Source: Lachnospiraceae bacterium (GTDB lineage Bacteria > Bacillota > Clostridia > Lachnospirales > Lachnospiraceae). Taken from it: 64,000 nt of DNA. The DNA is taken from NCBI GenBank assembly GCA_024696005.1, contig JAILHF010000007.1, forward strand, positions 1 through 64,000, given 5' to 3'. Shown here one piece after another: positions 1 through 64,000 of this stretch. Position 1 is the first letter of the stretch; each line of letters opens with the position of its first letter. A program made the position numbers and the translations under genes. A model generated the notes under the pieces. It saw only the letters and a program-made list of their open reading frames with translations, had not been told where the DNA came from and ran no database searches.

Positions 1-60
1 CTATCAAACAATGTCTGCAATCGGGATATCTCCGGTGCTATCCGGTACCGGAGAGCCGTT

Positions 61-129
61 TGCAACTTTCATTAAAATGATGATGCAATTTTCATCAAAA
101 ATGTTTTGCAACTTTCGTTAAAAGGGGCT
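61..129. repeat. Three tandem 23-bp imperfect repeats
   Basis: Three copies of a core reading TGCAAyTTTCrTyAAAA begin at 61, 84 and 107, so the period is exactly 23 bp. Copies one and three differ at one core position (A or G after TTTC); copy two has two changes. The array ends about 70 bp before the first gene. Repeats in register on one face of the helix suggest a binding site for a regulator or an array of operators, but no regulator gene is visible beside them. Confidence 0.7.
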
Positions 130-199
130 TGCAAAAAACACAAGAGAATCCGGAAACAAATGATCATCATCCGCCACCGCATACTGAGAGGTTAATCAA

Positions 200-637
200 A
201 TGCTGCACATACGGTTTGGAGACATGGAAAAAGTGAATTACGGACCGGACTGGTTCAAGGCCAATTATGATCCCGAATGGCTGAAGGATCCGTTCGTACG
301 CGAGATGATAAAGGGCGTAGACCGTTCAGACTGTGTAGACGGGCTTGTGATCAACAGCCCCATTCTGGGCCCCATTCCACCTGAACGTCTCTCCGGCGGC
401 GTACAGACCCTGATCATGATCTACGAAAAGCCCCTTCTCATCTTCGACGCTACCAGTTGCGGGGAAAATTGTGCCGGATGGCTGCTGAAGATCGGGCAAA
501 AAAAAGATGTGACCGTCAACCTGAATTATCTGATGAAATTCGAAGACCGTGATGACTTTTCCGTATTCATCGAAAACGAAAACCGCCTCATCACAAGCAT
601 AAGCGACTATGTGATGACAGCGGTGAAGTATGTGTAG
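200..637 (+). CDS. DUF4869 family protein
   Basis: This 145-residue acidic protein opens with MLHIRFGDMEKVNYGPDWFK, which I recognise as the start of the DUF4869 family found in gut Clostridia; its function is unknown. No signal peptide or membrane segment is visible, so it should be cytoplasmic. The start is supported by an AGAGG element about 9 nt upstream. It follows the 23-bp repeat array and precedes a Uma2-like nuclease gene that has its own promoter, so the two may be separate units. DUF4869 genes often stand near accessory or defence-like genes, but nothing here gives a mechanism. Confidence 0.75.
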   Translation: MLHIRFGDMEKVNYGPDWFKANYDPEWLKDPFVREMIKGVDRSDCVDGLVINSPILGPIPPERLSGGVQTLIMIYEKPLLIFDATSCGENCAGWLLKIGQKKDVTVNLNYLMKFEDRDDFSVFIENENRLITSISDYVMTAVKYV

Positions 638-678
638 GTAGATCTTATTTCCAATTGTGCCGGAAACAAGCGAGTTGC

Positions 679-707
679 TTGTCTGAACCACTCTTTCCGT
701 GTATAAT
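679..707 (+). promoter_or_regulatory. Sigma-A type promoter for the Uma2-like gene
   Basis: TTGTCT (679-684) and TATAAT (702-707) are separated by 17 bp, with an ATG at 751 preceded by AAAGGAGG. The -10 hexamer is perfect and the -35 matches four of six positions. Confidence 0.75.
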
Positions 708-750
708 GTGATCAGATGTTTGGGAACGATCCGGCAAAGGAGGAACGCTT

Positions 751-1293
751 ATGGAAGCAGCGGTCAACTACAGAAAAAACACGATCGAGGACATCTATGC
801 TCTGCCGGAGGGAAAACGGGCCGAGCTGATCGACGGCCAGCTCTACATAATGGCCACGCCTTCGTTAACGCATCAGGAAATCCTCGGGATCATGTTCCGA
901 AAAATGGCCAACTGCATCGAAGCACACAAAAAGGAGTGCAAGGTGATCATTGCGCCTTTTGCCGTATTCCCGCGAAATGATGACAGTCTCTATGTGGAGC
1001 CGGATCTCATTGTTGTATGCGACCCTTCCAAGCTGGACGAAAAGGACTGCCATGGAGCACCGGACTTTATCACCGAGATCGTATCCCCCTCCAGCAAAAG
1101 CCTGGATCATCTGAAAAAACTGGTGAAATACCGCGAATCCGGTGTGCGCGAATACTGGATCGTGGACCCGATCGAGAAATCCGTATGGGTCTATGACTTT
1201 GAAAAAGAAGAAGCCACGGAACACCACTTCGGCGATCCCGTCCATTCCGTGATCTGTGAGGAATTTGAGATGGATTTCAGGGAGTTTGTATGA
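751..1293 (+). CDS. Uma2 family (DUF820) endonuclease-like protein
   Basis: A 180-residue protein of the Uma2/DUF820 family, which has a PD-(D/E)XK nuclease fold. Visible landmarks are the early RAELIDGQLY segment, YVEPDLIVV in the middle (the acidic EPD typical of the active site), then PDFITEIVSPSS with a catalytic-type glutamate, and the late EYWIVDP motif. Length and motif order match the family, and the core residues look intact. The start has a strong AAAGGAGG site 8 nt upstream. The gene is monocistronic and converges with the DUF4422 gene on the other strand. Uma2 proteins are very common in some genomes; their biological substrates are unknown. Confidence 0.85.
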   Translation: MEAAVNYRKNTIEDIYALPEGKRAELIDGQLYIMATPSLTHQEILGIMFRKMANCIEAHKKECKVIIAPFAVFPRNDDSLYVEPDLIVVCDPSKLDEKDCHGAPDFITEIVSPSSKSLDHLKKLVKYRESGVREYWIVDPIEKSVWVYDFEKEEATEHHFGDPVHSVICEEFEMDFREFV

Positions 1294-1330
1294 ATCCCTG
1301 CTCCTCCCTTGCACGATCAGGGCAATATGA

Positions 1331-2422
1331 TCAAACCAGCATCCTGCAGGTAGTGTGGACGATATTCAGCTTGTCCGCATTCTTCATGAAATACAGAGTC
1401 TCCAGGCTTTCCGCCATGTAGCCGATGTAACGGTCGGCGCGTTCGCTGCCCTTCGGCACCGACAGTTCTTCCGTACGCTCCAAAACCGGGAAAAGCCATT
1501 CGCAATATTGCCGCAACACTGTCTTCTTTGCAAGGATCACATTGTAATTGAACAGATACCGCTGCTCAAGGATTGCAGGAAAAGCGTCCGCATACTCCGG
1601 CTGCAGTTCCCGAAGTGCTGTAAGAAGGGCGTCCCAGTCCTCTTCTTTCAGATAGCGTTCATGATGAGCATGGATCGAGGGTTCATAGGGCAGAGGGTAG
1701 GGAAGTACCACATCCACATCATTGTCAGCAATCCGGAGAAGATCGTCCTCCGAAAGATCAAACATGCGCCGGTACTGTGCAAGACCATAATAGGTTCCCT
1801 CATCCGGATCAGAAGCTCCCGCAGAAAGCAGACGGTTTTTCCATGCCCAGTATAATCCGGTCATCTCGGAATAATTTACATTCCTGGGGGAGATGTTCTC
1901 TCCCGTATCATCCGTAAGCTCAGCAACCCGCTCATCGCAATTGGCCGCCCCCACCTGGATGGGGATCATATATTCCGGCAAGGATACAGCCGTCTTCAGC
2001 GGACGGTCCTTGTGGCAGCGTGCCATGTAAACCTGCAGCTCAGGTTTGCGGCATCCAACAGGCAGCGCCTGCAACGGCAGGAAGCGTCCCACCCTGCAAT
2101 GAAACAGTTTTATCAGTTCCGTCCAACGGTCCGTATCCATCCTGATGTAATTCCGGAATCCCGCCTGCTCCAATGATTCCGCGATCTCGTCCTGAACGTT
2201 CTCGGGCGTTGCGATCAGGATGCTCTTACTCTTCTTCTCCTCTGCAGACATTCCCTCTGCAAACGAAGCCAGTTCCTTCACCGGGATCCCTCCCAGTACA
2301 GGCGCATTGTTTCCCATCTGTGATACCAGAAAGCAGGGAATCTCTCTCCCGGGACATAATGTTTTGATCGCTTCGTACGCGCCCAGAGCATAGCCCTGGG
2401 CTCCGAAAATATACAGTTCCAT
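1331..2422 (-). CDS. DUF4422 glycosyltransferase-like protein with N-terminal Rossmann-like domain
   Basis: The C-terminal two thirds carry the DUF4422 signature: IQVGAA, then DDTGENISPRN, then ELTGLYWAWKN-like SEMTGLYWAWKN, and the YGLAQYRRMF motif. DUF4422 proteins are thought to be glycosyltransferases of cell-surface glycans. The first ~100 residues (LYIFGAQGYALGAY, then a GIPV motif) resemble a Rossmann module also seen in its neighbours. I chose the ATG at 2422 because a GGAG lies 8 nt upstream; an upstream in-frame ATG at 2464 lies inside an inverted repeat and lacks a ribosome site. It is the last gene of the glycan island on this side. The nuclease remnant separates it from the FkbM gene, so it probably has its own transcript. 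Confidence 0.8.
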   Translation of the reverse strand: MELYIFGAQGYALGAYEAIKTLCPGREIPCFLVSQMGNNAPVLGGIPVKELASFAEGMSAEEKKSKSILIATPENVQDEIAESLEQAGFRNYIRMDTDRWTELIKLFHCRVGRFLPLQALPVGCRKPELQVYMARCHKDRPLKTAVSLPEYMIPIQVGAANCDERVAELTDDTGENISPRNVNYSEMTGLYWAWKNRLLSAGASDPDEGTYYGLAQYRRMFDLSEDDLLRIADNDVDVVLPYPLPYEPSIHAHHERYLKEEDWDALLTALRELQPEYADAFPAILEQRYLFNYNVILAKKTVLRQYCEWLFPVLERTEELSVPKGSERADRYIGYMAESLETLYFMKNADKLNIVHTTCRMLV

Positions 2423-2443
2423 AGCCATTTCTCCAATAAAAAA

Positions 2444-2476
2444 CTGATGTAAAGTAAATCCCATGCTTTACATCAG
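2444..2476. repeat. 11-bp perfect inverted repeat
   Basis: CTGATGTAAAG (2444-2454) and its exact reverse complement CTTTACATCAG (2466-2476) flank an 11-nt spacer just upstream of the DUF4422 start. A third copy, CTGATGTAAAG, occurs at 3067-3077 beyond the nuclease remnant. The 2466 and 3067 copies face inward like terminal repeats. Confidence 0.75.
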
Positions 2477-2504
2477 TCGAAAAAGGTCTTAAGGCAGGAA
2501 TGAT

Positions 2505-2897
2505 TTATGCCAAAGCCATAATCTCTTCGAGCTCACGCTTAAAATCGGCAATGCTCTGCGCACGGGCCGCTTTCTTGAGCAAGACTTTCAACAGCTCCAT
2601 ATCCCTGATTTCATTCAGCTGTTTTCTAAGATCATCCGGGATTTCGCCAATATCTTCCAACAGTTCAATAATAGCCTCTACACGATCTCCTAAACGACCT
2701 TCTTCTCTCTCGTGATCAAAACGCTCACCTAACGTCATAACACCCTCCTTCAAGGATAACTCTGCCTTGACAGCACTTACATATCCGTCTACTTCTTTCG
2801 TGGCGTCGTCCGTTACATTACTCTGCTGGATGTATTCTAACATATTTCGGATCGACTGGCTACCGCCGCTATTCGACTCATTAAGAAGACTCTCCTT
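2505..2897 (-). pseudogene. Rpn-type nuclease/transposase, C-terminal remnant
   Basis: The reading frame gives a GGSQSIRNMLEYIQQS segment followed by an acidic helical tail with VMTLGERFDHER and KRELEEIMALA. This is the C-terminal part of the Rpn (recombination-promoting nuclease, PD-(D/E)XK) family, normally near 300 residues. Only about 130 codons remain, and an in-frame TGA just upstream (2898-2900) closes the frame; the nuclease core is absent. The first possible ATG of the tail is at 2843. It therefore looks like decayed mobile DNA. A second, shorter remnant with the same MLRYIQSS-type segment lies at 22.3-22.5 kb, so the first glycan island is bracketed by related remnants. Confidence 0.75.
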
Positions 2898-3150
2898 TCA
2901 CTTTTCTTGCTGTGCAAGGCAGCAAAAAAGAGCATCCCGTATCAATCTTTGTTTTTACAGGAAAACACAGATATCGCGAATCGGTATCCTGAACATCTAT
3001 TTTGGCCTGCACCTTGAACGTTGCATGCCTTCTCAGAGTGAATCCTATGTTAGCATGAACCGATGGCTGATGTAAAGTATGAAATTATCAAGGTCGTATA
3101 GCTTTCAAATCTTAACGCCATAAAGCAGGCATCCACGCCCGCCGGTAAGA
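2898..3150. other. Intergenic stretch between nuclease remnant and FkbM gene
   Basis: I see no gene here. The only structure is the third CTGATGTAAAG copy at 3067-3077, which faces the copy at 2466-2476 across the remnant. No clear terminator for the long glycan operon is visible. Confidence 0.5.
3067..3077. repeat. Third copy of CTGATGTAAAG
   Basis: This copy is identical over 11 bp to the left arm at 2444-2454 and inverted relative to 2466-2476. Outside the core, positions also agree (AT.CTTTACATCAG.C when read on the other strand). Together with 2466-2476 it could be the terminal repeats of a ~610-bp element holding the nuclease remnant. Confidence 0.6.
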
Positions 3151-4209
3151 TCAAATCACCGCATATAATACAGTATCATATTGGAAATCCGCATAGTGAC
3201 GGATATAGAGCTTATACTCCGGTACAAGTTCATGAATATACATCGGAATATCAATCATATCTTCAGGCTTGTGATAAATGCAGATTGCCAATTTGGGCCG
3301 ATAACGCTTAATCGTTTCTTTTGCTCCTTCCAATGCCTTCAACTCCGCACCTTCGATATCAAGCTTAATAAATGTCACTTTATCCGTTATCGTTTCATCC
3401 AGTGGAACTGCTTCAATCACGCTATTCCCCGTATTTTCCCCCTCCGAAATCTTCGACTCCATCTCATCACCGGAGTCAAAACAAAGATTTTCTGTCTTAT
3501 CCCATAACCCCTTCATAAAGAGATCCACCGGAAGAGCGGGGTGTTTCTGCATTGTTTCCATAATTTTATCTTTATTCAGAGAATCCGCTTCAAAGGCATA
3601 TACTTTATTCACACGCGCCTTTTGACTGAGGATCACGCTGGTCATCAGATCATACGCGCCTCCGTCAACAAAGTATTCGCCTTCTTCTTCAAAATGAATG
3701 ATATCCTTATCAAAATACTGGTCTGCTATGCTGAGATTCGAAAGGTCCAACCCCAGCGTAAACACTCTCTCCTGTGGGAATGATCTCAGCAAGGCCTCCC
3801 GAATCTCGTTCCTGCACCTTACTGTACTAATGACGATCGACGCATCTTTATGATCTTTGACCAGCTGATCCGGCGAGATGATCAAATATCCGCCGGGCCC
3901 CTGTTTTCCCCAATTTTCCGGATTTCCGTCACAGATACAGAAGGGCTTTGTCTCCGCATATTCCCGGCAGGCTTCCAAAGCCGAGTAGCAATAATCCCCG
4001 GCCCCGTAAAGAATGATCTTTTCCGCCTTCCTGCAAAATGAAGCAAATTCCCTGTAATGAAGCGGATAACGATATTCCACCATATGATGAATATATCTTC
4101 TCTCCCCCGTCGCAAGATACAACAATCGGTTCTTAAACAGTTCTCTGGACTCATCATCTTCAAGCATTTGGTATACTCTTTTTGCTGCTTCGATCACTTC
4201 ACCCGTCAT
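3151..4209 (-). CDS. FkbM family SAM-dependent methyltransferase with Rossmann-like domain
   Basis: A 352-residue protein. Residues 64-155 form the recurrent Rossmann-like module (KIILYGAGDY, then CDGNPENWG and a late VISTV strand). From about residue 178 follows an FkbM methyltransferase domain: EYFVDGGAYDLMTS is the SAM-binding loop, VYAFEAD the acidic strand end, and VTFIKLDIEGAE the family hallmark, ending with the conserved AICIYHKPEDM. FkbM enzymes O-methylate sugars or small molecules; here a sugar of the surface glycan is the likely substrate. It is the last gene of the long operon, 3 nt after the preceding stop, with GGAGAATAGGAC before the ATG. The key residues look intact. Confidence 0.88.
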   Translation of the reverse strand: MTGEVIEAAKRVYQMLEDDESRELFKNRLLYLATGERRYIHHMVEYRYPLHYREFASFCRKAEKIILYGAGDYCYSALEACREYAETKPFCICDGNPENWGKQGPGGYLIISPDQLVKDHKDASIVISTVRCRNEIREALLRSFPQERVFTLGLDLSNLSIADQYFDKDIIHFEEEGEYFVDGGAYDLMTSVILSQKARVNKVYAFEADSLNKDKIMETMQKHPALPVDLFMKGLWDKTENLCFDSGDEMESKISEGENTGNSVIEAVPLDETITDKVTFIKLDIEGAELKALEGAKETIKRYRPKLAICIYHKPEDMIDIPMYIHELVPEYKLYIRHYADFQYDTVLYAVI

Positions 4210-4212
4210 GTC

Positions 4213-5430
4213 CTATTCTCCCATCTTTATCTGAAATTTTTCGTGATTCTTTTCATAATACTCAAACATCAGCTCTTTTTGTCCCGAAAAAGCAAAATGT
4301 CCGGCAAATACATTCTGAATCTCATAAGTTGCCATCCCGCTATCCGTATTCTCCCGAAAAATATAGGCTTCATCTTCCCCCATTCCGCTCGTCTCGGGAT
4401 TTTCAGGCCATCGCCCCATCATGATCCATCTTTTTCTCGAATAAAGGAAAGCTCCTATATTATAAAGACTACACAATGCTTTAGGAACAGCGTCCCTCTC
4501 CGAAAAGAATCGCACCATCCCATCCACTGAATCCACCGTGTCCCATAACCATACCGCCGCCTCCTGTAATCCATACGGTGCACTGAATGTACAACGATAA
4601 GCTCTTCCGAAGCACTTCTCAAACTCCTCCTTCTTTCCGATTGCATCCAGATAGGAAACGTAACTGTTATAATTTAGCGGCATGATTGGAACGACACACC
4701 CCACACGATATTCCCCACGCTTCTCCGCTTCATAATATCCTTCGCACAAACCGGAATAGAATCTCTTCCCAATAAACATGTCTTCGTCCAGTTTGATAAA
4801 AAGCTCCGCTTTGGGATGCTTTTCTACAACAACATTCTGCAAATAACAAACCTGGTTATGCTCGGAATAAAGATAGGACCACCCTTTCTTTTCACATAAT
4901 CCGTCAAGTTCATCGTCATATTTCCCGGACGAGATCATACAGTAATCAAATCCGGGTTCCATAAAATGAAACATACGAGCAAGCGTTGTATCCCAGAGTT
5001 CTTTCTGATAGCCGGCAAGCACATAAACGCATTTTGAACATCCTCTGCTCCGATCTATAAAAGTATATGGAAACGAGCAGTTATTTCCTTTATAAGAACT
5101 ATCCGGCGATGAAAGATCATATACTTTCCGGATCCCCATAGCATCCAATTGTTTCCATATGCTATCCGATGTGGCTACCGCCAACAAAACACATACCGCA
5201 TCCGGATCATATTCCTCGATCTTATCAGCCGGATATACAGGAAGCCCTTCATATTCCTTGATAAATGCCGACTTGAAATTGTCAATGATGCCCTCCGGTT
5301 TCAGCTCAGGAAGAAGAGAAGCTGTTTCAACGATCAGCTTCGATGTTTTCTTCCCTATCCCCCAGAAAAAAATATGACCTGTCAGTTTACCATCTGCATA
5401 TAATTGTTTTATTACCTGTGATTCTTTCAT
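4213..5430 (-). CDS. Glycosyltransferase (GT-A-like) with N-terminal Rossmann-like domain
   Basis: A 405-residue cytosolic protein. Residues 18-108 are the recurrent module (HIFFWGIGKKTSK, then IIDN and EGLPVYP). The rest looks like a nucleotide-sugar GT-A domain: a YVLAGYQKELWDTTLARM segment, then FIKLDEDMFIGKRFY with an acidic LDED (214-217) in the place of a metal-binding DxD, and a late GMGEDEAYIF acidic motif near the acceptor end. I do not recognise the exact family. The start ATG overlaps the stop of the upstream GT2 gene (ATGA), so translation is coupled. It probably adds one sugar to the glycan made by this operon. Confidence 0.7.
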   Translation of the reverse strand: MKESQVIKQLYADGKLTGHIFFWGIGKKTSKLIVETASLLPELKPEGIIDNFKSAFIKEYEGLPVYPADKIEEYDPDAVCVLLAVATSDSIWKQLDAMGIRKVYDLSSPDSSYKGNNCSFPYTFIDRSRGCSKCVYVLAGYQKELWDTTLARMFHFMEPGFDYCMISSGKYDDELDGLCEKKGWSYLYSEHNQVCYLQNVVVEKHPKAELFIKLDEDMFIGKRFYSGLCEGYYEAEKRGEYRVGCVVPIMPLNYNSYVSYLDAIGKKEEFEKCFGRAYRCTFSAPYGLQEAAVWLWDTVDSVDGMVRFFSERDAVPKALCSLYNIGAFLYSRKRWIMMGRWPENPETSGMGEDEAYIFRENTDSGMATYEIQNVFAGHFAFSGQKELMFEYYEKNHEKFQIKMGE

Positions 5431-6737
5431 GCTTCTCCTCGAGTCTGTTCCAGTGTATATTCGAAAAATATGATATCCTTCCGATAATCCTCTAATTGCA
5501 TCCGAATAGAATCAGCATACTTCTCATTCGCGATCAATATCCCGAAATCAGTGGAAAGCTCCTTCGTTTTCTCCGGTTCCCAAACAGGAATACCTTCCAT
5601 AGTTTCGCCCCATAATTCGCGATTGTTATCCATAAATGCGCTTGCATCATAACCTCTGGCGCGAATACTCTTCAAAGCTCCCTTTCCGTAATCTCCACAA
5701 CCAAAAATAATAATCTTCCCTGTTTTTTCGAGAAACTCAATAAAGCGCTTCTCGTTTGTTTTTCTGTATAAAACAAATGCTTCTACGGAGTTCATAAGTT
5801 GTCTGTATGGCTCCTGTAATGCACGCGGAAGATCCTCTCCCGAAACAAATCCATAGTTCTCCGCCTCTGAGAGATGTTCCTGAAACCACTTGCAGATACC
5901 GGCGGATTCTCCGTCTTCCAACTGTTCGTTTACAGTATCCATGCATGCCCGGACAAAGGATCGGGCCATCCTTCGATATAAAAGAACCTTAGCCGCATCT
6001 GTTGCACAATCCGTACTGCTCTCCAGTAGCAAGCCATATTCACTTCGTATAAAATGCAGTACCCGGTTCGAATTAGACGACGCCCCTTCGCGATCAACAC
6101 AGTATCGATAATAATCCCCTTTCAAGTATTTCCCTTTTAGGGCATGTGCTGCCACCTTGTGAAGAAATCCCACATCCTGAAACGCAGCTCCGGGGGTGGC
6201 AGAAGGCCGTATTCCATACTTGTTCAGAAAATCTCTTTTATAGATCCCATTCCATAAATACCAGTCATCTATAACTGTCTGCGGGTGCTCAGCCGGACAG
6301 AACACACTGTTGTAATACAACTGATCCGCGCTGACTTTTCGACTTATAAACTCTCTTTTTTCTCCAACCGTTCTATATGTGCTATAATCGCATTTCGCAA
6401 AATCAAGATCTTCTCTGATCGCGACCTCGTAAAGAGCCTTATACATATCCGCAGAAGTATAATCATCGGTATCCAGAATAGCAACATACTCACCAAGCGC
6501 TTGGTCTATGCCTATGCCGATCTGATACCCATAGCTTTTTATCGGACTTTTGATCACGCGAATCCTATTATCTTCTTTTGAAGCAATCTCAATGCTTTCC
6601 CATGTGCCATCAGTAGAACCCGCATCAATACAGAGTATCTCTATCTCTTTAAGGGTCTGAGATACAACACTGTTGATTGCCTCTTCTATATAGTCTCTTA
6701 CATTTAGAGACGGCATAATGATCGATACTTTTACCAT
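5427..6737 (-). CDS. Family 2 glycosyltransferase with C-terminal Rossmann-like domain
   Basis: The N-terminal ~230 residues are a GT2 domain: VSIIMPSLNVRDYIEEAINS, then ILCIDAGSTDGTW, and LDTDDYTSADMY as the DxD region. After a helical linker, residues 341-436 form the same Rossmann module as its neighbours (KIIIFGCGDYGKGALKSI, FMDNNRELWGE, EGIPVW). The order is reversed relative to several neighbours, where the module is N-terminal, so it appears to be mobile between enzymes. The gene begins 17 nt after the activase stop and overlaps the next gene by 4 nt. It likely transfers a sugar from a nucleotide donor at the inner membrane face. Confidence 0.88.
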   Translation of the reverse strand: MVKVSIIMPSLNVRDYIEEAINSVVSQTLKEIEILCIDAGSTDGTWESIEIASKEDNRIRVIKSPIKSYGYQIGIGIDQALGEYVAILDTDDYTSADMYKALYEVAIREDLDFAKCDYSTYRTVGEKREFISRKVSADQLYYNSVFCPAEHPQTVIDDWYLWNGIYKRDFLNKYGIRPSATPGAAFQDVGFLHKVAAHALKGKYLKGDYYRYCVDREGASSNSNRVLHFIRSEYGLLLESSTDCATDAAKVLLYRRMARSFVRACMDTVNEQLEDGESAGICKWFQEHLSEAENYGFVSGEDLPRALQEPYRQLMNSVEAFVLYRKTNEKRFIEFLEKTGKIIIFGCGDYGKGALKSIRARGYDASAFMDNNRELWGETMEGIPVWEPEKTKELSTDFGILIANEKYADSIRMQLEDYRKDIIFFEYTLEQTRGEA

Positions 6738-6754
6738 TCTTTCCTGTCCACCTG

Positions 6755-7525
6755 CTAAATCCGGGCAATCTTTGCTCTGATTCCCCGTTTTTCAAAACGC
6801 TCTTTGATCTGATCCAAAACGGTGTCAGTAACCTTTTCCCACACGGGCTCCTCTAAACCAAGACTCTTGTATTTTTCATTTCCCAGCATATGCGTCGCAA
6901 AGATCTCGACCGGAACATCTTTATATTCTTCCAGAAACTCCTCTATCAGACAAAGATTATCTTCTTTCAATGTATATTCATGATTCAACGGAATCCGAAA
7001 GATCATATCCTTTCCCTTTTCATGAAGGAATCTGACATTCGCCCTGTAACAATCTGCATCTCCTCCAATGATCATGTTACAGATATCCTTCTTAAGGATC
7101 TTCAAGTCTATCAGATAATGATCAATATCATCTGCTTGGTCTTTCCATGCCTGATACGGAATCTGTAGCGCCGTTTCCATCGCTATACTGATCCCACGCT
7201 GATGGAGTGTTGTAAGCACACTCCTCAAACGCTCTATCTGCAGGAGCGGTTCCCCGCCGGAAAAAGTCACGCCACCTTCCTCGCCAAAAAAATTGCGGTC
7301 TTTTAATATCTCCTCCAACAACTCCGAGTCCGAATACTCCCTTCCGTATGTTCCCCGCTTACCGTTCCTTTCATAATTCTGCGGTAAAACGGAAATATTC
7401 TCCGGATTAGCACACCATGGGCAGTGAAGATTACATCCTTTCAGGAACACTGTTGTACGGATCCCTGGCCCGTCATGAAAACACATCCTTTGAATATTCG
7501 TGATCAGGATACTGCCTTTACTCAT
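6755..7525 (-). CDS. Glycyl radical enzyme activase (radical SAM)
   Basis: A 256-residue radical SAM enzyme of the PFL-activase type. It has FLKGCNLHCPWCANPE with the cluster cysteines at C31, C35 and C38, the early FHDGPGIRTTVF segment typical of activases, and VTFSGGEPLL (GGEP at 90-93). It should use SAM and one 4Fe-4S cluster to abstract hydrogen from the glycine of its partner. There is no cysteine-rich insert after the first cluster, so it resembles the short single-cluster activases rather than those carrying extra ferredoxin-like clusters. The ATG directly follows the TAA of the glycyl radical enzyme gene, so the two are co-translated. Its place between that enzyme and a GT2 gene is unusual. 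Confidence 0.93.
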   Translation of the reverse strand: MSKGSILITNIQRMCFHDGPGIRTTVFLKGCNLHCPWCANPENISVLPQNYERNGKRGTYGREYSDSELLEEILKDRNFFGEEGGVTFSGGEPLLQIERLRSVLTTLHQRGISIAMETALQIPYQAWKDQADDIDHYLIDLKILKKDICNMIIGGDADCYRANVRFLHEKGKDMIFRIPLNHEYTLKEDNLCLIEEFLEEYKDVPVEIFATHMLGNEKYKSLGLEEPVWEKVTDTVLDQIKERFEKRGIRAKIARI

Positions 7526-9448
7526 TTAAGAAGCTTTCCTTTCATTCTCCAGCGCTCTCCGGATCAATACCTCCTGATACTCCTCCGGAAGATCCTTAAA
7601 GTACGCTGAAAAACCCCATACCCTGACAATAAGATTCGGGAATTTCTCCGGGTCCTTTCGTGCTTCAATCAACGTTTTGCTACTCACCACATTCATCTGC
7701 ATCTCAAAAAATCCTGCACGAATCGATCCTTTGATAAACTGTACCATCTTTTCCCGATTACTGATAATCTGATCCGGGCTCATCATCAGGTCGATCACAT
7801 TTCCGTTAAACTGGTTATTCTCATAGTGTAATCCGGCTGCATAATTCACTACTTCCGTAAAGGAATCATTATCTTCATTGGAAATATGTACCGTAAAAGG
7901 CTCTCCTTTCTTTCTTCCGTCAAAGGAGGCCGAAAAACCACGGGCCGAATCCATATAGGCTGCACCGCTGAGTCCGGTTTTAATCCTCTGTCCGCACATC
8001 TTTTTATACTCTGCGAGCTCAGCAGAAACATGATCCATAATCCTTTGGGTCAACGATATTACTTCCTCATCATCTGTCCCATAATGCCCCTTTTCTTCTC
8101 TCAACTCATCCAGGACATCCTCATTTCCTGCGAAATCCGACATAATCATCTTCTTTATGTCGTACAGCGAAAACCGGTGTTCTTCAAATACAAACTTCTT
8201 TATATTGAATAGAGCATCCAGAAGATTGCCCATAGCCACCGAGGTGATTCCGAGCTCTCCATACAATGCACCTCCCTGCGAAACATCCTTCTCACTTTCA
8301 AAACAGCCATAAGTGAAGACCGACAGCAGGATATCATTCTGAAACACATGATTTCTTAAAACCGTTTTTACAGCCCGGAGATTTCGACTAAGATAAACAA
8401 GATAAGTATCCACTAACGCATTAAAATCAGTTATTCTATCGAGCTTCTCCCGTTTGAACAGATTATCCAGGGCTCTCATATAATTCAAAGGAGTACGATT
8501 ATTATTGCTGGAGCTTTTTCCACCGATCAGCGGTTCCCAGCAGGCGGAAGTGGTATACTCGACCGCATCTTCAATCGGGATCCCAAATCCTGTCAGGCAG
8601 GGAAGGATCACATCATCATTTGCAAATAAAGGCGCGCCGATCCCCGTAGCGATCGAATCCAGCGACAGGCCGATCAGATCATCCGGCGTATTCTTATTGA
8701 TCCGAAGCAGACACTTCGGATCCGGCTGATGAACATTTTTCATCGCTTCAATAAAGAGGTAGGTCAGTTCGTTACAGACATACCCTCCATTCTCATCGCT
8801 CCTCCCCAATACGAAGATCTGGCCTGTATCCCCCATCAGAACGTTACTCTTATAACGATAGTTTTCATGAAGAACACGGAATAGATCCTCCAATACTTTC
8901 AGCGCTTCACATCTCGAAAGGATCCCGGTTTTCATATCCTTTTCGTAGTAAGGCCACAGAAAAGTATCCCACGCCCCCAGTCCGACAAGCCGATGATCCG
9001 TCTGCCAGAACATTTGATTGATAAAGAGCATCCTCTGTATCGCCTCGCAAAAGTGTTCTGCCGGCTTTTCGATCAAAGCCTCAAACCAGGAAACACGAAC
9101 ATCCGATCGGTCCCGTTGTCTTATCGTATCCGCAATCCTCTGCGCCAACCCGCCAAGCTCATCACATACGGTGTTATATCCCCTGCAGAACTCACTTGAG
9201 GGATCAGAATATTTAAGTTCCATTAAGCCATTATTCAGCACCTTATCATATGCCGGCGTCAGATTCTCGTAGCGGTATCCTCTGGTCGTATCCATAACAT
9301 AATCCGTATCGATAAAGTAAAAGAATCTTTTGTTCTCACTATCGCTGATACGGATCTTCCTGCATATCAGGGAAAACACTTCCGTATACGGTCTCATCAG
9401 ACCATTTTCCATAAAGTCTTCCGATGTATTACGAAGTCCAGCTATCAT
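7526..9448 (-). CDS. Glycyl radical enzyme (PFL-like family), substrate unknown
   Basis: A 640-residue protein, shorter than most family members (about 760-850), mainly at the N-terminus. The C-terminal radical loop NLIVRVWGFSAYF has the glycine at 612. The thiyl site is TTSACWEPLIGG with C303 and E305; the usual motif is CVE, so a tryptophan replaces valine. The start has AAGGAGAGAATAGG before the ATG. Its activase follows directly. Known family reactions include C-C, C-N and C-O bond cleavage and dehydration, all in anaerobes; no known subfamily is recognised. The genes around it are nearly all glycan enzymes, so a sugar, nucleotide sugar or polyol substrate, or energy metabolism unrelated to glycans, are both possible. 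Confidence 0.93.
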   Translation of the reverse strand: MIAGLRNTSEDFMENGLMRPYTEVFSLICRKIRISDSENKRFFYFIDTDYVMDTTRGYRYENLTPAYDKVLNNGLMELKYSDPSSEFCRGYNTVCDELGGLAQRIADTIRQRDRSDVRVSWFEALIEKPAEHFCEAIQRMLFINQMFWQTDHRLVGLGAWDTFLWPYYEKDMKTGILSRCEALKVLEDLFRVLHENYRYKSNVLMGDTGQIFVLGRSDENGGYVCNELTYLFIEAMKNVHQPDPKCLLRINKNTPDDLIGLSLDSIATGIGAPLFANDDVILPCLTGFGIPIEDAVEYTTSACWEPLIGGKSSSNNNRTPLNYMRALDNLFKREKLDRITDFNALVDTYLVYLSRNLRAVKTVLRNHVFQNDILLSVFTYGCFESEKDVSQGGALYGELGITSVAMGNLLDALFNIKKFVFEEHRFSLYDIKKMIMSDFAGNEDVLDELREEKGHYGTDDEEVISLTQRIMDHVSAELAEYKKMCGQRIKTGLSGAAYMDSARGFSASFDGRKKGEPFTVHISNEDNDSFTEVVNYAAGLHYENNQFNGNVIDLMMSPDQIISNREKMVQFIKGSIRAGFFEMQMNVVSSKTLIEARKDPEKFPNLIVRVWGFSAYFKDLPEEYQEVLIRRALENERKAS

Positions 9449-9460
9449 CCTATTCTCTCC

Positions 9461-9859
9461 TTAAAGCTCGTATGCAGCGTCTTTTAACGATAAAGTACAA
9501 ATCGTCGGATCGTGTTCCGCCAGAAATCCGGTTACCGCCTCATAGTCATAGATTGGTGAAATGATAACAATATCCACCGAAGGCAATTCAAACACACGCC
9601 TCATCAAGCGAACCGGCTTTCCATCCAGCTCTGCTATACCCTCTGCATTCTTATCAACAAACCAACATACTTCAACACCTGAATTCTTGATCTCATCATA
9701 CAGGATCCGTCCGATCTCACCCGCATCAAAGATTCCCACACGAAGGTAGCCGCACTCCTTCAGATAATCCGCAAAGGAACGATCTCTGTTTTTAGCTTCC
9801 AGCCACCTTTTCAGCGTAAGGATGGTATCCTTATCCGTATTCCGATTTCCAAACTCCAT
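9461..9859 (-). CDS. Small stand-alone Rossmann-like protein
   Basis: A ~132-residue protein consisting almost only of the module found fused in its neighbours: LRVGIFDAGEIGRILYDEI, then VCWFVDKNAEG, a GKPV turn and DIVIISPIYDYEAV. I placed the start at 9859 because GGGGAGATAACGG precedes that ATG; an upstream frame to 9898 would overlap the previous gene. It lies 12 nt before the glycyl radical enzyme gene and 4 nt after a DUF4422 gene. In larger proteins such modules resemble the PglD-type N-terminal or CoA/nucleotide-binding Rossmann fold. As a free protein it could act as an adaptor or bind a nucleotide sugar; function is unknown. Confidence 0.75.
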   Translation of the reverse strand: MEFGNRNTDKDTILTLKRWLEAKNRDRSFADYLKECGYLRVGIFDAGEIGRILYDEIKNSGVEVCWFVDKNAEGIAELDGKPVRLMRRVFELPSVDIVIISPIYDYEAVTGFLAEHDPTICTLSLKDAAYEL

Positions 9860-9863
9860 TCCG

Positions 9864-11132
9864 TTATCTCCCCGTGAAAACAATATCTGTATATGCAAAC
9901 TTCAAAACATCTTTATACTTCATGATATATAGGTTTTCCAGTATCTCCGTCAGATATCCCATATAGCGTCTTCGCTCTTCTATCTCGCGTTTATGAAACC
10001 ACTTTCTGATTTCAAAGCATACCGGAAACATGAAGGAACAATAATCATCAAAAATCTCTTTTTTTGCGAAAATGATGTTACAGGGGATGTATAAACAATT
10101 ATCTCTGTACTCACGAAGAAGCTCGGCATATCCGTCCTTTCGTTCTTTCAGGACTTCCTCAAGCGCCATCCATTCCGTTTCAGTACTGTACTTCAGATAG
10201 TAATCTCCAAACGCCACCCCCGTATACTGAGGAAGCGCACATACAAGGTCGATATCGGATAAACGGATATCATCAAGCATCTCATCATCGATCTTCTGCT
10301 TTCTCCGATAATGGTTCACTCCTACAAAACCACGATCTTTAACATTTTTCCATATCCAGTAGTGGGCTGTACACTCACTATAAAACATATTCTCCGAAGA
10401 AATGTTCTCGCCTTCCGCATCCGTAATATCACAGATCCGCTCCCGCGCCTGAGCGGCCCCGACCTGTATCTCCGAATAACCTTCCGGAAGCATGTTCCCG
10501 GCATATGACTTGTCAGAATACCCCGTCGCAATAAAGATCTCGGCGTTCTTATTACTATTTATCCCCGGTTGGGAAGAACCCGGAATATACTTCATATCCC
10601 CATACTGGCTTCGGATACGGTCTGCTAGAGAACGATCCCTTATCGCTTTGTCCGGATCAGTCGTGATATGTACTCTCGTTAGCGGAACATTGGTATGCAA
10701 ATCCCGAAGCAAAACATAATCCTGCTCCATACCGGGAAAACTCGTGTCAATCCGGGTTTGGAGATCGTGACCTGCTCCACCGTCCTCCCAGAATTCAACA
10801 AAAATCTTCTGAAGCAAATTCCCCGTACACAGATATACGCAAGAGAAAAATCCCCTTTTCTCAAGGTCTTCCGCCACATCATCGCCCTTGTTAAGTGCAA
10901 CGATAATCTTTTCTCCTTCACAGTCTTTTTGCGCCTCTTCAAGGGACAGCAGAGGTACATCCTGATACAGCTTTTCGTTCCCCTTCTTTTCCGTCACAAT
11001 AACAGCAGGCACATGGATCTCATTTTGAAAACAATACTTCAAAAGAAGACTTCCATAAGCCCCTGCCCCGAAAATACAGATTCCTTTCCGAGAAGCTTCA
11101 TGAAACTGCTCCGGCTCTTCTACTCTGTTCAA
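9864..11132 (-). CDS. DUF4422 glycosyltransferase-like protein with Rossmann-like domain
   Basis: A 422-residue protein. Residues 15-110 are the Rossmann module (GICIFGAGAYGSLLLKYC, then IIVALN). The C-terminal half has the DUF4422 signature: IQVGAAQARERICD, EGENISSEN, ECTAHYWIWKN and FVGVNHYRR. The middle has an additional ~110-residue stretch before DUF4422 that I do not recognise. The start is a TTG at 11132 inside the 3' end of the preceding GT4 gene (35-bp overlap); GGAGG sits 6 nt upstream and there is no better ATG, which decides the start. It is probably a surface-glycan glycosyltransferase, by family association only. Confidence 0.8.
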   Translation of the reverse strand: MNRVEEPEQFHEASRKGICIFGAGAYGSLLLKYCFQNEIHVPAVIVTEKKGNEKLYQDVPLLSLEEAQKDCEGEKIIVALNKGDDVAEDLEKRGFFSCVYLCTGNLLQKIFVEFWEDGGAGHDLQTRIDTSFPGMEQDYVLLRDLHTNVPLTRVHITTDPDKAIRDRSLADRIRSQYGDMKYIPGSSQPGINSNKNAEIFIATGYSDKSYAGNMLPEGYSEIQVGAAQARERICDITDAEGENISSENMFYSECTAHYWIWKNVKDRGFVGVNHYRRKQKIDDEMLDDIRLSDIDLVCALPQYTGVAFGDYYLKYSTETEWMALEEVLKERKDGYAELLREYRDNCLYIPCNIIFAKKEIFDDYCSFMFPVCFEIRKWFHKREIEERRRYMGYLTEILENLYIMKYKDVLKFAYTDIVFTGR

Positions 11133-12537
11133 TCATCCCCTCCAGATCATCAACATACTTGTCGAAGCGACACTCCGTAGCCACCCTTTCACAGCAACGA
11201 GCAGACAATTCTCTGCGCCTTTTCTCATCATTCCCCAGGCGAATGATCTCGGATCCTATCGCAGATATGTCTCCAATCGGTTTGATCAGCTCCGGATCGA
11301 TGTTTTCAAGGACATCCCTTGTACCACTCACATCTGTCACCACAGGGACAGCTCCTCCCGCCATCGCTTCCAACATCGCCAGACTGCCACCTTCAAACTC
11401 CGACAGATTGATATAGATATCCTGCCGCTTCCAAAAATCCTTCATTTCATCGGTCGGAATATGACCGTGAAGAATAATGTGATCCTGTTTTCCATTATCA
11501 CTTACCCATTGAGACAATATCTCACGATAAGCACCTTCCCCTGCCAGCTCCATACGATACCGCAAGCCTGCCGCATCCAATTGTCCGATCAATGCCGGGA
11601 GAAGATCCGCCCGCTTCTGATCGATCTCCATTCGTGCTCCCCAGCCAATTCGAAGTGGTTCATCCTTTTTTCTATTATTTTCGCACTTTCCCTCGGCTTT
11701 GTCGATAAAGTTTATATGATAGCAAAGCTTTTCCTGCGGCACTCCATAATCTTCATGCAGGACCCCACAGATCTTTTTACTGACACAAAGGATACTGTCC
11801 ATTTCATCATAGAAACATCGTATCCGCCGATACATAAACCTCGCATCAAAATGAACGATCGAGATAATATGCACCAGATCCGGGTATTGTTTCTTCAGTA
11901 TCAATGCCGCCGCCAAAACTCGATCTGACCAGTTGTTGATCAGTATGAACGGAAGCTGATCCTTCAAGAAATCAACGATCTTCTCTATTGGTGACCAGTA
12001 ATCCTCCGATTCCATCGTCTTATAGTCCAGGCGTCTGATCAAATGCTCCCACTTATCCTGTTTAAGCTGGCTATCCGATCCGATCACCATAACCTGCTGT
12101 CCACGACGGTCCAGCTCTTCCGCCACACGATAGGACCACAACTCCATACCGCCGTATCCGACGCCATCATAAGCATCCAGGATAATACTATTCTTTGCTC
12201 CGAAATGATACTTTCTCATATTCAAAGAATCATCACGCAAAGCTATATAGTATCGCAGCAGCCTCGAATAATCATAGATCCTGTCCCGTTTGATCCCCAG
12301 TCCGAGAAGCTCTTCCTCTATCTCGCTTTCCGCATTGCAGGAGATCAGGATATCAACATCTTTCGTCACAAGCTCAGCCGGCGAAACAACAACAATCCCT
12401 CCGATGGACTGTCCCCACTTTGCCTGATCATTATCGCAAAAGATGGCTACAGTCTCTCCGAACTTTTCTATCAAGGATCTATAAAAAGGCATCATCCGTC
12501 CGGTGCCAAACAGGCACCAGGACTTGCTCATTTTCAT
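11098..12537 (-). CDS. Family 4 glycosyltransferase with N-terminal Rossmann-like domain
   Basis: A 479-residue protein. Residues 5-85 are the module (WCLFGTGRMMPF, IFCDNDQAKWGQ, IGGIVVVSP). From ~110 follows a GT-B domain: a donor-side loop with LDAYDGVGYGGMELW, LRIGWGARMEIDQKR, HIILHGHI, and the family EX7E motif in EFEGGSLAMLEAMAGG. It should transfer a sugar with retention of configuration from a nucleotide donor. Two ATGs (12537, 12531) are possible; a GGGGTTAGGAT element lies upstream. It heads the tightly packed stretch that runs to the FkbM gene, and its 3' end overlaps the DUF4422 gene. Confidence 0.9.
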   Translation of the reverse strand: MKMSKSWCLFGTGRMMPFYRSLIEKFGETVAIFCDNDQAKWGQSIGGIVVVSPAELVTKDVDILISCNAESEIEEELLGLGIKRDRIYDYSRLLRYYIALRDDSLNMRKYHFGAKNSIILDAYDGVGYGGMELWSYRVAEELDRRGQQVMVIGSDSQLKQDKWEHLIRRLDYKTMESEDYWSPIEKIVDFLKDQLPFILINNWSDRVLAAALILKKQYPDLVHIISIVHFDARFMYRRIRCFYDEMDSILCVSKKICGVLHEDYGVPQEKLCYHINFIDKAEGKCENNRKKDEPLRIGWGARMEIDQKRADLLPALIGQLDAAGLRYRMELAGEGAYREILSQWVSDNGKQDHIILHGHIPTDEMKDFWKRQDIYINLSEFEGGSLAMLEAMAGGAVPVVTDVSGTRDVLENIDPELIKPIGDISAIGSEIIRLGNDEKRRRELSARCCERVATECRFDKYVDDLEGMIEQSRRAGAVS

Positions 12538-12558
12538 TTTATATCCTAACCCCCTTAC

Positions 12559-12668
12559 TTATTCAGGTCTTGCATATATGGCCGCTAATACTTTTCCCAA
12601 AAAGCTCAGACGCGACCCTTTCAATTTTTCCCAAAGCACCAGTCGTTCCCGGCCATTCTCAGCTCCTA
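12559..12668 (-). pseudogene. Possible out-of-frame C-terminal tail of the DUF616-like gene
   Basis: Just past the DUF616-like stop, another frame reads about 35 codons of protein-like sequence (GRERLVLWEKLKGSRL, then LGKVLAAIYARPE) ending in TAA at 12559. Its basic, amphipathic look resembles tails of glycosyltransferases. It could be a tail lost by a frameshift near 12665 or a gene remnant. No homopolymer run lies at the junction, so the case is weak. Confidence 0.3.
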
Positions 12669-13762
12669 TGCGGATGGATCCTGAAATCATCATATTCTCT
12701 GTTATCATATCCGAGAATATCAAGATCATCCATATCATACCCATTCTTCCACAATACATACATGAACGAAAACTGATCTCTTAAGGCTCCCCGATTGAAT
12801 TCCTCCCACCATTGTTCCATGATCTTCATACAGGTCGGATCATTATGCCTTCTACCGATCACATTCATCTCGCCCAAGCCATAATGAAGAGGCATTCCCT
12901 CATCGAGATACCTTTTCATCTGCTCATAGACTTCTTTCCAAAAGACTCTTTTCAGATCAACTATCTGCAAAGCCTCATAAAAAATACAATCCCTTCCATG
13001 ATGCTGAAAAACTGAAATCCCGCTTTCCGCGTCCGGAATATATGATCTTATATCCCTTAGTATCTCAATATTGGAATCAATATAAATGGAATGATCATAT
13101 TGCGGAAATATCTTATGAGGATGCATCTTAAAATATCGATTTCGAAGGATAGGAGAGGAAATGCTATCCGAAAGCAAATCCTTTGCATTGATCCATACAA
13201 ATCCCCCCGAAGACTCCGGTTTTTTATCCGATATAATGTAATAATCCAGCTGAGGATCAATAAACGCCGGCTGATACAGATCATCATAATCGCCAAAAAG
13301 GGCCGTATAGACCGCAATCTTTCCATATTCACCCAATTTACGATTCAATGCTCTTTTTAGACTGTATTTCTTTTTACTCAGTTTCGAAAAAATATCCAGT
13401 CTTTCGCTTTCATACAAAAACTGAAATGCTTTTTGCAATCCCTCTCTGTCTTCTTGAAGTTGATCATCCAGATAATCGGCAAGCTCAACAATACAAGTAA
13501 AACCGTCTTCCCGTATTCTTTTGATCAGTACTTCCTTGTTTTTCTCCGATATACCAGGGATAACACAACAGCTCGTTTTAGCCGTGATATCTTCCGGAAG
13601 ACAGCAGGTAACATCGTCAAATACCATCTTAAAACGTTTCTCCGGATCATTATCAACAAAGCACTCTATCGAGATATCAAAGCATTTTAAAAGACCGGCG
13701 ATCAAAATACCGCCCTTTCCCGCCCCATATATGACCAACTTTTTATCATTAAAGGAAAGCAT
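12659..13762 (-). CDS. DUF616 (TOD1/MUCI70-like) glycosyltransferase with Rossmann-like domain
   Basis: A ~367-residue protein. The first ~100 residues are the recurrent module (KLVIYGAGKGGILIAGLL, FVDNDPEKRF). From about residue 150 a GT-A-like domain starts with IAVYTALFGDYDDLYQP, followed by DYYIISD, then RYFKMHPHKIFPQYDHSIYI and a DSN acidic motif; this is the DUF616 pattern. I chose ATG 13762 because GAGGG lies 8 nt before it; a GTG at 13777 is in frame but sits on that ribosome site. The C-terminus may be truncated, as coding-like sequence continues in another frame. It probably adds a sugar to the island's glycan. Confidence 0.8.
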   Translation of the reverse strand: MLSFNDKKLVIYGAGKGGILIAGLLKCFDISIECFVDNDPEKRFKMVFDDVTCCLPEDITAKTSCCVIPGISEKNKEVLIKRIREDGFTCIVELADYLDDQLQEDREGLQKAFQFLYESERLDIFSKLSKKKYSLKRALNRKLGEYGKIAVYTALFGDYDDLYQPAFIDPQLDYYIISDKKPESSGGFVWINAKDLLSDSISSPILRNRYFKMHPHKIFPQYDHSIYIDSNIEILRDIRSYIPDAESGISVFQHHGRDCIFYEALQIVDLKRVFWKEVYEQMKRYLDEGMPLHYGLGEMNVIGRRHNDPTCMKIMEQWWEEFNRGALRDQFSFMYVLWKNGYDMDDLDILGYDNREYDDFRIHPHRS

Positions 13763-13841
13763 ACTTATTTCCCTCACATAGAATTATCATCTTGCCAGCC
13801 ATTCCTCTCATCCGTCTCATTTTGCCGTATCCCATTGAGTG

Positions 13842-14957
13842 CTAAAGCAAGTATTTAATCGGGGCCATAATACTATTCAATTCCTTCGCCATCTTCCTGA
13901 AATATATATTATATAAATGCTCGCCAAAATAGGCCGGCCCCCTCTGCGTCCACCAGACTCCGCCAAGCTTATCATCCGTATATCTAAGAACCGAAAACAT
14001 CCAATCATAAAAGGCTTTATAAATCTCTTTTTTCCCGACCAGAAGATTCCCGATCAGAAAAAATCTATCACATAGATAGGAATCCGCCGCCTCCAGGAAC
14101 TCCGGACTAACTCCCCGGATTCCATCCATAAGAAGATTAACGATCCCATTATTATAGGAAGCAATATTCCATCGCCAATAAACCGGGATCGGTAAGACAA
14201 CGTCTATTCCCTGCCTGTATATCTGCTCTAGATCACTATCCTCTACTTCAAATCCTCTTCCATAATGATAAAGTCCGATATAATCACTGTTTATATTCTT
14301 TGCTCCCCAGTAACCTACCGTAAGCTCACAATATCTATTATTTTGAGAGGAAATATTATCTCCGGTGTCATCACCTGTTTCACAGATCCTTTTATCAGCT
14401 ATCGCCGCACCACCCTGAACATATTCGACATATTTGTTTTCATGGCGGGATATCGCTTTATGATAATCCGATTGAGATGTGCAGGCCAGAATCCTTATTT
14501 TATATTCATAGGAATCGTCCGGTTCGTTCTTACCCTGTATATTATCCCATAAAACAGAGCAACCATACAGATCCAAGGCCTCATTAAGACGTTCCTTTTC
14601 TATAATGGTTAGGATCTGACACACCCCAGGAAAAAAGTTTCTAAATCCATGCCTTTGCAGCATCTCTTCCGTTTCAGCCGTTTTATCCCAGGCTCTTCCG
14701 ATAATAACAGCTACAGACTCCCTATCACCCAAATATTCATCTAATGCAAATACATTCAAGCCACAAAATGTTTTAGGATAGGGGATCTGCCCGCTCACAA
14801 GAAAAGCTTTCACGCAAAAGCCATAATAACAGGCTATAGAATATTCTTTTTCATAGCAGCCGAAAATCAGCAGCTCCTTAAAACCCTTAAGGCTTTCAAA
14901 ATAGTCAGATTTTGTAAAAGGATTATCATTTCCTAATGCGTTATTACTCTTCATCAT
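13842..14957 (-). CDS. DUF4422 glycosyltransferase-like protein with degenerate Rossmann-like domain
   Basis: A ~371-residue protein. The N-terminal part (ELLIFGCYEKEYSIACYYGF, then VIIGRAWD) matches the module fold but lacks the GxG loop, so ligand binding may be lost. The C-terminal half is DUF4422: YVQGGAAIADKRICE, DTGDNISSQNNRY, ELTVGYWGAKN and YIGLYHYGR. Compared with other copies, the usual double arginine after HY is changed to GR. The start is uncertain; an ATG ATG pair at 14957/14954 has a GGGAAG element upstream and I prefer it over an ATG at 14990. It lies between a GT4 gene and a DUF616 gene. Confidence 0.75.
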   Translation of the reverse strand: MMKSNNALGNDNPFTKSDYFESLKGFKELLIFGCYEKEYSIACYYGFCVKAFLVSGQIPYPKTFCGLNVFALDEYLGDRESVAVIIGRAWDKTAETEEMLQRHGFRNFFPGVCQILTIIEKERLNEALDLYGCSVLWDNIQGKNEPDDSYEYKIRILACTSQSDYHKAISRHENKYVEYVQGGAAIADKRICETGDDTGDNISSQNNRYCELTVGYWGAKNINSDYIGLYHYGRGFEVEDSDLEQIYRQGIDVVLPIPVYWRWNIASYNNGIVNLLMDGIRGVSPEFLEAADSYLCDRFFLIGNLLVGKKEIYKAFYDWMFSVLRYTDDKLGGVWWTQRGPAYFGEHLYNIYFRKMAKELNSIMAPIKYLL

Positions 14958-14996
14958 TCGCTTCCCGTTCGAACACATATGGTAAGCCACCGATAT

Positions 14997-16187
14997 TTAC
15001 CCATCATTTCCCATAATAAGTCTGACCAACGCTGTCAGATCATCTCTTTGTCTTTGCTGTATTCCAGGCATCAACTCTCTGATCCTTTTTCTCTTCTTTT
15101 CCCTCTCTGTTTCTGAGAATGTCTGTAGAATACGAATTGCCATCTCATCAACATCAAGCGGGTTGAAATACCACACCATATCTCTGCAAACTTCCGATAC
15201 TGAAGTATTCACTGAGCACATGCAAAGAGTTTCATATTTCATAGCTTCTAAGGGGGGATAACCAAAGCCTTCATTTAGTGTCGGATACACAAACAAATGT
15301 GCTTTTTGATATAGGCTTTCCAACTCATCGGCCGCCAGATAATCTGAAAAAACAAATCTATCCCTATTATGAACACCTGATAAAATATTGTTTTCCTCTT
15401 GTCTATCCCCAATCAAAAGAAATTTGTATTCTTTAGGTATAAACTTATACTTTCCGGAAAAAACCATATCAAATGCCATAACAGCGCGCTTGGGATTTTT
15501 ATACCATATATTCGCACTGGTCATAAGCGCAAACTTGTCGGGTTCGATTTTCAGTTTTTCAAAAACAGATCTATCTACTTCTAATCCTTTTTCTATTCTC
15601 TTCTCCGGTGGATAGAATACCATTATATTGTCACTTTCTATTTCAGGGAAATAGTGCAAAATGGAATTCCTTGAGTGTTCCGAATCCGTAACGATTCTGA
15701 TGTCACTAAAACTTTTTAGCGCCTGTTCATAGCATCTTTTGGTCTCTTCTAATCCACTTCTTTGGGATGACGGCAAAACAGCATTATGCCCCCTTTCAAA
15801 GAAAACACGGTCACAATCCTCATAAAAGCCGAGCTCCATGGTTCTAAGCCCATGAAATGTTCCAATAAAGCGAACATTATTTACTCCCTTAAACCAATAC
15901 CAATTATTTCCATATGGAAGAGGGGAATAAATTATCGTATAACCATGCTCCCGAACTATTGCTGGCAGCTCTCTCATCATATCCATCGGATGGATGTTCC
16001 AACCAGCACCTTTTACTCTATCCAAAATATCACTATCTAATCCGTATTTTTCTCTATAGAACAGCCCACATCCATTTGATGCTCCACTTTCCAACAAGGA
16101 AAATAATACTGCATTACCATATTCTCCACCGCCATGAAAACGACTCCCCCCTTGATAATACGTTCCGTCAAACAATATTTTTCCCAT
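14997..16187 (-). CDS. Family 4 glycosyltransferase
   Basis: A 396-residue GT-B protein without the Rossmann module. The N-terminal half has FDGTYYQGG and FHGGGEYGNAVLF (acceptor side). The C-terminal half has a donor-site pattern: LMTSANIWYKNPKRAVMAF, FKFLLIGDRQE-like YKFLLIGDRQE, RFVFSDYLAADELESLYQKA, and the EX7E motif in NEGFGYPPLEAMKYE. It resembles mannosyl- or other hexosyltransferases of O-antigen-like glycans. The ATG at 16187 has GGAG 5 nt upstream; a GTG one codon earlier is too close to that site. It sits between a GT2 gene and a DUF4422 gene in the same direction. Confidence 0.9.
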   Translation of the reverse strand: MGKILFDGTYYQGGSRFHGGGEYGNAVLFSLLESGASNGCGLFYREKYGLDSDILDRVKGAGWNIHPMDMMRELPAIVREHGYTIIYSPLPYGNNWYWFKGVNNVRFIGTFHGLRTMELGFYEDCDRVFFERGHNAVLPSSQRSGLEETKRCYEQALKSFSDIRIVTDSEHSRNSILHYFPEIESDNIMVFYPPEKRIEKGLEVDRSVFEKLKIEPDKFALMTSANIWYKNPKRAVMAFDMVFSGKYKFIPKEYKFLLIGDRQEENNILSGVHNRDRFVFSDYLAADELESLYQKAHLFVYPTLNEGFGYPPLEAMKYETLCMCSVNTSVSEVCRDMVWYFNPLDVDEMAIRILQTFSETEREKKRKRIRELMPGIQQRQRDDLTALVRLIMGNDG

Positions 16188-16229
16188 CACAACTCCTCTC
16201 GCACTATCAAGTACCTGTAGATCGTCCCC

Positions 16230-17483
16230 TTAATCATCAAGACGATATAATTCCAAATCGATGATTTCGTGATCCCTATCCTCCAGTATCCTCATAATCT
16301 CATTTTTATATCGTTCCGACACGGCCGGTATGATCAGTGCATCTTCGGGAATACTCAGGCCTTCATATTCCAGTACCCTGTATCCACAAAGCTTTTCGGA
16401 ATCAGCTTTAGTCACCAAAATATTCTCAAGCCGCAGACCATATCTGTTAAGAAGACGAATATAGCGTTTCGCATATACTCCCGCGCCGTAGAGATAAACC
16501 TTTTTTTTCTCAAGAAATTCACAGATATCGTCCGGAAGAACATATGGGATTCCATCCAGGAGAAGGCGGACAAACATTTCCTTCAAGCTGTATGACGTAA
16601 TACTCCGATAATAGGAAAGCTTCTCCGGGTAGTCACACTGCTCAAATCTCTCCCTCCAGCGTTCGATCTCCATGGCACTTTCCTTTGCTATCATGCTGTC
16701 AATCTGACCATCGCATAAATCTGAACTTTTGACAACATCTAAAAGATATACCACGTTTTTATGGGCACTGATCGTTTTGTATTTTCTTCTTCCCGAGTGA
16801 ACCTGACTGTTATCCCTTAACCGATAGCAGTGAAGTTCCTCATTCAAGATTCCCATACGATCCGCCTTCAGATGCACATGGAAGGTAAATGAAATATCCT
16901 CCGAACAGGAATCCTCGATAAAACGGATCCCTGTCCTTTTCAGAAATTCCGCCGAATACATATACAGCCATACCGGCGATCTGTACTCGCCGTTTTCAAA
17001 CAAACGGATATAGCCTTCAGCCCCCGTCATCACTTCCGGATAATCCGCACGTTTATGTCCATCAAAGGGCTTCTCCCTTTTATACTCTACCAGCTCATCG
17101 ATAGTCTGCGTTTCAAAGCAAAGCATATCAAGCCCATCCTTTTCCATCCTGTCCAAGATAAGCGCAAATGCATCCGGCCTCTTAAGATAATCATCCCCAT
17201 CCAGGAAATAGATATACCTGCCTTGGGCCATCTGCATACACTCGTTCCTACTCGCTTGATAACCCATATTCTTTTCATGGTAAAGTACTTTAATGCGATC
17301 ATCCCTGGCGGCATAATCGGCAAGTATCTTGGCCGTGTTATCCTGTGAGACATCCTCCGTACATAGAATCTCCAAATCCCTGACCGTCTGCATAATAATG
17401 GATTCCAGACACTGCCCTATATATTTCTCGACATTGTATGCCGGGATAATAACAGAAATCTTAACACTTGGTTCTGCTTTCAT
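16230..17483 (-). CDS. Family 2 glycosyltransferase with C-terminal Rossmann-like domain
   Basis: A 417-residue protein. The GT2 domain begins at VKISVIIPAYNVEKYIGQCL and has CTEDVSQDNT and YFLDGDDYLKRPD as the acidic metal site. A second half with QVHSGRRKYKT is typical of GT2 enzymes of capsule clusters. Residues 328-417 form the recurrent module (KVYLYGAGVYAKRYIRLL, ILVTKADSEKLCGYRVLEYE, ALIIPAVSE). It is a probable sugar transferase at the cytoplasmic membrane face. The ribosome site is weak (GGAAAAGA). A ~190-nt gap separates it from the methyltransferase gene upstream, so a new transcript could begin there, although I found no clear promoter. Confidence 0.9.
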   Translation of the reverse strand: MKAEPSVKISVIIPAYNVEKYIGQCLESIIMQTVRDLEILCTEDVSQDNTAKILADYAARDDRIKVLYHEKNMGYQASRNECMQMAQGRYIYFLDGDDYLKRPDAFALILDRMEKDGLDMLCFETQTIDELVEYKREKPFDGHKRADYPEVMTGAEGYIRLFENGEYRSPVWLYMYSAEFLKRTGIRFIEDSCSEDISFTFHVHLKADRMGILNEELHCYRLRDNSQVHSGRRKYKTISAHKNVVYLLDVVKSSDLCDGQIDSMIAKESAMEIERWRERFEQCDYPEKLSYYRSITSYSLKEMFVRLLLDGIPYVLPDDICEFLEKKKVYLYGAGVYAKRYIRLLNRYGLRLENILVTKADSEKLCGYRVLEYEGLSIPEDALIIPAVSERYKNEIMRILEDRDHEIIDLELYRLDD

Positions 17484-17537
17484 TATATTCTTTTCCGCTC
17501 TTTCTTATACTAATACTCTAATTCCGGATCAAAATAA

Positions 17538-17651
17538 TTACAAGGCTATAAACCTAATCTCTGAACCGAGCCCAGCTATTACACTCCTGATATTATCTTC
17601 ATTTATTGCAAGTAACAACAACGTATTCCCCGAATTGTAAAACCGGCTCAT
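17538..17651 (-). pseudogene. Short protein-like remnant (37 codons)
   Basis: In the gap between the methyltransferase and GT2 genes, a frame opens with ATG at 17651 and reads a coding-like segment (FYNSGNTLLLLAINEDNIR, then GLGSEIRFIAL) ending in TAA. It has no ribosome site and no recognised family. It looks like the last part of a deleted gene rather than a functional small protein. Confidence 0.35.
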
Positions 17652-17675
17652 TCAACGTCACTAAAGCCAATTTCT

Positions 17676-18674
17676 CTATCTGAAAACACTGTATACCCGC
17701 TCTTGAGGAACATATCTGAGAAGTTCTTCCAGAACAGTATCGTGAATATCAGTATTTTGGCATGTCTCTAAAACAATATGTTTTTCACCTACAATACCAT
17801 CCAATTCACTCACGGATAGTATATTCGGATTCTTTTCACATAGAATATTATCGCAAACCAGCACTTCCCGCACCTTATACTGATAATTTAATATATATTT
17901 ACATAGTTTTCCATTATTTCCATATGGATATATAACTATCTCATTGTATTTTTTCAAGGCTGCTTCTATACCTTTTTCCAATGCTCGAACTGTATCTGGG
18001 TTTGACAGATAATATGCCATAAGATTCACTCCAGATTTATCCAAAAACAGCCCCGGATGAACGACGTTAACTATTTCTTTTTTCGGTGCCAAATCAGACT
18101 CTCTCTTTGTAAAAAACATTAGATTTTGTCTTCTCCAGGACTGTATCCTCCCATTATCCCAAAAAGAATTTCTTACAGAATAATCCAATCTAAACCCCTG
18201 TTTTTCGAATTTTCCTTTCCAATACTCTTGCCACTGTTCATTTACATGACTAGTCCCGCCCTGTCCAGGAATAGCAGCAGAAAACAGAATATTATCTGAA
18301 GCCAGAGCAACACTACGAACAAAAACATCCGCGTACTCTTTATCCAGATGTTCCGCCACTTCTGTTGAAATAGCCAGATCATATTTCTTCTTTAATTCTA
18401 TGGGTTTTGCTAAATCATGCGGAAGAAAAAGATCATCCGAAATATCCAGACAATTTCGATCCATATATTCGCCATCAATCCCACACACCTCTATCCCCTG
18501 GTCAATTTCTCTTGCGATTGACAACCACGTTCCGCTTCCACAGCCAAAATCTACAATACTTCGTGGAGATAACCACTTAATAATTTGCGGAATAATCTCC
18601 CACCCATCAACCAGTGACCAATTATATATTTTTTTGTAAAAAACTGTGTCGTACTCCAATCGCTCCCCCTCCAT
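17676..18674 (-). CDS. Class I SAM methyltransferase with C-terminal Rossmann-like domain
   Basis: A 332-residue protein. Residues 38-150 form a methyltransferase type 11/23 domain: SIVDFGCGSGTWLSIA is the SAM loop (G44, G46, G48), VCGIDGEYMDR holds the acidic strand end, and LAISTEVAEHL is the post-I motif. Residues 245-332 are the recurrent module in reduced form (EIVIYPYGNNGKLCKYIL, VLVCDN, HIVLET). This is the second methyltransferase of the island, so at least two methylations of the glycan or its carrier are likely. It starts 7 nt after the stop of the propeller-like gene, suggesting co-transcription. Confidence 0.88.
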   Translation of the reverse strand: MEGERLEYDTVFYKKIYNWSLVDGWEIIPQIIKWLSPRSIVDFGCGSGTWLSIAREIDQGIEVCGIDGEYMDRNCLDISDDLFLPHDLAKPIELKKKYDLAISTEVAEHLDKEYADVFVRSVALASDNILFSAAIPGQGGTSHVNEQWQEYWKGKFEKQGFRLDYSVRNSFWDNGRIQSWRRQNLMFFTKRESDLAPKKEIVNVVHPGLFLDKSGVNLMAYYLSNPDTVRALEKGIEAALKKYNEIVIYPYGNNGKLCKYILNYQYKVREVLVCDNILCEKNPNILSVSELDGIVGEKHIVLETCQNTDIHDTVLEELLRYVPQERVYSVFR

Positions 18675-18681
18675 AACACAC

Positions 18682-19779
18682 CTAATATTTTAAGCAATAC
18701 TGCAGAAATTCCTTAAACGATGCGTCGTCTTTTTCTTCAAACAGCATCCCATTCTCTTTGATGGACTGTTCAAGCCATTTTTTTCGCTTATAACCTGTAT
18801 CTTCATCACTAATCTCTATGTTTGATAATACTCCCTCCTCTATATCCAAAATAGTAAAATACCCCTGAAATGGAAGCAACAGGATTTTAGTCCTTGATAT
18901 GTTCTTGTGATACCACCAAACAATGCTCCCTCCATCAGCATCAAAAAAGCTATGTCTAATGATCCCCGTAGGAATTCTTTTTTGCTCACTTGTATTTTTG
19001 TTTAACACTATTATATCATTTGGATAAAGTGGTAGCAGAATAATATAATCCTCCGTAATCATTATTCTCGAATATCTCGAACATGTTTTGCTTTCATTAT
19101 CGCCAAATACTCGTACACATCCGGCTTCTTTTTTTTCCATCAAATAATAAAATATGCTTTTCCCCTCTTTAGGAAGTATCCAAATCTTATCTCCTTCAAG
19201 GGCAATCGAGTAAATTCCTTCTCTTATGTTTGTCTGAATCGTTCCAAAAAAGACTTCCGAACATACCAAAATACTACCAGTCATCACCATCGGATAACAA
19301 AATCGATCTCCATTACAGCATACCCCCCATGTGTACATAAACTTACCCTCTGCTGCCTTCTCACTCCATCCCTCTATTTCTTTCTCAATCTCATATCCAT
19401 TTTCTGACAAAACGATAATAGGCTCATTTTGTTTTATGGGAAGTAAATAGATTTTATCCCGAAATCGAACAACTTCAGAGATTCTGATTGCTAAATCTGT
19501 AATCCGCTTAGGGGTGACCTCGCAATTACTTCGATCCATAAAAAACCAATAATCATTTAAGTACTCCGGAACAAAAACAACTTTATTACCGTCAAAAAAA
19601 ATACCCCTAATCTCACTGTTATTCTCATTCCTGGGCACCCTAAAAACCGGGGTGACACTAATCGTCTTATCATAGTTAAGTATATAAATTCCACGCGAGA
19701 AAATATCATATACCCATATTTCCCCATTAATCCCACAGGCAGTACGGATTTTGAACCAATCATTCCATCGCGTTAACAT
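18682..19779 (-). CDS. Predicted beta-propeller protein, function unknown
   Basis: A 365-residue protein without signal peptide. About seven repeats of ~45-50 residues can be seen, each with a strand such as GEIWVYDIFSRGIYIL, NKVVFVPEYLNDYWFF, DKIYLLPIKQNEPIIVL, DKIWILPKEGKSIFYYL and DYIILLPLYPNDIIVLN. The spacing and alternating hydrophobic-aromatic pattern suggest a seven-bladed propeller. I know of no activity to assign. Being the first gene of the minus-strand run that continues into methyltransferase and glycosyltransferase genes, it may recognise the nascent glycan or a protein acceptor. It is AT-richer than the genes of the polymerase operon. A terminator lies upstream, so it needs its own promoter, which I could not locate. 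Confidence 0.6.
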   Translation of the reverse strand: MLTRWNDWFKIRTACGINGEIWVYDIFSRGIYILNYDKTISVTPVFRVPRNENNSEIRGIFFDGNKVVFVPEYLNDYWFFMDRSNCEVTPKRITDLAIRISEVVRFRDKIYLLPIKQNEPIIVLSENGYEIEKEIEGWSEKAAEGKFMYTWGVCCNGDRFCYPMVMTGSILVCSEVFFGTIQTNIREGIYSIALEGDKIWILPKEGKSIFYYLMEKKEAGCVRVFGDNESKTCSRYSRIMITEDYIILLPLYPNDIIVLNKNTSEQKRIPTGIIRHSFFDADGGSIVWWYHKNISRTKILLLPFQGYFTILDIEEGVLSNIEISDEDTGYKRKKWLEQSIKENGMLFEEKDDASFKEFLQYCLKY

Positions 19780-19802
19780 AGGCCATAAACCTTCCTATTC
19801 TA

Positions 19803-19844
19803 CAAAAAATCATTAAATAGGCAGGGTCATAAAACGACCCTGCC
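19803..19844 (-). terminator. Rho-independent terminator after secreted-protein gene
   Basis: GGCAGGGTC (19820-19828) pairs perfectly with GACCCTGCC (19836-19844) across a 7-nt loop, and on the minus strand is followed by a T-rich tract ending in TTTTTT. It ends the unit 21655-19894. Confidence 0.88.
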
Positions 19845-19893
19845 CCTCAGAGAAGTTAATACAATTGTTCTGTCCTATTACAGATATATTTCA

Positions 19894-21027
19894 TCAATCA
19901 ATCGTAACAGTCTTACTCTTAGTTGTATCATCCGTAAATGTTACAGTTACCGTTGTAGCTTTGCCCGAAGCAAATTCGGTATATGCAGGTTTCATTGTGA
20001 TAACCATTGTTCCACCCGTTTCAGCATTCCACTCACTCGTGCCCCAAGCTATATTCTTGTCACCATCCAGTGCATAATCCTTACCCTCAATGGTAAGCTT
20101 AGAAGACTTGTAATTCTGCTCTGCAGTAAGACCGGAAACGGTAATCACACCAGCGCTGGTAAATGCAACCTTGGCACCGGTTTCTAATGCGACCTGTGCA
20201 TGCGTTCCAGCCAGCACCTTTTCAGTTCCATCAGCCTCAGTAATATCATAGGTCGGAGTGATCTTGATACCGGTTGCCTTTGCCTTCGTCCAATCTGCAT
20301 CAGTATTCATCGCACCAACAAAGGTAAAGCCTTCAATTCCGCCCAGCGTTTTCAGTTCCATCTTTTCTGCAAGCTGACTCTGAGTTGTAGTCCAGTCTAC
20401 AGTTTCACCACTCTTAACCTGATATTCCGCCTTATTAAGTGACAGAGAAATGGTTGCTTTTGTCGCTCCGTTTTCAGAAACAAAAGCAACATTCTGAGTG
20501 GTATCTGCAGTCATATCCACATCAGACAACAAAGCTCCTGTTACATTACTTTTCCCGGATGCTACAGCAAAAGTAGTCGGAGTAGCAGCTTTATCCTTGG
20601 AAATTGCCGCAGTATTAGATGCTACCGCCAAATACACCTTCATCTCATCCTTGCCTGCAGAAGTAGCTTCTTCTTCTGTTGAAACAAACTCTATATCCTT
20701 TTCACCAGAAGCATTTGCGACATAAGAAGTCTCAAAAGTGATCTTCGCAATTCGATCCATCGTAGCCTGACTCTCAAGACCATAATTAAGAGATGCGATC
20801 TGACTGGTTGTTCCGGTTGTATCACCTGTCCTCTGTGTAATCTTATAACCCTGAGGGTTAAAGGCTACAACGATAGTTGTGGGTACTGTGACCGTATCTT
20901 TGGAATATGCCAGAACATTACCAGCGGCATCCGTTCCCGTAACAGGGGCCGCTAATGCAGGCATAACCTGAGATGCCATCATGATTGCGCTAAGTGCTAA
21001 TGCTGTGATACTCTTCTTAAACTTCAT
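19894..21027 (-). CDS. Secreted Thr/Ala-rich surface protein
   Basis: A 377-residue protein with a clear Sec signal peptide (MKFKKSITALALSAIMMAS, cleavage likely after PALA). The mature part lacks cysteine, is rich in Thr, Ala, Val and Lys, and begins with a strand-rich segment around VTVPTTIVVAFNPQGYKI. Its C-terminal part (TVTVTFTDDTT) also looks like an all-beta domain. There is no LPXTG motif or C-terminal anchor. It resembles uncharacterised secreted proteins of Clostridia with this N-terminal beta domain. It follows the membrane protein gene after 43 nt with a strong GGAGG site and ends at a strong terminator, so it is probably highly expressed. A role in a surface fibre or matrix is only a guess. 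Confidence 0.7.
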   Translation of the reverse strand: MKFKKSITALALSAIMMASQVMPALAAPVTGTDAAGNVLAYSKDTVTVPTTIVVAFNPQGYKITQRTGDTTGTTSQIASLNYGLESQATMDRIAKITFETSYVANASGEKDIEFVSTEEEATSAGKDEMKVYLAVASNTAAISKDKAATPTTFAVASGKSNVTGALLSDVDMTADTTQNVAFVSENGATKATISLSLNKAEYQVKSGETVDWTTTQSQLAEKMELKTLGGIEGFTFVGAMNTDADWTKAKATGIKITPTYDITEADGTEKVLAGTHAQVALETGAKVAFTSAGVITVSGLTAEQNYKSSKLTIEGKDYALDGDKNIAWGTSEWNAETGGTMVITMKPAYTEFASGKATTVTVTFTDDTTKSKTVTID

Positions 21028-21070
21028 ACTTTTTTCCTCCTTGATATTTTGTATGATTGTGTACTATTTG

Positions 21071-21655
21071 CTAATTAAGAACCTTGATCCGTACAATGAA
21101 GTTGACCGCGCTATACTCCTCCTGACTCTCTTCATCCGTCAAAAGCTTGAACGCAACCTTCGCCCGATACGTTCCCGGTTCCAGTTCTCTGTTGAGTGAG
21201 ATGTCAGTCCATACAGTCCCCACTTTCAGCACCGGAGAAGAATACAACAATTCATCAGTATCTTCCAGGAAAACATCAAAGTAGATCGGTTTTGTGTTAT
21301 CAGGATGATTGGAAACATACAAATCCTTATCAGGTTCTGTACCGCCTTTTGTAAATGTCCAGGTCGACGGCATATCGCACTTGAACATCCCTTCAGCCAC
21401 TTCCTCACGCATCTCATCCATGACATTGCGTGCGTCCTCTTCACTGGCTATGGTCCGGACCGATCCGGCAACCTCTCTGGTGTTTTCATTCTGTGCTGTT
21501 GCGTCTGCTCCCGCATCCTTTCCGTTTCTCAGGAGCAGGATGATGACTATCACCAGCAGCAGGATGATGATCACCCCTATGATAGCTATGATCGCGAGCT
21601 TCGCTCCGCTTCCGCTATCCTTTTTCTCTTTTTGGTTGTCGTTTGTCTTTCCCAT
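21071..21655 (-). CDS. Membrane-anchored extracytoplasmic protein
   Basis: A 194-residue protein: a charged N-terminus, one hydrophobic helix at about 20-42 (LAIIAIIGVIIILLLVIVI), a low-complexity linker, and from ~85 a beta-rich domain (FKCDMPSTWTF, YFDVFLED, LEPGTYRAKVAF). The topology should be N-in with the domain outside. I recognise no named family. It shares a transcript with the secreted protein downstream, suggesting that the two interact at the surface. The ribosome site is weak, and the gene lies about 240 nt after a consensus promoter; the intervening leader is rich in hairpins and could control translation. Confidence 0.7.
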   Translation of the reverse strand: MGKTNDNQKEKKDSGSGAKLAIIAIIGVIIILLLVIVIILLLRNGKDAGADATAQNENTREVAGSVRTIASEEDARNVMDEMREEVAEGMFKCDMPSTWTFTKGGTEPDKDLYVSNHPDNTKPIYFDVFLEDTDELLYSSPVLKVGTVWTDISLNRELEPGTYRAKVAFKLLTDEESQEEYSAVNFIVRIKVLN

Positions 21656-21665
21656 CGCTTTTCGA

Positions 21666-21895
21666 TCTTCGCCTTAATCAGCGTTACCTGTTGCCGCTCC
21701 TTTCGGAGCCTATTCATATCCGCAAGCGGATTGAATAACTTTGTTATTTCCGACGTCCCTGTCGGTGCGAAGAATGCTTCCTCCTTTCTTTCCCCTTTTA
21801 TTACTCCTTTGGTTCTAGTATTCTTACCCGTTGCCGGGATGAGAATCATTTCCGGATCGGCGTTCCGAAACAACTCTTTCGGTACACTCTCATAT
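21666..21895 (-). ncRNA. Candidate structured leader RNA
   Basis: Read on the minus strand, the ~230-nt leader folds by eye into several stable helices. A 7-bp closing stem (21767-21773 with 21666-21672) encloses three hairpins: 21750-21765 (CCGAC/GTCGG), 21711-21737 (11 bp with one bulge and a CUUG loop) and 21696-21709 (GCTCC-GAAA-GGAGC). Upstream lie CCCG-GCAA-CGGG inside an ATTCT/AGAAT stem and a CCGAAA/TTTCGG hairpin. GNRA and CUUG loops are typical of structured RNAs. I do not recognise a known riboswitch class. A TTG-started frame of 104 codons also crosses the region, so a coding explanation is not excluded. Confidence 0.5.
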
Positions 21896-21901
21896 TTCAA
21901 T

Positions 21902-21930
21902 ATTATACATCATTTTCGTCCAAATGTCAA
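21902..21930 (-). promoter_or_regulatory. Consensus sigma-A promoter
   Basis: On the minus strand TTGACA (21930-21925) and TATAAT (21907-21902) are both perfect and spaced 17 bp. Transcription should begin near 21895, leaving a leader of about 240 nt before the membrane-protein ATG at 21655. Confidence 0.9.
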
Positions 21931-22226
21931 TGCTTTATTTTATCCTTTTATGATTTGTGTACACATCTTGCGTTATAGAAATTAATTGTGTACCCTTTAC
22001 TGACCGGCAGTTTATCACTTTTTGAAGTTTCTGCCGCAGTTATTACCTATATCGGCCTTTACCGCCAGATCCTTTATAGGATATCTGATATTTTTCTGCT
22101 TTTTTTTCTTAAGCGGATCGAGGCTGCAAAACGATACGGATAAAAGGATCATACACCATTCGTGGTAATAAAAAAAGAGCTTCCCTACGAACGGTCGCTT
22201 CCCCTGTCCGAACGGCAAAAAACGGT
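21931..22226. other. Intergenic stretch without recognisable gene
   Basis: AT-rich sequence with long T runs and no convincing reading frame. A minus-strand frame of 71 codons has no ribosome site and no coding character. GGGAAGC occurs twice as a direct repeat near 22172-22200, but I see no structure in it. Confidence 0.5.
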
Positions 22227-22324
22227 TCATGCGTAAACGGAAAGCCCCAGAGCCTCCGCCACCTTCTTCTCGTCATAATCCGGTGCAAACGGCTCTGCAG
22301 CTTTACAGATCGTACGGATACGGA
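22227..22324 (-). pseudogene. Small gene remnant downstream of nuclease remnant
   Basis: A frame without start reads RIRTICKAAEPFAPDYDEKK followed by VAEALGLSVYA and a stop. It looks like the C-terminal end of a protein. It sits directly behind the Rpn remnant and may be part of the same decayed gene after a frameshift, or another variant of its tail. Confidence 0.4.
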
Positions 22325-22500
22325 TCACATAAAATGATCACCCAGTGTCATGACAGCCTCCTTCAGATCCTTATCAGCCTTGACCTTCCGTACATAACGA
22401 TCGATTTCTTCCGTTGCCGCATCTACAACACAGCTTTCCTCACTTGATTGTATATATCTTAGCATATTTTCTATGAACCAGCTACCGCCCTTTTCTGATT
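22325..22500 (-). pseudogene. Second Rpn-type nuclease remnant
   Basis: The frame reads SEKGGSWFIENMLRYIQSSE, then ATEEIDRYVRKVKADKDLKE and AVMTLGDHFM before a stop at 22325. It aligns by eye with the remnant at 2505-2897 (GGSQSIRNMLEYIQQS, then EVDGYVSAVKAELSLKEGVM and TLGERF). The nuclease core is gone. These are two independent relics of the same family, one near each end of the 2.5-22.5 kb island. Confidence 0.7.
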
Positions 22501-22576
22501 TAAAGAGAAAAGCACCTGCTCACGCAAGTGCTTCCTGTCTTTATTCGTAAAAGAATCGGATGGGCGGCGTATCGGC

Positions 22577-23038
22577 TCAGTTATGTCTCTCGTCCTTCTC
22601 TGCCGCCTTCATCAGCTCCAGTTCCCGGTTCAGCCTGGCCACCTCGCGCTTGTATAAGAGATACTGGATGAGCCAGATGATAAAATATCCCGTCACGCAG
22701 CTGATCGTCATGATGAAGAACATGGGGGTCCCGAATTCGAGCCAGCCCTCCAGGAAGCCCATCAGATAAAAGCCTCCCATGGTCGGGATGAAATGCAGGA
22801 GCGTGACCTTTACGATCCCCCATTCTTCTTTTTCGTAGACCAGCATACTGCTCCATACGATAAAGCCGTAGATCCCGCTGACCAGGAAATGAAACAGGAT
22901 CTTTCCATGATCCCCGCCCGCCTGAAAGACAGAGGGCTCACTTAAATACAGCATCAATAACGCGACCAGACCGCCGATCACAAAGCCGATCAGCCCCAGC
23001 AGGAGGGCTTTCCGTACCGTCTTATTCATTCCGCTCAC
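22577..23038 (-). CDS. DUF3021 family membrane protein
   Basis: A 153-residue integral membrane protein with four hydrophobic helices (about 10-31, 47-68, 77-98, 107-128) and a charged C-terminal coil (REVARLNRELELMKAAEKDE). Length, topology and the neighbour place it in DUF3021. These proteins are almost always encoded beside a LytTR DNA-binding protein and are thought to modulate it, perhaps by holding it at the membrane. The start overlaps the LytTR gene by 17 bp, so the two are co-translated. The stimulus is unknown. Confidence 0.85.
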   Translation of the reverse strand: MSGMNKTVRKALLLGLIGFVIGGLVALLMLYLSEPSVFQAGGDHGKILFHFLVSGIYGFIVWSSMLVYEKEEWGIVKVTLLHFIPTMGGFYLMGFLEGWLEFGTPMFFIMTISCVTGYFIIWLIQYLLYKREVARLNRELELMKAAEKDERHN

Positions 23039-23507
23039 CTCCCCGCAGACTCGCCCTCAGCTTCTCCTGGATGCTCCGCACATACCTCCTTGCCACCCAG
23101 GTCTCCGTTCCGTTCTCAAAGTACAGCCGTATGGTCCCCGAAATGCTCAAGTCAAAGCTCCGGATCTTGCGGAAATTCACGATCTCGAAACGGCTGATCC
23201 GTACAAAGCTTTTCTCTTCCAGTGCTGCCTCCAGATCCTGCAGGGTGCTCCTTGTTTCATACTGCTTTGTGTCCGTGCACACATACACCCTGCGGTTTTC
23301 CGTATACACACGCAGGATCTCCCACTGATTGAGCATCACGACCCGGCTTCCGTCGGAAACCGCCACCTGCTGCTCTTTCGCCGCACATTCCTCTATGGCA
23401 CGGATGATATGCTCTACCAGACTGTCATGTTCTTCCGCGCGGATGATGACCTCCGGACTCTTGCAGGCGCGATCAAGCTCCAGCCGGATCTCCACTTTTT
23501 TGTCCAT
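23022..23507 (-). CDS. LytTR family DNA-binding regulator
   Basis: A 161-residue protein without receiver domain. The C-terminal ~100 residues form a LytTR domain: ILRVYTENRRVYVCT, then YETRSTLQDLEAALEEKSFV, RISRFEIVNFRKIRSF and a late VARRYVRSIQEKL helix. The N-terminus (~50 residues) is a short alpha-beta segment typical of the LytTR-DUF3021 pairs. It likely regulates its own operon and perhaps neighbouring genes. The ribosome site is weak. No clear pair of LytTR half-sites was found upstream. Confidence 0.88.
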   Translation of the reverse strand: MDKKVEIRLELDRACKSPEVIIRAEEHDSLVEHIIRAIEECAAKEQQVAVSDGSRVVMLNQWEILRVYTENRRVYVCTDTKQYETRSTLQDLEAALEEKSFVRISRFEIVNFRKIRSFDLSISGTIRLYFENGTETWVARRYVRSIQEKLRASLRGGERNE

Positions 23508-23816
23508 TCTATCGGATCGTCCTTTTCCTCAGACTCAGGTTCCCCGCCCCTCTTCCTGCCGGGAAGGGATACGGATCCCGACGCACTCCCTGATCCGGAA
23601 GTACAACGTAAAAACGAGCGGTCCGGGACACCAGCGTTTTCACTGACATCCCGGCCTGTCTCTCAATGGTAGTATGCATCAATCCGCTACAATGTGGATA
23701 ACAACAAACGATCCTGCGGAAAGATGATATGATTATACCGCATCTGCGTGCAAATTACAGGATTTTACGACGAACGGCAGCCTACGGTCGCCGAACGGTA
23801 AGATGCCGTCTCGGCG
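23508..23816. other. Intergenic stretch between regulator and dehydrogenase genes
   Basis: About 309 bp with no coding frame that I can support. It must hold the promoter of the LytTR gene and the end of the aldehyde dehydrogenase transcript, but I see neither a clear -35/-10 pair nor a terminator with a T run. Confidence 0.5.
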
Positions 23817-25190
23817 TTACTTCAGAAACAGCCGCAGGAGCATCTCATTGATCCCGCGGTACGGACGGTAGCGCATGGGCAGGTCGATCCAGCACTTCTT
23901 GTCCAGGATGCCGCAGGAATGGGAGAAGGTCTCGAAGCCGTATCTTCCGTGGTAGTTGCCCATCCCGCTCTCGCCGAAGCCGCCGAAGGGCAGGCCCGGG
24001 GTTGCCAGATGCACCACCACGTCGTTGACGCAGCCGCCGCCGAAACGGCAGCGCCGAAGCAGGTAATTGATGTTGTCCCTGTCCTTGGAAAAGACATAGA
24101 GGGCCAGCGGGTGCTCGTTCTCCTCCACAAAGCGGCGCACTTCCTCGATGCGCTCAAAGGTCAGTACCGGCAGGATGGGCCCGAAGATCTCTTCCTGCAT
24201 CACCGCATCCTTCTTTGTCACATTGTCCATCACCGTGGGCTCGATCTGCAGGCTCTTTTCGTCCCGGCCTCCGCCGAAGACGACCTTGTCCGGATCGATC
24301 AGACCCGTCAGACGCTTGAAGTGCTTTTCATTGATGATCTTGCCGTAATCGTGGTCCTTGAGCGGCTCCTTTCCGAACTGCCTTACGATCTCCTTTTTCA
24401 GCAGGGCGATGAACTCGTCCTTTACATAGCTCTCCACCAGGATATAGTCCGGAGCCACGCAGGTCTGGCCGCAGTTTAAGAACTTGCCGAAAACGATGCG
24501 TCTGGCCGCAAGCTTCAGATCGGCGCTTCCGTCCACGATGCAGGGGCTCTTGCCGCCCAGCTCCAGCGTAACGGGCGTAAGGTGCTCCGCAGCTTTGCGC
24601 AGCACTTCCTTTCCCACGGTCTTGCTGCCGGTGAAAAAGATCTTGTCAAACTTCAGGTTCAGAAGCTGGCGGTTCTCCTCACGGCCTCCGGTGATGCAGG
24701 CAACATAGTCCTCCGCAAAGGTCTCGCCGATCAGCTTTTCGATCGCCTCCGAGGTAGCCGGCGCATAGGCGCTGGGCTTGAGGATCACGGTATTTCCGGC
24801 GGCGATCGCATCCACCAGCGGACTGATCGTCAAAAGGAACGGATAGTTCCAGGGGCTCATGATCAGTACATTACCGTAGGGCTTGCGCATGATCAGGCTG
24901 TCGGCATGGAAATTCGTGAGGGGCGTGGGTCTCCACTGCGTGGCCGCATAACGGCGCATGTTCTTTAGCATGTGGCTGATCTCGCTCAGGGCAAGGCCGA
25001 TCTCGCACATGAAGCTCTCCATGTCGCTTTTTCCGAGGTCGCGCCCCAAGGCATCCAGCAGTTCGTCTTCCTTCTTCCGGATGGCGCGGTAGAGCTTTTT
25101 CAGGGCCGTCTCGCGCACGCCCAGGGAAAGGGTGGAACCTTCTTCAAAAAACACCCGCTGTTTCTTCAGGATCTCTTCCGTACGGTTCAT
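23817..25190 (-). CDS. Aldehyde dehydrogenase family protein
   Basis: A 457-residue class 3-like aldehyde dehydrogenase. Visible elements: MSPWNYPFLL (cofactor pocket), ILKPSAYAPATS, FFTGSKTVGKEV, then ELGGKSPCIV with the catalytic base glutamate, and NCGQTCVAPDYIL with the nucleophile cysteine in GQTC. EEIFGPILPV and PFGGFGESGMG follow. It oxidises an aldehyde with NAD(P). Length and motif order are normal. The ATG overlaps the TGA of the upstream alcohol dehydrogenase gene, with AAGGAGGG in front, so the pair may interconvert an alcohol, its aldehyde and an acid. There is no N- or C-terminal hydrophobic anchor beyond the weakly hydrophobic tail LLRLFLK. Confidence 0.92.
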   Translation of the reverse strand: MNRTEEILKKQRVFFEEGSTLSLGVRETALKKLYRAIRKKEDELLDALGRDLGKSDMESFMCEIGLALSEISHMLKNMRRYAATQWRPTPLTNFHADSLIMRKPYGNVLIMSPWNYPFLLTISPLVDAIAAGNTVILKPSAYAPATSEAIEKLIGETFAEDYVACITGGREENRQLLNLKFDKIFFTGSKTVGKEVLRKAAEHLTPVTLELGGKSPCIVDGSADLKLAARRIVFGKFLNCGQTCVAPDYILVESYVKDEFIALLKKEIVRQFGKEPLKDHDYGKIINEKHFKRLTGLIDPDKVVFGGGRDEKSLQIEPTVMDNVTKKDAVMQEEIFGPILPVLTFERIEEVRRFVEENEHPLALYVFSKDRDNINYLLRRCRFGGGCVNDVVVHLATPGLPFGGFGESGMGNYHGRYGFETFSHSCGILDKKCWIDLPMRYRPYRGINEMLLRLFLK

Positions 25191-26404
25191 GATCTGGTCC
25201 CTCCTTCTTCATATACATCATAGTAAAAGCGCTCCAGCGCTTTTGCATCCATCAGCACAGGCACGGGATAGACAGGGTTGCCTTCCTTAGCCGCCATGCG
25301 GGCCATCTTGGTGATGTCCTCTTTTTTGATGCCGGGGATCCTGGTGCCGATCCCGATCTTGCGGTTCAGCTCCCATACGGCCCGGATGAAGCTCTGGGCC
25401 GCCAGCGCTTCTTCGGTATCCATGTGTGCCACGCCGGCGGCGATCGCCAGTGCCTTCAGCTGCGGATAAATGCTCGTGCCATAAGCCTCCAGGACATAGG
25501 GCAGGAGGATCGCCGTGGTCTCGCCGTGCGGCAGGTTGTACTGCCCGCTCAGGGAATGGCTCACCGCATGTGCATAGCCCACATAGGACACGGTAAAGGC
25601 GCAGCCGCCCAGATAGGAAGCCCGCAGCATGCCGCGTCTTGCCTTCATGTCGTTTCCGTTCTTCACGGCGCGCTCCAGGTATTTGAACACCAGCCGGACA
25701 GCGCGCAGCGCTTCGCGTCTGGTCAGCTTTGTCGTGGAATTCCCGATATAGGCTTCCACGGCATGCGCCAGCGTATCCATTCCGGTTCCCGCGGTGATGC
25801 GGGGCGGAAGCGTCCTCGTGGTCTCGGGGTCGAGCACGGCCACATCCGGGATCAGCGGGAAATCCATCAGCGCGTACTTGTGCCCGCTCTCATCATCCAG
25901 GATCACGGCTGCCACCGTGGTCTCGCTCCCGGTTCCGGCAGTCGTGGGGATGGCTATGGTATACGGTGTGCGCAGCCATACCCTGAGGATCCCGCCCAGA
26001 TCCTCGAGCGTGCTGTTCGGCCGTGCGATCAGCGCCCCCACAGCCTTGGCCGTATCCATGGAGGAACCGCCGCCGAAACCGATCAATGCCTTGCAATCCT
26101 GCTGCAGGTAAAGCTGCCTGGCCTCCTCCACGGTGCTTACCGTCGGATTGGGCTGCACCTTGTCGTACACGGCTGTCTTGATCCCGTTCTTCTTCAGGAT
26201 CTCCTCCAGATGCTTTGTGAGGCCCAGCCCGCGGATCGAAGGATCCGTGACCAGCAGCACGCTGCACAGATCCTTTTCCTTCAGAAGCTTCGGGATCTGG
26301 TCCACCTGGTTCAGAATGTTCGGATTCCGGTAGGGCAGGATGGGGATCGCCAGCTTGAAGCCGAACTGAAAGACTCTGCAATAAAGCTTTTCCAAAATGT
26401 TCAT
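25187..26404 (-). CDS. Iron-containing alcohol dehydrogenase
   Basis: A ~405-residue member of the Fe-dependent (type III) alcohol dehydrogenases. It shows ALIGFGGGSSMDTAKAVG (NAD site), IAIPTTAGTGSETTVAAV, then the metal ligands in AGTGMDTLAHAVEAYI, YAHAVSHSLSGQYNLPHGET. ATG 26404 is preferred because AAGGAG lies 11 nt upstream; an in-frame ATG at 26452 has no ribosome site. It is the first gene of the pair with the aldehyde dehydrogenase and lies 114 nt after rpoC. A weak hairpin in that gap may end the polymerase transcript. The substrate is not predictable. Confidence 0.92.
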   Translation of the reverse strand: MNILEKLYCRVFQFGFKLAIPILPYRNPNILNQVDQIPKLLKEKDLCSVLLVTDPSIRGLGLTKHLEEILKKNGIKTAVYDKVQPNPTVSTVEEARQLYLQQDCKALIGFGGGSSMDTAKAVGALIARPNSTLEDLGGILRVWLRTPYTIAIPTTAGTGSETTVAAVILDDESGHKYALMDFPLIPDVAVLDPETTRTLPPRITAGTGMDTLAHAVEAYIGNSTTKLTRREALRAVRLVFKYLERAVKNGNDMKARRGMLRASYLGGCAFTVSYVGYAHAVSHSLSGQYNLPHGETTAILLPYVLEAYGTSIYPQLKALAIAAGVAHMDTEEALAAQSFIRAVWELNRKIGIGTRIPGIKKEDITKMARMAAKEGNPVYPVPVLMDAKALERFYYDVYEEGGTRS

Positions 26405-26518
26405 GATGTTATACTCCTTGTCAGACGCCTGCGTTTCTATTTCACTATGCAAGAACGGCAGGAAACCGTTTCCGATCCCCCGCCGTCATGATACTGTTTT
26501 ATTCTTCAGAATACGGGC

Positions 26519-30223
<3,705 letters not shown>

Positions 30224-30277
30224 TTTCAGGATCTCCTTCCTTCTCTTGTAAACAGTCTTTGGTTGCCGTCTTGCTTC

Positions 30278-33200
30278 TTACTCGTCGTCTTCCACGCTGT
30301 CTACAAATTCTCCGGCGATTTCTTCATCCAGCGCATCGTCAAATCCGTCCTCATCGGACTCATCGGCTTCGATGTCCTCGAGGTCACCCTCTTCGGTCAG
30401 GCGCTTGGTACCGTAACCTTCCGCACCCTTGAAATCGTTCCGATGCTCGCCCAGGTCGAACTTGAACTCGCTCTCGTTATAATCCACATTTTCCTTCAGT
30501 TCCACTTCCCTGCCGTTCTCATCCAGCACACGCACATCCAGAGCCAGGGACTGCAGTTCCTTGAGCAGCACCTTGAAGGACTCGGGGATGCCGGGCTCCG
30601 GAATGTTCTCGCCCTTGACGATGGCTTCGTAAGTCTTCACACGTCCGATCACATCGTCGCTCTTGACGGTCAGGATCTCCTGCAGGGTATAGGATGCACC
30701 GTATGCCTCCAGGGCCCACACTTCCATTTCTCCGAAACGCTGTCCGCCGAACTGAGCCTTGCCGCCCAGAGGCTGCTGCGTAACGAGGGAGTACGGTCCG
30801 GTGGAACGCGCATGGATCTTGTCGTCCACCAGGTGGTGCAGTTTGAGGTAATGCATGTGTCCGATGGTGACCGGCGAATCAAAGAACTCACCGGTACGGC
30901 CGTCGCGCAGACGCACGGTACCGTCGCGGGAGATGGGCACGCCCTTCCACAGTTCACGGTGCGCGCGGTTCTCGCTCAGGTAATCATATACCTCGGGAAG
31001 CAGCTCATCCTTGTGCAGGCTCGAGAAGGTCTCGCCCTTCCACTCCTTGCCCGCGTAATCTTCCTTGCGGTCTTCCGCCTTCCAGTTCTTTGCTTCCGCA
31101 TCGTCGAAAGGCAGGTTCACATAGTCGTTTGCCAGCTCCAGGGTATCCATGATGTCCTGCTCGTCCGCGCCGTCAAAGACCGGGGTGGCAATGTTGAAGC
31201 CAAGGGCCTTTGCAGCAAGGGACAGGTGGATCTCCAGGATCTGTCCGATATTCATTCGGGAAGGCACGCCCAGAGGATTCAGCACGATATCCAGGGGACG
31301 TCCGTTGGGCAGATAAGGCATGTCCTCAACGGGAAGCACGCGGCTTACCACACCCTTGTTACCGTGACGGCCGGCCATCTTGTCACCCACGCTGATCTTA
31401 CGCTTCTGGGCAATGTAGATGCGGACCTTCTCGTTCACGCCGGGGCTCAGCTCACTGCCGCACTCCGCACGGCTGAACTTCTTCGCATCCACCACCACGC
31501 CGTATTCGCCGTGAGGCACCTTCAGGGAAGTGTCACGCACTTCTCTTGCCTTCTCACCGAAGATCGCACGGAGCAGGCGCTCCTCGGGGGTCAGATCGGT
31601 CTCACCCTTCGGGGTGACCTTGCCGACCAGGATATCGCCGCTGCGTACCTCGGCTCCGACACGGATGATGCCGTCGTCGTTCAGATCCTTCAGCGCATCC
31701 TCGCCGACGCCGGGGATGTCACGGGTGATCTCCTCGGGCCCGAGCTTGGTGTCACGCGCTTCGGTCTCGTATTCCTCAATATGAACGGATGTGTAAACAT
31801 CCTCTTTGACCAGACGCTCGCTAAGCAGAACGGCGTCCTCGTAGTTGTAACCTTCCCAGGTCATGAATCCGATCAGCGGGTTCTTGCCCAGTCCCAGCTC
31901 ACCGTTCGAAGTGGAAGGACCGTCCGCGATCACCTGACCGGCTTCGACATGATCTCCCTTGTCCACGATGGGCTTCTGGTTGTAGCAGTTGGACTGGTTG
32001 GAGCGCATGAACTTCTGAAGCACGTACTCCATCTTCTCGCCGTCATCTGCCTTAACCTGGATCAGCTCGGCCGAAACAAAGGTAACGGTACCGGGCTTGG
32101 TAGCCACCACGCACAGACCGGAGTCCACGGCAGCCTTGGGCTCCATGCCGGTTCCGATCGCGGGAGCCTCGGTGAAGAGCAGAGGCACGGCCTGACGCTG
32201 CATGTTGGATCCCATCAGTGCACGGTTCGCGTCATCGTTCTCCAGGAAGGGGATCAATGCGGTAGCGACCGAGAACACCATCTTCGGGGACACGTCCATG
32301 TAATCGAACATGGCCTTGGGATACTCCTGCGTCTCCGTGCGGTAACGGCCGGAAACGGAACGTCTCACGAAATGTCCCTTCTCATCCAGCTTTTCGTTAG
32401 CCTGTGCTACATGATAATTATCTTCTTCGTCCGCAGTCATGTAGACAACTTCGTCGGTGACCACCGGATTTGCGGGATCGCTCTTGTCGATCCTGCGGTA
32501 AGGTGCCTCGATGAAGCCATACTCATTGATGCGGGCATAGCTTGCCAGCGAGTTGATCAGACCGATGTTGGGACCTTCAGGGGTCTCGATCGGGCACATG
32601 CGGCCGTAATGCGTATAGTGTACATCACGGACCTCGAATCCGGCACGGTCACGGGACAGTCCGCCGGGACCCAGAGCCGAGAGACGGCGCTTGTGCGTCA
32701 GCTCACTCAGAGGGTTGTTCTGGTCCATGAACTGCGACAGCTGGGAGGATCCGAAGAATTCCTTGATCGCAGCCTGCACGGGCTTGATGTTGATCAGTGC
32801 CTGCGGTGAGATCTCCTCGTTCTCGTGGGTATCGTGTGCGGTCATGCGCTCACGCACCACACGCTCCATGCGGGTAAGGCCGATGCGGAACTGGTTCTGC
32901 AGCAGCTCACCCACCGCACGGATGCGGCGGTTGCCCAGATGGTCGATATCGTCATGGTTGCCGATGCCGTACTCCAGGGCAATGTTATAGTTAACGGAAG
33001 CGATGATATCGCTCTTGGTGATGTGCTTCGGGATCAGCTCGTGGATGTTGGAGCGGATCGCCTCACCGTACTGATCGGGATGGCTGCTGTACTCGCGCAG
33101 GATCTTCTTGAGCGCAGGCCAGTAAACCTTCTCGTTCACGCCCAGTGCCCTGGCATCCACATCCAGCCAGCTCTCGATGTCGACCATCAGGTTGGAAAGG

Positions 33201-34222
33201 ACCTTGACATTGCGGGTTTCGGTGCGGATCATGACGCTCTCAACGGCAGCGTTCTGGATCTGATCAGCCAGCTCACGGTCCACCTTGGTCCCTGCAGCGG
33301 CGATCACCTCGCCCGTGAAGGGATTCAGGACATCCTCGGCCAGCACGTGACCGCTGATGCGGTTGCGGAACGCAAGCTTCTTATTAAATTTGTAACGGCC
33401 TACCTTTGCAAGGTCGTAGCGGCGTGCATCAAAGAAGGTGCTCGCCACATAGTTCTCGGCGCTCTCCACACTGGGGGGCTCGCCGGGACGCACCTTGTCG
33501 TAGAGGACTTTCAGGCCGTCCTCGTAGGTCTTGGAAGAGTCCTTGGTAAAGGACATAAGGATCTTGGGTTCGTCACCGAACAGGGACAGGATCTCTTCAT
33601 CCGTTCCCAGGCCGATGGAACGCAAAAATACGGTGATGGGCACTTTTCTCGTGCGGTCAACACGAACATAGAACACATCGTTGGAATCCGTTTCGTATTC
33701 CAGCCATGCGCCTCTGTTCGGGATCACCTGCGCGGAAAACAGCTGCTTGCCCTTATTGTCTCGGGTGATGCCGTAGTAGATACCCGGCGAACGAACCAGC
33801 TGGCTGACGATTACACGCTCGGCACCGTTGATCACAAAGGTACCGGTCTCCGTCATCAGCGGGAAATTTCCCATAAAGATCTCGTGCTCGCGGAACTGCT
33901 CCTTAGCCTCGTTACGCAGACGTACCTTCACCTGCAGCGGTGCTTCATACGTCAGGTCACGTTCCTTGCATTCGTTGATGCTGTGCTTGATCCCCGACCG
34001 ATCCAGCTTAAAATCCACAAAATCCAGTTTCAGATTGCCGCCGAAATCGGTGATAGGAGAAATATCATCGAATGCTTCGCGCAGGCCCTCTTCCAGGAAC
34101 CATTTGTAGGAGTTCTTCTGGACCTCGATCAGATTCGGCATCTGCAGAACTTCTCTCCGTCTGGAGTAGCTCATGCGCATGCCATTGCCGGTGCTCATCG
34201 GACGAATTCTGTTTTTTTCCAT
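30278..34222 (-). CDS. rpoB: DNA-directed RNA polymerase subunit beta
   Basis: A ~1314-residue beta subunit starting [20 protein letters not shown]. The rifampicin pocket ([20 protein letters not shown], then LSALGPGG) carries the residues of sensitive enzymes. [19 protein letters not shown] and the C-terminal [14 protein letters not shown] are intact, and the tail is highly acidic ([11 protein letters not shown]). I prefer ATG 34222, with GGGGTGA about 10 nt upstream; a GTG at 34234 is in frame but overlaps that site. It has its own sigma-A promoter at 34331-34359, behind the rplL attenuator. Confidence 0.98.
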
Positions 34223-34330
34223 ACTGACACTCACCCCGTTTTAGATTGTTGGTAGTTACAGAAAAGAATGTGCGGTCTAGCGCAGTCAAAAAAGCATAGT
34301 ATGCCTACTACGCATAACGACACAAATCTC

Positions 34331-34359
34331 ATACTACCACAAGAGAAATTCTAAGTCAA
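34331..34359 (-). promoter_or_regulatory. Internal sigma-A promoter of rpoBC
   Basis: Minus strand TTGACT (34359-34354), 17-bp spacer, TAGTAT (34336-34331). It lies between the rplL attenuator and rpoB and would give a leader of about 100 nt. Confidence 0.75.
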
Positions 34360-34411
34360 GGATTATTTTCGGAAATTTTCAGAAGTGGCCGGCAAGCCAC
34401 TGAACAGTAAT

Positions 34412-34450
34412 CTTTTCGGGAAAAGAGAAGCTGCGGTTTCCCGCAGCTTC
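34412..34450 (-). terminator. rplL-rpoB attenuator
   Basis: GAAGCTGCGG (34427-34436) pairs perfectly with CCGCAGCTTC (34441-34450) over a 4-nt loop; on the minus strand CTCTTTTCC follows. The moderate T tract suggests partial termination, as known for this position in other bacteria, which lowers rpoBC relative to ribosomal proteins. Confidence 0.8.
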
Positions 34451-34482
34451 CCGCCATGGTCTTTGTAGTACCGGGCCCTTTC

Positions 34483-34863
34483 TTACTTCAGGGTTACGGT
34501 AGCGCCAACCTCTTCGAGCTTTGCCTTGATGTCGTTTGCTTCGTCCTTGGAAGCGCCTTCCTTTACCATCTTGGGTGCGCCCTCAACCAGTTCCTTGGAC
34601 TCCTTCAGGCCCAGGCCGGTGATGGTGCGGATCACCTTGATGACATCCATCTTCTTCTCGCCGAAGCTGGTCAGCTCAACGTCGAACTCGGTCTTCTCTT
34701 CCTCAGCTGCTGCGCCGCCTGCTGCAGGACCAGCTGCAACTACAACACCTGCTGCTGCGGATACACCGAACTCTTCCTCACAAGCCTTTACCAGATCGTT
34801 CAGCTCCAGTACGGAAAGCTCCTTGATCGCCTCAATGATCTCTTCTTTGCTCAACTTAGCCAT
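34483..34863 (-). CDS. rplL: 50S ribosomal protein L7/L12
   Basis: A 126-residue L7/L12. The N-terminal dimerisation helix region ([20 protein letters not shown]) is joined by the Ala/Gly hinge ([15 protein letters not shown]) to the C-terminal globular domain with [18 protein letters not shown]. This stalk protein binds translation factors. It lies 26 nt after rplJ with a good AGGTAAAG-type ribosome site. High codon bias and strong ribosome sites fit high expression. Confidence 0.99.
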
Positions 34864-34889
34864 TTTTCTTTACCTCCATAAATGATGAT

Positions 34890-35438
34890 TTACTCTGCTG
34901 CAGGAGCTTCCGCTGCTGCTTCCTCTGCCGGAGCCGCTGCTGCTGCAGCATCTCCGCCGCCCTTCTCCGCGATCTGCTTGATCACGCGGGCAAAATTGGT
35001 GATCGGGCTCTGCATGCTTCCCAGCAGTCTGGAAAGCAGTTCGTCTCTCGACGGAACCTGTGCCACACCCTCCAGTGCCTTTGCGTCATAAAGCTGGCCT
35101 TCCACAATACCGGCCTTCAGCTCAAGCTTCGGGGCGGTCTTGGCAAACTTTACGATCTCTCTTGCGGGAGCCGTTGCATCCGTCTTGGAAACCACCAGTG
35201 CGCTGGGGCCTTCCAGGTACTGATCGAGCTGCTTGCAATCCGTATCCTTGAATGCGAAATGCATCATGGTGTTCTTGTAAACCTTGTAGGTTATGCCTGC
35301 CTCACGGAGCGCCTTGCGGAGCGCCGTATCCTGGGCAACCGTCAGACCTCTGTGGTCTACAAGCAGAACGGACTGCGCATCCTTGATCACTTCCGCGATC
35401 TCTTGTACGATCGGCTGCTTCAGTTCTACCTTTGCCAT
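34890..35438 (-). CDS. rplJ: 50S ribosomal protein L10
   Basis: A 182-residue L10. It has the core QSVLLVDHRGLTVAQ and the L7/L12-binding C-terminal helix, then an alanine- and glutamate-rich tail. L10 also represses its own mRNA by binding the leader. AAGGAGG precedes the ATG. Upstream are the L10 leader RNA and a sigma-A promoter. In most bacteria rplA lies directly in front; here three glycan genes intervene, so rplJ begins an independent transcription unit. Confidence 0.99.
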   Translation of the reverse strand: MAKVELKQPIVQEIAEVIKDAQSVLLVDHRGLTVAQDTALRKALREAGITYKVYKNTMMHFAFKDTDCKQLDQYLEGPSALVVSKTDATAPAREIVKFAKTAPKLELKAGIVEGQLYDAKALEGVAQVPSRDELLSRLLGSMQSPITNFARVIKQIAEKGGGDAAAAAAPAEEAAAEAPAAE

Positions 35439-35479
35439 CTTGCTACCTCCTTATAGATTCTTTGGAGATATTTATTTCG

Positions 35480-35600
35480 GAAAAATAAAAATCCCCGGTT
35501 ATGCCGGAGAACAGAAAATCAAAGCTATCCACTTCTCACTCCTCGGCAGGTAAGCTGTGCTGTTGCGCCTTGCGGCACCTGCTGTCTTCGGCACGGTTTT
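35480..35600 (-). ncRNA. L10 leader with attenuator
   Basis: The minus-strand leader contains the L10-binding hallmark CCGAAGACAGCAGGTGC, a variable stem, and ACCTGCCGAGG closing it, then a CTCCGG/CCGGGG hairpin (35493-35508) followed by TTTTTATTTTT. This matches the Firmicutes L10 leader class: L10 binding should favour the terminator and stop rplJL synthesis. Confidence 0.88.
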
Positions 35601-35614
35601 CACAAACCTTGAAT

Positions 35615-35643
35615 ACATTATCACACCCGCGGATAAATGTCAA
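35615..35643 (-). promoter_or_regulatory. Sigma-A promoter of rplJL-rpoBC
   Basis: Minus strand TTGACA (35643-35638), 17-bp spacer, TAATGT (35620-35615). It lies between the end of the inserted glycosyltransferase gene and the L10 leader. Confidence 0.82.
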
Positions 35644-35698
35644 TCTTTTTTTGTTCGGGGAGACGATTCTCAGGAAAACGGTTTTTTCAGCAATTTTC

Positions 35699-36730
35699 TC
35701 ACAGCGTTTTTCCGACTGTGGCGATCAGCTCCCACAATTGCTTCTCGTTTTTGATCGGTTTATCGATCGTCTCAAGAACCATACGCACATTGGCGCTCAC
35801 TCTCGCAATCTCGGGATTCTGCCGCCAGTCCGGGAAAAACTTCCGGCAGACCTGCTGCATTCCCTGGAAATATGCCAGAGGAAGATTGGCATCCGCAACA
35901 TGCTCCGCAGCAAAACACAACGTTTCACAGTAGTAGCTCCACAGGAAATACAGGCCGATCACATCCCGGTACTCACGATACAACTCTTCGCGTTCCATAC
36001 AGTAAGCCAGCAGCTCCAGCTGTACTTGCGGATGATCCGTAAGGCGATGGCCCAGTTTGGATGTGACCGTTGATCCCGACCGGAACCGGTACAGATAGAG
36101 TTCTCTGTTCAGGAGCATTACCCGCTTCGCGTTCAGAAAGCAGGGATAAACAAAGAGCGGCTCCTCATAGATCACATGTTCCGCAAAACGCGCCCCGCAT
36201 TTTCGGATCATTTCCAGACGATAAAACTTGTTGGTACAGCCATAAGTGACCAGGCCGGTACGAAGGAAAGGGAGCCTGTCCTCTTTTCCACAGATCTCGT
36301 AAAATGCATCCTCCCGGACAGCCCCGGAGGATTGCTCCGCATTCTCCGTGATAAAAAGGTGATTGAACATGATCACATCGACACTGCGTGCTTCAGCCTG
36401 ATTATACAGAAGCTCACATGCATCCGGAACAAGCTCATCATCCGCATCCAGAAACTGCAGGTACTTTCCGGATGCATAGGAAATTCCTACATTCCGTGCG
36501 CCCCCCTGCCGCATATTCTCTTCCAGCCGGATGATCATCACGGACTCAGGTGCTTCTTTCTCGATCTGCTGAAGGAGCTCCCAGGTTCTCTCCTCATCCG
36601 ACGAAGCGTCATCCACAAAGATACACTCCAGATCAGCCAGACCTATGGTCTGGGTCCGAAGGGAATCCCAGCTCCGGCGAAGGGTATCCGAACAATTATG
36701 ACAGGGTATGATAACAGAAATATGCGCCAT
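35699..36730 (-). CDS. Family 2 glycosyltransferase (inserted in ribosomal protein block)
   Basis: A ~343-residue GT2 enzyme: ISVIIPCHNCSDTLRRSWDS, then CIFVDDASSDEE, NMRQGGARNVGISYA and LQFLDADDELVPD as acidic metal site; the C-terminal half has the SGSTVTSK segment typical of surface-glycan GT2s. The start ATG at 36730 is chosen because GGAGG lies 4 nt upstream; the longer frame to 36961 has no ribosome site and a non-coding look. It starts 8 nt after the small gene upstream, so the three inserted genes form one operon. Its product probably belongs to the same glycan pathway as the 40.6-45 kb genes, whose GT2 (41655-40621) is similar in layout. Confidence 0.9.
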   Translation of the reverse strand: MAHISVIIPCHNCSDTLRRSWDSLRTQTIGLADLECIFVDDASSDEERTWELLQQIEKEAPESVMIIRLEENMRQGGARNVGISYASGKYLQFLDADDELVPDACELLYNQAEARSVDVIMFNHLFITENAEQSSGAVREDAFYEICGKEDRLPFLRTGLVTYGCTNKFYRLEMIRKCGARFAEHVIYEEPLFVYPCFLNAKRVMLLNRELYLYRFRSGSTVTSKLGHRLTDHPQVQLELLAYCMEREELYREYRDVIGLYFLWSYYCETLCFAAEHVADANLPLAYFQGMQQVCRKFFPDWRQNPEIARVSANVRMVLETIDKPIKNEKQLWELIATVGKTL

Positions 36731-36738
36731 ATCTCCTC

Positions 36739-36993
36739 CTATTTCACACACCAGTCCGACTTTTCCGTATCGAGGCAAACATAATTCGATATTGAAAGCT
36801 TCACCCCGTCGATTTCGCCTTCCATAAAGGCATCTCCCATCTGCTGCGTAGTATACGCTGCGGAAAAATGATCCGATAACTGCGGTCTGAAAGGATCGCA
36901 ACAGCCTACAACCGTTACATCCGTACACTTCCTTTCGATCAGATCTACGGCAGCGGCCCATTTTTCATAATCTCCAAATATGATCACCTTCAT
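36739..36993 (-). CDS. Small Rossmann-like fragment protein
   Basis: An 84-residue protein opening with MKVIIFGDYEKWAAAVDLIE and a second strand TDVTVVGCCDPFRP, which resembles the first half of the Rossmann module of the glycan enzymes; the GxG loop is GDY. No second half or catalytic domain follows. Its ATG overlaps the TGA of the upstream gene and GGTGGGATC precedes it, so it is translated in an operon. It may be a true small protein or the N-terminal remnant of a longer enzyme. Confidence 0.6.
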   Translation of the reverse strand: MKVIIFGDYEKWAAAVDLIERKCTDVTVVGCCDPFRPQLSDHFSAAYTTQQMGDAFMEGEIDGVKLSISNYVCLDTEKSDWCVK

Positions 36994-38147
36994 GATCCCA
37001 CCTCGCTGAGTATCCTTCTGAGCGCATCTTCATATCCGAAGGATCTTTTAACCATTTCTTTTCCCCTCTCCGCGATCCGCTTCCGTTCCTCTTCATGTTC
37101 CAGATACCAGGCAATCTTGTCAAGCATCTCCTCCTCACAGGAATACATTGCCATATCCTCATCGTCCGTAAATGTCTCCGCCAGTTCCGGTTGCCAGTTG
37201 CTCAGAAGGAACCCGCCGCTTGCCATTACATCCAGCGCCCGGAGAGGAATTCCGCTGTGGATCTGACGAAGCGTGGGATTCAAATTAATCCGGCTGTGAT
37301 AGAACGCCGATGCCATCTGTGTCTCGTAATCCGCATATCCGGCATAAGTCACCCCCTTTGTTACCAACTGTTCCGTATCCGAATAGAGCGTGATCCCAAA
37401 GCGTTCTGCTACAATTGTCACCATGTTTCTGCGTTCCCGGACAGAAAGCTTCTTCTCCAGAACCGTTGCCGCCACAAGATTTCGAGGCAGATCATAAGTT
37501 CCCGGAACCCTCAGGTCACAGGCCCGGATCAATGCATCTGTCAAGCTCCCGCTTAGGGCCGCCTGTATGATCGAAGCACCATACAACTCATGTTGCACCG
37601 TCATCAGCGCCTCGCAAAATCCGCTTTCATATTCCGACAGCCCATCCCGCTTTTCGAAATAGTCATGCTCATTCTGGTAGGATCTCCCCAGAAAGGAAAC
37701 ATCCGATAGTTTCCTTTTTCCGGCCTTACGGATACTTGCGGCAAATGCCTCCGGATCCGAAGCCAGAGGCTGATGAAAAACATTCGGCCTTCCCAGCGCA
37801 GCCAGCCGTTCCGCTTCCTCACGGTCAAAATGAAAAATAAAACTGCCGTCATAAAGAGAAGTTGAAGAATAGAGGGTGTAATGCGGCGAATCAATGATCC
37901 ACGCCAGATAAGGAATACCTGCCACGTGCGCCACCTCTGCCAGGATCGGGTAATAATTCACCGAAAAAATCGCCTCCGCCCTTTTTCCGTGGATCTGTTT
38001 AAAAAGTGCCTCTGCCAGTGCTGCATCCATATCATAATTTCCGCAGCTTTGTGCCAGAACCTGAACCTCCTTAACCAGCTTTCTTAAGTTCTCCAGCACA
38101 CGAAGCTCATTGCAGTTCCCATCCCTGTAAAAAATGATGCGTTCCAA
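36990..38147 (-). CDS. CgeB/DUF3880-like glycosyltransferase
   Basis: A ~385-residue GT-B-like protein: FSVNYYPILAEVAHVAGIPY and WIIDSPHYTLYSST in the N-terminal DUF3880-type half, then VSFLGRSYQNE and the C-terminal ARINLN-like SRINLNPTLRQIHSGIPLRA and DVMASGGFLLSNWQPEL, where acceptor and nucleotide sites are expected. I placed the start at the TTG at 38147: GGGGGAA is 4 nt upstream, and the longer frame to 38228 would run through the rplA terminator. A close paralog lies at 55432-56616. CgeB-like enzymes glycosylate spore or surface proteins in some Firmicutes; the acceptor here is unknown. Confidence 0.85.
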   Translation of the reverse strand: MERIIFYRDGNCNELRVLENLRKLVKEVQVLAQSCGNYDMDAALAEALFKQIHGKRAEAIFSVNYYPILAEVAHVAGIPYLAWIIDSPHYTLYSSTSLYDGSFIFHFDREEAERLAALGRPNVFHQPLASDPEAFAASIRKAGKRKLSDVSFLGRSYQNEHDYFEKRDGLSEYESGFCEALMTVQHELYGASIIQAALSGSLTDALIRACDLRVPGTYDLPRNLVAATVLEKKLSVRERRNMVTIVAERFGITLYSDTEQLVTKGVTYAGYADYETQMASAFYHSRINLNPTLRQIHSGIPLRALDVMASGGFLLSNWQPELAETFTDDEDMAMYSCEEEMLDKIAWYLEHEEERKRIAERGKEMVKRSFGYEDALRRILSEVGS

Positions 38148-38190
38148 TTTTCCCCCTTCATCCTTGCTGTATTTCCAACAGCATCTCTTT

Positions 38191-38219
38191 AGCAAAAAAG
38201 CCCCCGCGTTTCCGCGGAG
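38191..38219 (-). terminator. Terminator after rplA
   Basis: Minus-strand CCTCCGC/GCGGGGG hairpin (within 38201-38219) followed by CTTTTTTGCT. It closes the rpmG-secE-nusG-rplK-rplA unit and separates it from the inserted glycan genes. Confidence 0.85.
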
Positions 38220-38236
38220 GCCCTCCAAAATGCTTC

Positions 38237-38926
38237 TTAGAACTTTGCGGTATTGATGCGCACGCCCGGTCCCATGGTCGTGGAAAGGGTAACGCTGCGC
38301 AGATACTGACCCTTCAGCGTGCTGGGCTTTGCCTTTACGATGGCATCCATCAGCGCGGTGAGGTTCTCGTTCAGCTGCTCCTCGGAAAAGCTTGCCTTTC
38401 CGATCGGGCAGTGGATGATGTTGCTCTTGTCGAGACGGTATTCGATCTTACCGGCTTTGATGTCGTTGATGGCCTTGGTAACATCCATCGTGACGGTGCC
38501 GGCCTTGGGGTTGGGCATCAGGCCCTTGGGGCCCAGAACCTTACCGAGGCGACCGACCACACCCATCATGTCGGGGGTAGCTACCACTACGTCGAAATCG
38601 AGCCAGCCTTCGTTCTGGATCTTGGGGATCAGCTCCTCGCCGCCTACGTGATCGGCTCCGGCAGCCTCTGCCTCGCTCAGCTTTTCGCCCTTTGCAAATA
38701 CCAGTACACGAACCGTCTTGCCGGTTCCGTTCGGGAGCACGACAGCGCCGCGGATCTGCTGCTCTGCGTGACGTCCGTCACAGCCGGTGCGAATGTGTAC
38801 TTCTACGGTCTCGTCAAACTTTGCCGTCGCGGTCTTCTTAACTACGGAAACAGCTTCGCTCTGGTCGTAGTAAGTCGCGCGGTCAAACTGCTTTAAAGCT
38901 TCATTATACTTCTTACCATGCTTCAT
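38237..38926 (-). CDS. rplA: 50S ribosomal protein L1
   Basis: A 229-residue L1: [18 protein letters not shown], then [40 protein letters not shown] (the rRNA-binding loop) and [12 protein letters not shown]. It binds 23S rRNA at the L1 stalk. It follows rplK by 14 nt and ends just before a terminator, so rplJ is not co-transcribed with it, unlike in most bacteria. Confidence 0.99.
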
Positions 38927-38939
38927 CTCATCACCCTCC

Positions 38940-39365
38940 TTACTCTTCCACGGTAACGCCCATGCTGCGGCAGGTACCTGCGATCATGGACATGGCTGCC
39001 TCCAGGGAAGCGGCATTCAGATCCGGCATTTTCAGCTCGGCGATCTCTTTCACCTTTTCCTTGGAAATGGTAGCGACCTTGGTCTTGTTGGGGGTTGCGG
39101 AAGCAGACTTCAGGTTGCACGCCTTCTTGATCAGAACGGGTGCAGGCGGAGTCTTGGTCACGAAGCTGAAGCTCCGGTCCGCATAAACGGTGATCACCAC
39201 AGGGATGATCAGATCGCCTTTGTCGGCGGTCACTGCGTTGAACTGCTTGGTGAATTCAACGATGTTGACGCCGTGCTGACCCAGTGCAGGACCAACGGGC
39301 GGTGCCGGCGTTGCTTTACCGGCGGGGATCTGTAACTTGATGTAGCCTTCTACTTTCTTTGCCAT
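38940..39365 (-). CDS. rplK: 50S ribosomal protein L11
   Basis: A 141-residue L11 with [36 protein letters not shown] and the C-terminal rRNA-binding part ending in [13 protein letters not shown]. Length is typical. AAGGAGGATGCC precedes the ATG. It belongs to the nusG-rplK-rplA unit, 77 nt after nusG. Confidence 0.99.
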
Positions 39366-39442
39366 TTTGGCATCCTCCTTATATGATAGTGGTTTTGACG
39401 CAAGCCCGGGGGCCTGCTCCCACGAAGGGACAAAACTCCAGA

Positions 39443-40129
39443 TCAGTCGATCTTCTTGATCTGGTAGAACGCGATCTCGACCGGAGTCTCGCGGCCGAAC
39501 ATCTCTACCATGATCGTGACTGTCTGCTTGTTCTCATCGATACGTGCCACATTGCCGATGGTTTCCTTCCAGGCACCGTCGACTACCATGATCGTATCGC
39601 CGATCGCGAACTCGGTGTGCGCGACCTTTTCCTGATCGATCTTGCCGATCTCGAACTCATCCAGAGGCACCGGCTTGCTTCCGGGGCCAACAAAGCCCGT
39701 CACGCCGCGGGTGTTACGCACCACGTACCAGGCGTCGTTATCGTCAGCGTCCATATGGATCAACACATAACCGGGCAGAACTTTCTTCTGCACATTTTTC
39801 TTGCCGGTGGAACGGATCTCCGTTACCTCCTGCATCGGAACCTTCACCTCAAGGATCTTGTCCTCCAGATGACGGCTTTCGATCGCCTTTTCAATGTTGA
39901 GCTTGACCTTTTTCTCGTAGCCGGAATAGGTATGTACCACATACCAGCCCATGCCGCGGCCGGACTTGTTGTCGCTCTGTCCGATGTCGTAATCCTCTTT
40001 CTTGCCCTGAAGCTCATCGTCCGATACCGTGCGTACCGGCTTGAGGATCTCGCCGCTCTCTTCGGGCCCGGCCAGGATCGCCGCAAGCTCACCCGTACGT
40101 ATTACCTTTGCTCCATTCGTTCCTGCCAT
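39443..40129 (-). CDS. nusG: Transcription termination/antitermination factor NusG with N-terminal extension
   Basis: A 228-residue NusG. The NGN domain begins only at residue ~60 ([20 protein letters not shown]), with [11 protein letters not shown] and [11 protein letters not shown]; the KOW domain is [17 protein letters not shown]. The ~59-residue N-terminal extension is charged ([18 protein letters not shown]) and not part of the usual protein. The extension looks translated, because GGGGTAAGCT lies before ATG 40129, while ATG 39952 at the canonical start has no ribosome site. NusG links RNA polymerase to ribosomes or Rho. It starts 4 nt after secE. Confidence 0.97.
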
Positions 40130-40132
40130 AGC

Positions 40133-40354
40133 TTACCCCTTAGTCAAATCAAGAAGCGTGAGCCAGTTCACGCCGCCCTGGATCGCCGTATCAAGAAGAG
40201 CGATCAATATGGACAGAATCGCCGTGATCACAACGACCGCAACCGTCTGCTTGGTCAGATCCAGCTTGTCGGGCCAGGTGATCTTGTTATATTCGGTCTT
40301 TACGCCTTTCCAGAAACTGGGCTTTTTGGTCTTCTTACCCTCTGCGTTTGCCAT
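40133..40354 (-). CDS. secE: Preprotein translocase subunit SecE
   Basis: A 73-residue SecE: a basic amphipathic region with FWKGVKTEYNKITWPDKLDL and one membrane helix (about 38-58, VAVVVITAILSILIALLD). It stabilises SecY in the translocon. Position between rpmG and nusG is the canonical one, and GGGAGGAAAGCGCT precedes the ATG. Confidence 0.97.
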   Translation of the reverse strand: MANAEGKKTKKPSFWKGVKTEYNKITWPDKLDLTKQTVAVVVITAILSILIALLDTAIQGGVNWLTLLDLTKG

Positions 40355-40371
40355 AGCGCTTTCCTCCCGGC

Positions 40372-40521
40372 TTACTTTGTTTCCTTATGCATGGTATGAG
40401 ACTTGCAGAATCTGCAATACTTCTTGGTCTCCATACGGTCCGGATGAGTCTTCTTGTCCTTTGTCAGGTTGTAATTACGGCGCTTGCATTCCTCGCAGGC
40501 CAATGTGATCCTTGTACGCAT
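40372..40521 (-). CDS. rpmG: 50S ribosomal protein L33
   Basis: A 49-residue L33 with four zinc-ligand cysteines ([10 protein letters not shown] and KYCRFCKSH), the zinc-binding C+ form. GGAGGAAGAAAA precedes ATG 40521; the longer frame would begin inside the leader. The tRNA-Trp often found between rpmG and secE is absent here. Confidence 0.97.
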
Positions 40522-40583
40522 TTTTCTTCCTCCGTTCTGTTTCAAACAACATAAAAAAAAGAGTTTGTTGCACTCGCTTGGAT

Positions 40584-40613
40584 AATATAGCATAAGGGCG
40601 GAGGGGATGTCAA
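40584..40613 (-). promoter_or_regulatory. Sigma-A promoter of rpmG-secE-nusG-rplKA
   Basis: Minus strand TTGACA (40613-40608), 18-bp spacer, TATATT (40589-40584), about 65 nt before the rpmG start. Confidence 0.8.
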
Positions 40614-40620
40614 CTCTTTT

Positions 40621-41655
40621 TTACAGACCGATCCGCTTTACGTCTTCAATGAAGGCACGAAAATCCCTTTTGTTCATTTCCATATAAAGCGCATCCAACA
40701 TAAGGCGATGGAATTCCGGCAGCCCCGCATAATACGGATTCCGCCGGGGCTGCGGCAGATATTCTTCCGCAAAAGCTCCCAGCAGCCGGTATAGGGAATA
40801 GGGTGGCGTTTCAAAGCGCAATGCGATGACTTTCAGGAAGGCCAGCAGACCGCTGTAGATCAGCTCGCACTCGATCTCGTCCCTGTATACCGCATCCAGT
40901 CCCCGTCTGTGTACCTCTCTCCAAAGGATAACATTTACCGTCAGCATATCCGTATGATAATCCCCGGATTTTAGGATTGTAGATGCATCATTCACAAAAT
41001 AATGATACAGCTTTTCTTCAATAAAGTAAACGCGCCTGACATAATAGTTGATCAGGCTCCCCCAGTAGATATCCTCGTATGCAAGCCCTTCCGGGAAACA
41101 GATCGAGTTCTCCTTCAGAAACGACTTCCGAATAATCCTCCCCCAGGCCGCAAAGCTGACCAGATTCTCCCGGATCAGCTTCCTGCGCAACGAAACGTTT
41201 TCGACCCGGAGCTCATGATCCGCCTTTCCGTTCTTCCGCTCGTTCTCCGTCAGATAACGGAGCTCCCTGGACTTATCCCGAATGTTGTCACCGATCACCA
41301 TATCATAGGCACTGCCGGCCGCTTTGCCATAGAGTTTCTCCAGAGCCAGAGGCTCCAGCCAGTCATCAGAATCCAGAAAGACGATCCACTCCGCTTCCGC
41401 ATAACTGAGCCCGATATTCCTCGCTGCCCCCTGCCTTCCGTTGGTCTCGCTCTCGATCAGAAGAAAAGCCTCGGGATACTTCTCCTCCCAGGCCTTAAGC
41501 TTCGTTAAGGTATCATCCGTAGAGCAGTCATCCACGCATATGATCTGCAGCTCCTCCATACCAATGCTCTGCTGTGCAACAGACTGCAGGCAGCGGTCGA
41601 TCCAGGCCGATACATTATAGCAGGGAATGATCACACTGATCTTTTTCTCCGTCAT
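40621..41655 (-). CDS. Family 2 glycosyltransferase
   Basis: A 344-residue GT2: ISVIIPCYNVSAWIDRCLQS, ICVDDCSTDDT, NGRQGAARNIGLSYA and WIVFLDSDDWLEP with the DxD. The C-terminal half has GLAYEDIYWGSLINYY and NDASTILKSG, a layout common to capsule GT2s. It is the last gene of a chain whose genes overlap by ATGA, running from 44944. Its own start overlaps the DUF1919 stop. It probably transfers a sugar on the cytoplasmic membrane side. Confidence 0.92.
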   Translation of the reverse strand: MTEKKISVIIPCYNVSAWIDRCLQSVAQQSIGMEELQIICVDDCSTDDTLTKLKAWEEKYPEAFLLIESETNGRQGAARNIGLSYAEAEWIVFLDSDDWLEPLALEKLYGKAAGSAYDMVIGDNIRDKSRELRYLTENERKNGKADHELRVENVSLRRKLIRENLVSFAAWGRIIRKSFLKENSICFPEGLAYEDIYWGSLINYYVRRVYFIEEKLYHYFVNDASTILKSGDYHTDMLTVNVILWREVHRRGLDAVYRDEIECELIYSGLLAFLKVIALRFETPPYSLYRLLGAFAEEYLPQPRRNPYYAGLPEFHRLMLDALYMEMNKRDFRAFIEDVKRIGL

Positions 41656-42551
41656 TTCTCAATCCTGTAAAAATCCTTTTCACCGTTCAGCAGCTTTAAG
41701 GGATCGTAATACTGCAGGTGGCCGTCCACCGCGCCGTTCACGCTCTTCCAAAAATCCGTTTCCATGTTCTCGATCCAGGCATTGTAATCCTTCAGACAGA
41801 TCTGGCAGTCCACGCCGAAATCCTCCGGCGTGAAGATCACCTTGCGCTCGTAGGGTATGGCTGCAAAACGCTCCGCGATTTGGCGGTGGATCGAATACAT
41901 CATCACGAAAAGGCAGTCCCAGTTGATGCGCGCTTTCCGCTTATCCCACAGGGCTTTGGCCTCCGAAAAGCTCTTGTAATGGCTCAGATACAAGGTCAGC
42001 CCCCCCAGCTTTCCGAGGGGATAGGGGCGCTTTTTCGCCTCCTCCGACTCCGTATCCTCCGTGAGTGGAAGCGCAAGATAGCCCTGCAGATCCCCCAGAA
42101 GCTCCAGGTAATCCTCCTCACTCAGGAAGAGGTTCACGAAGGGGGAGCGGAACTTCAGATGCAGATAATGGCTGGTAATGCCGCCCCAGCAGTTGATCGC
42201 GATGATGCTCATCTGCTTCTGGTGCAGGCGCACGTACTGCGCGAAATCAAAGCATATCGATCCGAAGATCTCGATCGGCAGCACGCGGTCCGGGGAAATG
42301 CCGATCTTTGCAAAGGTCTGCGCCGCTTCTTCCGCCTGCTTCACCCCCTGCGAAAAGATCATGTAATCGAATCCGCTCATAAGCGCTTCCTCGGTCGTAC
42401 ACAGCCTCCAGCCGTCCAGTGTCTTCGCATAGGGCGCGATGTCTCCGACCGCCACCACCTCGATATTTCCCTTCAGCTCCTCGTATTTGATGGCATTGAC
42501 GTATTTCTCGTACAGTTTCCCGAGAAGCATGATGATCACCTTATACGGCAT
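41652..42551 (-). CDS. DUF1919 domain protein with N-terminal Rossmann-like region
   Basis: A 299-residue protein. The C-terminal two thirds match DUF1919: MSIIAINCWGGITSHYLHLK, FRSPFVNLFLSEEDYLELL, and RINWDCLFVMMYS. Such proteins occur in exopolysaccharide clusters; the reaction is not established. The first ~90 residues (KVIIMLLGKLYEKYVNAI, then GFDYMIFSQGV) resemble the Rossmann module of the other glycan proteins in degenerate form. The ATG has AGGAGG 9 nt upstream and overlaps the preceding gene by 11 bp. Confidence 0.8.
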   Translation of the reverse strand: MPYKVIIMLLGKLYEKYVNAIKYEELKGNIEVVAVGDIAPYAKTLDGWRLCTTEEALMSGFDYMIFSQGVKQAEEAAQTFAKIGISPDRVLPIEIFGSICFDFAQYVRLHQKQMSIIAINCWGGITSHYLHLKFRSPFVNLFLSEEDYLELLGDLQGYLALPLTEDTESEEAKKRPYPLGKLGGLTLYLSHYKSFSEAKALWDKRKARINWDCLFVMMYSIHRQIAERFAAIPYERKVIFTPEDFGVDCQICLKDYNAWIENMETDFWKSVNGAVDGHLQYYDPLKLLNGEKDFYRIEK

Positions 42552-43503
42552 CCCCTTTTGCCTCCTTTTTCAGTTCCGCGCATCTGATCGCCAGCGTCTC
42601 CGCTTCCAGACAGATGTTGCGCATCAGATTGATCTCCCCCGGCCGCGTGTATTTCAGACGGCGGCATTCCTCCGGAAGCGCAAGCGGCCTGCAGACCACG
42701 TTCAGATGTTCCTCGTCATTCGGATCCTCCCGGTAGAGCGTGCACATCGCCTGCATCAGATCCACGGAAGGAAGCCGACCTTCACGCACGGCGTTGTACA
42801 TGCGCTCCCAGTGATAGGCCAGTCCCTTCCGCCTGTCGGGAAGGCTTAGGATGTTCATCCAGCCCACCACCGCCTTGGATGCCACCTGCTGCGGCGAACG
42901 CACCGGATAATGGGCGATCCGCAGATCCGTCAGATGCACTCTCTTTTTTACCGCAGAGCCGTCCGCATAATGGTTGCCGTCTCCGATCCGGAAATCCTCC
43001 GTGATGAGCGCTGCGGGGATCAGGACCTTTTTCGTCATCTCCGGTTCATCGTCCAGGCAGAAGCGCATCCTGGCGGGAACACAGAGTTCCTGCGCATCGT
43101 CGTCCTCCGTGGGGATGTAGTTTCTCCAGCTGACATAATAGAGCGTATCCTTATCCAGTCCGTTTATGGCTTCCCGGATCGCTTCCGGCGGCAGATCCTC
43201 CCTGTTCGTGCAGAGGATCTCGTCATCGTCCAGGGCGATGATAAAATCCGGTGCATACCGGTCGCAGACATAGCGGATGAGCGCCTGCATCTTCTCCTTC
43301 TGCAGGTGGCTCTGCTCCGGATCCGGAATCAGCTCGATCGGAAAACCTTCTTCCCGCAGCTTAGCGAGGATCTCTGCCGTCCTGTCCGTGCTCATATTGT
43401 CATAGAGGACAAAACGGTCAGCCCAGACCGCGTTGCCGCGGATCGTACTTTCGATCACATCCGCCGCATTCTTTACCACTCCGATGCATACGATCATCCG
43501 CAT
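42541..43503 (-). CDS. Family 2-like glycosyltransferase
   Basis: A 320-residue protein with the Glyco_tranf_2_4-like pattern of short GT2s: MIVCIGVVKNAADVIESTI, FVLYDNMSTDRTAEIL, PDFIIALDDDEILCTN with acidic residues in the DxD place, and a late HYPVRSPQQVASK. The start overlaps the end of the small frameshifted gene upstream (ATGCGGATGA). It belongs to the coupled chain of glycan genes. Confidence 0.85.
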   Translation of the reverse strand: MRMIVCIGVVKNAADVIESTIRGNAVWADRFVLYDNMSTDRTAEILAKLREEGFPIELIPDPEQSHLQKEKMQALIRYVCDRYAPDFIIALDDDEILCTNREDLPPEAIREAINGLDKDTLYYVSWRNYIPTEDDDAQELCVPARMRFCLDDEPEMTKKVLIPAALITEDFRIGDGNHYADGSAVKKRVHLTDLRIAHYPVRSPQQVASKAVVGWMNILSLPDRRKGLAYHWERMYNAVREGRLPSVDLMQAMCTLYREDPNDEEHLNVVCRPLALPEECRRLKYTRPGEINLMRNICLEAETLAIRCAELKKEAKGDAV

Positions 43504-43689
43504 ACCTCCGCAAAGTGTTTCTCCGCTAGTTCCAGCAGGGCCCCCGCCATATCATCCGGCTCTTCGAAAAAAAAGCCAGAAACATTTCCGGATCAAAGGC
43601 CTGGCGCCTTCCTCCTTCATATAGCTTCTGACTGCAAGCTCCGTTTTCCGCATCCCGGGCGGGATCGCAGGGTTTTCACGCATGTTCAT
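43494..43689 (-). pseudogene. Small gene interrupted in an A8/T8 run
   Basis: Reading from ATG 43689, the frame gives MRKTELAVRSYMKEEGARPL then IRKCFWLFF, and stops shortly after. If one base is removed from the T8 run (43567-43574), it continues as EEPDDMAGALLELAEKHFAE and ends at TGA 43494. The rebuilt 64-residue gene overlaps the upstream stop by ATGA and the downstream start, just like its neighbours, which supports it being a real gene. It could be off by slippage, decayed, or mis-assembled. No family is recognised. Confidence 0.6.
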
Positions 43690-44342
43690 TCGAGATACTC
43701 CCGCATGAAGATCTGACGGTATCCGTCATAGCCCCAGAGATTCCGCCTTCCGCCCTCATGGGCAACCCAGGGGATGCGCTGGTGAGGGATCACCACACGC
43801 CAGCCCTTCCTGCGGAATTCAAAACACTGCGCCATGTCAAAAAACCACCAGCCGTCGAACAGATCCTCCCGCCAGGGCAGATCCCGGTTCGTTGCGATCA
43901 AAAGCCCGTCGACATACTCCGCGTCCGTCAGGCCTTCCGCCACATCGAAGCTGTAAGCCGCGTACTCTTCCTTCCCGGCTTCCCCGCGGTACAGATCCCC
44001 GATCATGCGAGAATTCCAGAAGACCCCGTCGGGCGACAGATGCTCCGTTCCCCGCACGCCAACCATGGCGATATTCTCATCCGATGCAAAGATCTTCAGC
44101 AGATCCTCCATGAAATTCGGATTCAGGATGAAGGTATCCTGATGGATGTAGATCTTGTATTTCGCATCCGTCGCAGCCATGGCGCTGTTGTAGCCGGCCG
44201 CCATGCCGCTGGCCTCGTGGACCGGCATGATCTCGGCTTCGTAGCCTTCCGGGATGCGCAGATAGCTGACATAGAATTCGCATTCATGGTAAAAACGCTC
44301 CGAATCCGTGCAGATGATAAAACAGAATTTATGATCGTTCAT
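43686..44342 (-). CDS. Glycosyltransferase-like protein (Glyco_tranf_2_5 type)
   Basis: A 218-residue protein: KFCFIICTDSERFYHECEFY, then EASGMAAGYNSAMAATDAKY, KIYIHQDTFILNPNFMEDLL (the QD pair stands where DxD is expected) and VDGLLIATNRDLPWREDLFD with GWWFFDMAQ. This matches the short GT-A-like family found in flagellar and capsule clusters. Its start overlaps the upstream stop (ATGA). Confidence 0.85.
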   Translation of the reverse strand: MNDHKFCFIICTDSERFYHECEFYVSYLRIPEGYEAEIMPVHEASGMAAGYNSAMAATDAKYKIYIHQDTFILNPNFMEDLLKIFASDENIAMVGVRGTEHLSPDGVFWNSRMIGDLYRGEAGKEEYAAYSFDVAEGLTDAEYVDGLLIATNRDLPWREDLFDGWWFFDMAQCFEFRRKGWRVVIPHQRIPWVAHEGGRRNLWGYDGYRQIFMREYLE

Positions 44343-44944
44343 AGCTGCGCCTCCGTGGCCTTGCGGAGATAATCGGCTTCTTTTCCGCGGCCGAGGCTCC
44401 GGTAATATGCCGCAAGAAAAACGGCGATGCTGTCCTTATGCAAAAGCGTCATTTCCTGCAGGAGCTGCTGCAGCACAAAAACGGAAACGCCCTGTTTCTC
44501 CAGCTCTTCCATGCAGTCATCGCTGGGAAGACCGCGGAGGATGCGGCAGAACAGGAACCACACTTTCGAATAGATCTCCAGAAAATCCTCGGTATATTCG
44601 ATGCAGTCGTAGATCGTCTTTTCCACACTGCCCTCTTCCATGCGGTAGATCGCCGCGGTATGGTAAAAACAGGTCAGGTCCTCGTCATAGCTCGCCGTTT
44701 TCGCATAGGTCGGCTCTCCGAGAAAGCCCAGGATATCCCTGTAGGCCTCGGGGCTGCGTTCCTGCAGCTTTTCGTTGATCTTGCCTTTATAAACGCATAC
44801 GCCCGCCGTGACCGAGGGTCTCAGTTCGGCGAGCTCCGCAAAAAACGTATTTGATTCCCTTCGGATCCTTCTGAGTCCGTTGGGGGTAAAAGCTCCGCTT
44901 TCGTCGCAATAAGCTTTCCAGTCCTTCTTGGGTTCAAAAAGCAT
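44339..44944 (-). CDS. Uncharacterised protein of the glycan operon
   Basis: A ~201-residue soluble, mostly helical protein (MLFEPKKDWKAYCDESGAF, then FLVLQ-type helices and a LGRGKEADYLRKATEAQL tail that could be TPR-like). I do not recognise a family. ATG 44944 is chosen as GGAGG lies 11 nt upstream; it sits just behind a promoter, so the longer frame cannot be used. It is the first gene of the coupled chain 44944-40621. Confidence 0.65.
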   Translation of the reverse strand: MLFEPKKDWKAYCDESGAFTPNGLRRIRRESNTFFAELAELRPSVTAGVCVYKGKINEKLQERSPEAYRDILGFLGEPTYAKTASYDEDLTCFYHTAAIYRMEEGSVEKTIYDCIEYTEDFLEIYSKVWFLFCRILRGLPSDDCMEELEKQGVSVFVLQQLLQEMTLLHKDSIAVFLAAYYRSLGRGKEADYLRKATEAQL

Positions 44945-44966
44945 CGTAAAACGCCTCCACAAAACG

Positions 44967-44995
44967 ATTATACAACAAAGGCCGGACCCACACAA
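44967..44995 (-). promoter_or_regulatory. Sigma-A promoter of glycan operon 44944-40621
   Basis: Minus strand TTGTGT (44995-44990), 17-bp spacer, TATAAT (44972-44967). The predicted start lies about 16 nt before the ATG, leaving just room for the GGAGG site. The -35 overlaps a GC-rich stem that may end the preceding transcript. Confidence 0.72.
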
Positions 44996-45040
44996 GCCCG
45001 GCTTTCGACATTTGCTTCCTAAAAAACGTGGTTTTCGGCT

Positions 45041-46354
45041 TCACATATATCCGTTGAACAGCATGCCGCTGTAAGCGCTCGTTACATAAGGATTTGCGTA
45101 ATGCGCTTCCTGCGGGTTCTTGTATGCCACGATGCGTTTATCCACATAGTCCATCGGATTCAGCTGCAGCTCATTTGCTTTTCGCAGCGCAAACTTCGTA
45201 AAGTCTTTCAGCATTCCCATCTCTTCCTGCGTATCCTCGGTGCGGAGGCTTTCCGAAAGCTTCTCCTCATCCACGGATATGGTCCCGTCTTCCGCCTGAC
45301 TCAGGCCCATGTGCGCCAGCCCGCCGGTATAATACGCGCTTGTGCTCTTCATCTGGTTGACCAGAAGGCTCGTTCTGGGCTGCTGGTCGAGGTATTCCGA
45401 TGCTGCCCGCAGGAAGCTGTTATAGGAGCCTGCCAGGGAAACGATGTCGTCCCGCATCGACTCCACGTCCGCCTTGTAAGCGATCATGACCGGATTGCCC
45501 GGTGCTGCGCTCTTCAGCTTCAGGTCAAAACCTTCCTTCAGGTGCACATCGTTGTTCGGGGAGGTGAAATAATCACCGTTGACCGAATAGACGGCATCTT
45601 CCGCCGGCGTGGTGACCTTGCGGATCCCCAGGTAATCGACGATGCCGGAGGTCTGGCTGGTATTCTCGTCCGAGATCGAAAAATGCGTTCCGCTCCCGTT
45701 CCTGCTGCCGACGCCCTTGGAACGGATGACCAGCGCGGAATTGCCGGCGCCGTCTTCCTCCACCTCGGCCGACATGCCGAGCTTGAAGTTGTTGATCAGG
45801 CGCGCAAGACGTTTCTGGATATCGCCGTTCCTGTCGCCCTCCGATATCGTAAACTGCAGTTCATAGTTGGAATTCTGGGTGGAAACATCGAAGGAATAGT
45901 TTCCGACCGGCAGATCGCGTTCATCCTCCGGCAGGAACTTTCCGTGGTTCTCCTGCGGTGTGGCAAGCTGTTTGACCTCGAGCTCCAGCGCTTCCGGCTG
46001 CTCCGCATCCCCGCTCTTTTCGGGATATCCGGTAACCTCGGCCACTCCGGGATCCGAGGAAAATGCCGCCGTGCGGTGGAAGATCCTCTCATCCTCCGTT
46101 CCGCCGATCGAAGTGAGTTCTTCCCGGAAACGCAGTGCGCTTTCCTTCATGTGGATCGTATAGCGCTCCAGCTCGGTGGAACGGTCCATCAAAAAGACAG
46201 GCTCGTCCTTGCTGAGCTTAACGATCGATCTGTAGATATCCTGGAGGTCCTTCTTTTTATGGGCCGTGGGCGACCCGGAAGATGATCTGGGTACCAGATC
46301 CGCCTGATAGAAATTATATACGCTTGTTAATGCCGCGTTATTGATCGTAGCCAT
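45041..46354 (-). CDS. Flagellar hook-associated/FliD-like protein
   Basis: A ~437-residue soluble protein. N- and C-terminal parts are helical, the middle beta-rich. A segment with EVEEDGAGNSALVIRSKGVG resembles the LxIxSKxTG motif of FliD and related hook-associated proteins, and the helical C-terminus (MLKDFTKFALRKANELQLNP) ends in VTSAYSGMLFNGYM. No signal peptide, which fits export by the flagellar apparatus. ATG 46354 has AAAGGAGGGTACCG upstream. It has its own promoter and stands within the glycan genes about 15 kb from fliD. It may be a glycan-linked filament component; the family call is tentative. Confidence 0.55.
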   Translation of the reverse strand: MATINNAALTSVYNFYQADLVPRSSSGSPTAHKKKDLQDIYRSIVKLSKDEPVFLMDRSTELERYTIHMKESALRFREELTSIGGTEDERIFHRTAAFSSDPGVAEVTGYPEKSGDAEQPEALELEVKQLATPQENHGKFLPEDERDLPVGNYSFDVSTQNSNYELQFTISEGDRNGDIQKRLARLINNFKLGMSAEVEEDGAGNSALVIRSKGVGSRNGSGTHFSISDENTSQTSGIVDYLGIRKVTTPAEDAVYSVNGDYFTSPNNDVHLKEGFDLKLKSAAPGNPVMIAYKADVESMRDDIVSLAGSYNSFLRAASEYLDQQPRTSLLVNQMKSTSAYYTGGLAHMGLSQAEDGTISVDEEKLSESLRTEDTQEEMGMLKDFTKFALRKANELQLNPMDYVDKRIVAYKNPQEAHYANPYVTSAYSGMLFNGYM

Positions 46355-46467
46355 CGGTACCCTCCTTTCTTCCCTGATCTCGATGCCGCATCCCTCGCCG
46401 CTTCCGTTGCGGCGAACATCCATTTCAAATGCGACAGGGTACACTGAGCCCTTTTATAGTTATGTCA

Positions 46468-46496
46468 AGTATAGCATAGCTTCAAGGGAAATACAA
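46468..46496 (-). promoter_or_regulatory. Sigma-A promoter of the FliD-like gene
   Basis: Minus strand TTGTAT (46496-46491), 17-bp spacer, TATACT (46473-46468). It gives a leader of ~110 nt. I see no sigma-28 signature here, unlike at the flagellin gene. Confidence 0.65.
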
Positions 46497-46522
46497 GAGT
46501 ATAAATAGAAAAAATACGGCAT

Positions 46523-48724
46523 TTATAAGCGATAATCGGCGATCATCACCGGTTTCGCCGCTTCCCTGAAAAGCAGCACAAGGGGCGAAGGGCTTCCGTA
46601 ATAGGCGCTGTGCTCCGCTTCCTTCTGACCGGCAGCCGCCATGGGGATCCCGCTTTCTTCCAGGATCACCGCCAGCTCGTCCCGCAGCCCGGGATATGCC
46701 TCTTCCCAGCGCTCCCTCTCCTGCGGATAAAAGACGGCCTCTGCCGCAAGCTTTTCCCGGTTTTCCGCAAAAAGGGCAGCCCGCTTCCGAAGCGCCCCGG
46801 CAAGTGCCTCCCCGCATTCCGCCGGCTCGTTCAGGCCGATGCACCAGAGGATGTTCTTCCGCTCTTCTTTCCCGTTTTCCGCGCGTTCGCTGTCCGTCCG
46901 CTCTTCTTCCTGCGAAAACGCCTCGATCTTTCGTTCCCAAAATGCCGCATGCTCTTCCCCCGACCAGGAGATGAGCTGCTCAATGTAGCGCTTTCTAATG
47001 GTTTCATCGGGGACGATCACGCGGTCGGCATGGACCACGGCGGGCGCAAGCGCATAATAACGCAGGCTCAGGACATCGATCGTATCCTCCGCCTCAAAGT
47101 CGGCGCCCCGCAGGGGCTGGACATAGACCAGTTCCTCCGTGCATTCGCAAAGCACCCGGGCCTGGTATTCCTCCGGGATCCCCAGACAGCTGTTCTCTCC
47201 GTCGTAGGGAAACTGGATGTAGATCCTGTCCGGATGGTTCAGGCGCGGATCGTACTCCTCCCGGCCGCAAAAGGCAAGCCCCTCCGGCAGATTGCGCGCC
47301 GGGTCCGTGCATCGCCCGTCGATGAGGCGCCCCAGTGCGTCCTTTTCAAACACGGGCAGCGCGACCACGCGGACATGCGCGGATTCTTTTTCTTTTTCAT
47401 ATAAAGGCGCGAGGCTCTCCCAGGCGCCGCAGCATACAAACAATACCTCCCGTCGGGAAAACAGCTCCCCGTCCAGTCCCTTTTCCAACGCCTCCGCGGC
47501 TTCCGAAAGACGTGTCAGCGCCTCCGCAGCGGATATCTGTTCCCCGGCAAGCTCCATGTGGATAGCATAGCAGGCGTCGCAGTAATCCTGAAGGAGCAAA
47601 ACGATCCCGGCCGCTTCGCTCTCCCCCATTGCCTGTTCGCAGAGCGTACCGAAATCCGCGGCCAGCTGCTGATAGCGCGCCGGAAGCTCCGATGCCTCCG
47701 GTTCTTCTCCCGCGCAGACATACGCCAGGAACTCCCGTGCGATCCCCTTTAAGCTGCTCTCCGCATCCGGCTCGCAGCGCTCTGCCATCGCGTCGTCCCA
47801 GTAATAGCCCGGGAGCCTGAAATCCGCAATTTTCTGCAGTGCCGCCTTCTGCCCCTCAAAGAAGGGATAGGCATGACCGCTCCAGACCTTTCGCACCGTG
47901 AAGTAGTCCCCGTAACGGCCTTTCAGCATCGCGGCATAAGCCGTGGGCACGGGGATCGTGATATCCTCGAACGGAAGGCGGATCGCCTTTTCGTAATAAG
48001 CCTTGTCAAAACCTTTCCCGCCCTTGATGATCCAGGGAAAGATCTGCCCGAGCCGCTTCGACTTCTCCGCGGGTACGCGCGCCATCTGTTTTTCCGCCAG
48101 GCGGAAGAGTTCGATCGCAAGCTCCCTGGCGGATAGTCCGCTTGCGGGATGAAAGGAATAGCGTTTCCCGATCTGCTCCAGTTCGCACCTTCGCACTTCG
48201 GGGGAAAGCCCTCCCCCGGCGATCTCCTCCGCCACGCTGATCAGGCGCAGCACTTCCTCGCAGCGCTTCTTTTCCTCTTCCGGATCGTCATAAAGATGAT
48301 CCAGGATAAAGATGTCCACGCTCGCAATGTAGGGAAAAGCATGATAACGGTTCAGATGTTCTTCGCTGAAATTGATGCGTTCCGTGTTGGCAACGCGGGT
48401 GATGAAATGCCAGTGATCCTCCTGCGAGGCATAATCCATGAGCATGAAGCCCTCAGGCAGCTCTTTTGCGGCAAGGCTGCGGAAGCGTTCGTAATCCTCG
48501 CGCTTCATGCAGAGGTCCAGGTCATCGTCCCAGGGAACAAAGCCCCCGTGGCGCACGGTTCCCAGCAGGCTGCCCCAGTCCGCGAAATACAGGATGCCGT
48601 GTTTTCGGCACAGGGCATCCACCGCCGCCAGCACATCCAGCTCGGCCGTCCAGGCCTGTTTGATCTGCGTCGGGATAAAAAAGCCGTTTCGGATCTCATC
48701 CATAAAGTACTCAGTCTGATGCAT
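46523..48724 (-). CDS. LicD family phosphotransferase fused to CDP-glycerol-transferase-like domain
   Basis: A 733-residue two-domain protein. Residues 25-300 form a LicD domain: ILYFADWGSLLGTVRHGGFV followed by PWDDDLDLCM, which holds the nucleotidyltransferase-type DDD site (66-68); LicD enzymes transfer phosphocholine, phosphoethanolamine or similar from CDP donors. From ~425 comes a second domain (REVLFVCCGAWESLAPLY, RIYIQFPYDGENS, ELVYVQPLRG, HADRVIVPDETIRKRYIEQL) that resembles the N-terminal half of TagB/SpsB CDP-glycerol transferases; a full catalytic half is missing. It closes the operon from 53464. The pair suggests phospho-decoration of the glycan. Confidence 0.85.
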   Translation of the reverse strand: MHQTEYFMDEIRNGFFIPTQIKQAWTAELDVLAAVDALCRKHGILYFADWGSLLGTVRHGGFVPWDDDLDLCMKREDYERFRSLAAKELPEGFMLMDYASQEDHWHFITRVANTERINFSEEHLNRYHAFPYIASVDIFILDHLYDDPEEEKKRCEEVLRLISVAEEIAGGGLSPEVRRCELEQIGKRYSFHPASGLSARELAIELFRLAEKQMARVPAEKSKRLGQIFPWIIKGGKGFDKAYYEKAIRLPFEDITIPVPTAYAAMLKGRYGDYFTVRKVWSGHAYPFFEGQKAALQKIADFRLPGYYWDDAMAERCEPDAESSLKGIAREFLAYVCAGEEPEASELPARYQQLAADFGTLCEQAMGESEAAGIVLLLQDYCDACYAIHMELAGEQISAAEALTRLSEAAEALEKGLDGELFSRREVLFVCCGAWESLAPLYEKEKESAHVRVVALPVFEKDALGRLIDGRCTDPARNLPEGLAFCGREEYDPRLNHPDRIYIQFPYDGENSCLGIPEEYQARVLCECTEELVYVQPLRGADFEAEDTIDVLSLRYYALAPAVVHADRVIVPDETIRKRYIEQLISWSGEEHAAFWERKIEAFSQEEERTDSERAENGKEERKNILWCIGLNEPAECGEALAGALRKRAALFAENREKLAAEAVFYPQERERWEEAYPGLRDELAVILEESGIPMAAAGQKEAEHSAYYGSPSPLVLLFREAAKPVMIADYRL

Positions 48725-48739
48725 CTCTCCGGCCTCCCG

Positions 48740-49846
48740 TCAACCCCTCCAGTCTTCCGCCGAAGCCACCTGCGGCCCGGCCGGCTGCCAGGGAAAGCTT
48801 CGCTGTCCGGGCGTGCAGAAGCGGCAGCTCTTCATCGGGCTCTGCAGCCTGCGCTTGAGCTCCTCTCCGCTCAGCCCTTCCTCATAAAGATCGATGATGT
48901 CCTCACCAAGCTCCGGCATCTCTTTCCCGAAGCTTTCGCAAAAGATCGGAAGCAGCTGCGGCATGGCGCAGGTCGAGATGACGCCCGCTCCCAGAAAAGC
49001 ACAGTGTCTCGCCGGGCAGGACGGATAGACCGCAGCCGGATCCTGCTTCCCGTCGGGATCCATCTTGGCGTAAAACTCCGTCACTTCCGGTGTCACATAC
49101 AGGCTCACACCCTTGGCCCTGCAGATACTGTCCATCCGGCCGATCGCGGCTTTCGTGGGCGGATACATGCTCACGTCAAAGCCTGCCTCACAGGCTGCCA
49201 TCGTATCGAGCAGGTCTTCCATGTCCTCTCTGAGCAGCAGTCCGTTGCTCACCACGCGAATGTCGGCATCCGGGAACGCGCTCCTCGCGGCCGCCACGAA
49301 ATGCGGCAGCTCTGGGTTCAAAAGCGGTTCGCCTCCCAGAAGTCTGATCTTGTAAATTCCCCAGAACAGCTCCTGCAGGCGCAGCATGTCGCGCCCGAAC
49401 TGCTCCAGGTCCCCGAAGACCTCCCGGGTCAGGATATTGGAAAAATGGGTGCAGCCCTTGCACTTTAAGTTGCAATGCCCCGAAATGTGATATTCGAGAT
49501 ATTCCAGTCTGGGCAGGGTCGGATCGATGCCGATAAAACTGTCATCCGAGATCTCATAACCCTCCAGGGCATAGTAATACGGAAGATAGCAGACCACGCT
49601 CGCACCTGCGGCCGCGATGCGTCGCAGCGCATACGACATCCAGGCATTTTCCGCTGCCAGTATCACGGCATCCGCAGCGGCGATCTCTTCCGCGCCGGCC
49701 TCTTGCGCTTCCGGCAGCTTCTCGGACAGCACCACGCCGTCCACGACATCCTCCAGCGAAAAGACCGCTTCCGCCCCATAAGCCTCGCAAAGATACGCAT
49801 ATGCTTTTTTCAGAAGCGGGCCGCTTCCGTACAGAACATAGCTCAT
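48740..49846 (-). CDS. Radical SAM protein with N-terminal Rossmann-like domain
   Basis: A 368-residue protein. Residues 1-95 (MSYVLYGSGPLLKKAYAYL, ADAVILAAENAW) match the recurrent Rossmann module. Then EYHISGHCNLKCKGCTHFSN carries the radical SAM cysteines C125, C129 and C132, followed by RLLGGEPLLN. The C-terminal region has several more cysteines (CPARHCAFLGAG, ISTCAMP, KSCRFCTPGQ), suggesting a second cluster of SPASM type. The final AEDWRG is conserved-looking. ATG 49846 overlaps the upstream stop (ATGA). The reaction is unknown; a sugar modification is suggested by context. Confidence 0.85.
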   Translation of the reverse strand: MSYVLYGSGPLLKKAYAYLCEAYGAEAVFSLEDVVDGVVLSEKLPEAQEAGAEEIAAADAVILAAENAWMSYALRRIAAAGASVVCYLPYYYALEGYEISDDSFIGIDPTLPRLEYLEYHISGHCNLKCKGCTHFSNILTREVFGDLEQFGRDMLRLQELFWGIYKIRLLGGEPLLNPELPHFVAAARSAFPDADIRVVSNGLLLREDMEDLLDTMAACEAGFDVSMYPPTKAAIGRMDSICRAKGVSLYVTPEVTEFYAKMDPDGKQDPAAVYPSCPARHCAFLGAGVISTCAMPQLLPIFCESFGKEMPELGEDIIDLYEEGLSGEELKRRLQSPMKSCRFCTPGQRSFPWQPAGPQVASAEDWRG

Positions 49847-50877
49847 AAGCTCACAAGCCTTCCCTTGTATTCCGCCGCCAGCTGCAGGCAGGCATCCCTG
49901 CATTCCGGATGTTCCCCCGCAAGCTTCTCGTAACAGTGCGCCAGCATTTCGAGAGGGATCCTCTCCCCGTGGTCCGCCGAAAGGATCGCTTCCGTCTCCT
50001 CCAGGGCGTTGATATACCAGACGCTTGCTTCCTCAAAGTCGCCTGCTTCAAAATAATGACGCCCCAATTCGCAGCAGATCTCGGCACAGGGGTGCATTAT
50101 AACATTCTTCAGGCACCATTTGAAGAACGAATCGTGGTCTTTCGTCAATCCGGCGTGTCTGGCCAGGATGCAATAGGCCTCCATGCGGGCATCCTCCGAA
50201 GCATCCGGCTGCGCGAGCAGCATCTCGAAATAGGGCGCCGCTTCCGCCAGATCCTTTTCTCCGCCCGAGAGCATCAGCTCCGTCGCATACATGTGCATCA
50301 GCTTCGCCGAAAGCTTCTTTCCGGCCGCGAGCTGTTTTTGAAAGATTGAAAAATCACGCCCCGCATGGCTGCTCTCCGGAAGATGCAGGATCTCGATGTC
50401 GCTGTCAAACACAAGCGGATCCAGACGCACGGATTCGTGCACCGGATCGATCCATGTGAAGCTGCGCAGGCGTTTGTAGAGCTTCGGGCGCAGATCCTTC
50501 TCGAAATTGTCCGTTGTGCGGAACTCGTGGCGGTTCACATACCACATCTGTACCATCTCCACTTCCGGAAGCATTGCTTCCTTCAGGGAACGGAAACGCT
50601 CCGTGTTTTCCGCATCGATCATCTCGTCCGCATCCGCGGAATAGATGTAATCACAGCTGCACTTCGAAAAGGCGAAATTGCGCGCCTCCGAAAAATCCCC
50701 GGTCCAGGCGAAGTCGAAGAGCTTGTCCGTGTATTCCTCCGCGATCGCTTTCGTCGCATCCGTCGATCCGGTATCCACGATCACGATCTCGTCCGCAAGC
50801 GGCCGGAAAGAATCCAGGCAGCGCCGAAGCACTGCCTCCTCATTTTTTACGATCATGCATAAGCTGAGCGTGATCAT
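49843..50877 (-). CDS. Family 2 glycosyltransferase with C-terminal TPR-like region
   Basis: A 344-residue protein. ITLSLCMIVKNEEAVLRRCL, EIVIVDTGSTDATKAIA, GDFSEARNFAFSKCSCDYIY and SADADEMID mark a GT2 of the group related to SunS and other protein-linked transferases; the helical C-terminal ~130 residues have a TPR-like pattern (AELGRHYFEAGDFEEASVWY-type). Enzymes of this layout often glycosylate proteins, so it is a candidate for direct flagellin glycosylation. It overlaps both neighbours by ATGA. Confidence 0.88.
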   Translation of the reverse strand: MITLSLCMIVKNEEAVLRRCLDSFRPLADEIVIVDTGSTDATKAIAEEYTDKLFDFAWTGDFSEARNFAFSKCSCDYIYSADADEMIDAENTERFRSLKEAMLPEVEMVQMWYVNRHEFRTTDNFEKDLRPKLYKRLRSFTWIDPVHESVRLDPLVFDSDIEILHLPESSHAGRDFSIFQKQLAAGKKLSAKLMHMYATELMLSGGEKDLAEAAPYFEMLLAQPDASEDARMEAYCILARHAGLTKDHDSFFKWCLKNVIMHPCAEICCELGRHYFEAGDFEEASVWYINALEETEAILSADHGERIPLEMLAHCYEKLAGEHPECRDACLQLAAEYKGRLVSL

Positions 50878-51818
50878 TTTGCCTCATCCTCCACAATGGC
50901 CAGCAGTTCTCCCAGCTCCCTGCTCCGGGCATACAGTTCTTCCGCCCCGGCTTCCTTCTCCCGCTGCAGCCGCTCGAGCACCGAAAGCATCTTCGGCAGT
51001 TCCCCCAGCACATCGGCATCCGCAAAAGTCAGGTCCGGCCTTTTTGCGAGCGTGTCGTGATACAGCCCTATCCCTTCCGCAAACGCGCCTTCTCTTACCA
51101 GCTGTCTGAGCTTTTCCTTGAGCTCGGTTGTCTCGGCCTTTTCCGAAGCCAGTGCCGTCTTGCAGTCATAGATGCGCAGCCCTCTGCTGCGCGCGTACAG
51201 GCCGGGCATGCCTTCCGAAACGATGCCGAAGAACTTCCGGTGGAAATCGTCATAGACGCTCAGATCGATGTTTTCCCCGGCTTCTGCCAGGATGTCAAAC
51301 AGCCAGGCGCAGTACTCGTCAAACAGTTCCTTTCGCATGACCATCAGGTTCCCGTAGGTTCCCTTTTCTTCCGAAAGAAGCTGCCGGCTTGCCTGATAAT
51401 CCTCCGGATAAAGGCTGTGCATCGTCTCGAAAACGGTATCGATGTCCTTGCGGAAAATGGACGCCCTCTGCAGTTCCTCTCTCGACTGTTCGTTCTCCAC
51501 AAAGGACGCTATGATGTCATGATCCTTAAGGAGCTCTTCGAACTCCCCGGGCTTCATGATGTAATGATCGTTGTTGATGAAATATCTCCGATAATGGCAG
51601 ATGCCGATGATATCGGCAGCATGATAATTCTTCCAGAGCCAGTATATGCCTGTCAGCTCCGCATAATAGGGATTCAGATCCGAGATGTGATCCCCGACAT
51701 CGTCCCGCAGATAGCCCAGATCCTCGTGAAGAGCCGCACCGACCTGCATCGGGTAATAACCCAGTATCTTCGGGTAGTCAAATGCGCGGTGCGTCATCAC
51801 AAAGATTTCGGTCTTCAA
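50874..51818 (-). CDS. DUF4422 glycosyltransferase-like protein
   Basis: A ~314-residue protein with the DUF4422 signature near its start: MQVGAALHEDLGYLRDDVGD, HISDLNPYYAELTGIYWLWK and IIGICHYRRYF. It has no Rossmann module; instead a coiled, charged C-terminus (KLRQLVREGAFAEG, LSVLERLQREKEAGA) follows. I chose the TTG at 51818 because AAAAGGAA lies upstream and TTGA overlaps the stop of the upstream gene. It is the fourth DUF4422 gene of the window and the only one without the module. Confidence 0.8.
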   Translation of the reverse strand: MKTEIFVMTHRAFDYPKILGYYPMQVGAALHEDLGYLRDDVGDHISDLNPYYAELTGIYWLWKNYHAADIIGICHYRRYFINNDHYIMKPGEFEELLKDHDIIASFVENEQSREELQRASIFRKDIDTVFETMHSLYPEDYQASRQLLSEEKGTYGNLMVMRKELFDEYCAWLFDILAEAGENIDLSVYDDFHRKFFGIVSEGMPGLYARSRGLRIYDCKTALASEKAETTELKEKLRQLVREGAFAEGIGLYHDTLAKRPDLTFADADVLGELPKMLSVLERLQREKEAGAEELYARSRELGELLAIVEDEAK

Positions 51819-53464
51819 GCTGTATTCCTTTTCCTTTCCCGCAGGATCCCTTCCATGATGCCCATGAAGATGAACACGACGGGAGTGCAGATGCACTGCT
51901 GATAGCAGAAGATGTTATGTCCCATGTAGGCGATCGTTCCGGCGATGAGCGCTGCGAGGACCGGCTCTTCCTTCACGTATGCGGCCGCGCCCCTCATGGC
52001 ACAGACAAAGATCGCGACATAGGATGCCAGCCCCAGGATGCCCTCGGTGACCAGCATGTTCAGCCATTCATTATGTGCGCAGGCCAGTTGCAGGCCGTTC
52101 CAGTAGTCGGCAACTTCCTGCTTGTAATAACGGTCCATGGCCGTGGCGAAGCAGTCCGGCCCCACGCCGACCAGGAGGTCTTTGAAATTCGCATGGGAAA
52201 AGGCAGCCACAGCAGCACGCCAGTTAAAGCCACGGTGATTTCCCCAGGTCACATCAAAATTCAAAAACGAGATGTCATAAAGCGAAGCCATCGAAGCCGG
52301 CAGTTTCCGGGTCGTCACCAGGATCACCAGCATCATGACGCCCCAGATCACGAGCACGGCAGCCGTCACCGTGATCCCCCAGATGATCTTGCGGTATTTC
52401 GAGATGTCGAAGCCTTCCTTGCCGTCCTTCTTTTTGCTGCAGAGCACCCAGAAGAGCGCATACAGGATCATCACAAGGATCATGAGCAGAAGCATCCAGC
52501 CGGAAGATGTCACGAATTTACTGATCTTTTCCTCGCCCGTGATATAGGTGCGCTGCCTCTCGGGGAAGAGCTTCTGCATCCAGCCGATCACACGGCAGGA
52601 AAACAGTCCGATGACTGCCATCTCCAGAAAGCGCTTCATCTTCTCGTTTCCGTCCAGGGAATAACGGAAGAATACCATCATGATCAGTACGATAGCGACA
52701 TAAGCACTGTCGCTGTTCGTCGTGCAGATCATGCCGAAGCCCAGCGCCACAAAGAGACCGGACAGGATCCGCAGCCAGCGCTTGTCCGTCGTCCAGTAAT
52801 AGTACATGCCGAAGGGCACGATCAGGACCGCGTAGGAAGAATACCAGGAGGTCTGTCCCAGCGTGGACAGGAACTTTTCGATATCCTCCGGTCCCACGCC
52901 GTCGTACATGCCAAGGGGATTAAAGCCGAAACGCTGCAGCACGCCGATCTGATAGCAGATGGTCGCCGTTACGACCATGGCCGCGATCGTCACATTGCTC
53001 CGCTTCCAGAAGCGGGACACGTAAAAATACGAGAGAACAAAGAAGAGCTGGCTCATGAACCCCATGTTCCATCCCTTATAGCCCCACAGCGCCATGCCCT
53101 TGTCCGAAGACAGCAGGAACGAAAGCAGGGTGATCGCAAAATAACCCGCTACCAGCCAGTCCGTAAGCGAAAAGCCTTTGACCTCGGCTGCGGGGTTGAT
53201 CCTGTCGCGGAAGGCCCAAAGCCAGAAGATCCAGAGCAGCGTCATCAGGCCCAGGCCGACGATGCCGGACCACTTGAAGATCGCGTACTTGGAATCCCCC
53301 ATGTCAAAGTACTTGTTATGGTAGAGCAACGGATAAAGGACGAGCATGAAGAAGACGTAGACCAGCATGAGGCCGCTCACGAAATAATCCGCCAGGCTCT
53401 GCTCCGTTGTCATGGATGATGATTTTTTTCTGCTGCTGTATTTGTTGGTATTTTTCGCACTCAT
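51815..53464 (-). CDS. O-antigen ligase/polymerase-like membrane protein
   Basis: A 549-residue integral membrane protein with about 11-12 helices. In the C-terminal half a large loop holds VTWGNHRGFNWRAAVAAFSH and GVGPDCFATAMDRYY, then CAHNEWLNMLVTEGILGLAS, the Wzy_C pattern of O-antigen ligases and polymerases (arginine and HNE motifs). The N-terminus is a short cytoplasmic basic tail. It would transfer or polymerise undecaprenyl-linked glycan outside the membrane. It is the first gene of the operon that runs to LicD. A divergent gene starts 170 nt away. Confidence 0.88.
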   Translation of the reverse strand: MSAKNTNKYSSRKKSSSMTTEQSLADYFVSGLMLVYVFFMLVLYPLLYHNKYFDMGDSKYAIFKWSGIVGLGLMTLLWIFWLWAFRDRINPAAEVKGFSLTDWLVAGYFAITLLSFLLSSDKGMALWGYKGWNMGFMSQLFFVLSYFYVSRFWKRSNVTIAAMVVTATICYQIGVLQRFGFNPLGMYDGVGPEDIEKFLSTLGQTSWYSSYAVLIVPFGMYYYWTTDKRWLRILSGLFVALGFGMICTTNSDSAYVAIVLIMMVFFRYSLDGNEKMKRFLEMAVIGLFSCRVIGWMQKLFPERQRTYITGEEKISKFVTSSGWMLLLMILVMILYALFWVLCSKKKDGKEGFDISKYRKIIWGITVTAAVLVIWGVMMLVILVTTRKLPASMASLYDISFLNFDVTWGNHRGFNWRAAVAAFSHANFKDLLVGVGPDCFATAMDRYYKQEVADYWNGLQLACAHNEWLNMLVTEGILGLASYVAIFVCAMRGAAAYVKEEPVLAALIAGTIAYMGHNIFCYQQCICTPVVFIFMGIMEGILRERKRNTA

Positions 53465-53576
53465 AATTAAGTATTATATCACTCCTTCCGTTCTAATTCC
53501 ATCACTATTATTTTTTCCCCGCTCCGGGCCGTAGTACACTCCGTTTTCTCCGCGCGCTCCAGGAGGGATAAACCAT

Positions 53577-53605
53577 TTGACAGAACACTTTAAATATCTT
53601 ACATT
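53577..53605 (+). promoter_or_regulatory. Possible sigma-A promoter of capsular gene
   Basis: TTGACA (53577-53582), 17-bp spacer, TACATT (53600-53605). It lies 29 nt before ATG 53634. A TTG start codon option coincides with this -35, which argues against that start. Confidence 0.55.
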
Positions 53606-53633
53606 TATTGAAGCCCGCATGCAAGGAGAAATT

Positions 53634-54635
53634 ATGAACAATATCAACGATCTTCTGGATAAAGTCCTTTCCTCGTTAAATGAGGATGATTATGACTCTG
53701 TCGTCCTCAGCCTCCAGCGTTTTTTGGAGGAATGCCCCGATCAGATCGATCTGCGGGCCAAAAATGAGTTTCTTCTGGTTAAGAAGATCCTGGAGCTCAA
53801 ATCCTCACTCTCGGAATGGGATCAGTTCCGGCTATTAAAAAATGTATATGACTATTGCAAGCTGCAATATGACAAAGATGAGTTGATCCGTAACAGCCCC
53901 TCTGATGCCACCCTACTTTCGAGAAGGAACACAATCTGGTGGTGCTGGCTGCAGGGACTCGATGCTGCTCCGGAGATTGTGCGTGCCTGTTATCGGTCAC
54001 TAAGCCGACTCGGGCGTGAAATCTGCGTCATCACCAAAGACAACCTGAAGGATTACGTAGAACTCCCCTCCCCTATCATGGATAAGTGGAGAGACGGTCG
54101 TATCAGCAATACCCACTTCTCTGATCTGCTGCGTTTGGAACTTCTGTGCTCTCACGGCGGGACCTGGGTTGATGCCACTGTCTTCTGTTCCGGAACGGAG
54201 GTGATCTCTCCTCTCCTAGATGATGCTTCTCTCTTTTGCTTTCGAAGCGTGATGCGAAACGGAGTCAGCGAATATACGGGCTATGACAGCTGGTTTCTGC
54301 ACAGCACAAAGCGCAGCGGCATTCTCTCCGACACCCGGGATATGTTATATGCCTACTGGAAAGAGGAAGAGGAGCTGATGCACTATTTTCTTTTCCATCT
54401 CTTCTTTACTCTGGCCACCTGGCGGCACCCGGATGAATGCGCTTCCATCCCCATCTTCAGTACCGAACCCTGCCACGTGATGCAGATGGAACTGCAGCGC
54501 CCCTGTAGCGAAAAACGTTGGGCCCAGCTGAACAGGATGAGTGACATCCATAAGCTGACCTACAAATACGATGACAAGATTCCAATGCGAGGTACAACGC
54601 TTGAACGCGTCCTAAACGATTGTACTATAGTCTGA
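53634..54635 (+). CDS. Capsular polysaccharide synthesis-type glycosyltransferase (Caps_synth)
   Basis: A ~333-residue protein of the Caps_synth/GT32-like group: NTIWWCWLQGLDAAPEIVRA, then ISNTHFSDLLRLELLCSHGG and TWVDATVF, with the DxD-like aspartate in the WVDAT motif. A helical N-terminal ~90 residues precedes the catalytic part. ATG 53634 has AAGGAGAAATT upstream. A TTG at 53577 would add 19 residues and also has AGGAGGG upstream, but sits in a promoter. It is monocistronic, and its 3' end overlaps the fucosyltransferase gene on the other strand by 11 bp. Confidence 0.85.
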   Translation: MNNINDLLDKVLSSLNEDDYDSVVLSLQRFLEECPDQIDLRAKNEFLLVKKILELKSSLSEWDQFRLLKNVYDYCKLQYDKDELIRNSPSDATLLSRRNTIWWCWLQGLDAAPEIVRACYRSLSRLGREICVITKDNLKDYVELPSPIMDKWRDGRISNTHFSDLLRLELLCSHGGTWVDATVFCSGTEVISPLLDDASLFCFRSVMRNGVSEYTGYDSWFLHSTKRSGILSDTRDMLYAYWKEEEELMHYFLFHLFFTLATWRHPDECASIPIFSTEPCHVMQMELQRPCSEKRWAQLNRMSDIHKLTYKYDDKIPMRGTTLERVLNDCTIV

Positions 54636-55427
54636 TATCCGTTTCGGCATACAGCATATAGTCCGGCCGGTGCCGGAACCATCTTTTCGGCACAACGGTG
54701 ATGCCGTCCCTTCTCTCCCTTAGAAAACTCCCCCACCAGCTGAATGTACTATTTGCGATGATACTGTGATGAGCCATGGTCATCAGATACAGATCCTGGT
54801 ATGCGGCATTTCCTTCCACCGCACAAATATCCCCACAGCTGTTTCCGATCATCCGCACAGCTCCTGCCGGATCATCCGAAAACAGATACACCGTTGGTTT
54901 TTTCCCGATACGATCCGCAATGGTATTCAGTGCATTTACATAATATCCCGCCTCCAGCTGTACATACTTTTCCCGATTATCCGGATTCAGATAATCTGTC
55001 CTTCTTATATGAACCGATACGGAATGCTCATCCTTCAGCATCTCCTCTGCCAGTGTTTGAAGCTCCGGCGTGATGTATTCATTCCGAAGCCGGAAATCCC
55101 TCCTCAATAACTCCTCACTTCGGCAGACCAGTTCTCGATCCTGCCAGTCGCCGATAAAGATCACATCATCAAGAAAGATTCCCTGCATCAGCTCCCCCTC
55201 AGTCACAATATGCCCCGGCACCGGCATAGGTTCCTCCGGAGTACGGTATTCACAGTGAAATCGATCCAGCAACGGTTCACGGATAGAATCGCCCCCCTGC
55301 TGCTGGATGTATTGATAGAAGCCGAATTCCAGAACAACATCCGTTTTGCCGATGCTTTCCAGGAATTTCGAAAAAGCATACTGAAACATCTGGTTTCCCA
55401 GCCCCCCATGATCCTTACGTAAACCAT
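54625..55427 (-). pseudogene. Alpha-1,2-fucosyltransferase-like (GT11) gene with frameshift
   Basis: The body frame (from 55389) reads MFQYAFSKFLESIGK and has the GT11 hallmarks VSVHIRRTDYLNPD and LMTMAHHSIIANSTFSWWGS. GT11 proteins begin with an MGGLGNQMFQYA-type motif. From ATG 55427 the sequence gives MVYVRIMGG, but then a C6 run (55402-55407, G6 on this strand) puts LGNQMFQYA in another frame; adding one G rebuilds a ~267-residue enzyme. ATG 55427 lies 4 nt after the stop of the upstream gene. The enzyme would move fucose to a galactose. The frameshift may be slippage (phase variation), decay or assembly error. Confidence 0.8.
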
Positions 55428-55431
55428 ATTC

Positions 55432-56616
55432 TCAATCCACATCCGCTTCGACCGCCTGAAGAATTACGGAAAGCTTATCTCTGAAATTATGATAGCGCTT
55501 CACCTTCTCGTACCCGTTCATCGCGATCCGCCGCCTTTCTTCCTCATGTTCTAGATAGTAAGCCGCCTTTTCCACGGCATCGTCCAGGCTCTCATAATAC
55601 ACGAAATCTTCCCCGGGCACAAATTCCGCCTCCAGGTCCGGCTGGTAATTGCTCAGCAGGAAGCCGCCGCAGCCCATGATGTCCATCGCGCGAAGCGGGA
55701 TCCCGCTCCAGATGCTCTTGAGCGTGATGTTTAAGTTGATCCGCGCGCATTTCATGGCCAGAGGGGCCTCTTTGTAATAATCCACGCTGCCGCGGTTTAT
55801 CACCTTTTCCAGATAGGGCGTGGGTTCCGGCGTATACAGCACGGTCTCGTACTTTCGGGAGAGCGCATCCAGTACATGCTCCCGCTCCCTGATCGTCACC
55901 TGCATGGCCAGGTAGTAATTCGCATAGGTCCAGGCTGCCGTCTCGTAGCTGTCCCCGTGGCCTTCGGAAAGCGGCACGACCTTCAGCACGCGCTCCATGA
56001 TCTCTTCCGTCAAAGAAGGCGTCAGCACATCCACGCCGTACAGCTGTTCCTGCACCGAAAGCAGCCCTTCCAGGTAGCCTGCGGTATATTCGTCAAACTT
56101 CTCGTATTTCCGGAAGATGCGGAAGCGCTCCTCCCGGTACATCGAACCGATCATCACAATGTCGGCACGGTATTTTTTTCTCTGTTCCGCTGTGGGCACC
56201 ATGCGGTCATAATCCTCGACATTGGCCGCCAGGGGCAGGTAATAGGCGTGTTCCACGCCCTCCGCGCGCATGCGCCGCACTTCCCCGGAATCAAAGTGGA
56301 AAATATGGTTCTCCGGAAAAAAGACCGTCATCGAATAGAGCAGCACCGCCGGGGAATCATATACCCAGGACAGATACTTTGTCCGGCAGGCATGGGCCGC
56401 CGTGGCGATCACCGGATAATAGTTGAAGGAAAAGACCGCGTCCGCCCTGCTTGCCAGGATGCGCTCCGCGATCTTCACGCCCAGCGCCTCTCCGTTGCGT
56501 ATGTCCGCGGAATTCGCCGGAAACGCGAAGACCTCGGTATCGATCCCCATTTTCGGAAGAAGGCGCTTGATCGTCTCACTTCCGAAGCCCGGCCAGTCCA
56601 TGATCAATATCTTCAT
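55432..56616 (-). CDS. CgeB/DUF3880-like glycosyltransferase
   Basis: A ~394-residue GT-B-like protein: MKILIMDWPGFGSETIKRLL, FSFNYYPVIATAAHACRTKY, WVYDSPAVLLYSMT, then IVMIGSMYREER and ARINLNITLKSIWSGIPLRA with DIMGCGGFLLSNYQPDLEAE. It is a paralog of 36990-38147 and has the same motif order. ATG 56616 has GGAGG 10 nt upstream. It is co-transcribed with the fucosyltransferase-like gene. Two such paralogs in the window suggest successive sugar additions of similar kind. Confidence 0.87.
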   Translation of the reverse strand: MKILIMDWPGFGSETIKRLLPKMGIDTEVFAFPANSADIRNGEALGVKIAERILASRADAVFSFNYYPVIATAAHACRTKYLSWVYDSPAVLLYSMTVFFPENHIFHFDSGEVRRMRAEGVEHAYYLPLAANVEDYDRMVPTAEQRKKYRADIVMIGSMYREERFRIFRKYEKFDEYTAGYLEGLLSVQEQLYGVDVLTPSLTEEIMERVLKVVPLSEGHGDSYETAAWTYANYYLAMQVTIREREHVLDALSRKYETVLYTPEPTPYLEKVINRGSVDYYKEAPLAMKCARINLNITLKSIWSGIPLRAMDIMGCGGFLLSNYQPDLEAEFVPGEDFVYYESLDDAVEKAAYYLEHEEERRRIAMNGYEKVKRYHNFRDKLSVILQAVEADVD

Positions 56617-56661
56617 CAGGGCTTTTCCTCCTTTTCCACCCGACCATTCTACCACAAAGCT

Positions 56662-56689
56662 TTGAAATATGATAGAATGGGAATATATT
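56662..56689 (+). promoter_or_regulatory. Possible promoter of the DUF6492 gene
   Basis: TTGAAA (56662-56667), 16-bp spacer, TATATT (56684-56689), then GGAGGG before ATG 56712. The short leader (about 17 nt) fits. Confidence 0.55.
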
Positions 56690-56711
56690 TTCCACGAACG
56701 GAGGGAACGGC

Positions 56712-57683
56712 ATGAATAACTTTGACATTTATATCATCATCACCGCAGCGGATTTCGTGCGTCTGAAACGGCTTTATCCCAGACTGCTGACCGCCTTTCC
56801 TTCCGGCGACCTGGTCTTTGTGGGTTCCGAAGACGTGGGGCGCTGTGTGCGCGACGCGGCCCTCGGCGAAAAGGTGCGCTTCCTTCCCGAAGACGAGCTC
56901 CTTCCCTTCAACGATGTGTGGGCAGTCATGAACGACCATCTGCGAGAGCTTCTGGGCGGCGAAGATGCCCCCCGCCGGAGCGTGGGCTGGTATTACCAGC
57001 AGTTCCTGAAATACCGCCTGGCCGATTTTTCCGGAAACGAATACTACATGGTCTGGGACGGGGATACGATCCCCTGCCGGGTCGTGAACATGTTCTCCGA
57101 AGACGGCCATCCCTATCTGGACTGCAAGAACGAATACCACGAAGAGTATTTCGTCACGATGAAAAAGCTTGTTCCCGGGCTGCAGAAATTCATCCGCAGC
57201 TCCTTCATCTCCGAGCACATGCTCTTTCACTGCGACAGCGTGCGCAAACTGACCGCGCGGATCGAAGCCAATCCCGAGCTCAAAGGCACTTCCTTCTGGG
57301 AGCGGATCCTGCTCGCCATCGAACCGGAGCGCATCCACAAAAGCGCCTTCAGTGAATTCGAGACCTACGGTTGCTTCATGGCCCTGACTTCACCTTCCCA
57401 CTACCGCCTGCGCGAATGGCATTCCTTCCGCATCGGCGGCACGGTCTTCGATCCCAATACGATCTGCGACCGGGATTTTGACTGGCTCGGAAAAGATTTT
57501 GATGCGATCTCCTTCGAGAAGAATCACTCGATACAGGAAGGAAACGGCGGCCTCTTCGACAACCCCGAGTACCAGAGCAAGCTTTCGGCCCGCCAGATGC
57601 TGCAGATCGCGCAGGAAGTCTCGACCGGCGGATACATCGAAAGCTGGGGTCCGAACGGAAAACTACACGATCCGTTGGATTGA
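56712..57683 (+). CDS. DUF6492 family protein (glycosyltransferase-like)
   Basis: A 323-residue protein: FDIYIIITAADFVRLKRLYP, then SVGWYYQQFLKYRLADFSGN and YYMVWDGDTIPCR with an acidic WDGD in the DxD place, plus SFISEHMLFHC and SFWERIL. This matches DUF6492, thought to be a GT-A-type transferase found in surface-glycan clusters. Cysteine and histidine positions look intact. It is one of the few plus-strand genes and meets the flagellin gene at a shared terminator. Confidence 0.85.
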   Translation: MNNFDIYIIITAADFVRLKRLYPRLLTAFPSGDLVFVGSEDVGRCVRDAALGEKVRFLPEDELLPFNDVWAVMNDHLRELLGGEDAPRRSVGWYYQQFLKYRLADFSGNEYYMVWDGDTIPCRVVNMFSEDGHPYLDCKNEYHEEYFVTMKKLVPGLQKFIRSSFISEHMLFHCDSVRKLTARIEANPELKGTSFWERILLAIEPERIHKSAFSEFETYGCFMALTSPSHYRLREWHSFRIGGTVFDPNTICDRDFDWLGKDFDAISFEKNHSIQEGNGGLFDNPEYQSKLSARQMLQIAQEVSTGGYIESWGPNGKLHDPLD

Positions 57684-57755
57684 TCCAAAAGTCAGGCAGC
57701 GTCCGGCATGCTGGCCCGGGCTGCCAATCCCTCACATAAAACAAAAAAAGCAAGT

Positions 57756-57783
57756 AAAAGGCCACCCTTTCGAGTGGCCTTTT
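57756..57783. terminator. Bidirectional terminator of flagellin and DUF6492 genes
   Basis: AAAAGGCCAC (57756-57765) pairs perfectly with GTGGCCTTTT (57774-57783). Both flanks give a T run, so it can end transcripts from either side. Confidence 0.92.
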
Positions 57784-57809
57784 GGTAGTTAGCAATGAAT
57801 GGTGCGTTA

Positions 57810-58628
57810 TTATCCAAGGATGGACAGAACGCTCTGGTTCGACTGGTTCGCCTGTGCCAACATGGAGGTACCTGCCTGAGCGAGGATCTGGTTGTTGGAA
57901 TAAGCAACCATCTCGGTAGCCATATCGGTATCACGGATCTGGCTCTCAGCTGCGGTGGTGTTCTCAACGATGTTGTCGAGGTTCTTGATCGTGTGCTCCA
58001 GTCTGTTCTGGATAGCACCCAGATCAGCTCTCTGGGAGCTAACGCTGGCAAGAGCAGTCTTGATGCTGGCGAGAGCCGTCTGTGCGTTGGCATTGGTCGG
58101 TCCGGAGATCGAAACATCATCCACACTCAGTCCGGAAGCACTCATAGCATTGATGCTGATGCCGATGAACTGGCCAGCCTCTGCACCAACCTGCAGGTTC
58201 TTACTCGTGAAGGAACCGGTCAGCAGGTTCTGCTCGTTGAAGGTGGTGGTGCTTGCAACACGGCTGATTTCACTCTTCAGCTGCTGTACTTCCTGATCCA
58301 GATAGCCTCTGTCGGCCGTGGTCATGGTGTCGTTGGACGCCTGGTTAGCCAGAACGTTCATACGCTGCAGCATGTCGTGCACTTCTCCAAGGGCACCTTC
58401 TGCCGTCTGCACGCAGGAGATACCATCCTGTGCGTTGCGGCTTGCCTGTGTTAAGCCTTTAACCTGGCGACGCATCTTCTCGCTGATCGCAAGACCTGCT
58501 GCGTCATCTGCTGCGCGGTTTACGCGATAACCGGAAGAAAGCTTCTCGGTGCTCTTTGCCTGCGCGCTAGTCGTCAGACCTAACATTCTGTTGCTGTTCA
58601 TTGCTGTGAGATTGTGCTGTACTACCAT
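57810..58628 (-). CDS. fliC: Flagellin
   Basis: A 272-residue flagellin: [20 protein letters not shown] begins the D0/D1 region, and the C-terminus ([20 protein letters not shown], then [16 protein letters not shown]) completes it. The middle is short, so D2/D3 domains are absent and the exposed part is small (about 140-185, with [20 protein letters not shown]). It has Ser/Thr-rich exposed residues that could carry O-glycans made by the neighbouring clusters. GAGGAAAATATT precedes the ATG. A sigma-28 type promoter and CsrA-like sites lie upstream and a strong terminator downstream. Confidence 0.98.
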
Positions 58629-58638
58629 AATATTTTCC

Positions 58639-58666
58639 TCCTTGAAATTGTTGATGCGACATCCTT
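58639..58666 (-). promoter_or_regulatory. Possible CsrA sites in flagellin leader
   Basis: AAGGA occurs at 58666-58662 and again at 58643-58639 within the Shine-Dalgarno sequence AAGGAGG, 23 nt apart. In other Firmicutes CsrA blocks flagellin translation at such a pair and FliW relieves it; fliW and csrA are present at 62.0-62.7 kb. Confidence 0.6.
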
Positions 58667-58713
58667 GCCGCTATTATTGGTTGTGCCGGGGAACTCACCC
58701 CGCTTGTATTATA

Positions 58714-58741
58714 TATATCGGAGAAGATCCCCGATACTTAA
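58714..58741 (-). promoter_or_regulatory. Sigma-28 (SigD/FliA) type promoter of flagellin
   Basis: Minus strand TTAAGTAT (58741-58734), 12-bp spacer, CCGATATA (58721-58714), close to the TAAAGTTT/GCCGATAA consensus. The leader is about 80 nt and includes a CGGGG/CCCCG hairpin (58687-58702). Confidence 0.75.
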
Positions 58742-58840
58742 TACCAATCTTGCATTTTTTTCAAAAAACTTTTTTTCCGTTTCTAAGCAAATATTAACAT
58801 AAAAAGCTTGAAAAATCAATCCGTTTTTATAAGATTCTTA

Positions 58841-59314
58841 CTATTTTTTCTTGTCCATCAGCTGAGGATCGACGGTATTGATCTGGTTCATGTTGTTATA
58901 ATAGGTAGTGACCGCCCTGGCATTGGCCCGGCCTTCGCGGATCTGCTGCCTGGTCTTTCCCGCACGGGAGGTGACCAGGTCTTTGTTCCTCTGTTCCGCT
59001 GCCATGAGGCTCGTGCTCTGCTCCGTCACCTTGCGGATCTGGCGCTGCAGCGTCCCGATCTCTTCCTTGAATTCGGCCCTGCGCCCGTCCAGTTCATCGC
59101 GGATCCGGTCAAACACCTTCTGGAAGCCGTCATCGAGGCGGTCCAGCTCTTCGATCAGTTCTGCCTTTTCATCGATCAGCCGGTCAAAGGAATCCCAGTC
59201 CATGGACTCTTCCTTCAGGATCCCGGTCTGTGCCTCCGTCTTTTCGAGGAGCTTGTTCAGGCACTCCTCTTTCGCGTTCATCGATTGTATCAATACTTTC
59301 AGATATTGCTCCAT
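58841..59314 (-). CDS. FliT/FlgN-like flagellar export chaperone candidate
   Basis: A 157-residue, highly charged, almost entirely helical protein (MEQYLKVLIQSMNAKEECLN, then IDEKAELIEELDRLDDGFQK and IGTLQRQIRKVTEQS). Length, coiled-coil character and position after fliS fit an export chaperone for hook-associated proteins. There is no unambiguous motif. The C-terminus has a YYNNMNQIN segment common in these proteins. It begins 13 nt after fliS and ends 100 nt before the flagellin promoter. Confidence 0.65.
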   Translation of the reverse strand: MEQYLKVLIQSMNAKEECLNKLLEKTEAQTGILKEESMDWDSFDRLIDEKAELIEELDRLDDGFQKVFDRIRDELDGRRAEFKEEIGTLQRQIRKVTEQSTSLMAAEQRNKDLVTSRAGKTRQQIREGRANARAVTTYYNNMNQINTVDPQLMDKKK

Positions 59315-59327
59315 AAATCCCTCTGGA

Positions 59328-59705
59328 TCAGCCCTTCTTGTTGGCCAGGCGCATCACTTCTTTCCAGGTATCCCGCATGGAGCGCAGATGCGTTGCCACT
59401 TCTTCCAGGATGGCCTTGTCCTTGCTCATGTTTGCCTCGACCAGGCGCTGCGCAAGATAGCTGTAAACATTTTCAAAGTGCTGCGCCACATCATACTTGA
59501 AATCCAGGGTCCTTCGAAATTCGTCGATGATGCGCTGTACCTTGAGGATGTTGAAATGCGCTTTCTCCACATTGTGATCCTCGATCGCCATGATCGCGAT
59601 GTTGCAGAATTTGATCGCGCCTTCGTAAAGCATCAGCGTGAGCTCGGCCGGCGTGGCCGTCATGATCTTGTTCATGGTATACTGATCATAAGGATTGTTC
59701 GCCAT
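59328..59705 (-). CDS. fliS: Flagellar export chaperone FliS
   Basis: A 125-residue FliS: NPYDQYTMNKIMTATPAELT is the family start, followed by LMLYEGAIKFCNIA and KVQRIIDEFRRTLDF; it binds the flagellin C-terminus and prevents premature assembly. Position between fliD and the FliT-like gene is usual. The segment between fliD and fliS holds a strong hairpin without T run. Confidence 0.97.
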   Translation of the reverse strand: MANNPYDQYTMNKIMTATPAELTLMLYEGAIKFCNIAIMAIEDHNVEKAHFNILKVQRIIDEFRRTLDFKYDVAQHFENVYSYLAQRLVEANMSKDKAILEEVATHLRSMRDTWKEVMRLANKKG

Positions 59706-59730
59706 TTTCTCTCTCCTGTTTTCATATATT

Positions 59731-59764
59731 CCGGCAGGGCGGAACTATCGCTCCGTCCTGCCGG
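59731..59764 (-). promoter_or_regulatory. Strong stem-loop between fliD and fliS
   Basis: CCGGCAGG (59731-59738) and CCTGCCGG (59757-59764) pair and extend inward by five more pairs, giving about 13 bp and an 8-nt loop. No T run follows on the minus strand, so mRNA processing or protection is more likely than termination. Confidence 0.7.
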
Positions 59765-59801
59765 TAGATGATCCCTATTTAAGCCGGCTCCCTGCGGCCG
59801 G

Positions 59802-61403
59802 TCAGCTGAAGAAGCCGCCTACCGCCGTCTGGTTCTTTTGCAGCTTCGCCAGTTTGGTTTCCATCGAAGCAAAACGGGAATACCACTTGTCCTCGATCTC
59901 GGTCACCTTGTCTTCCAGCTCGGCGATCTTCTCGTCCCAGTCCGTGCCTTCCTGTTTCAAGCGCTTATCTTCATATACTTTATAGATGCTGCTCATGGAG
60001 CTGGTAGCCATCTTCTTGTTCACGGCATCGTACAGATTGGCCGAAAGCTTTGCGAAGAAGCTGCTCACCATCTCGGGATCCTTCGCGATCGCCGCTTTCA
60101 GCCTGTCTTCCTTGGCAGCTCCCACTTCGTCATCCGGATCACCGTCGATATGCAGGGCATAGCGCTGGTTGGCCTCCGCTTCAAAATAGTTCTGGGTGGA
60201 GATACCGAAATCCGTCAGGCGCACGGTCTTGCCGTTGATCTCGATCCCGGTGGTCATGACATCGGTCATCGCCGTCATGACATCGTTCAGCGTAGAATCC
60301 TTGCGGAGGATTGAGCTCTTGATCTTGTCCTCCCAGGCTTCCACTTCCTTGTCGGTCATGGCCTCTTTCTGCTCGTCCGTAAGAGGGCTGTAATCCTTGG
60401 CCGAATCCGCATTGTAGAGCTTGCTCATCTCGTTGACGAGAGCGTTGTACTCCTTGAGCATGTTCTTCACCACATCGTATACCCCGTCATAATCGACCGT
60501 GGTATCGACGGTAATGGACTTGTTCTTGTCCGCCGGCTCATGATTGATCGTATAGGTAGCTCCGTTGATCGAGAAGCTGTTGTTGGCCGATTCAAATTCC
60601 GCACCGTTCAGGATCAACTTCGCGTTCGAAGCATCAAGCTTGGTCGCCTTGCCGATGTCGGAAGCGCTGATTGCCTCCTCGGGAGCATGTGCGGCATTGT
60701 AGCTGCTGACATAGCTCTGTGCCTGCTTGCCGGTCATCAGGCCCAGCTTCGCAAGTGCGCCGTCTCCGGCAAGATCACCACCGGCAACGAACTGGAAATC
60801 GTTCTTTTTTCCGGTATCCTTGCTGCTGATGAACAGGCGTTGGTTGGCCGTGTCAAAATTCGCATTCACGCCGGCTTTTTTCAGCTCATCCGTCAGCTGG
60901 TCCATGGTCTTTACGACCTTGACGCTGCTGTCGCTGCTGCTGCCGCCGATCTGGATCGTCTGTTCCTCGCCGTCTCCGACTTTGAACTTCAGCTGCGCTC
61001 CCTCCTCGATCCCGAGGGCCGAGGTCAGTTCGCTGCTGCCCTTCAGAGCGCCGCTGCCCTTGATCTCCGCACCGGTCAGATAGCCGCTCTTTGCCACGCT
61101 CTCGATCTTTGCGGTCTGCGATCCCTTGACACTGTTGCCGGTAACCGTCAGCGCATCGTCCGTGGTCGTGGTCTTGGTCTTTTTATAAACCCCGGACATG
61201 CGGTTCGTCGAAAGGGTCTTATTATAGAAAGAATAGATCTTGCTGTTCAGATCCTTCCAGGCATCCTGCGTCCAGGTATTGAGCTGTTTCTTGCCCTTTG
61301 CCGTGTCAACGTTCTTTTTTGCTTTGGAAGAGTACATGCTGATGATGCTCTCGGTATCCATTCCGGAGATCATCCCTGTAACTCTGAGAAGATTATTTCC
61401 CAT
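59802..61403 (-). CDS. fliD: Flagellar filament cap protein FliD
   Basis: A 533-residue cap protein: RVTGMISGMDTESIISMYSS is the conserved N-terminus with coiled start; the middle has beta domains (TVTGNSVKGSQTAKIESVAK and LSGE-type); the C-terminal helical region ends around ELEDKVTEIEDKWYSRFASM. It should form a ring at the filament tip and help flagellin folding. GGAGGGAAACGCC precedes the ATG. It follows flaG by 35 nt and belongs to the fliW operon. Confidence 0.95.
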   Translation of the reverse strand: MGNNLLRVTGMISGMDTESIISMYSSKAKKNVDTAKGKKQLNTWTQDAWKDLNSKIYSFYNKTLSTNRMSGVYKKTKTTTTDDALTVTGNSVKGSQTAKIESVAKSGYLTGAEIKGSGALKGSSELTSALGIEEGAQLKFKVGDGEEQTIQIGGSSSDSSVKVVKTMDQLTDELKKAGVNANFDTANQRLFISSKDTGKKNDFQFVAGGDLAGDGALAKLGLMTGKQAQSYVSSYNAAHAPEEAISASDIGKATKLDASNAKLILNGAEFESANNSFSINGATYTINHEPADKNKSITVDTTVDYDGVYDVVKNMLKEYNALVNEMSKLYNADSAKDYSPLTDEQKEAMTDKEVEAWEDKIKSSILRKDSTLNDVMTAMTDVMTTGIEINGKTVRLTDFGISTQNYFEAEANQRYALHIDGDPDDEVGAAKEDRLKAAIAKDPEMVSSFFAKLSANLYDAVNKKMATSSMSSIYKVYEDKRLKQEGTDWDEKIAELEDKVTEIEDKWYSRFASMETKLAKLQKNQTAVGGFFS

Positions 61404-61438
61404 GGCGTTTCCCTCCTGTCAATATCCGTTTGACAAAC

Positions 61439-61882
61439 TCAACGCTTCTCATCAACCAGAAGTCCGGCATATTCCCAGACCTTGGCGATCATGTCCAGCG
61501 TCTTCTCGGGGGGCAGCTCCTTGATCACTTCCTTGGTCTGCTTGTCCACAAGCTTCACCGTGATGCGGTTGGTCTTTTCGTGGATCCCGAATTCCGACTG
61601 GATGTTGGTTTCCTTCTTTGCCAGCTCTTTAAGAGCTTCCTTGATGGCATCATTGTTCATGGGGGGCTGCTGGGCCTGCTGCTGCTTGCCGTTTTCCCCC
61701 TTCTGTCCGTCACCCTCGGTCTGTGTTTTCGCCAATGAGATCGTCTCGGCATCGACCTGCGGTGCATTCGCCTCCACAGGCTGGCCTTCCCTGGACTCCG
61801 TCGTGCCGCTCTGTGCCTCTGCCGGACGCACCGTCTGCTGGACGGTGTACGACATCGCGCTTCCTAATGGTTCGATTGCCAT
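61439..61882 (-). CDS. flaG: FlaG family flagellar protein
   Basis: A ~147-residue FlaG: a long, disordered Gln/Glu-rich N-terminus (QQTVRPAEAQSGTTESRE) and the conserved C-terminal domain with FGIHEKTNRITVKLVDKQTK and EVIKELPPEKTLDMIAKVWE. FlaG tunes filament length in some bacteria. ATG 61882 has GGAGG 10 nt upstream; an ATG at 61897 overlaps that site. It lies between csrA and fliD. Confidence 0.95.
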   Translation of the reverse strand: MAIEPLGSAMSYTVQQTVRPAEAQSGTTESREGQPVEANAPQVDAETISLAKTQTEGDGQKGENGKQQQAQQPPMNNDAIKEALKELAKKETNIQSEFGIHEKTNRITVKLVDKQTKEVIKELPPEKTLDMIAKVWEYAGLLVDEKR

Positions 61883-61913
61883 AATGATCACCTCCATGTG
61901 ATTGTGAGATTAC

Positions 61914-61951
61914 AAGTTATCTCTAATATCGGCTGATATCAGAGATAACTT
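61914..61951 (-). promoter_or_regulatory. Long stem-loop between csrA and flaG
   Basis: AAGTTATCTCT (61914-61924) pairs perfectly with AGAGATAACTT (61941-61951); inside, ATATC and GATAT extend the helix to 16 bp with one mismatch, leaving a GGCT loop. No T run follows. It lies 32 nt before the flaG start and may govern flaG-fliD expression or mRNA processing. Confidence 0.75.
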
Positions 61952-62003
61952 AACAGGGATCGCATAAGAAATCGAAAAAATTTTTCCAAAGAGTGTGAAG
62001 AAC

Positions 62004-62225
62004 TTACTTGTTGAACAGCTGGTTCAAAGCTTCCGGCGTCTGTTCCGCCATTGCTTCCTTGTTTGCCTGCTGGATCTGCTCGTATACCTCTTTCCGGTAT
62101 ACCGGCACCTCACGGGGCGCGCTGATCCCAAGCTTGATCTGATCACCCTTCACTTCAAGTATCGTTACTTCGATATTGTTGTTTATGACCAGTGCTTCAC
62201 CTTTCTTTCTCGATAATGCCAGCAT
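62004..62225 (-). CDS. csrA: Carbon storage regulator CsrA
   Basis: A 73-residue CsrA: MLALSRKKGEALVINNNIEV, ILEVKGDQIKLGISAPREVP and VYRKEVYEQIQQANKEAM. The RNA-binding residues in strands one and five (LSRK, APREVPVYR) are intact. The C-terminal tail (PEALNQLFNK) is a little longer than in Gram-negatives, as usual in Firmicutes. It binds GGA in mRNA leaders. The ATG lies 2 nt after the fliW stop, so both are made together. Confidence 0.98.
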   Translation of the reverse strand: MLALSRKKGEALVINNNIEVTILEVKGDQIKLGISAPREVPVYRKEVYEQIQQANKEAMAEQTPEALNQLFNK

Positions 62226-62227
62226 TG

Positions 62228-62689
62228 TCACTCACCCGCCTTCTTTTCTTCCTGACGTTTCTTCAGAATATCGTAAATATAGAACTTCACCGGATAATCC
62301 GCTTCCAGGATCACCTGTACCGCTTTTCTGGTGGCCACATTGATCACCATGGGCGCCTTCAGGTTCACGCTCATCCTGCTCAGATCCGAAGGAACCGTGA
62401 TCGTAACGAGCACAAGGATGTCGCCCTCTTCCCCGATCACCTTGAGAAGCTCGTCCTCCACAACGGGATCGTACTTCTCGTCCGCCACCAGCGGATCTAC
62501 CACAGGCATCGCAAAGTTGGGCTCCTGAATGGACTGCATCCACCGGATCCCGGCCTGATTCCCCTGCTCGGCATCATGGATCAGTGCGAAATCCTGAAGC
62601 TCGGGAAAGCCCACGATACCGTTCGGAAAATGAATCATCTTGGCTTCATCAACTGTAACCTCTCCAAAAATCCTAGTCTGAATAACCAT
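62228..62689 (-). CDS. fliW: Flagellar assembly factor FliW
   Basis: A ~153-residue FliW: MVIQTRIFGEVTVDEAKMIH, FPNGIVGFPELQDFALIHD, MPVVDPLVADEKYDP and NLKAPMVINVATRKAVQVIL. FliW binds CsrA and flagellin in a partner switch: free flagellin takes FliW away and CsrA then represses flagellin translation. GGAGTGGGTGTT precedes ATG 62689. It is the first gene of the fliW-csrA-flaG-fliD-fliS unit. Confidence 0.97.
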   Translation of the reverse strand: MVIQTRIFGEVTVDEAKMIHFPNGIVGFPELQDFALIHDAEQGNQAGIRWMQSIQEPNFAMPVVDPLVADEKYDPVVEDELLKVIGEEGDILVLVTITVPSDLSRMSVNLKAPMVINVATRKAVQVILEADYPVKFYIYDILKKRQEEKKAGE

Positions 62690-62751
62690 AACACCCACTC
62701 CTTTACCCTTTTGATGCCCGATGCTTTTTGGGCGAAACGTCTGCGATTTTT

Positions 62752-62780
62752 ATTATATCGCAAATAGCACGGATTTACAA
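62752..62780 (-). promoter_or_regulatory. Sigma-A promoter of fliW-csrA-flaG-fliD unit
   Basis: Minus strand TTGTAA (62780-62775), 17-bp spacer, TATAAT (62757-62752), giving a leader of about 55 nt. Confidence 0.78.
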
Positions 62781-62802
62781 GATTTTTGTATCCTCCCGCC
62801 TC

Positions 62803-64000
62803 TTACAGATAGTTGAGAAGCGTGGTCTGGATCATCTTTCCGGTGGCCATCAGGGCCGCTTCGTAGGAAACCTCGGCACTGGAAAGCTGCACCGCCACTT
62901 CGGTGGCATCCGCATCCTCGTTCTCGCTCTGCAGCGTCTTGAAGGTGGTCTGCTGGTCGCTCAGACGGTTTTCGGCAAGCGATACGCGCTTGTCCCTGTT
63001 TCCGCACACGGTGACCGCTTCGTTCGCGTCGTCCAGATAGCCCTGGCACTTGGTGATGTATTTGCTGAAGGTCTTCTGCAGCTTGTCCTTCAGGAAGGTC
63101 TCGGCCTTCTGCGCGGCTGCCAGATCGACCGCAACCTTGTCCTGATCGTAAGAAACATCATCCTGCATCGTCTTGAACTGCTTTACCATGTTCTCGGCCT
63201 TTGACACTTCCTCGGCCAGCTGGATGATCTCGTCCACATCCCTGCCGATCGCGTGCTTGTAGACATCCGATGCATAGCTGTTGACCTGCACGCTCTGATC
63301 GAAGCCCACCTGGTATTCGATGCGCTGGTCGGGCGACTTGGCCAGATTGAAGCGGTAGTCGGGATTGTATTCGACCCGGATCAGGGGGCTGGTCGGATCC
63401 GTCGGATCCTCGTGGGCATCCTTCTCATTATCGGCCTTGCAATAGAAATAGTGCTCCGGCCGCAGGTCCGTGCTCTGCCAGTTGCTCTTTTTGTAAACAA
63501 CGTTCAGGTTCTTGTCTTCTTCCGGAAGATTGTTGATCGCGTTGTAAACATTCTTTCCCATCACCAGCTCGCCGGTGGAAGGGATGTAGGCGATGTAATC
63601 ATCGTTGGTCGACGCTGCGGTATAGGCCGCATCCTTGTCATTCTCCATCGGAACGGAAGAAGGAATGCCGGTCGCCGCCGTCTTGGCGTCCGGATCCTCT
63701 GCCTTCGGCCTGGAGAACAGCTCGAGCGGGCCGCTCTTGTCCAGCTCGTCATAAGCCAGGCGGAAACGGTAATAGGCACGGTTCTCGATATCGGTCTCCG
63801 CGATGTCATGACTGCCGTCATCGTAGTTCGCTTCGGTGATCTCGTTTAAGTTCGCCGTGTCGATATAGTTCATTTTCTCGCAGTCGTCAAAATTGAAGGT
63901 CTGCGTGATCTCGTACGCGCGCGTGGTCTCTTTTCCGAAGGAAAGAGCGGTATCCGTCCGGAAGCCCGTGAAGATATAGCGCCCGGCATAATCCGCGTCG
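62803..64000 (-). CDS. flgL: Hook-filament junction protein FlgL, 5' end outside window
   Basis: The frame is open through the right edge; the first in-frame ATG in the window (63873) is internal, because coding sequence continues upstream with YAGRYIFTGFRTDTALSFGK, a hallmark of FlgL (the GRYIFxGxxT motif). The C-terminal helical part (NLNVVYKK, then VSKAENMVKQFKTMQDDVSY and YEAALMATGKMIQTTLLNYL) is the D0/D1 region of FlgL. At least 399 residues are visible, longer than the short FlgL of enteric bacteria, with an extended beta-rich insert. It should lie downstream of flgK. Confidence 0.9.
   Translation of the reverse strand, partial: DADYAGRYIFTGFRTDTALSFGKETTRAYEITQTFNFDDCEKMNYIDTANLNEITEANYDDGSHDIAETDIENRAYYRFRLAYDELDKSGPLELFSRPKAEDPDAKTAATGIPSSVPMENDKDAAYTAASTNDDYIAYIPSTGELVMGKNVYNAINNLPEEDKNLNVVYKKSNWQSTDLRPEHYFYCKADNEKDAHEDPTDPTSPLIRVEYNPDYRFNLAKSPDQRIEYQVGFDQSVQVNSYASDVYKHAIGRDVDEIIQLAEEVSKAENMVKQFKTMQDDVSYDQDKVAVDLAAAQKAETFLKDKLQKTFSKYITKCQGYLDDANEAVTVCGNRDKRVSLAENRLSDQQTTFKTLQSENEDADATEVAVQLSSAEVSYEAALMATGKMIQTTLLNYL

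Follow-up and report, generated by a model that had tools for sequence, protein, structure and literature searches.

A glycyl radical enzyme (GRE) encoded among glycosyltransferases (GTs) in a Lachnospiraceae bacterium belongs to a separate clade, whose members are found repeatedly in gut bacteria within the gene clusters for cell-surface sugar chains. The new observation is that this GRE is equipped like the adjacent transferases. Since the same add-on parts occur on the GRE and on neighbouring GTs, it probably alters the chain during its synthesis, and we favour, with a probability of about 0.6, the reading that it tailors glycans by radical chemistry at the site of the transferases, on the growing chain. 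The window, i.e., the whole stretch of DNA analysed, comprises forward-strand positions 1 to 64,000 (64,000 nucleotides) of contig JAILHF010000007.1 from assembly GCA_024696005.1. The tight linkage of the GRE and its activase to a GT2, a DUF4422 and a Rossmann-like gene, described in the first-pass annotation, is borne out by spacings of 0-17 bases: 4 between DUF4422 and the Rossmann-like gene, 12 between the latter and the GRE, 0 between GRE and activase, and 17 between activase and GT2, which overlaps the next gene by 4 bases (Table 1). The methyltransferase at 17676..18674 probably belongs to the same operon. The secreted protein encoded just upstream (19894-21027), a candidate glycan acceptor, had no homologues at the other loci compared.

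Table 1. Features of the GRE operon in the window
Feature	Position	Strand	Evidence
DUF4422 protein with N-terminal Rossmann-like domain (5-103)	1331..2464	-	PF14393
FkbM-type methyltransferase with Rossmann-like domain (51-154)	3151..4209	-	PF05050
GTx, transferase-like, with N-terminal Rossmann-like domain (17-114)	4213..5430	-	Homologues in 10 other family loci
GT2 with C-terminal Rossmann-like domain	5427..6737	-	PF00535; domain at 326-431
Single-cluster radical-SAM GRE activase	6755..7525	-	TIGR02494 above cut-off, PF04055, Cys-free insert
GRE, glycan-cluster clade	7526..9448	-	PF02901 + PF01228, alignment, AF2 model, tree
Stand-alone Rossmann-like protein	9461..9859	-	Domain fused to neighbouring transferases; upstream of GRE 12/12; AF2
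DUF4422 protein with N-terminal Rossmann-like domain (5-95)	9864..11132	-	PF14393
GT4 with N-terminal Rossmann-like domain (4-88)	11098..12537	-	PF00534
TOD1/MUCI70-like glycosyltransferase with Rossmann-like domain (9-106)	12659..13777	-	PF04765
DUF4422-class protein with Rossmann-like domain (22-116)	13842..14990	-	BLAST cluster of DUF4422 proteins
GT4, Rossmann-like domain not found by profile	14997..16190	-	PF00534
GT2 with C-terminal Rossmann-like domain (313-412)	16230..17483	-	BLAST cluster of GT2 at 5427-6737
Methyltransferase, Rossmann-like domain not found by profile	17676..18674	-	PF13489

The GRE is complete: its 640 aa include TSACWEP with C303, W304 and E305, and RVWGFSAYF with G612. 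The active-site Cys and the C-terminal glycyl motif in a barrel fold, by which the family is recognized, are thus both present, and Pfam matches lie above cut-off (PF02901 at E 1.7e-59, spanning profile positions 204-637 of 647, and PF01228). By homology, C303 would form the thiyl radical, E305 would serve as the base and G612 would carry the glycyl radical. The AF2 model has a pLDDT of 87.6, and the first 50 Foldseek matches listed were all GREs (TMq 0.73-0.80), with 5i2g at the top (TMq 0.79); the best PDB match by sequence is 8id0. CWE and RVWGFS are present in all 24 full-length relatives, which have a mean column identity of 55%, so the observation is more than chance, and C303, E305 and G612 are invariant in 30/30 clade members. 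The protein is indeed shorter than usual (the 18 other GREs compared, sister clade excluded, have 756-859 aa), the missing length lying at the N-terminus and in the stretch ahead of the 'GHxxPDY'-type motif. The replacement of the common CVE by CWE holds for all relatives but is not private to them, as the sister clade has it in 10/10. The adjacent activase is of the single-cluster type, as first proposed (256 aa; TIGR02494 203.9 bits vs a cut-off of 174.35); its 50 residues between CxxxCxxC and GGE contain no Cys, and it therefore lacks the ferredoxin-like insert.

The first-pass view that the GRE is distinct is supported by curated profiles and by the tree, neither of which matched it to a characterised subfamily. 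No curated GRE cut-off in NCBIfam was reached: the subfamily model TIGR01774 scored 244.7 vs 678.2 bits, the best equivalog 188.6 vs 1109 bits, and the protein fell under every cut-off for CutC, HypD, HpsG/HpfG, the indoleacetate and hydroxyphenylacetate decarboxylases and PFL. In a quick tree without bootstraps, from which pyruvate formate-lyase and six GREs (L044 and L052-L056) were left out, the 30 family rows form one clade (SH-aLRT 100) that stands apart from both YbiW and PflD. Six loci with broken or cut GRE genes (L011, L021, L024, L027, L028 and L032) were kept outside the alignment and the tree but entered the counts of neighbouring genes (L032 listed as L072), while L029 (23% identity) was excluded from the family. 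N62 (29/30), W304, N317 (30/30) and W611 distinguish the clade. Searches farther afield yielded 90 plasmid records, all below 60% identity to the GRE (24.7-27.6% for the 10 listed), 9 phage records (22.6-27.3%) and 7 stretches of viral contigs that fit a pattern, none of them a relative; a strict phylum-wide profile search (E 1e-150, 348 genomes) returned the genome of origin only.

A sister clade with AACWE and RVWGWSGYF joins the family with a support of 99. K245, A302, W304, N317, W611 and N62 of the family are shared by 10/10 sister sequences, and the sister proteins are likewise short (9/10 at 697 aa or less). In contrast to the family, the sister clade has K200 replaced by Y and H194 by N in 10/10 and H152 by N in 7/10. 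The three sister activases inspected have a Cys-rich insert, and the 11 sister loci together contain one GT and no Wzx, GLF or WbsX. GRE and activase were detected at 11/11 of these loci in the six-frame count, and the loci mostly hold genes of sugar catabolism or uptake, including sugar kinases and aldolases.

The question raised in the first reading, whether homologues always lie in glycan clusters, was answered in the affirmative by counts made on all six frames, with transferase and Rossmann profiles seeded from family loci. A surface-glycan gene was found at 36/36 family loci and at 1/20 control GRE loci; 33 family loci have a GT or a Wzx flippase, L024 and L028 the UDP-galactopyranose mutase GLF, and L071 the transferase WbsX. 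At least two GTs are present at 29/36 family loci vs 0/20 controls (Fisher p 1.1e-9, the loci within a branch being related), and no family locus examined places the GRE beside the genes of another pathway. Within the part of the neighbours scanned with Pfam, most were glycan genes, an exception being an ArsP-like protein in L018, and 234/465 ORFs picked at the 36 loci matched none of the gene classes used. GRE and activase aside, the largest gene cluster covers at most 15 of the loci compared, hence no fixed downstream enzyme is seen.

The accessory modules differ between the two branches of the family, with the charge and Rossmann counts resting on picked ORFs. The GREs of the Wzx branch have a strongly basic N-terminus (median +10), which in 16/19 is more basic than any other part of the protein, and so does GTx of these loci (+8 to +12 in 7/7). 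Further basic N-termini at Wzx loci occur on 2/10 GT4, 1/8 GT2a and the sole FkbM protein, while the activase (median +2), GLF (+2.5) and the GT2 classes (-2.5 to +1) lack such a tail. In the flippase-less branch of the window, a Rossmann-like domain is carried by 38/49 transferases and 3/3 FkbM proteins (30/40 and 2/2 without the window, which served as profile seed) and by 0/12 activases, and a stand-alone gene for it lies directly upstream of the GRE at 12/12 loci. For WbsX, the domain is encoded on its own in L004/L006, and in L008/L010 it forms one protein with the transferase. The contrast between basic tail and Rossmann-like domain coincides with one split of the tree and is thus essentially one evolutionary event. 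The stand-alone protein of the window, which we propose to be a partner of the GRE or a subunit that targets it, is modelled with a pLDDT of 92.7; it had no Pfam match at 1e-3, and its weak Foldseek matches to Rossmann/Rex proteins included none with E < 0.001. The PglD_N profile matched the stand-alone copy of L006 below cut-off (E 0.015) and residues 341-402 of the GT2 at 5427-6737 above it (25.1 vs 23.4 bits), while a Pfam scan of the window's GTx gave no match.

From these observations we infer the activity, substrate, place of action and reaction type as follows. The radical-SAM activase would install the radical on G612, and C303, as a thiyl radical, would abstract hydrogen from a carbon atom within a sugar or polyol unit. 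Deprotonation of the hydroxyl on that carbon by E305 would yield a ketyl radical, which could lose a neighbouring substituent (by dehydration or another elimination) to give a deoxy or keto unit, or could have the hydrogen returned differently, leading to isomerisation. In Wzx-type clusters, the GRE may work at the membrane on a lipid-linked unit, held by its basic N-terminal anchor; in the flippase-less type, the Rossmann-like partner may bring it to a soluble, perhaps protein-linked, chain.

The accessory modules favour the growing glycan as substrate, although nucleotide-sugar chemistry is possible, and the strongest competing explanation, clearly less probable, is that the GRE converts a nucleotide sugar, sugar phosphate or CDP-polyol as a soluble precursor, so that the transferases receive an unusual building block. 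The sugar kinases and aldolases beside the sister clade point this way, as do the sugar phosphates used by known sugar-handling GREs (PMC12441222), and the few family loci with CDP-polyol, phosphonate or LicD genes, namely a CDP-ribitol-type IspD+SDR fusion in L071, a PEP mutase/CTP transferase with LicD in L074 and LicD in L075. GLF, present at 14/36 family loci, also speaks for this explanation, although UDP-Galf was rejected as a general substrate because GLF occurs at no more than these 14. Against it, no precursor gene is found at all 36 loci or near that number, and GLF, itself a precursor enzyme, lacks the basic N-terminus common to the GRE and GTx. A GRE fold kept for non-catalytic use, e.g., as a switch that senses oxygen or redox state and so controls glycan assembly, is very improbable: a protein destroyed by oxygen could gate the pathway, and the profile of the Rossmann-like partner weakly resembles the NAD(H) sensor Rex (E 0.0074), but the radical residues are invariant and the activase is found at 34/36 family loci (absent from L019 and L020 in the six-frame count). 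Slightly less probable still is a conventional catabolic GRE, dehydrating diols or anhydrohexitol phosphates, that sits by chance in a glycan cluster. This would fit the shared predicted fold and PflD among the nearest solved structures but is disfavoured by the linkage at every family locus, the mostly glycan-related genes among the neighbours scanned, the scores far under every equivalog cut-off and the changes at N62, W304, N317 and W611.

GREs of known task are oxygen-sensitive radical enzymes that serve mostly in fermentation or small-molecule breakdown, and our literature search found no report of a GRE in glycan assembly among the matches listed. If the clade builds surface glycans, thiyl-radical chemistry extends to glycan biosynthesis, deoxy or rearranged sugars are to be expected on gut bacteria, and their surfaces would be oxygen-sensitive. 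We see about an even chance that this is the first GRE class dedicated to assembling glycans, and that it remodels sugars after their attachment to a lipid or protein carrier, so that the surface glycans of obligate anaerobes would owe their structure to the absence of oxygen. The accessory modules common to the GRE and the transferases provide a direct, testable clue to the site of action.

Among the characterised GREs, pyruvate formate-lyase has an adjacent Cys-Cys pair, which is absent from the window GRE, where A-C-W-E stands instead. CutC shares the fold and C-x-E with the clade, and we take its D216 to correspond to N62; the window GRE scores 179.1 bits with the CutC profile vs a cut-off of 1050. 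The glycerol and 1,2-propanediol dehydratases (1r8w, 5i2g) also share the fold and C-x-E (C303-W-E305 in 30/30) and have a longer N-terminal part. D447 of glycerol dehydratase (C433+14 in 1r8w) is replaced by N317 in 30/30 clade members, and N62 presumably takes the place of its catalytic H164. In glycerol dehydratase the residues at these two positions assist the loss of the hydroxyl, and N62 and N317 in their place argue against a plain diol dehydratase. YbiW and PflD (8id7, 8id0, 8yjo) resemble the clade in C-x-E, glycyl motif and adjoining activase gene but are longer (765 and 810 aa), retain the His where the clade has N62, and differ in both motifs, with G-C-V/I-E for the clade's A-C-W-E and R-V-A-G for its R-V-W-G. 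The initial statement that sugars are no substrates of known GREs no longer holds, since these two take sugar-derived substrates and catabolically cleave 1,5-anhydroglucitol and 1,5-anhydromannitol 6-phosphate (PMC12441222), and the PDB titles of 8id7 and 8id0 agree that they act on anhydrohexitol phosphates. The clade shares its predicted fold with these GREs, whose substrate is a sugar-derived ring.

The first-pass annotation had described a glycyl radical enzyme (GRE) with C303, E305 and G612 and a linked activase; both are seen in the window, the GRE being complete, and its superfamily is assigned consistently by Pfam, PDB sequence search and structure prediction. The enzyme scored below every NCBIfam cut-off, and its activase exceeded that of the general GRE-activase model. 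The sole other PF02901 match in the source genome lies on contig C18 (716 bits).

Features of the window discussed in the text
Feature	Position	Strand	Remarks
GTx, unassigned transferase-like protein	4213-5430		
GRE	7526-9448	-	complete
Activase			256 aa; directly after GRE, zero gap
Stand-alone Rossmann-like gene	9461-9859	-	precedes GRE, spacing 12 bases
Secreted-looking protein	19894-21027	-	377 aa, no Pfam match; just upstream of GRE operon
Second transferase array	35699-61403		GT2-like, DUF4422, DUF1919, LicD, GT11; reaches flagellin and FliD genes
Radical-SAM protein (PF04055)	48740-49903	-	within second array, adjoins LicD protein

A pattern scan of a genome collection of 84,980 species yielded 27 loci, 26 of them with 37-64% identity and one with 23%, which was excluded from the GRE family; additional members turned up when 150 genomes of the bacterial family, 392 of the order and 391 of the class were searched. 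The gene is rare, since 8 of the 392 and 3 of the 391 genomes were positive at E 1e-80, the source genome being counted in both. ACWEP and RVWGFS are common to all 24 aligned full-length sequences. In a quick IQ-TREE run with 30 family rows, 10 rows of related GREs carrying AACWE and RVWGWSGYF (the sister clade) and 18 other GREs, including YbiW and PflD, the family and the sister rows each formed a single clade (SH-aLRT 100 for both) and were jointly separated from the others with a support of 99. The sister clade occurred in 11 of 299 genomes of the bacterial family (loci L067-L070 and L091-L097), and four of its GREs scanned against NCBIfam fell below all cut-offs.

The neighbourhood counts, made on six frames, cover 36 family loci, the window among them and many clipped by the end of their contig, and two sets for comparison: 11 sister loci and 20 loci of control GREs whose genomes belong to the same bacterial family. 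With profiles that were seeded from the family loci but in the case of GT2, GT4 and Wzx represent general families, and with samples checked by Pfam, all 36 family loci had at least one glycan gene, 32 at least one glycosyltransferase and 29 two or more; activase was found in 34, Wzx flippase in 18, UDP-galactopyranose mutase (GLF) in 14 and the transferase WbsX in 5. A glycosyltransferase was present in one control locus (L109) and one sister locus (L097), activase in 19/20 controls, and two or more glycosyltransferases, Wzx, GLF or WbsX in none of either set. Among 18 sister-locus proteins picked by eye from nine loci, sugar-catabolic enzymes (FGGY or PfkB kinases, DeoC, class II aldolase, fucose isomerase, aldose epimerase, SMP-30-type) appeared in seven loci, and L067 and L093 gave transporter components only. 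In L071, L077 and L098 the insert of the family activase retains 4-5 Cys, which would fit an origin of the single-cluster form by loss within the family.

The window's branch, group A (12 loci), is marked by a Rossmann-like domain, carried in the window by 10 proteins, all within 1331-17483; the profile found none in the second array (35.7-57.7 kb). The domain is present on 38 of 49 group A transferase-class proteins (30/40 with the window excluded; L071 contributes none of the counted classes) and on 3/3 FkbM enzymes, and is absent from the 12 group A activases and from 43 transferases of the 24 other loci. WbsX and the domain are separate genes in L004 and L006 and fused in L008 and the end-cut L010. 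As with WbsX of L004 and L006, the group A GRE itself lacks the domain, and a stand-alone domain gene lies directly upstream in 12/12 loci (the L004 copy detected by tblastn, that of L011 preceding a broken GRE). GREs outside group A have an N-terminal extension: over their first 45 residues, 19 of them have a median charge of +10, compared with -1 for 11 group A and +2 for 28 other GREs, and the N-terminus is the most basic stretch in 16/19 (exceptions L033, L023 and L063). GTx runs parallel to the GRE, with the Rossmann-like domain in 5/5 group A members and a basic N-terminus in 7/7 others. In the loci outside group A, activase, GLF and most GT2 are without a basic stretch, and a roughly similar one occurs in 2/10 GT4, 1/8 GT2a and the one FkbM. 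GTx proteins share a KLDED motif and recur near the GRE in L004, L005, L009, L012, L015, L019, L020, L026, L027 and L074; the members scanned against Pfam passed no cut-off.

Because GRE and transferases are equipped alike, with Rossmann-like domain or basic N-terminus, the simplest reading of these sequences is recruitment of the GRE to the site of the transferases; the contrast between the two devices is, however, one split in the tree. The GRE probably uses thiyl-radical chemistry to modify a sugar or polyol unit of the glycan as it grows. Since L098, the earliest branch inside the family, has Wzx and a basic N-terminus, the family may originally have acted on lipid-linked units. There is no flippase near the window's GRE operon; PF01943 has two matches in the genome, both on contigs other than this one.

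The active site was compared from the alignment alone (30 family, 10 sister and 18 other GREs). K245, A302, W304, N317 and W611 are present in 40/40 family and sister rows, as against 0, 0, 1, 3 and 0 of the 18 others; N62 occurs in 39/40, and the same column of the others has His in 11 and Asn in one. In glycerol dehydratase, H164, H281 and D447 aid departure of the hydroxyl; D447 is residue 14 past the thiyl Cys in 1r8w, and H164 is taken to fall in the N62 column. H152, H194 and K200 are present in 30/30 family rows and H521 in 29/30; H152 was found in 1/10 sister rows, and H194 and K200 in 1/18 and 2/18 other GREs. H152 adjoins the H281 column, within a shorter loop. Judging from these aligned residues, the first half of the eliminase reaction (Cys radical, Glu base) is retained and the leaving-group machinery changed. 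We read the reaction as either a putative elimination with different acids or a putative isomerisation.

The second array looks like a flagellin glycosylation island because it extends to the flagellin and FliD genes, and its radical-SAM protein is a further hint, besides the GRE, of radical chemistry alongside this genome's glycan genes. The secreted-looking protein is a possible glycan acceptor; no homologue was present in the other loci compared with it. A 1921-aa ORF (27044-32809, +) was rejected as an artefact: it lies antisense to two long frames on the minus strand (1320 and 1252 aa), recognised by eye as RNA polymerase beta and beta-prime.

Our literature search, with most subscription papers outside its scope, found no GRE assigned to glycan assembly. 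YbiW and PflD show that sugar-derived rings can serve as GRE substrates (PMC12441222).
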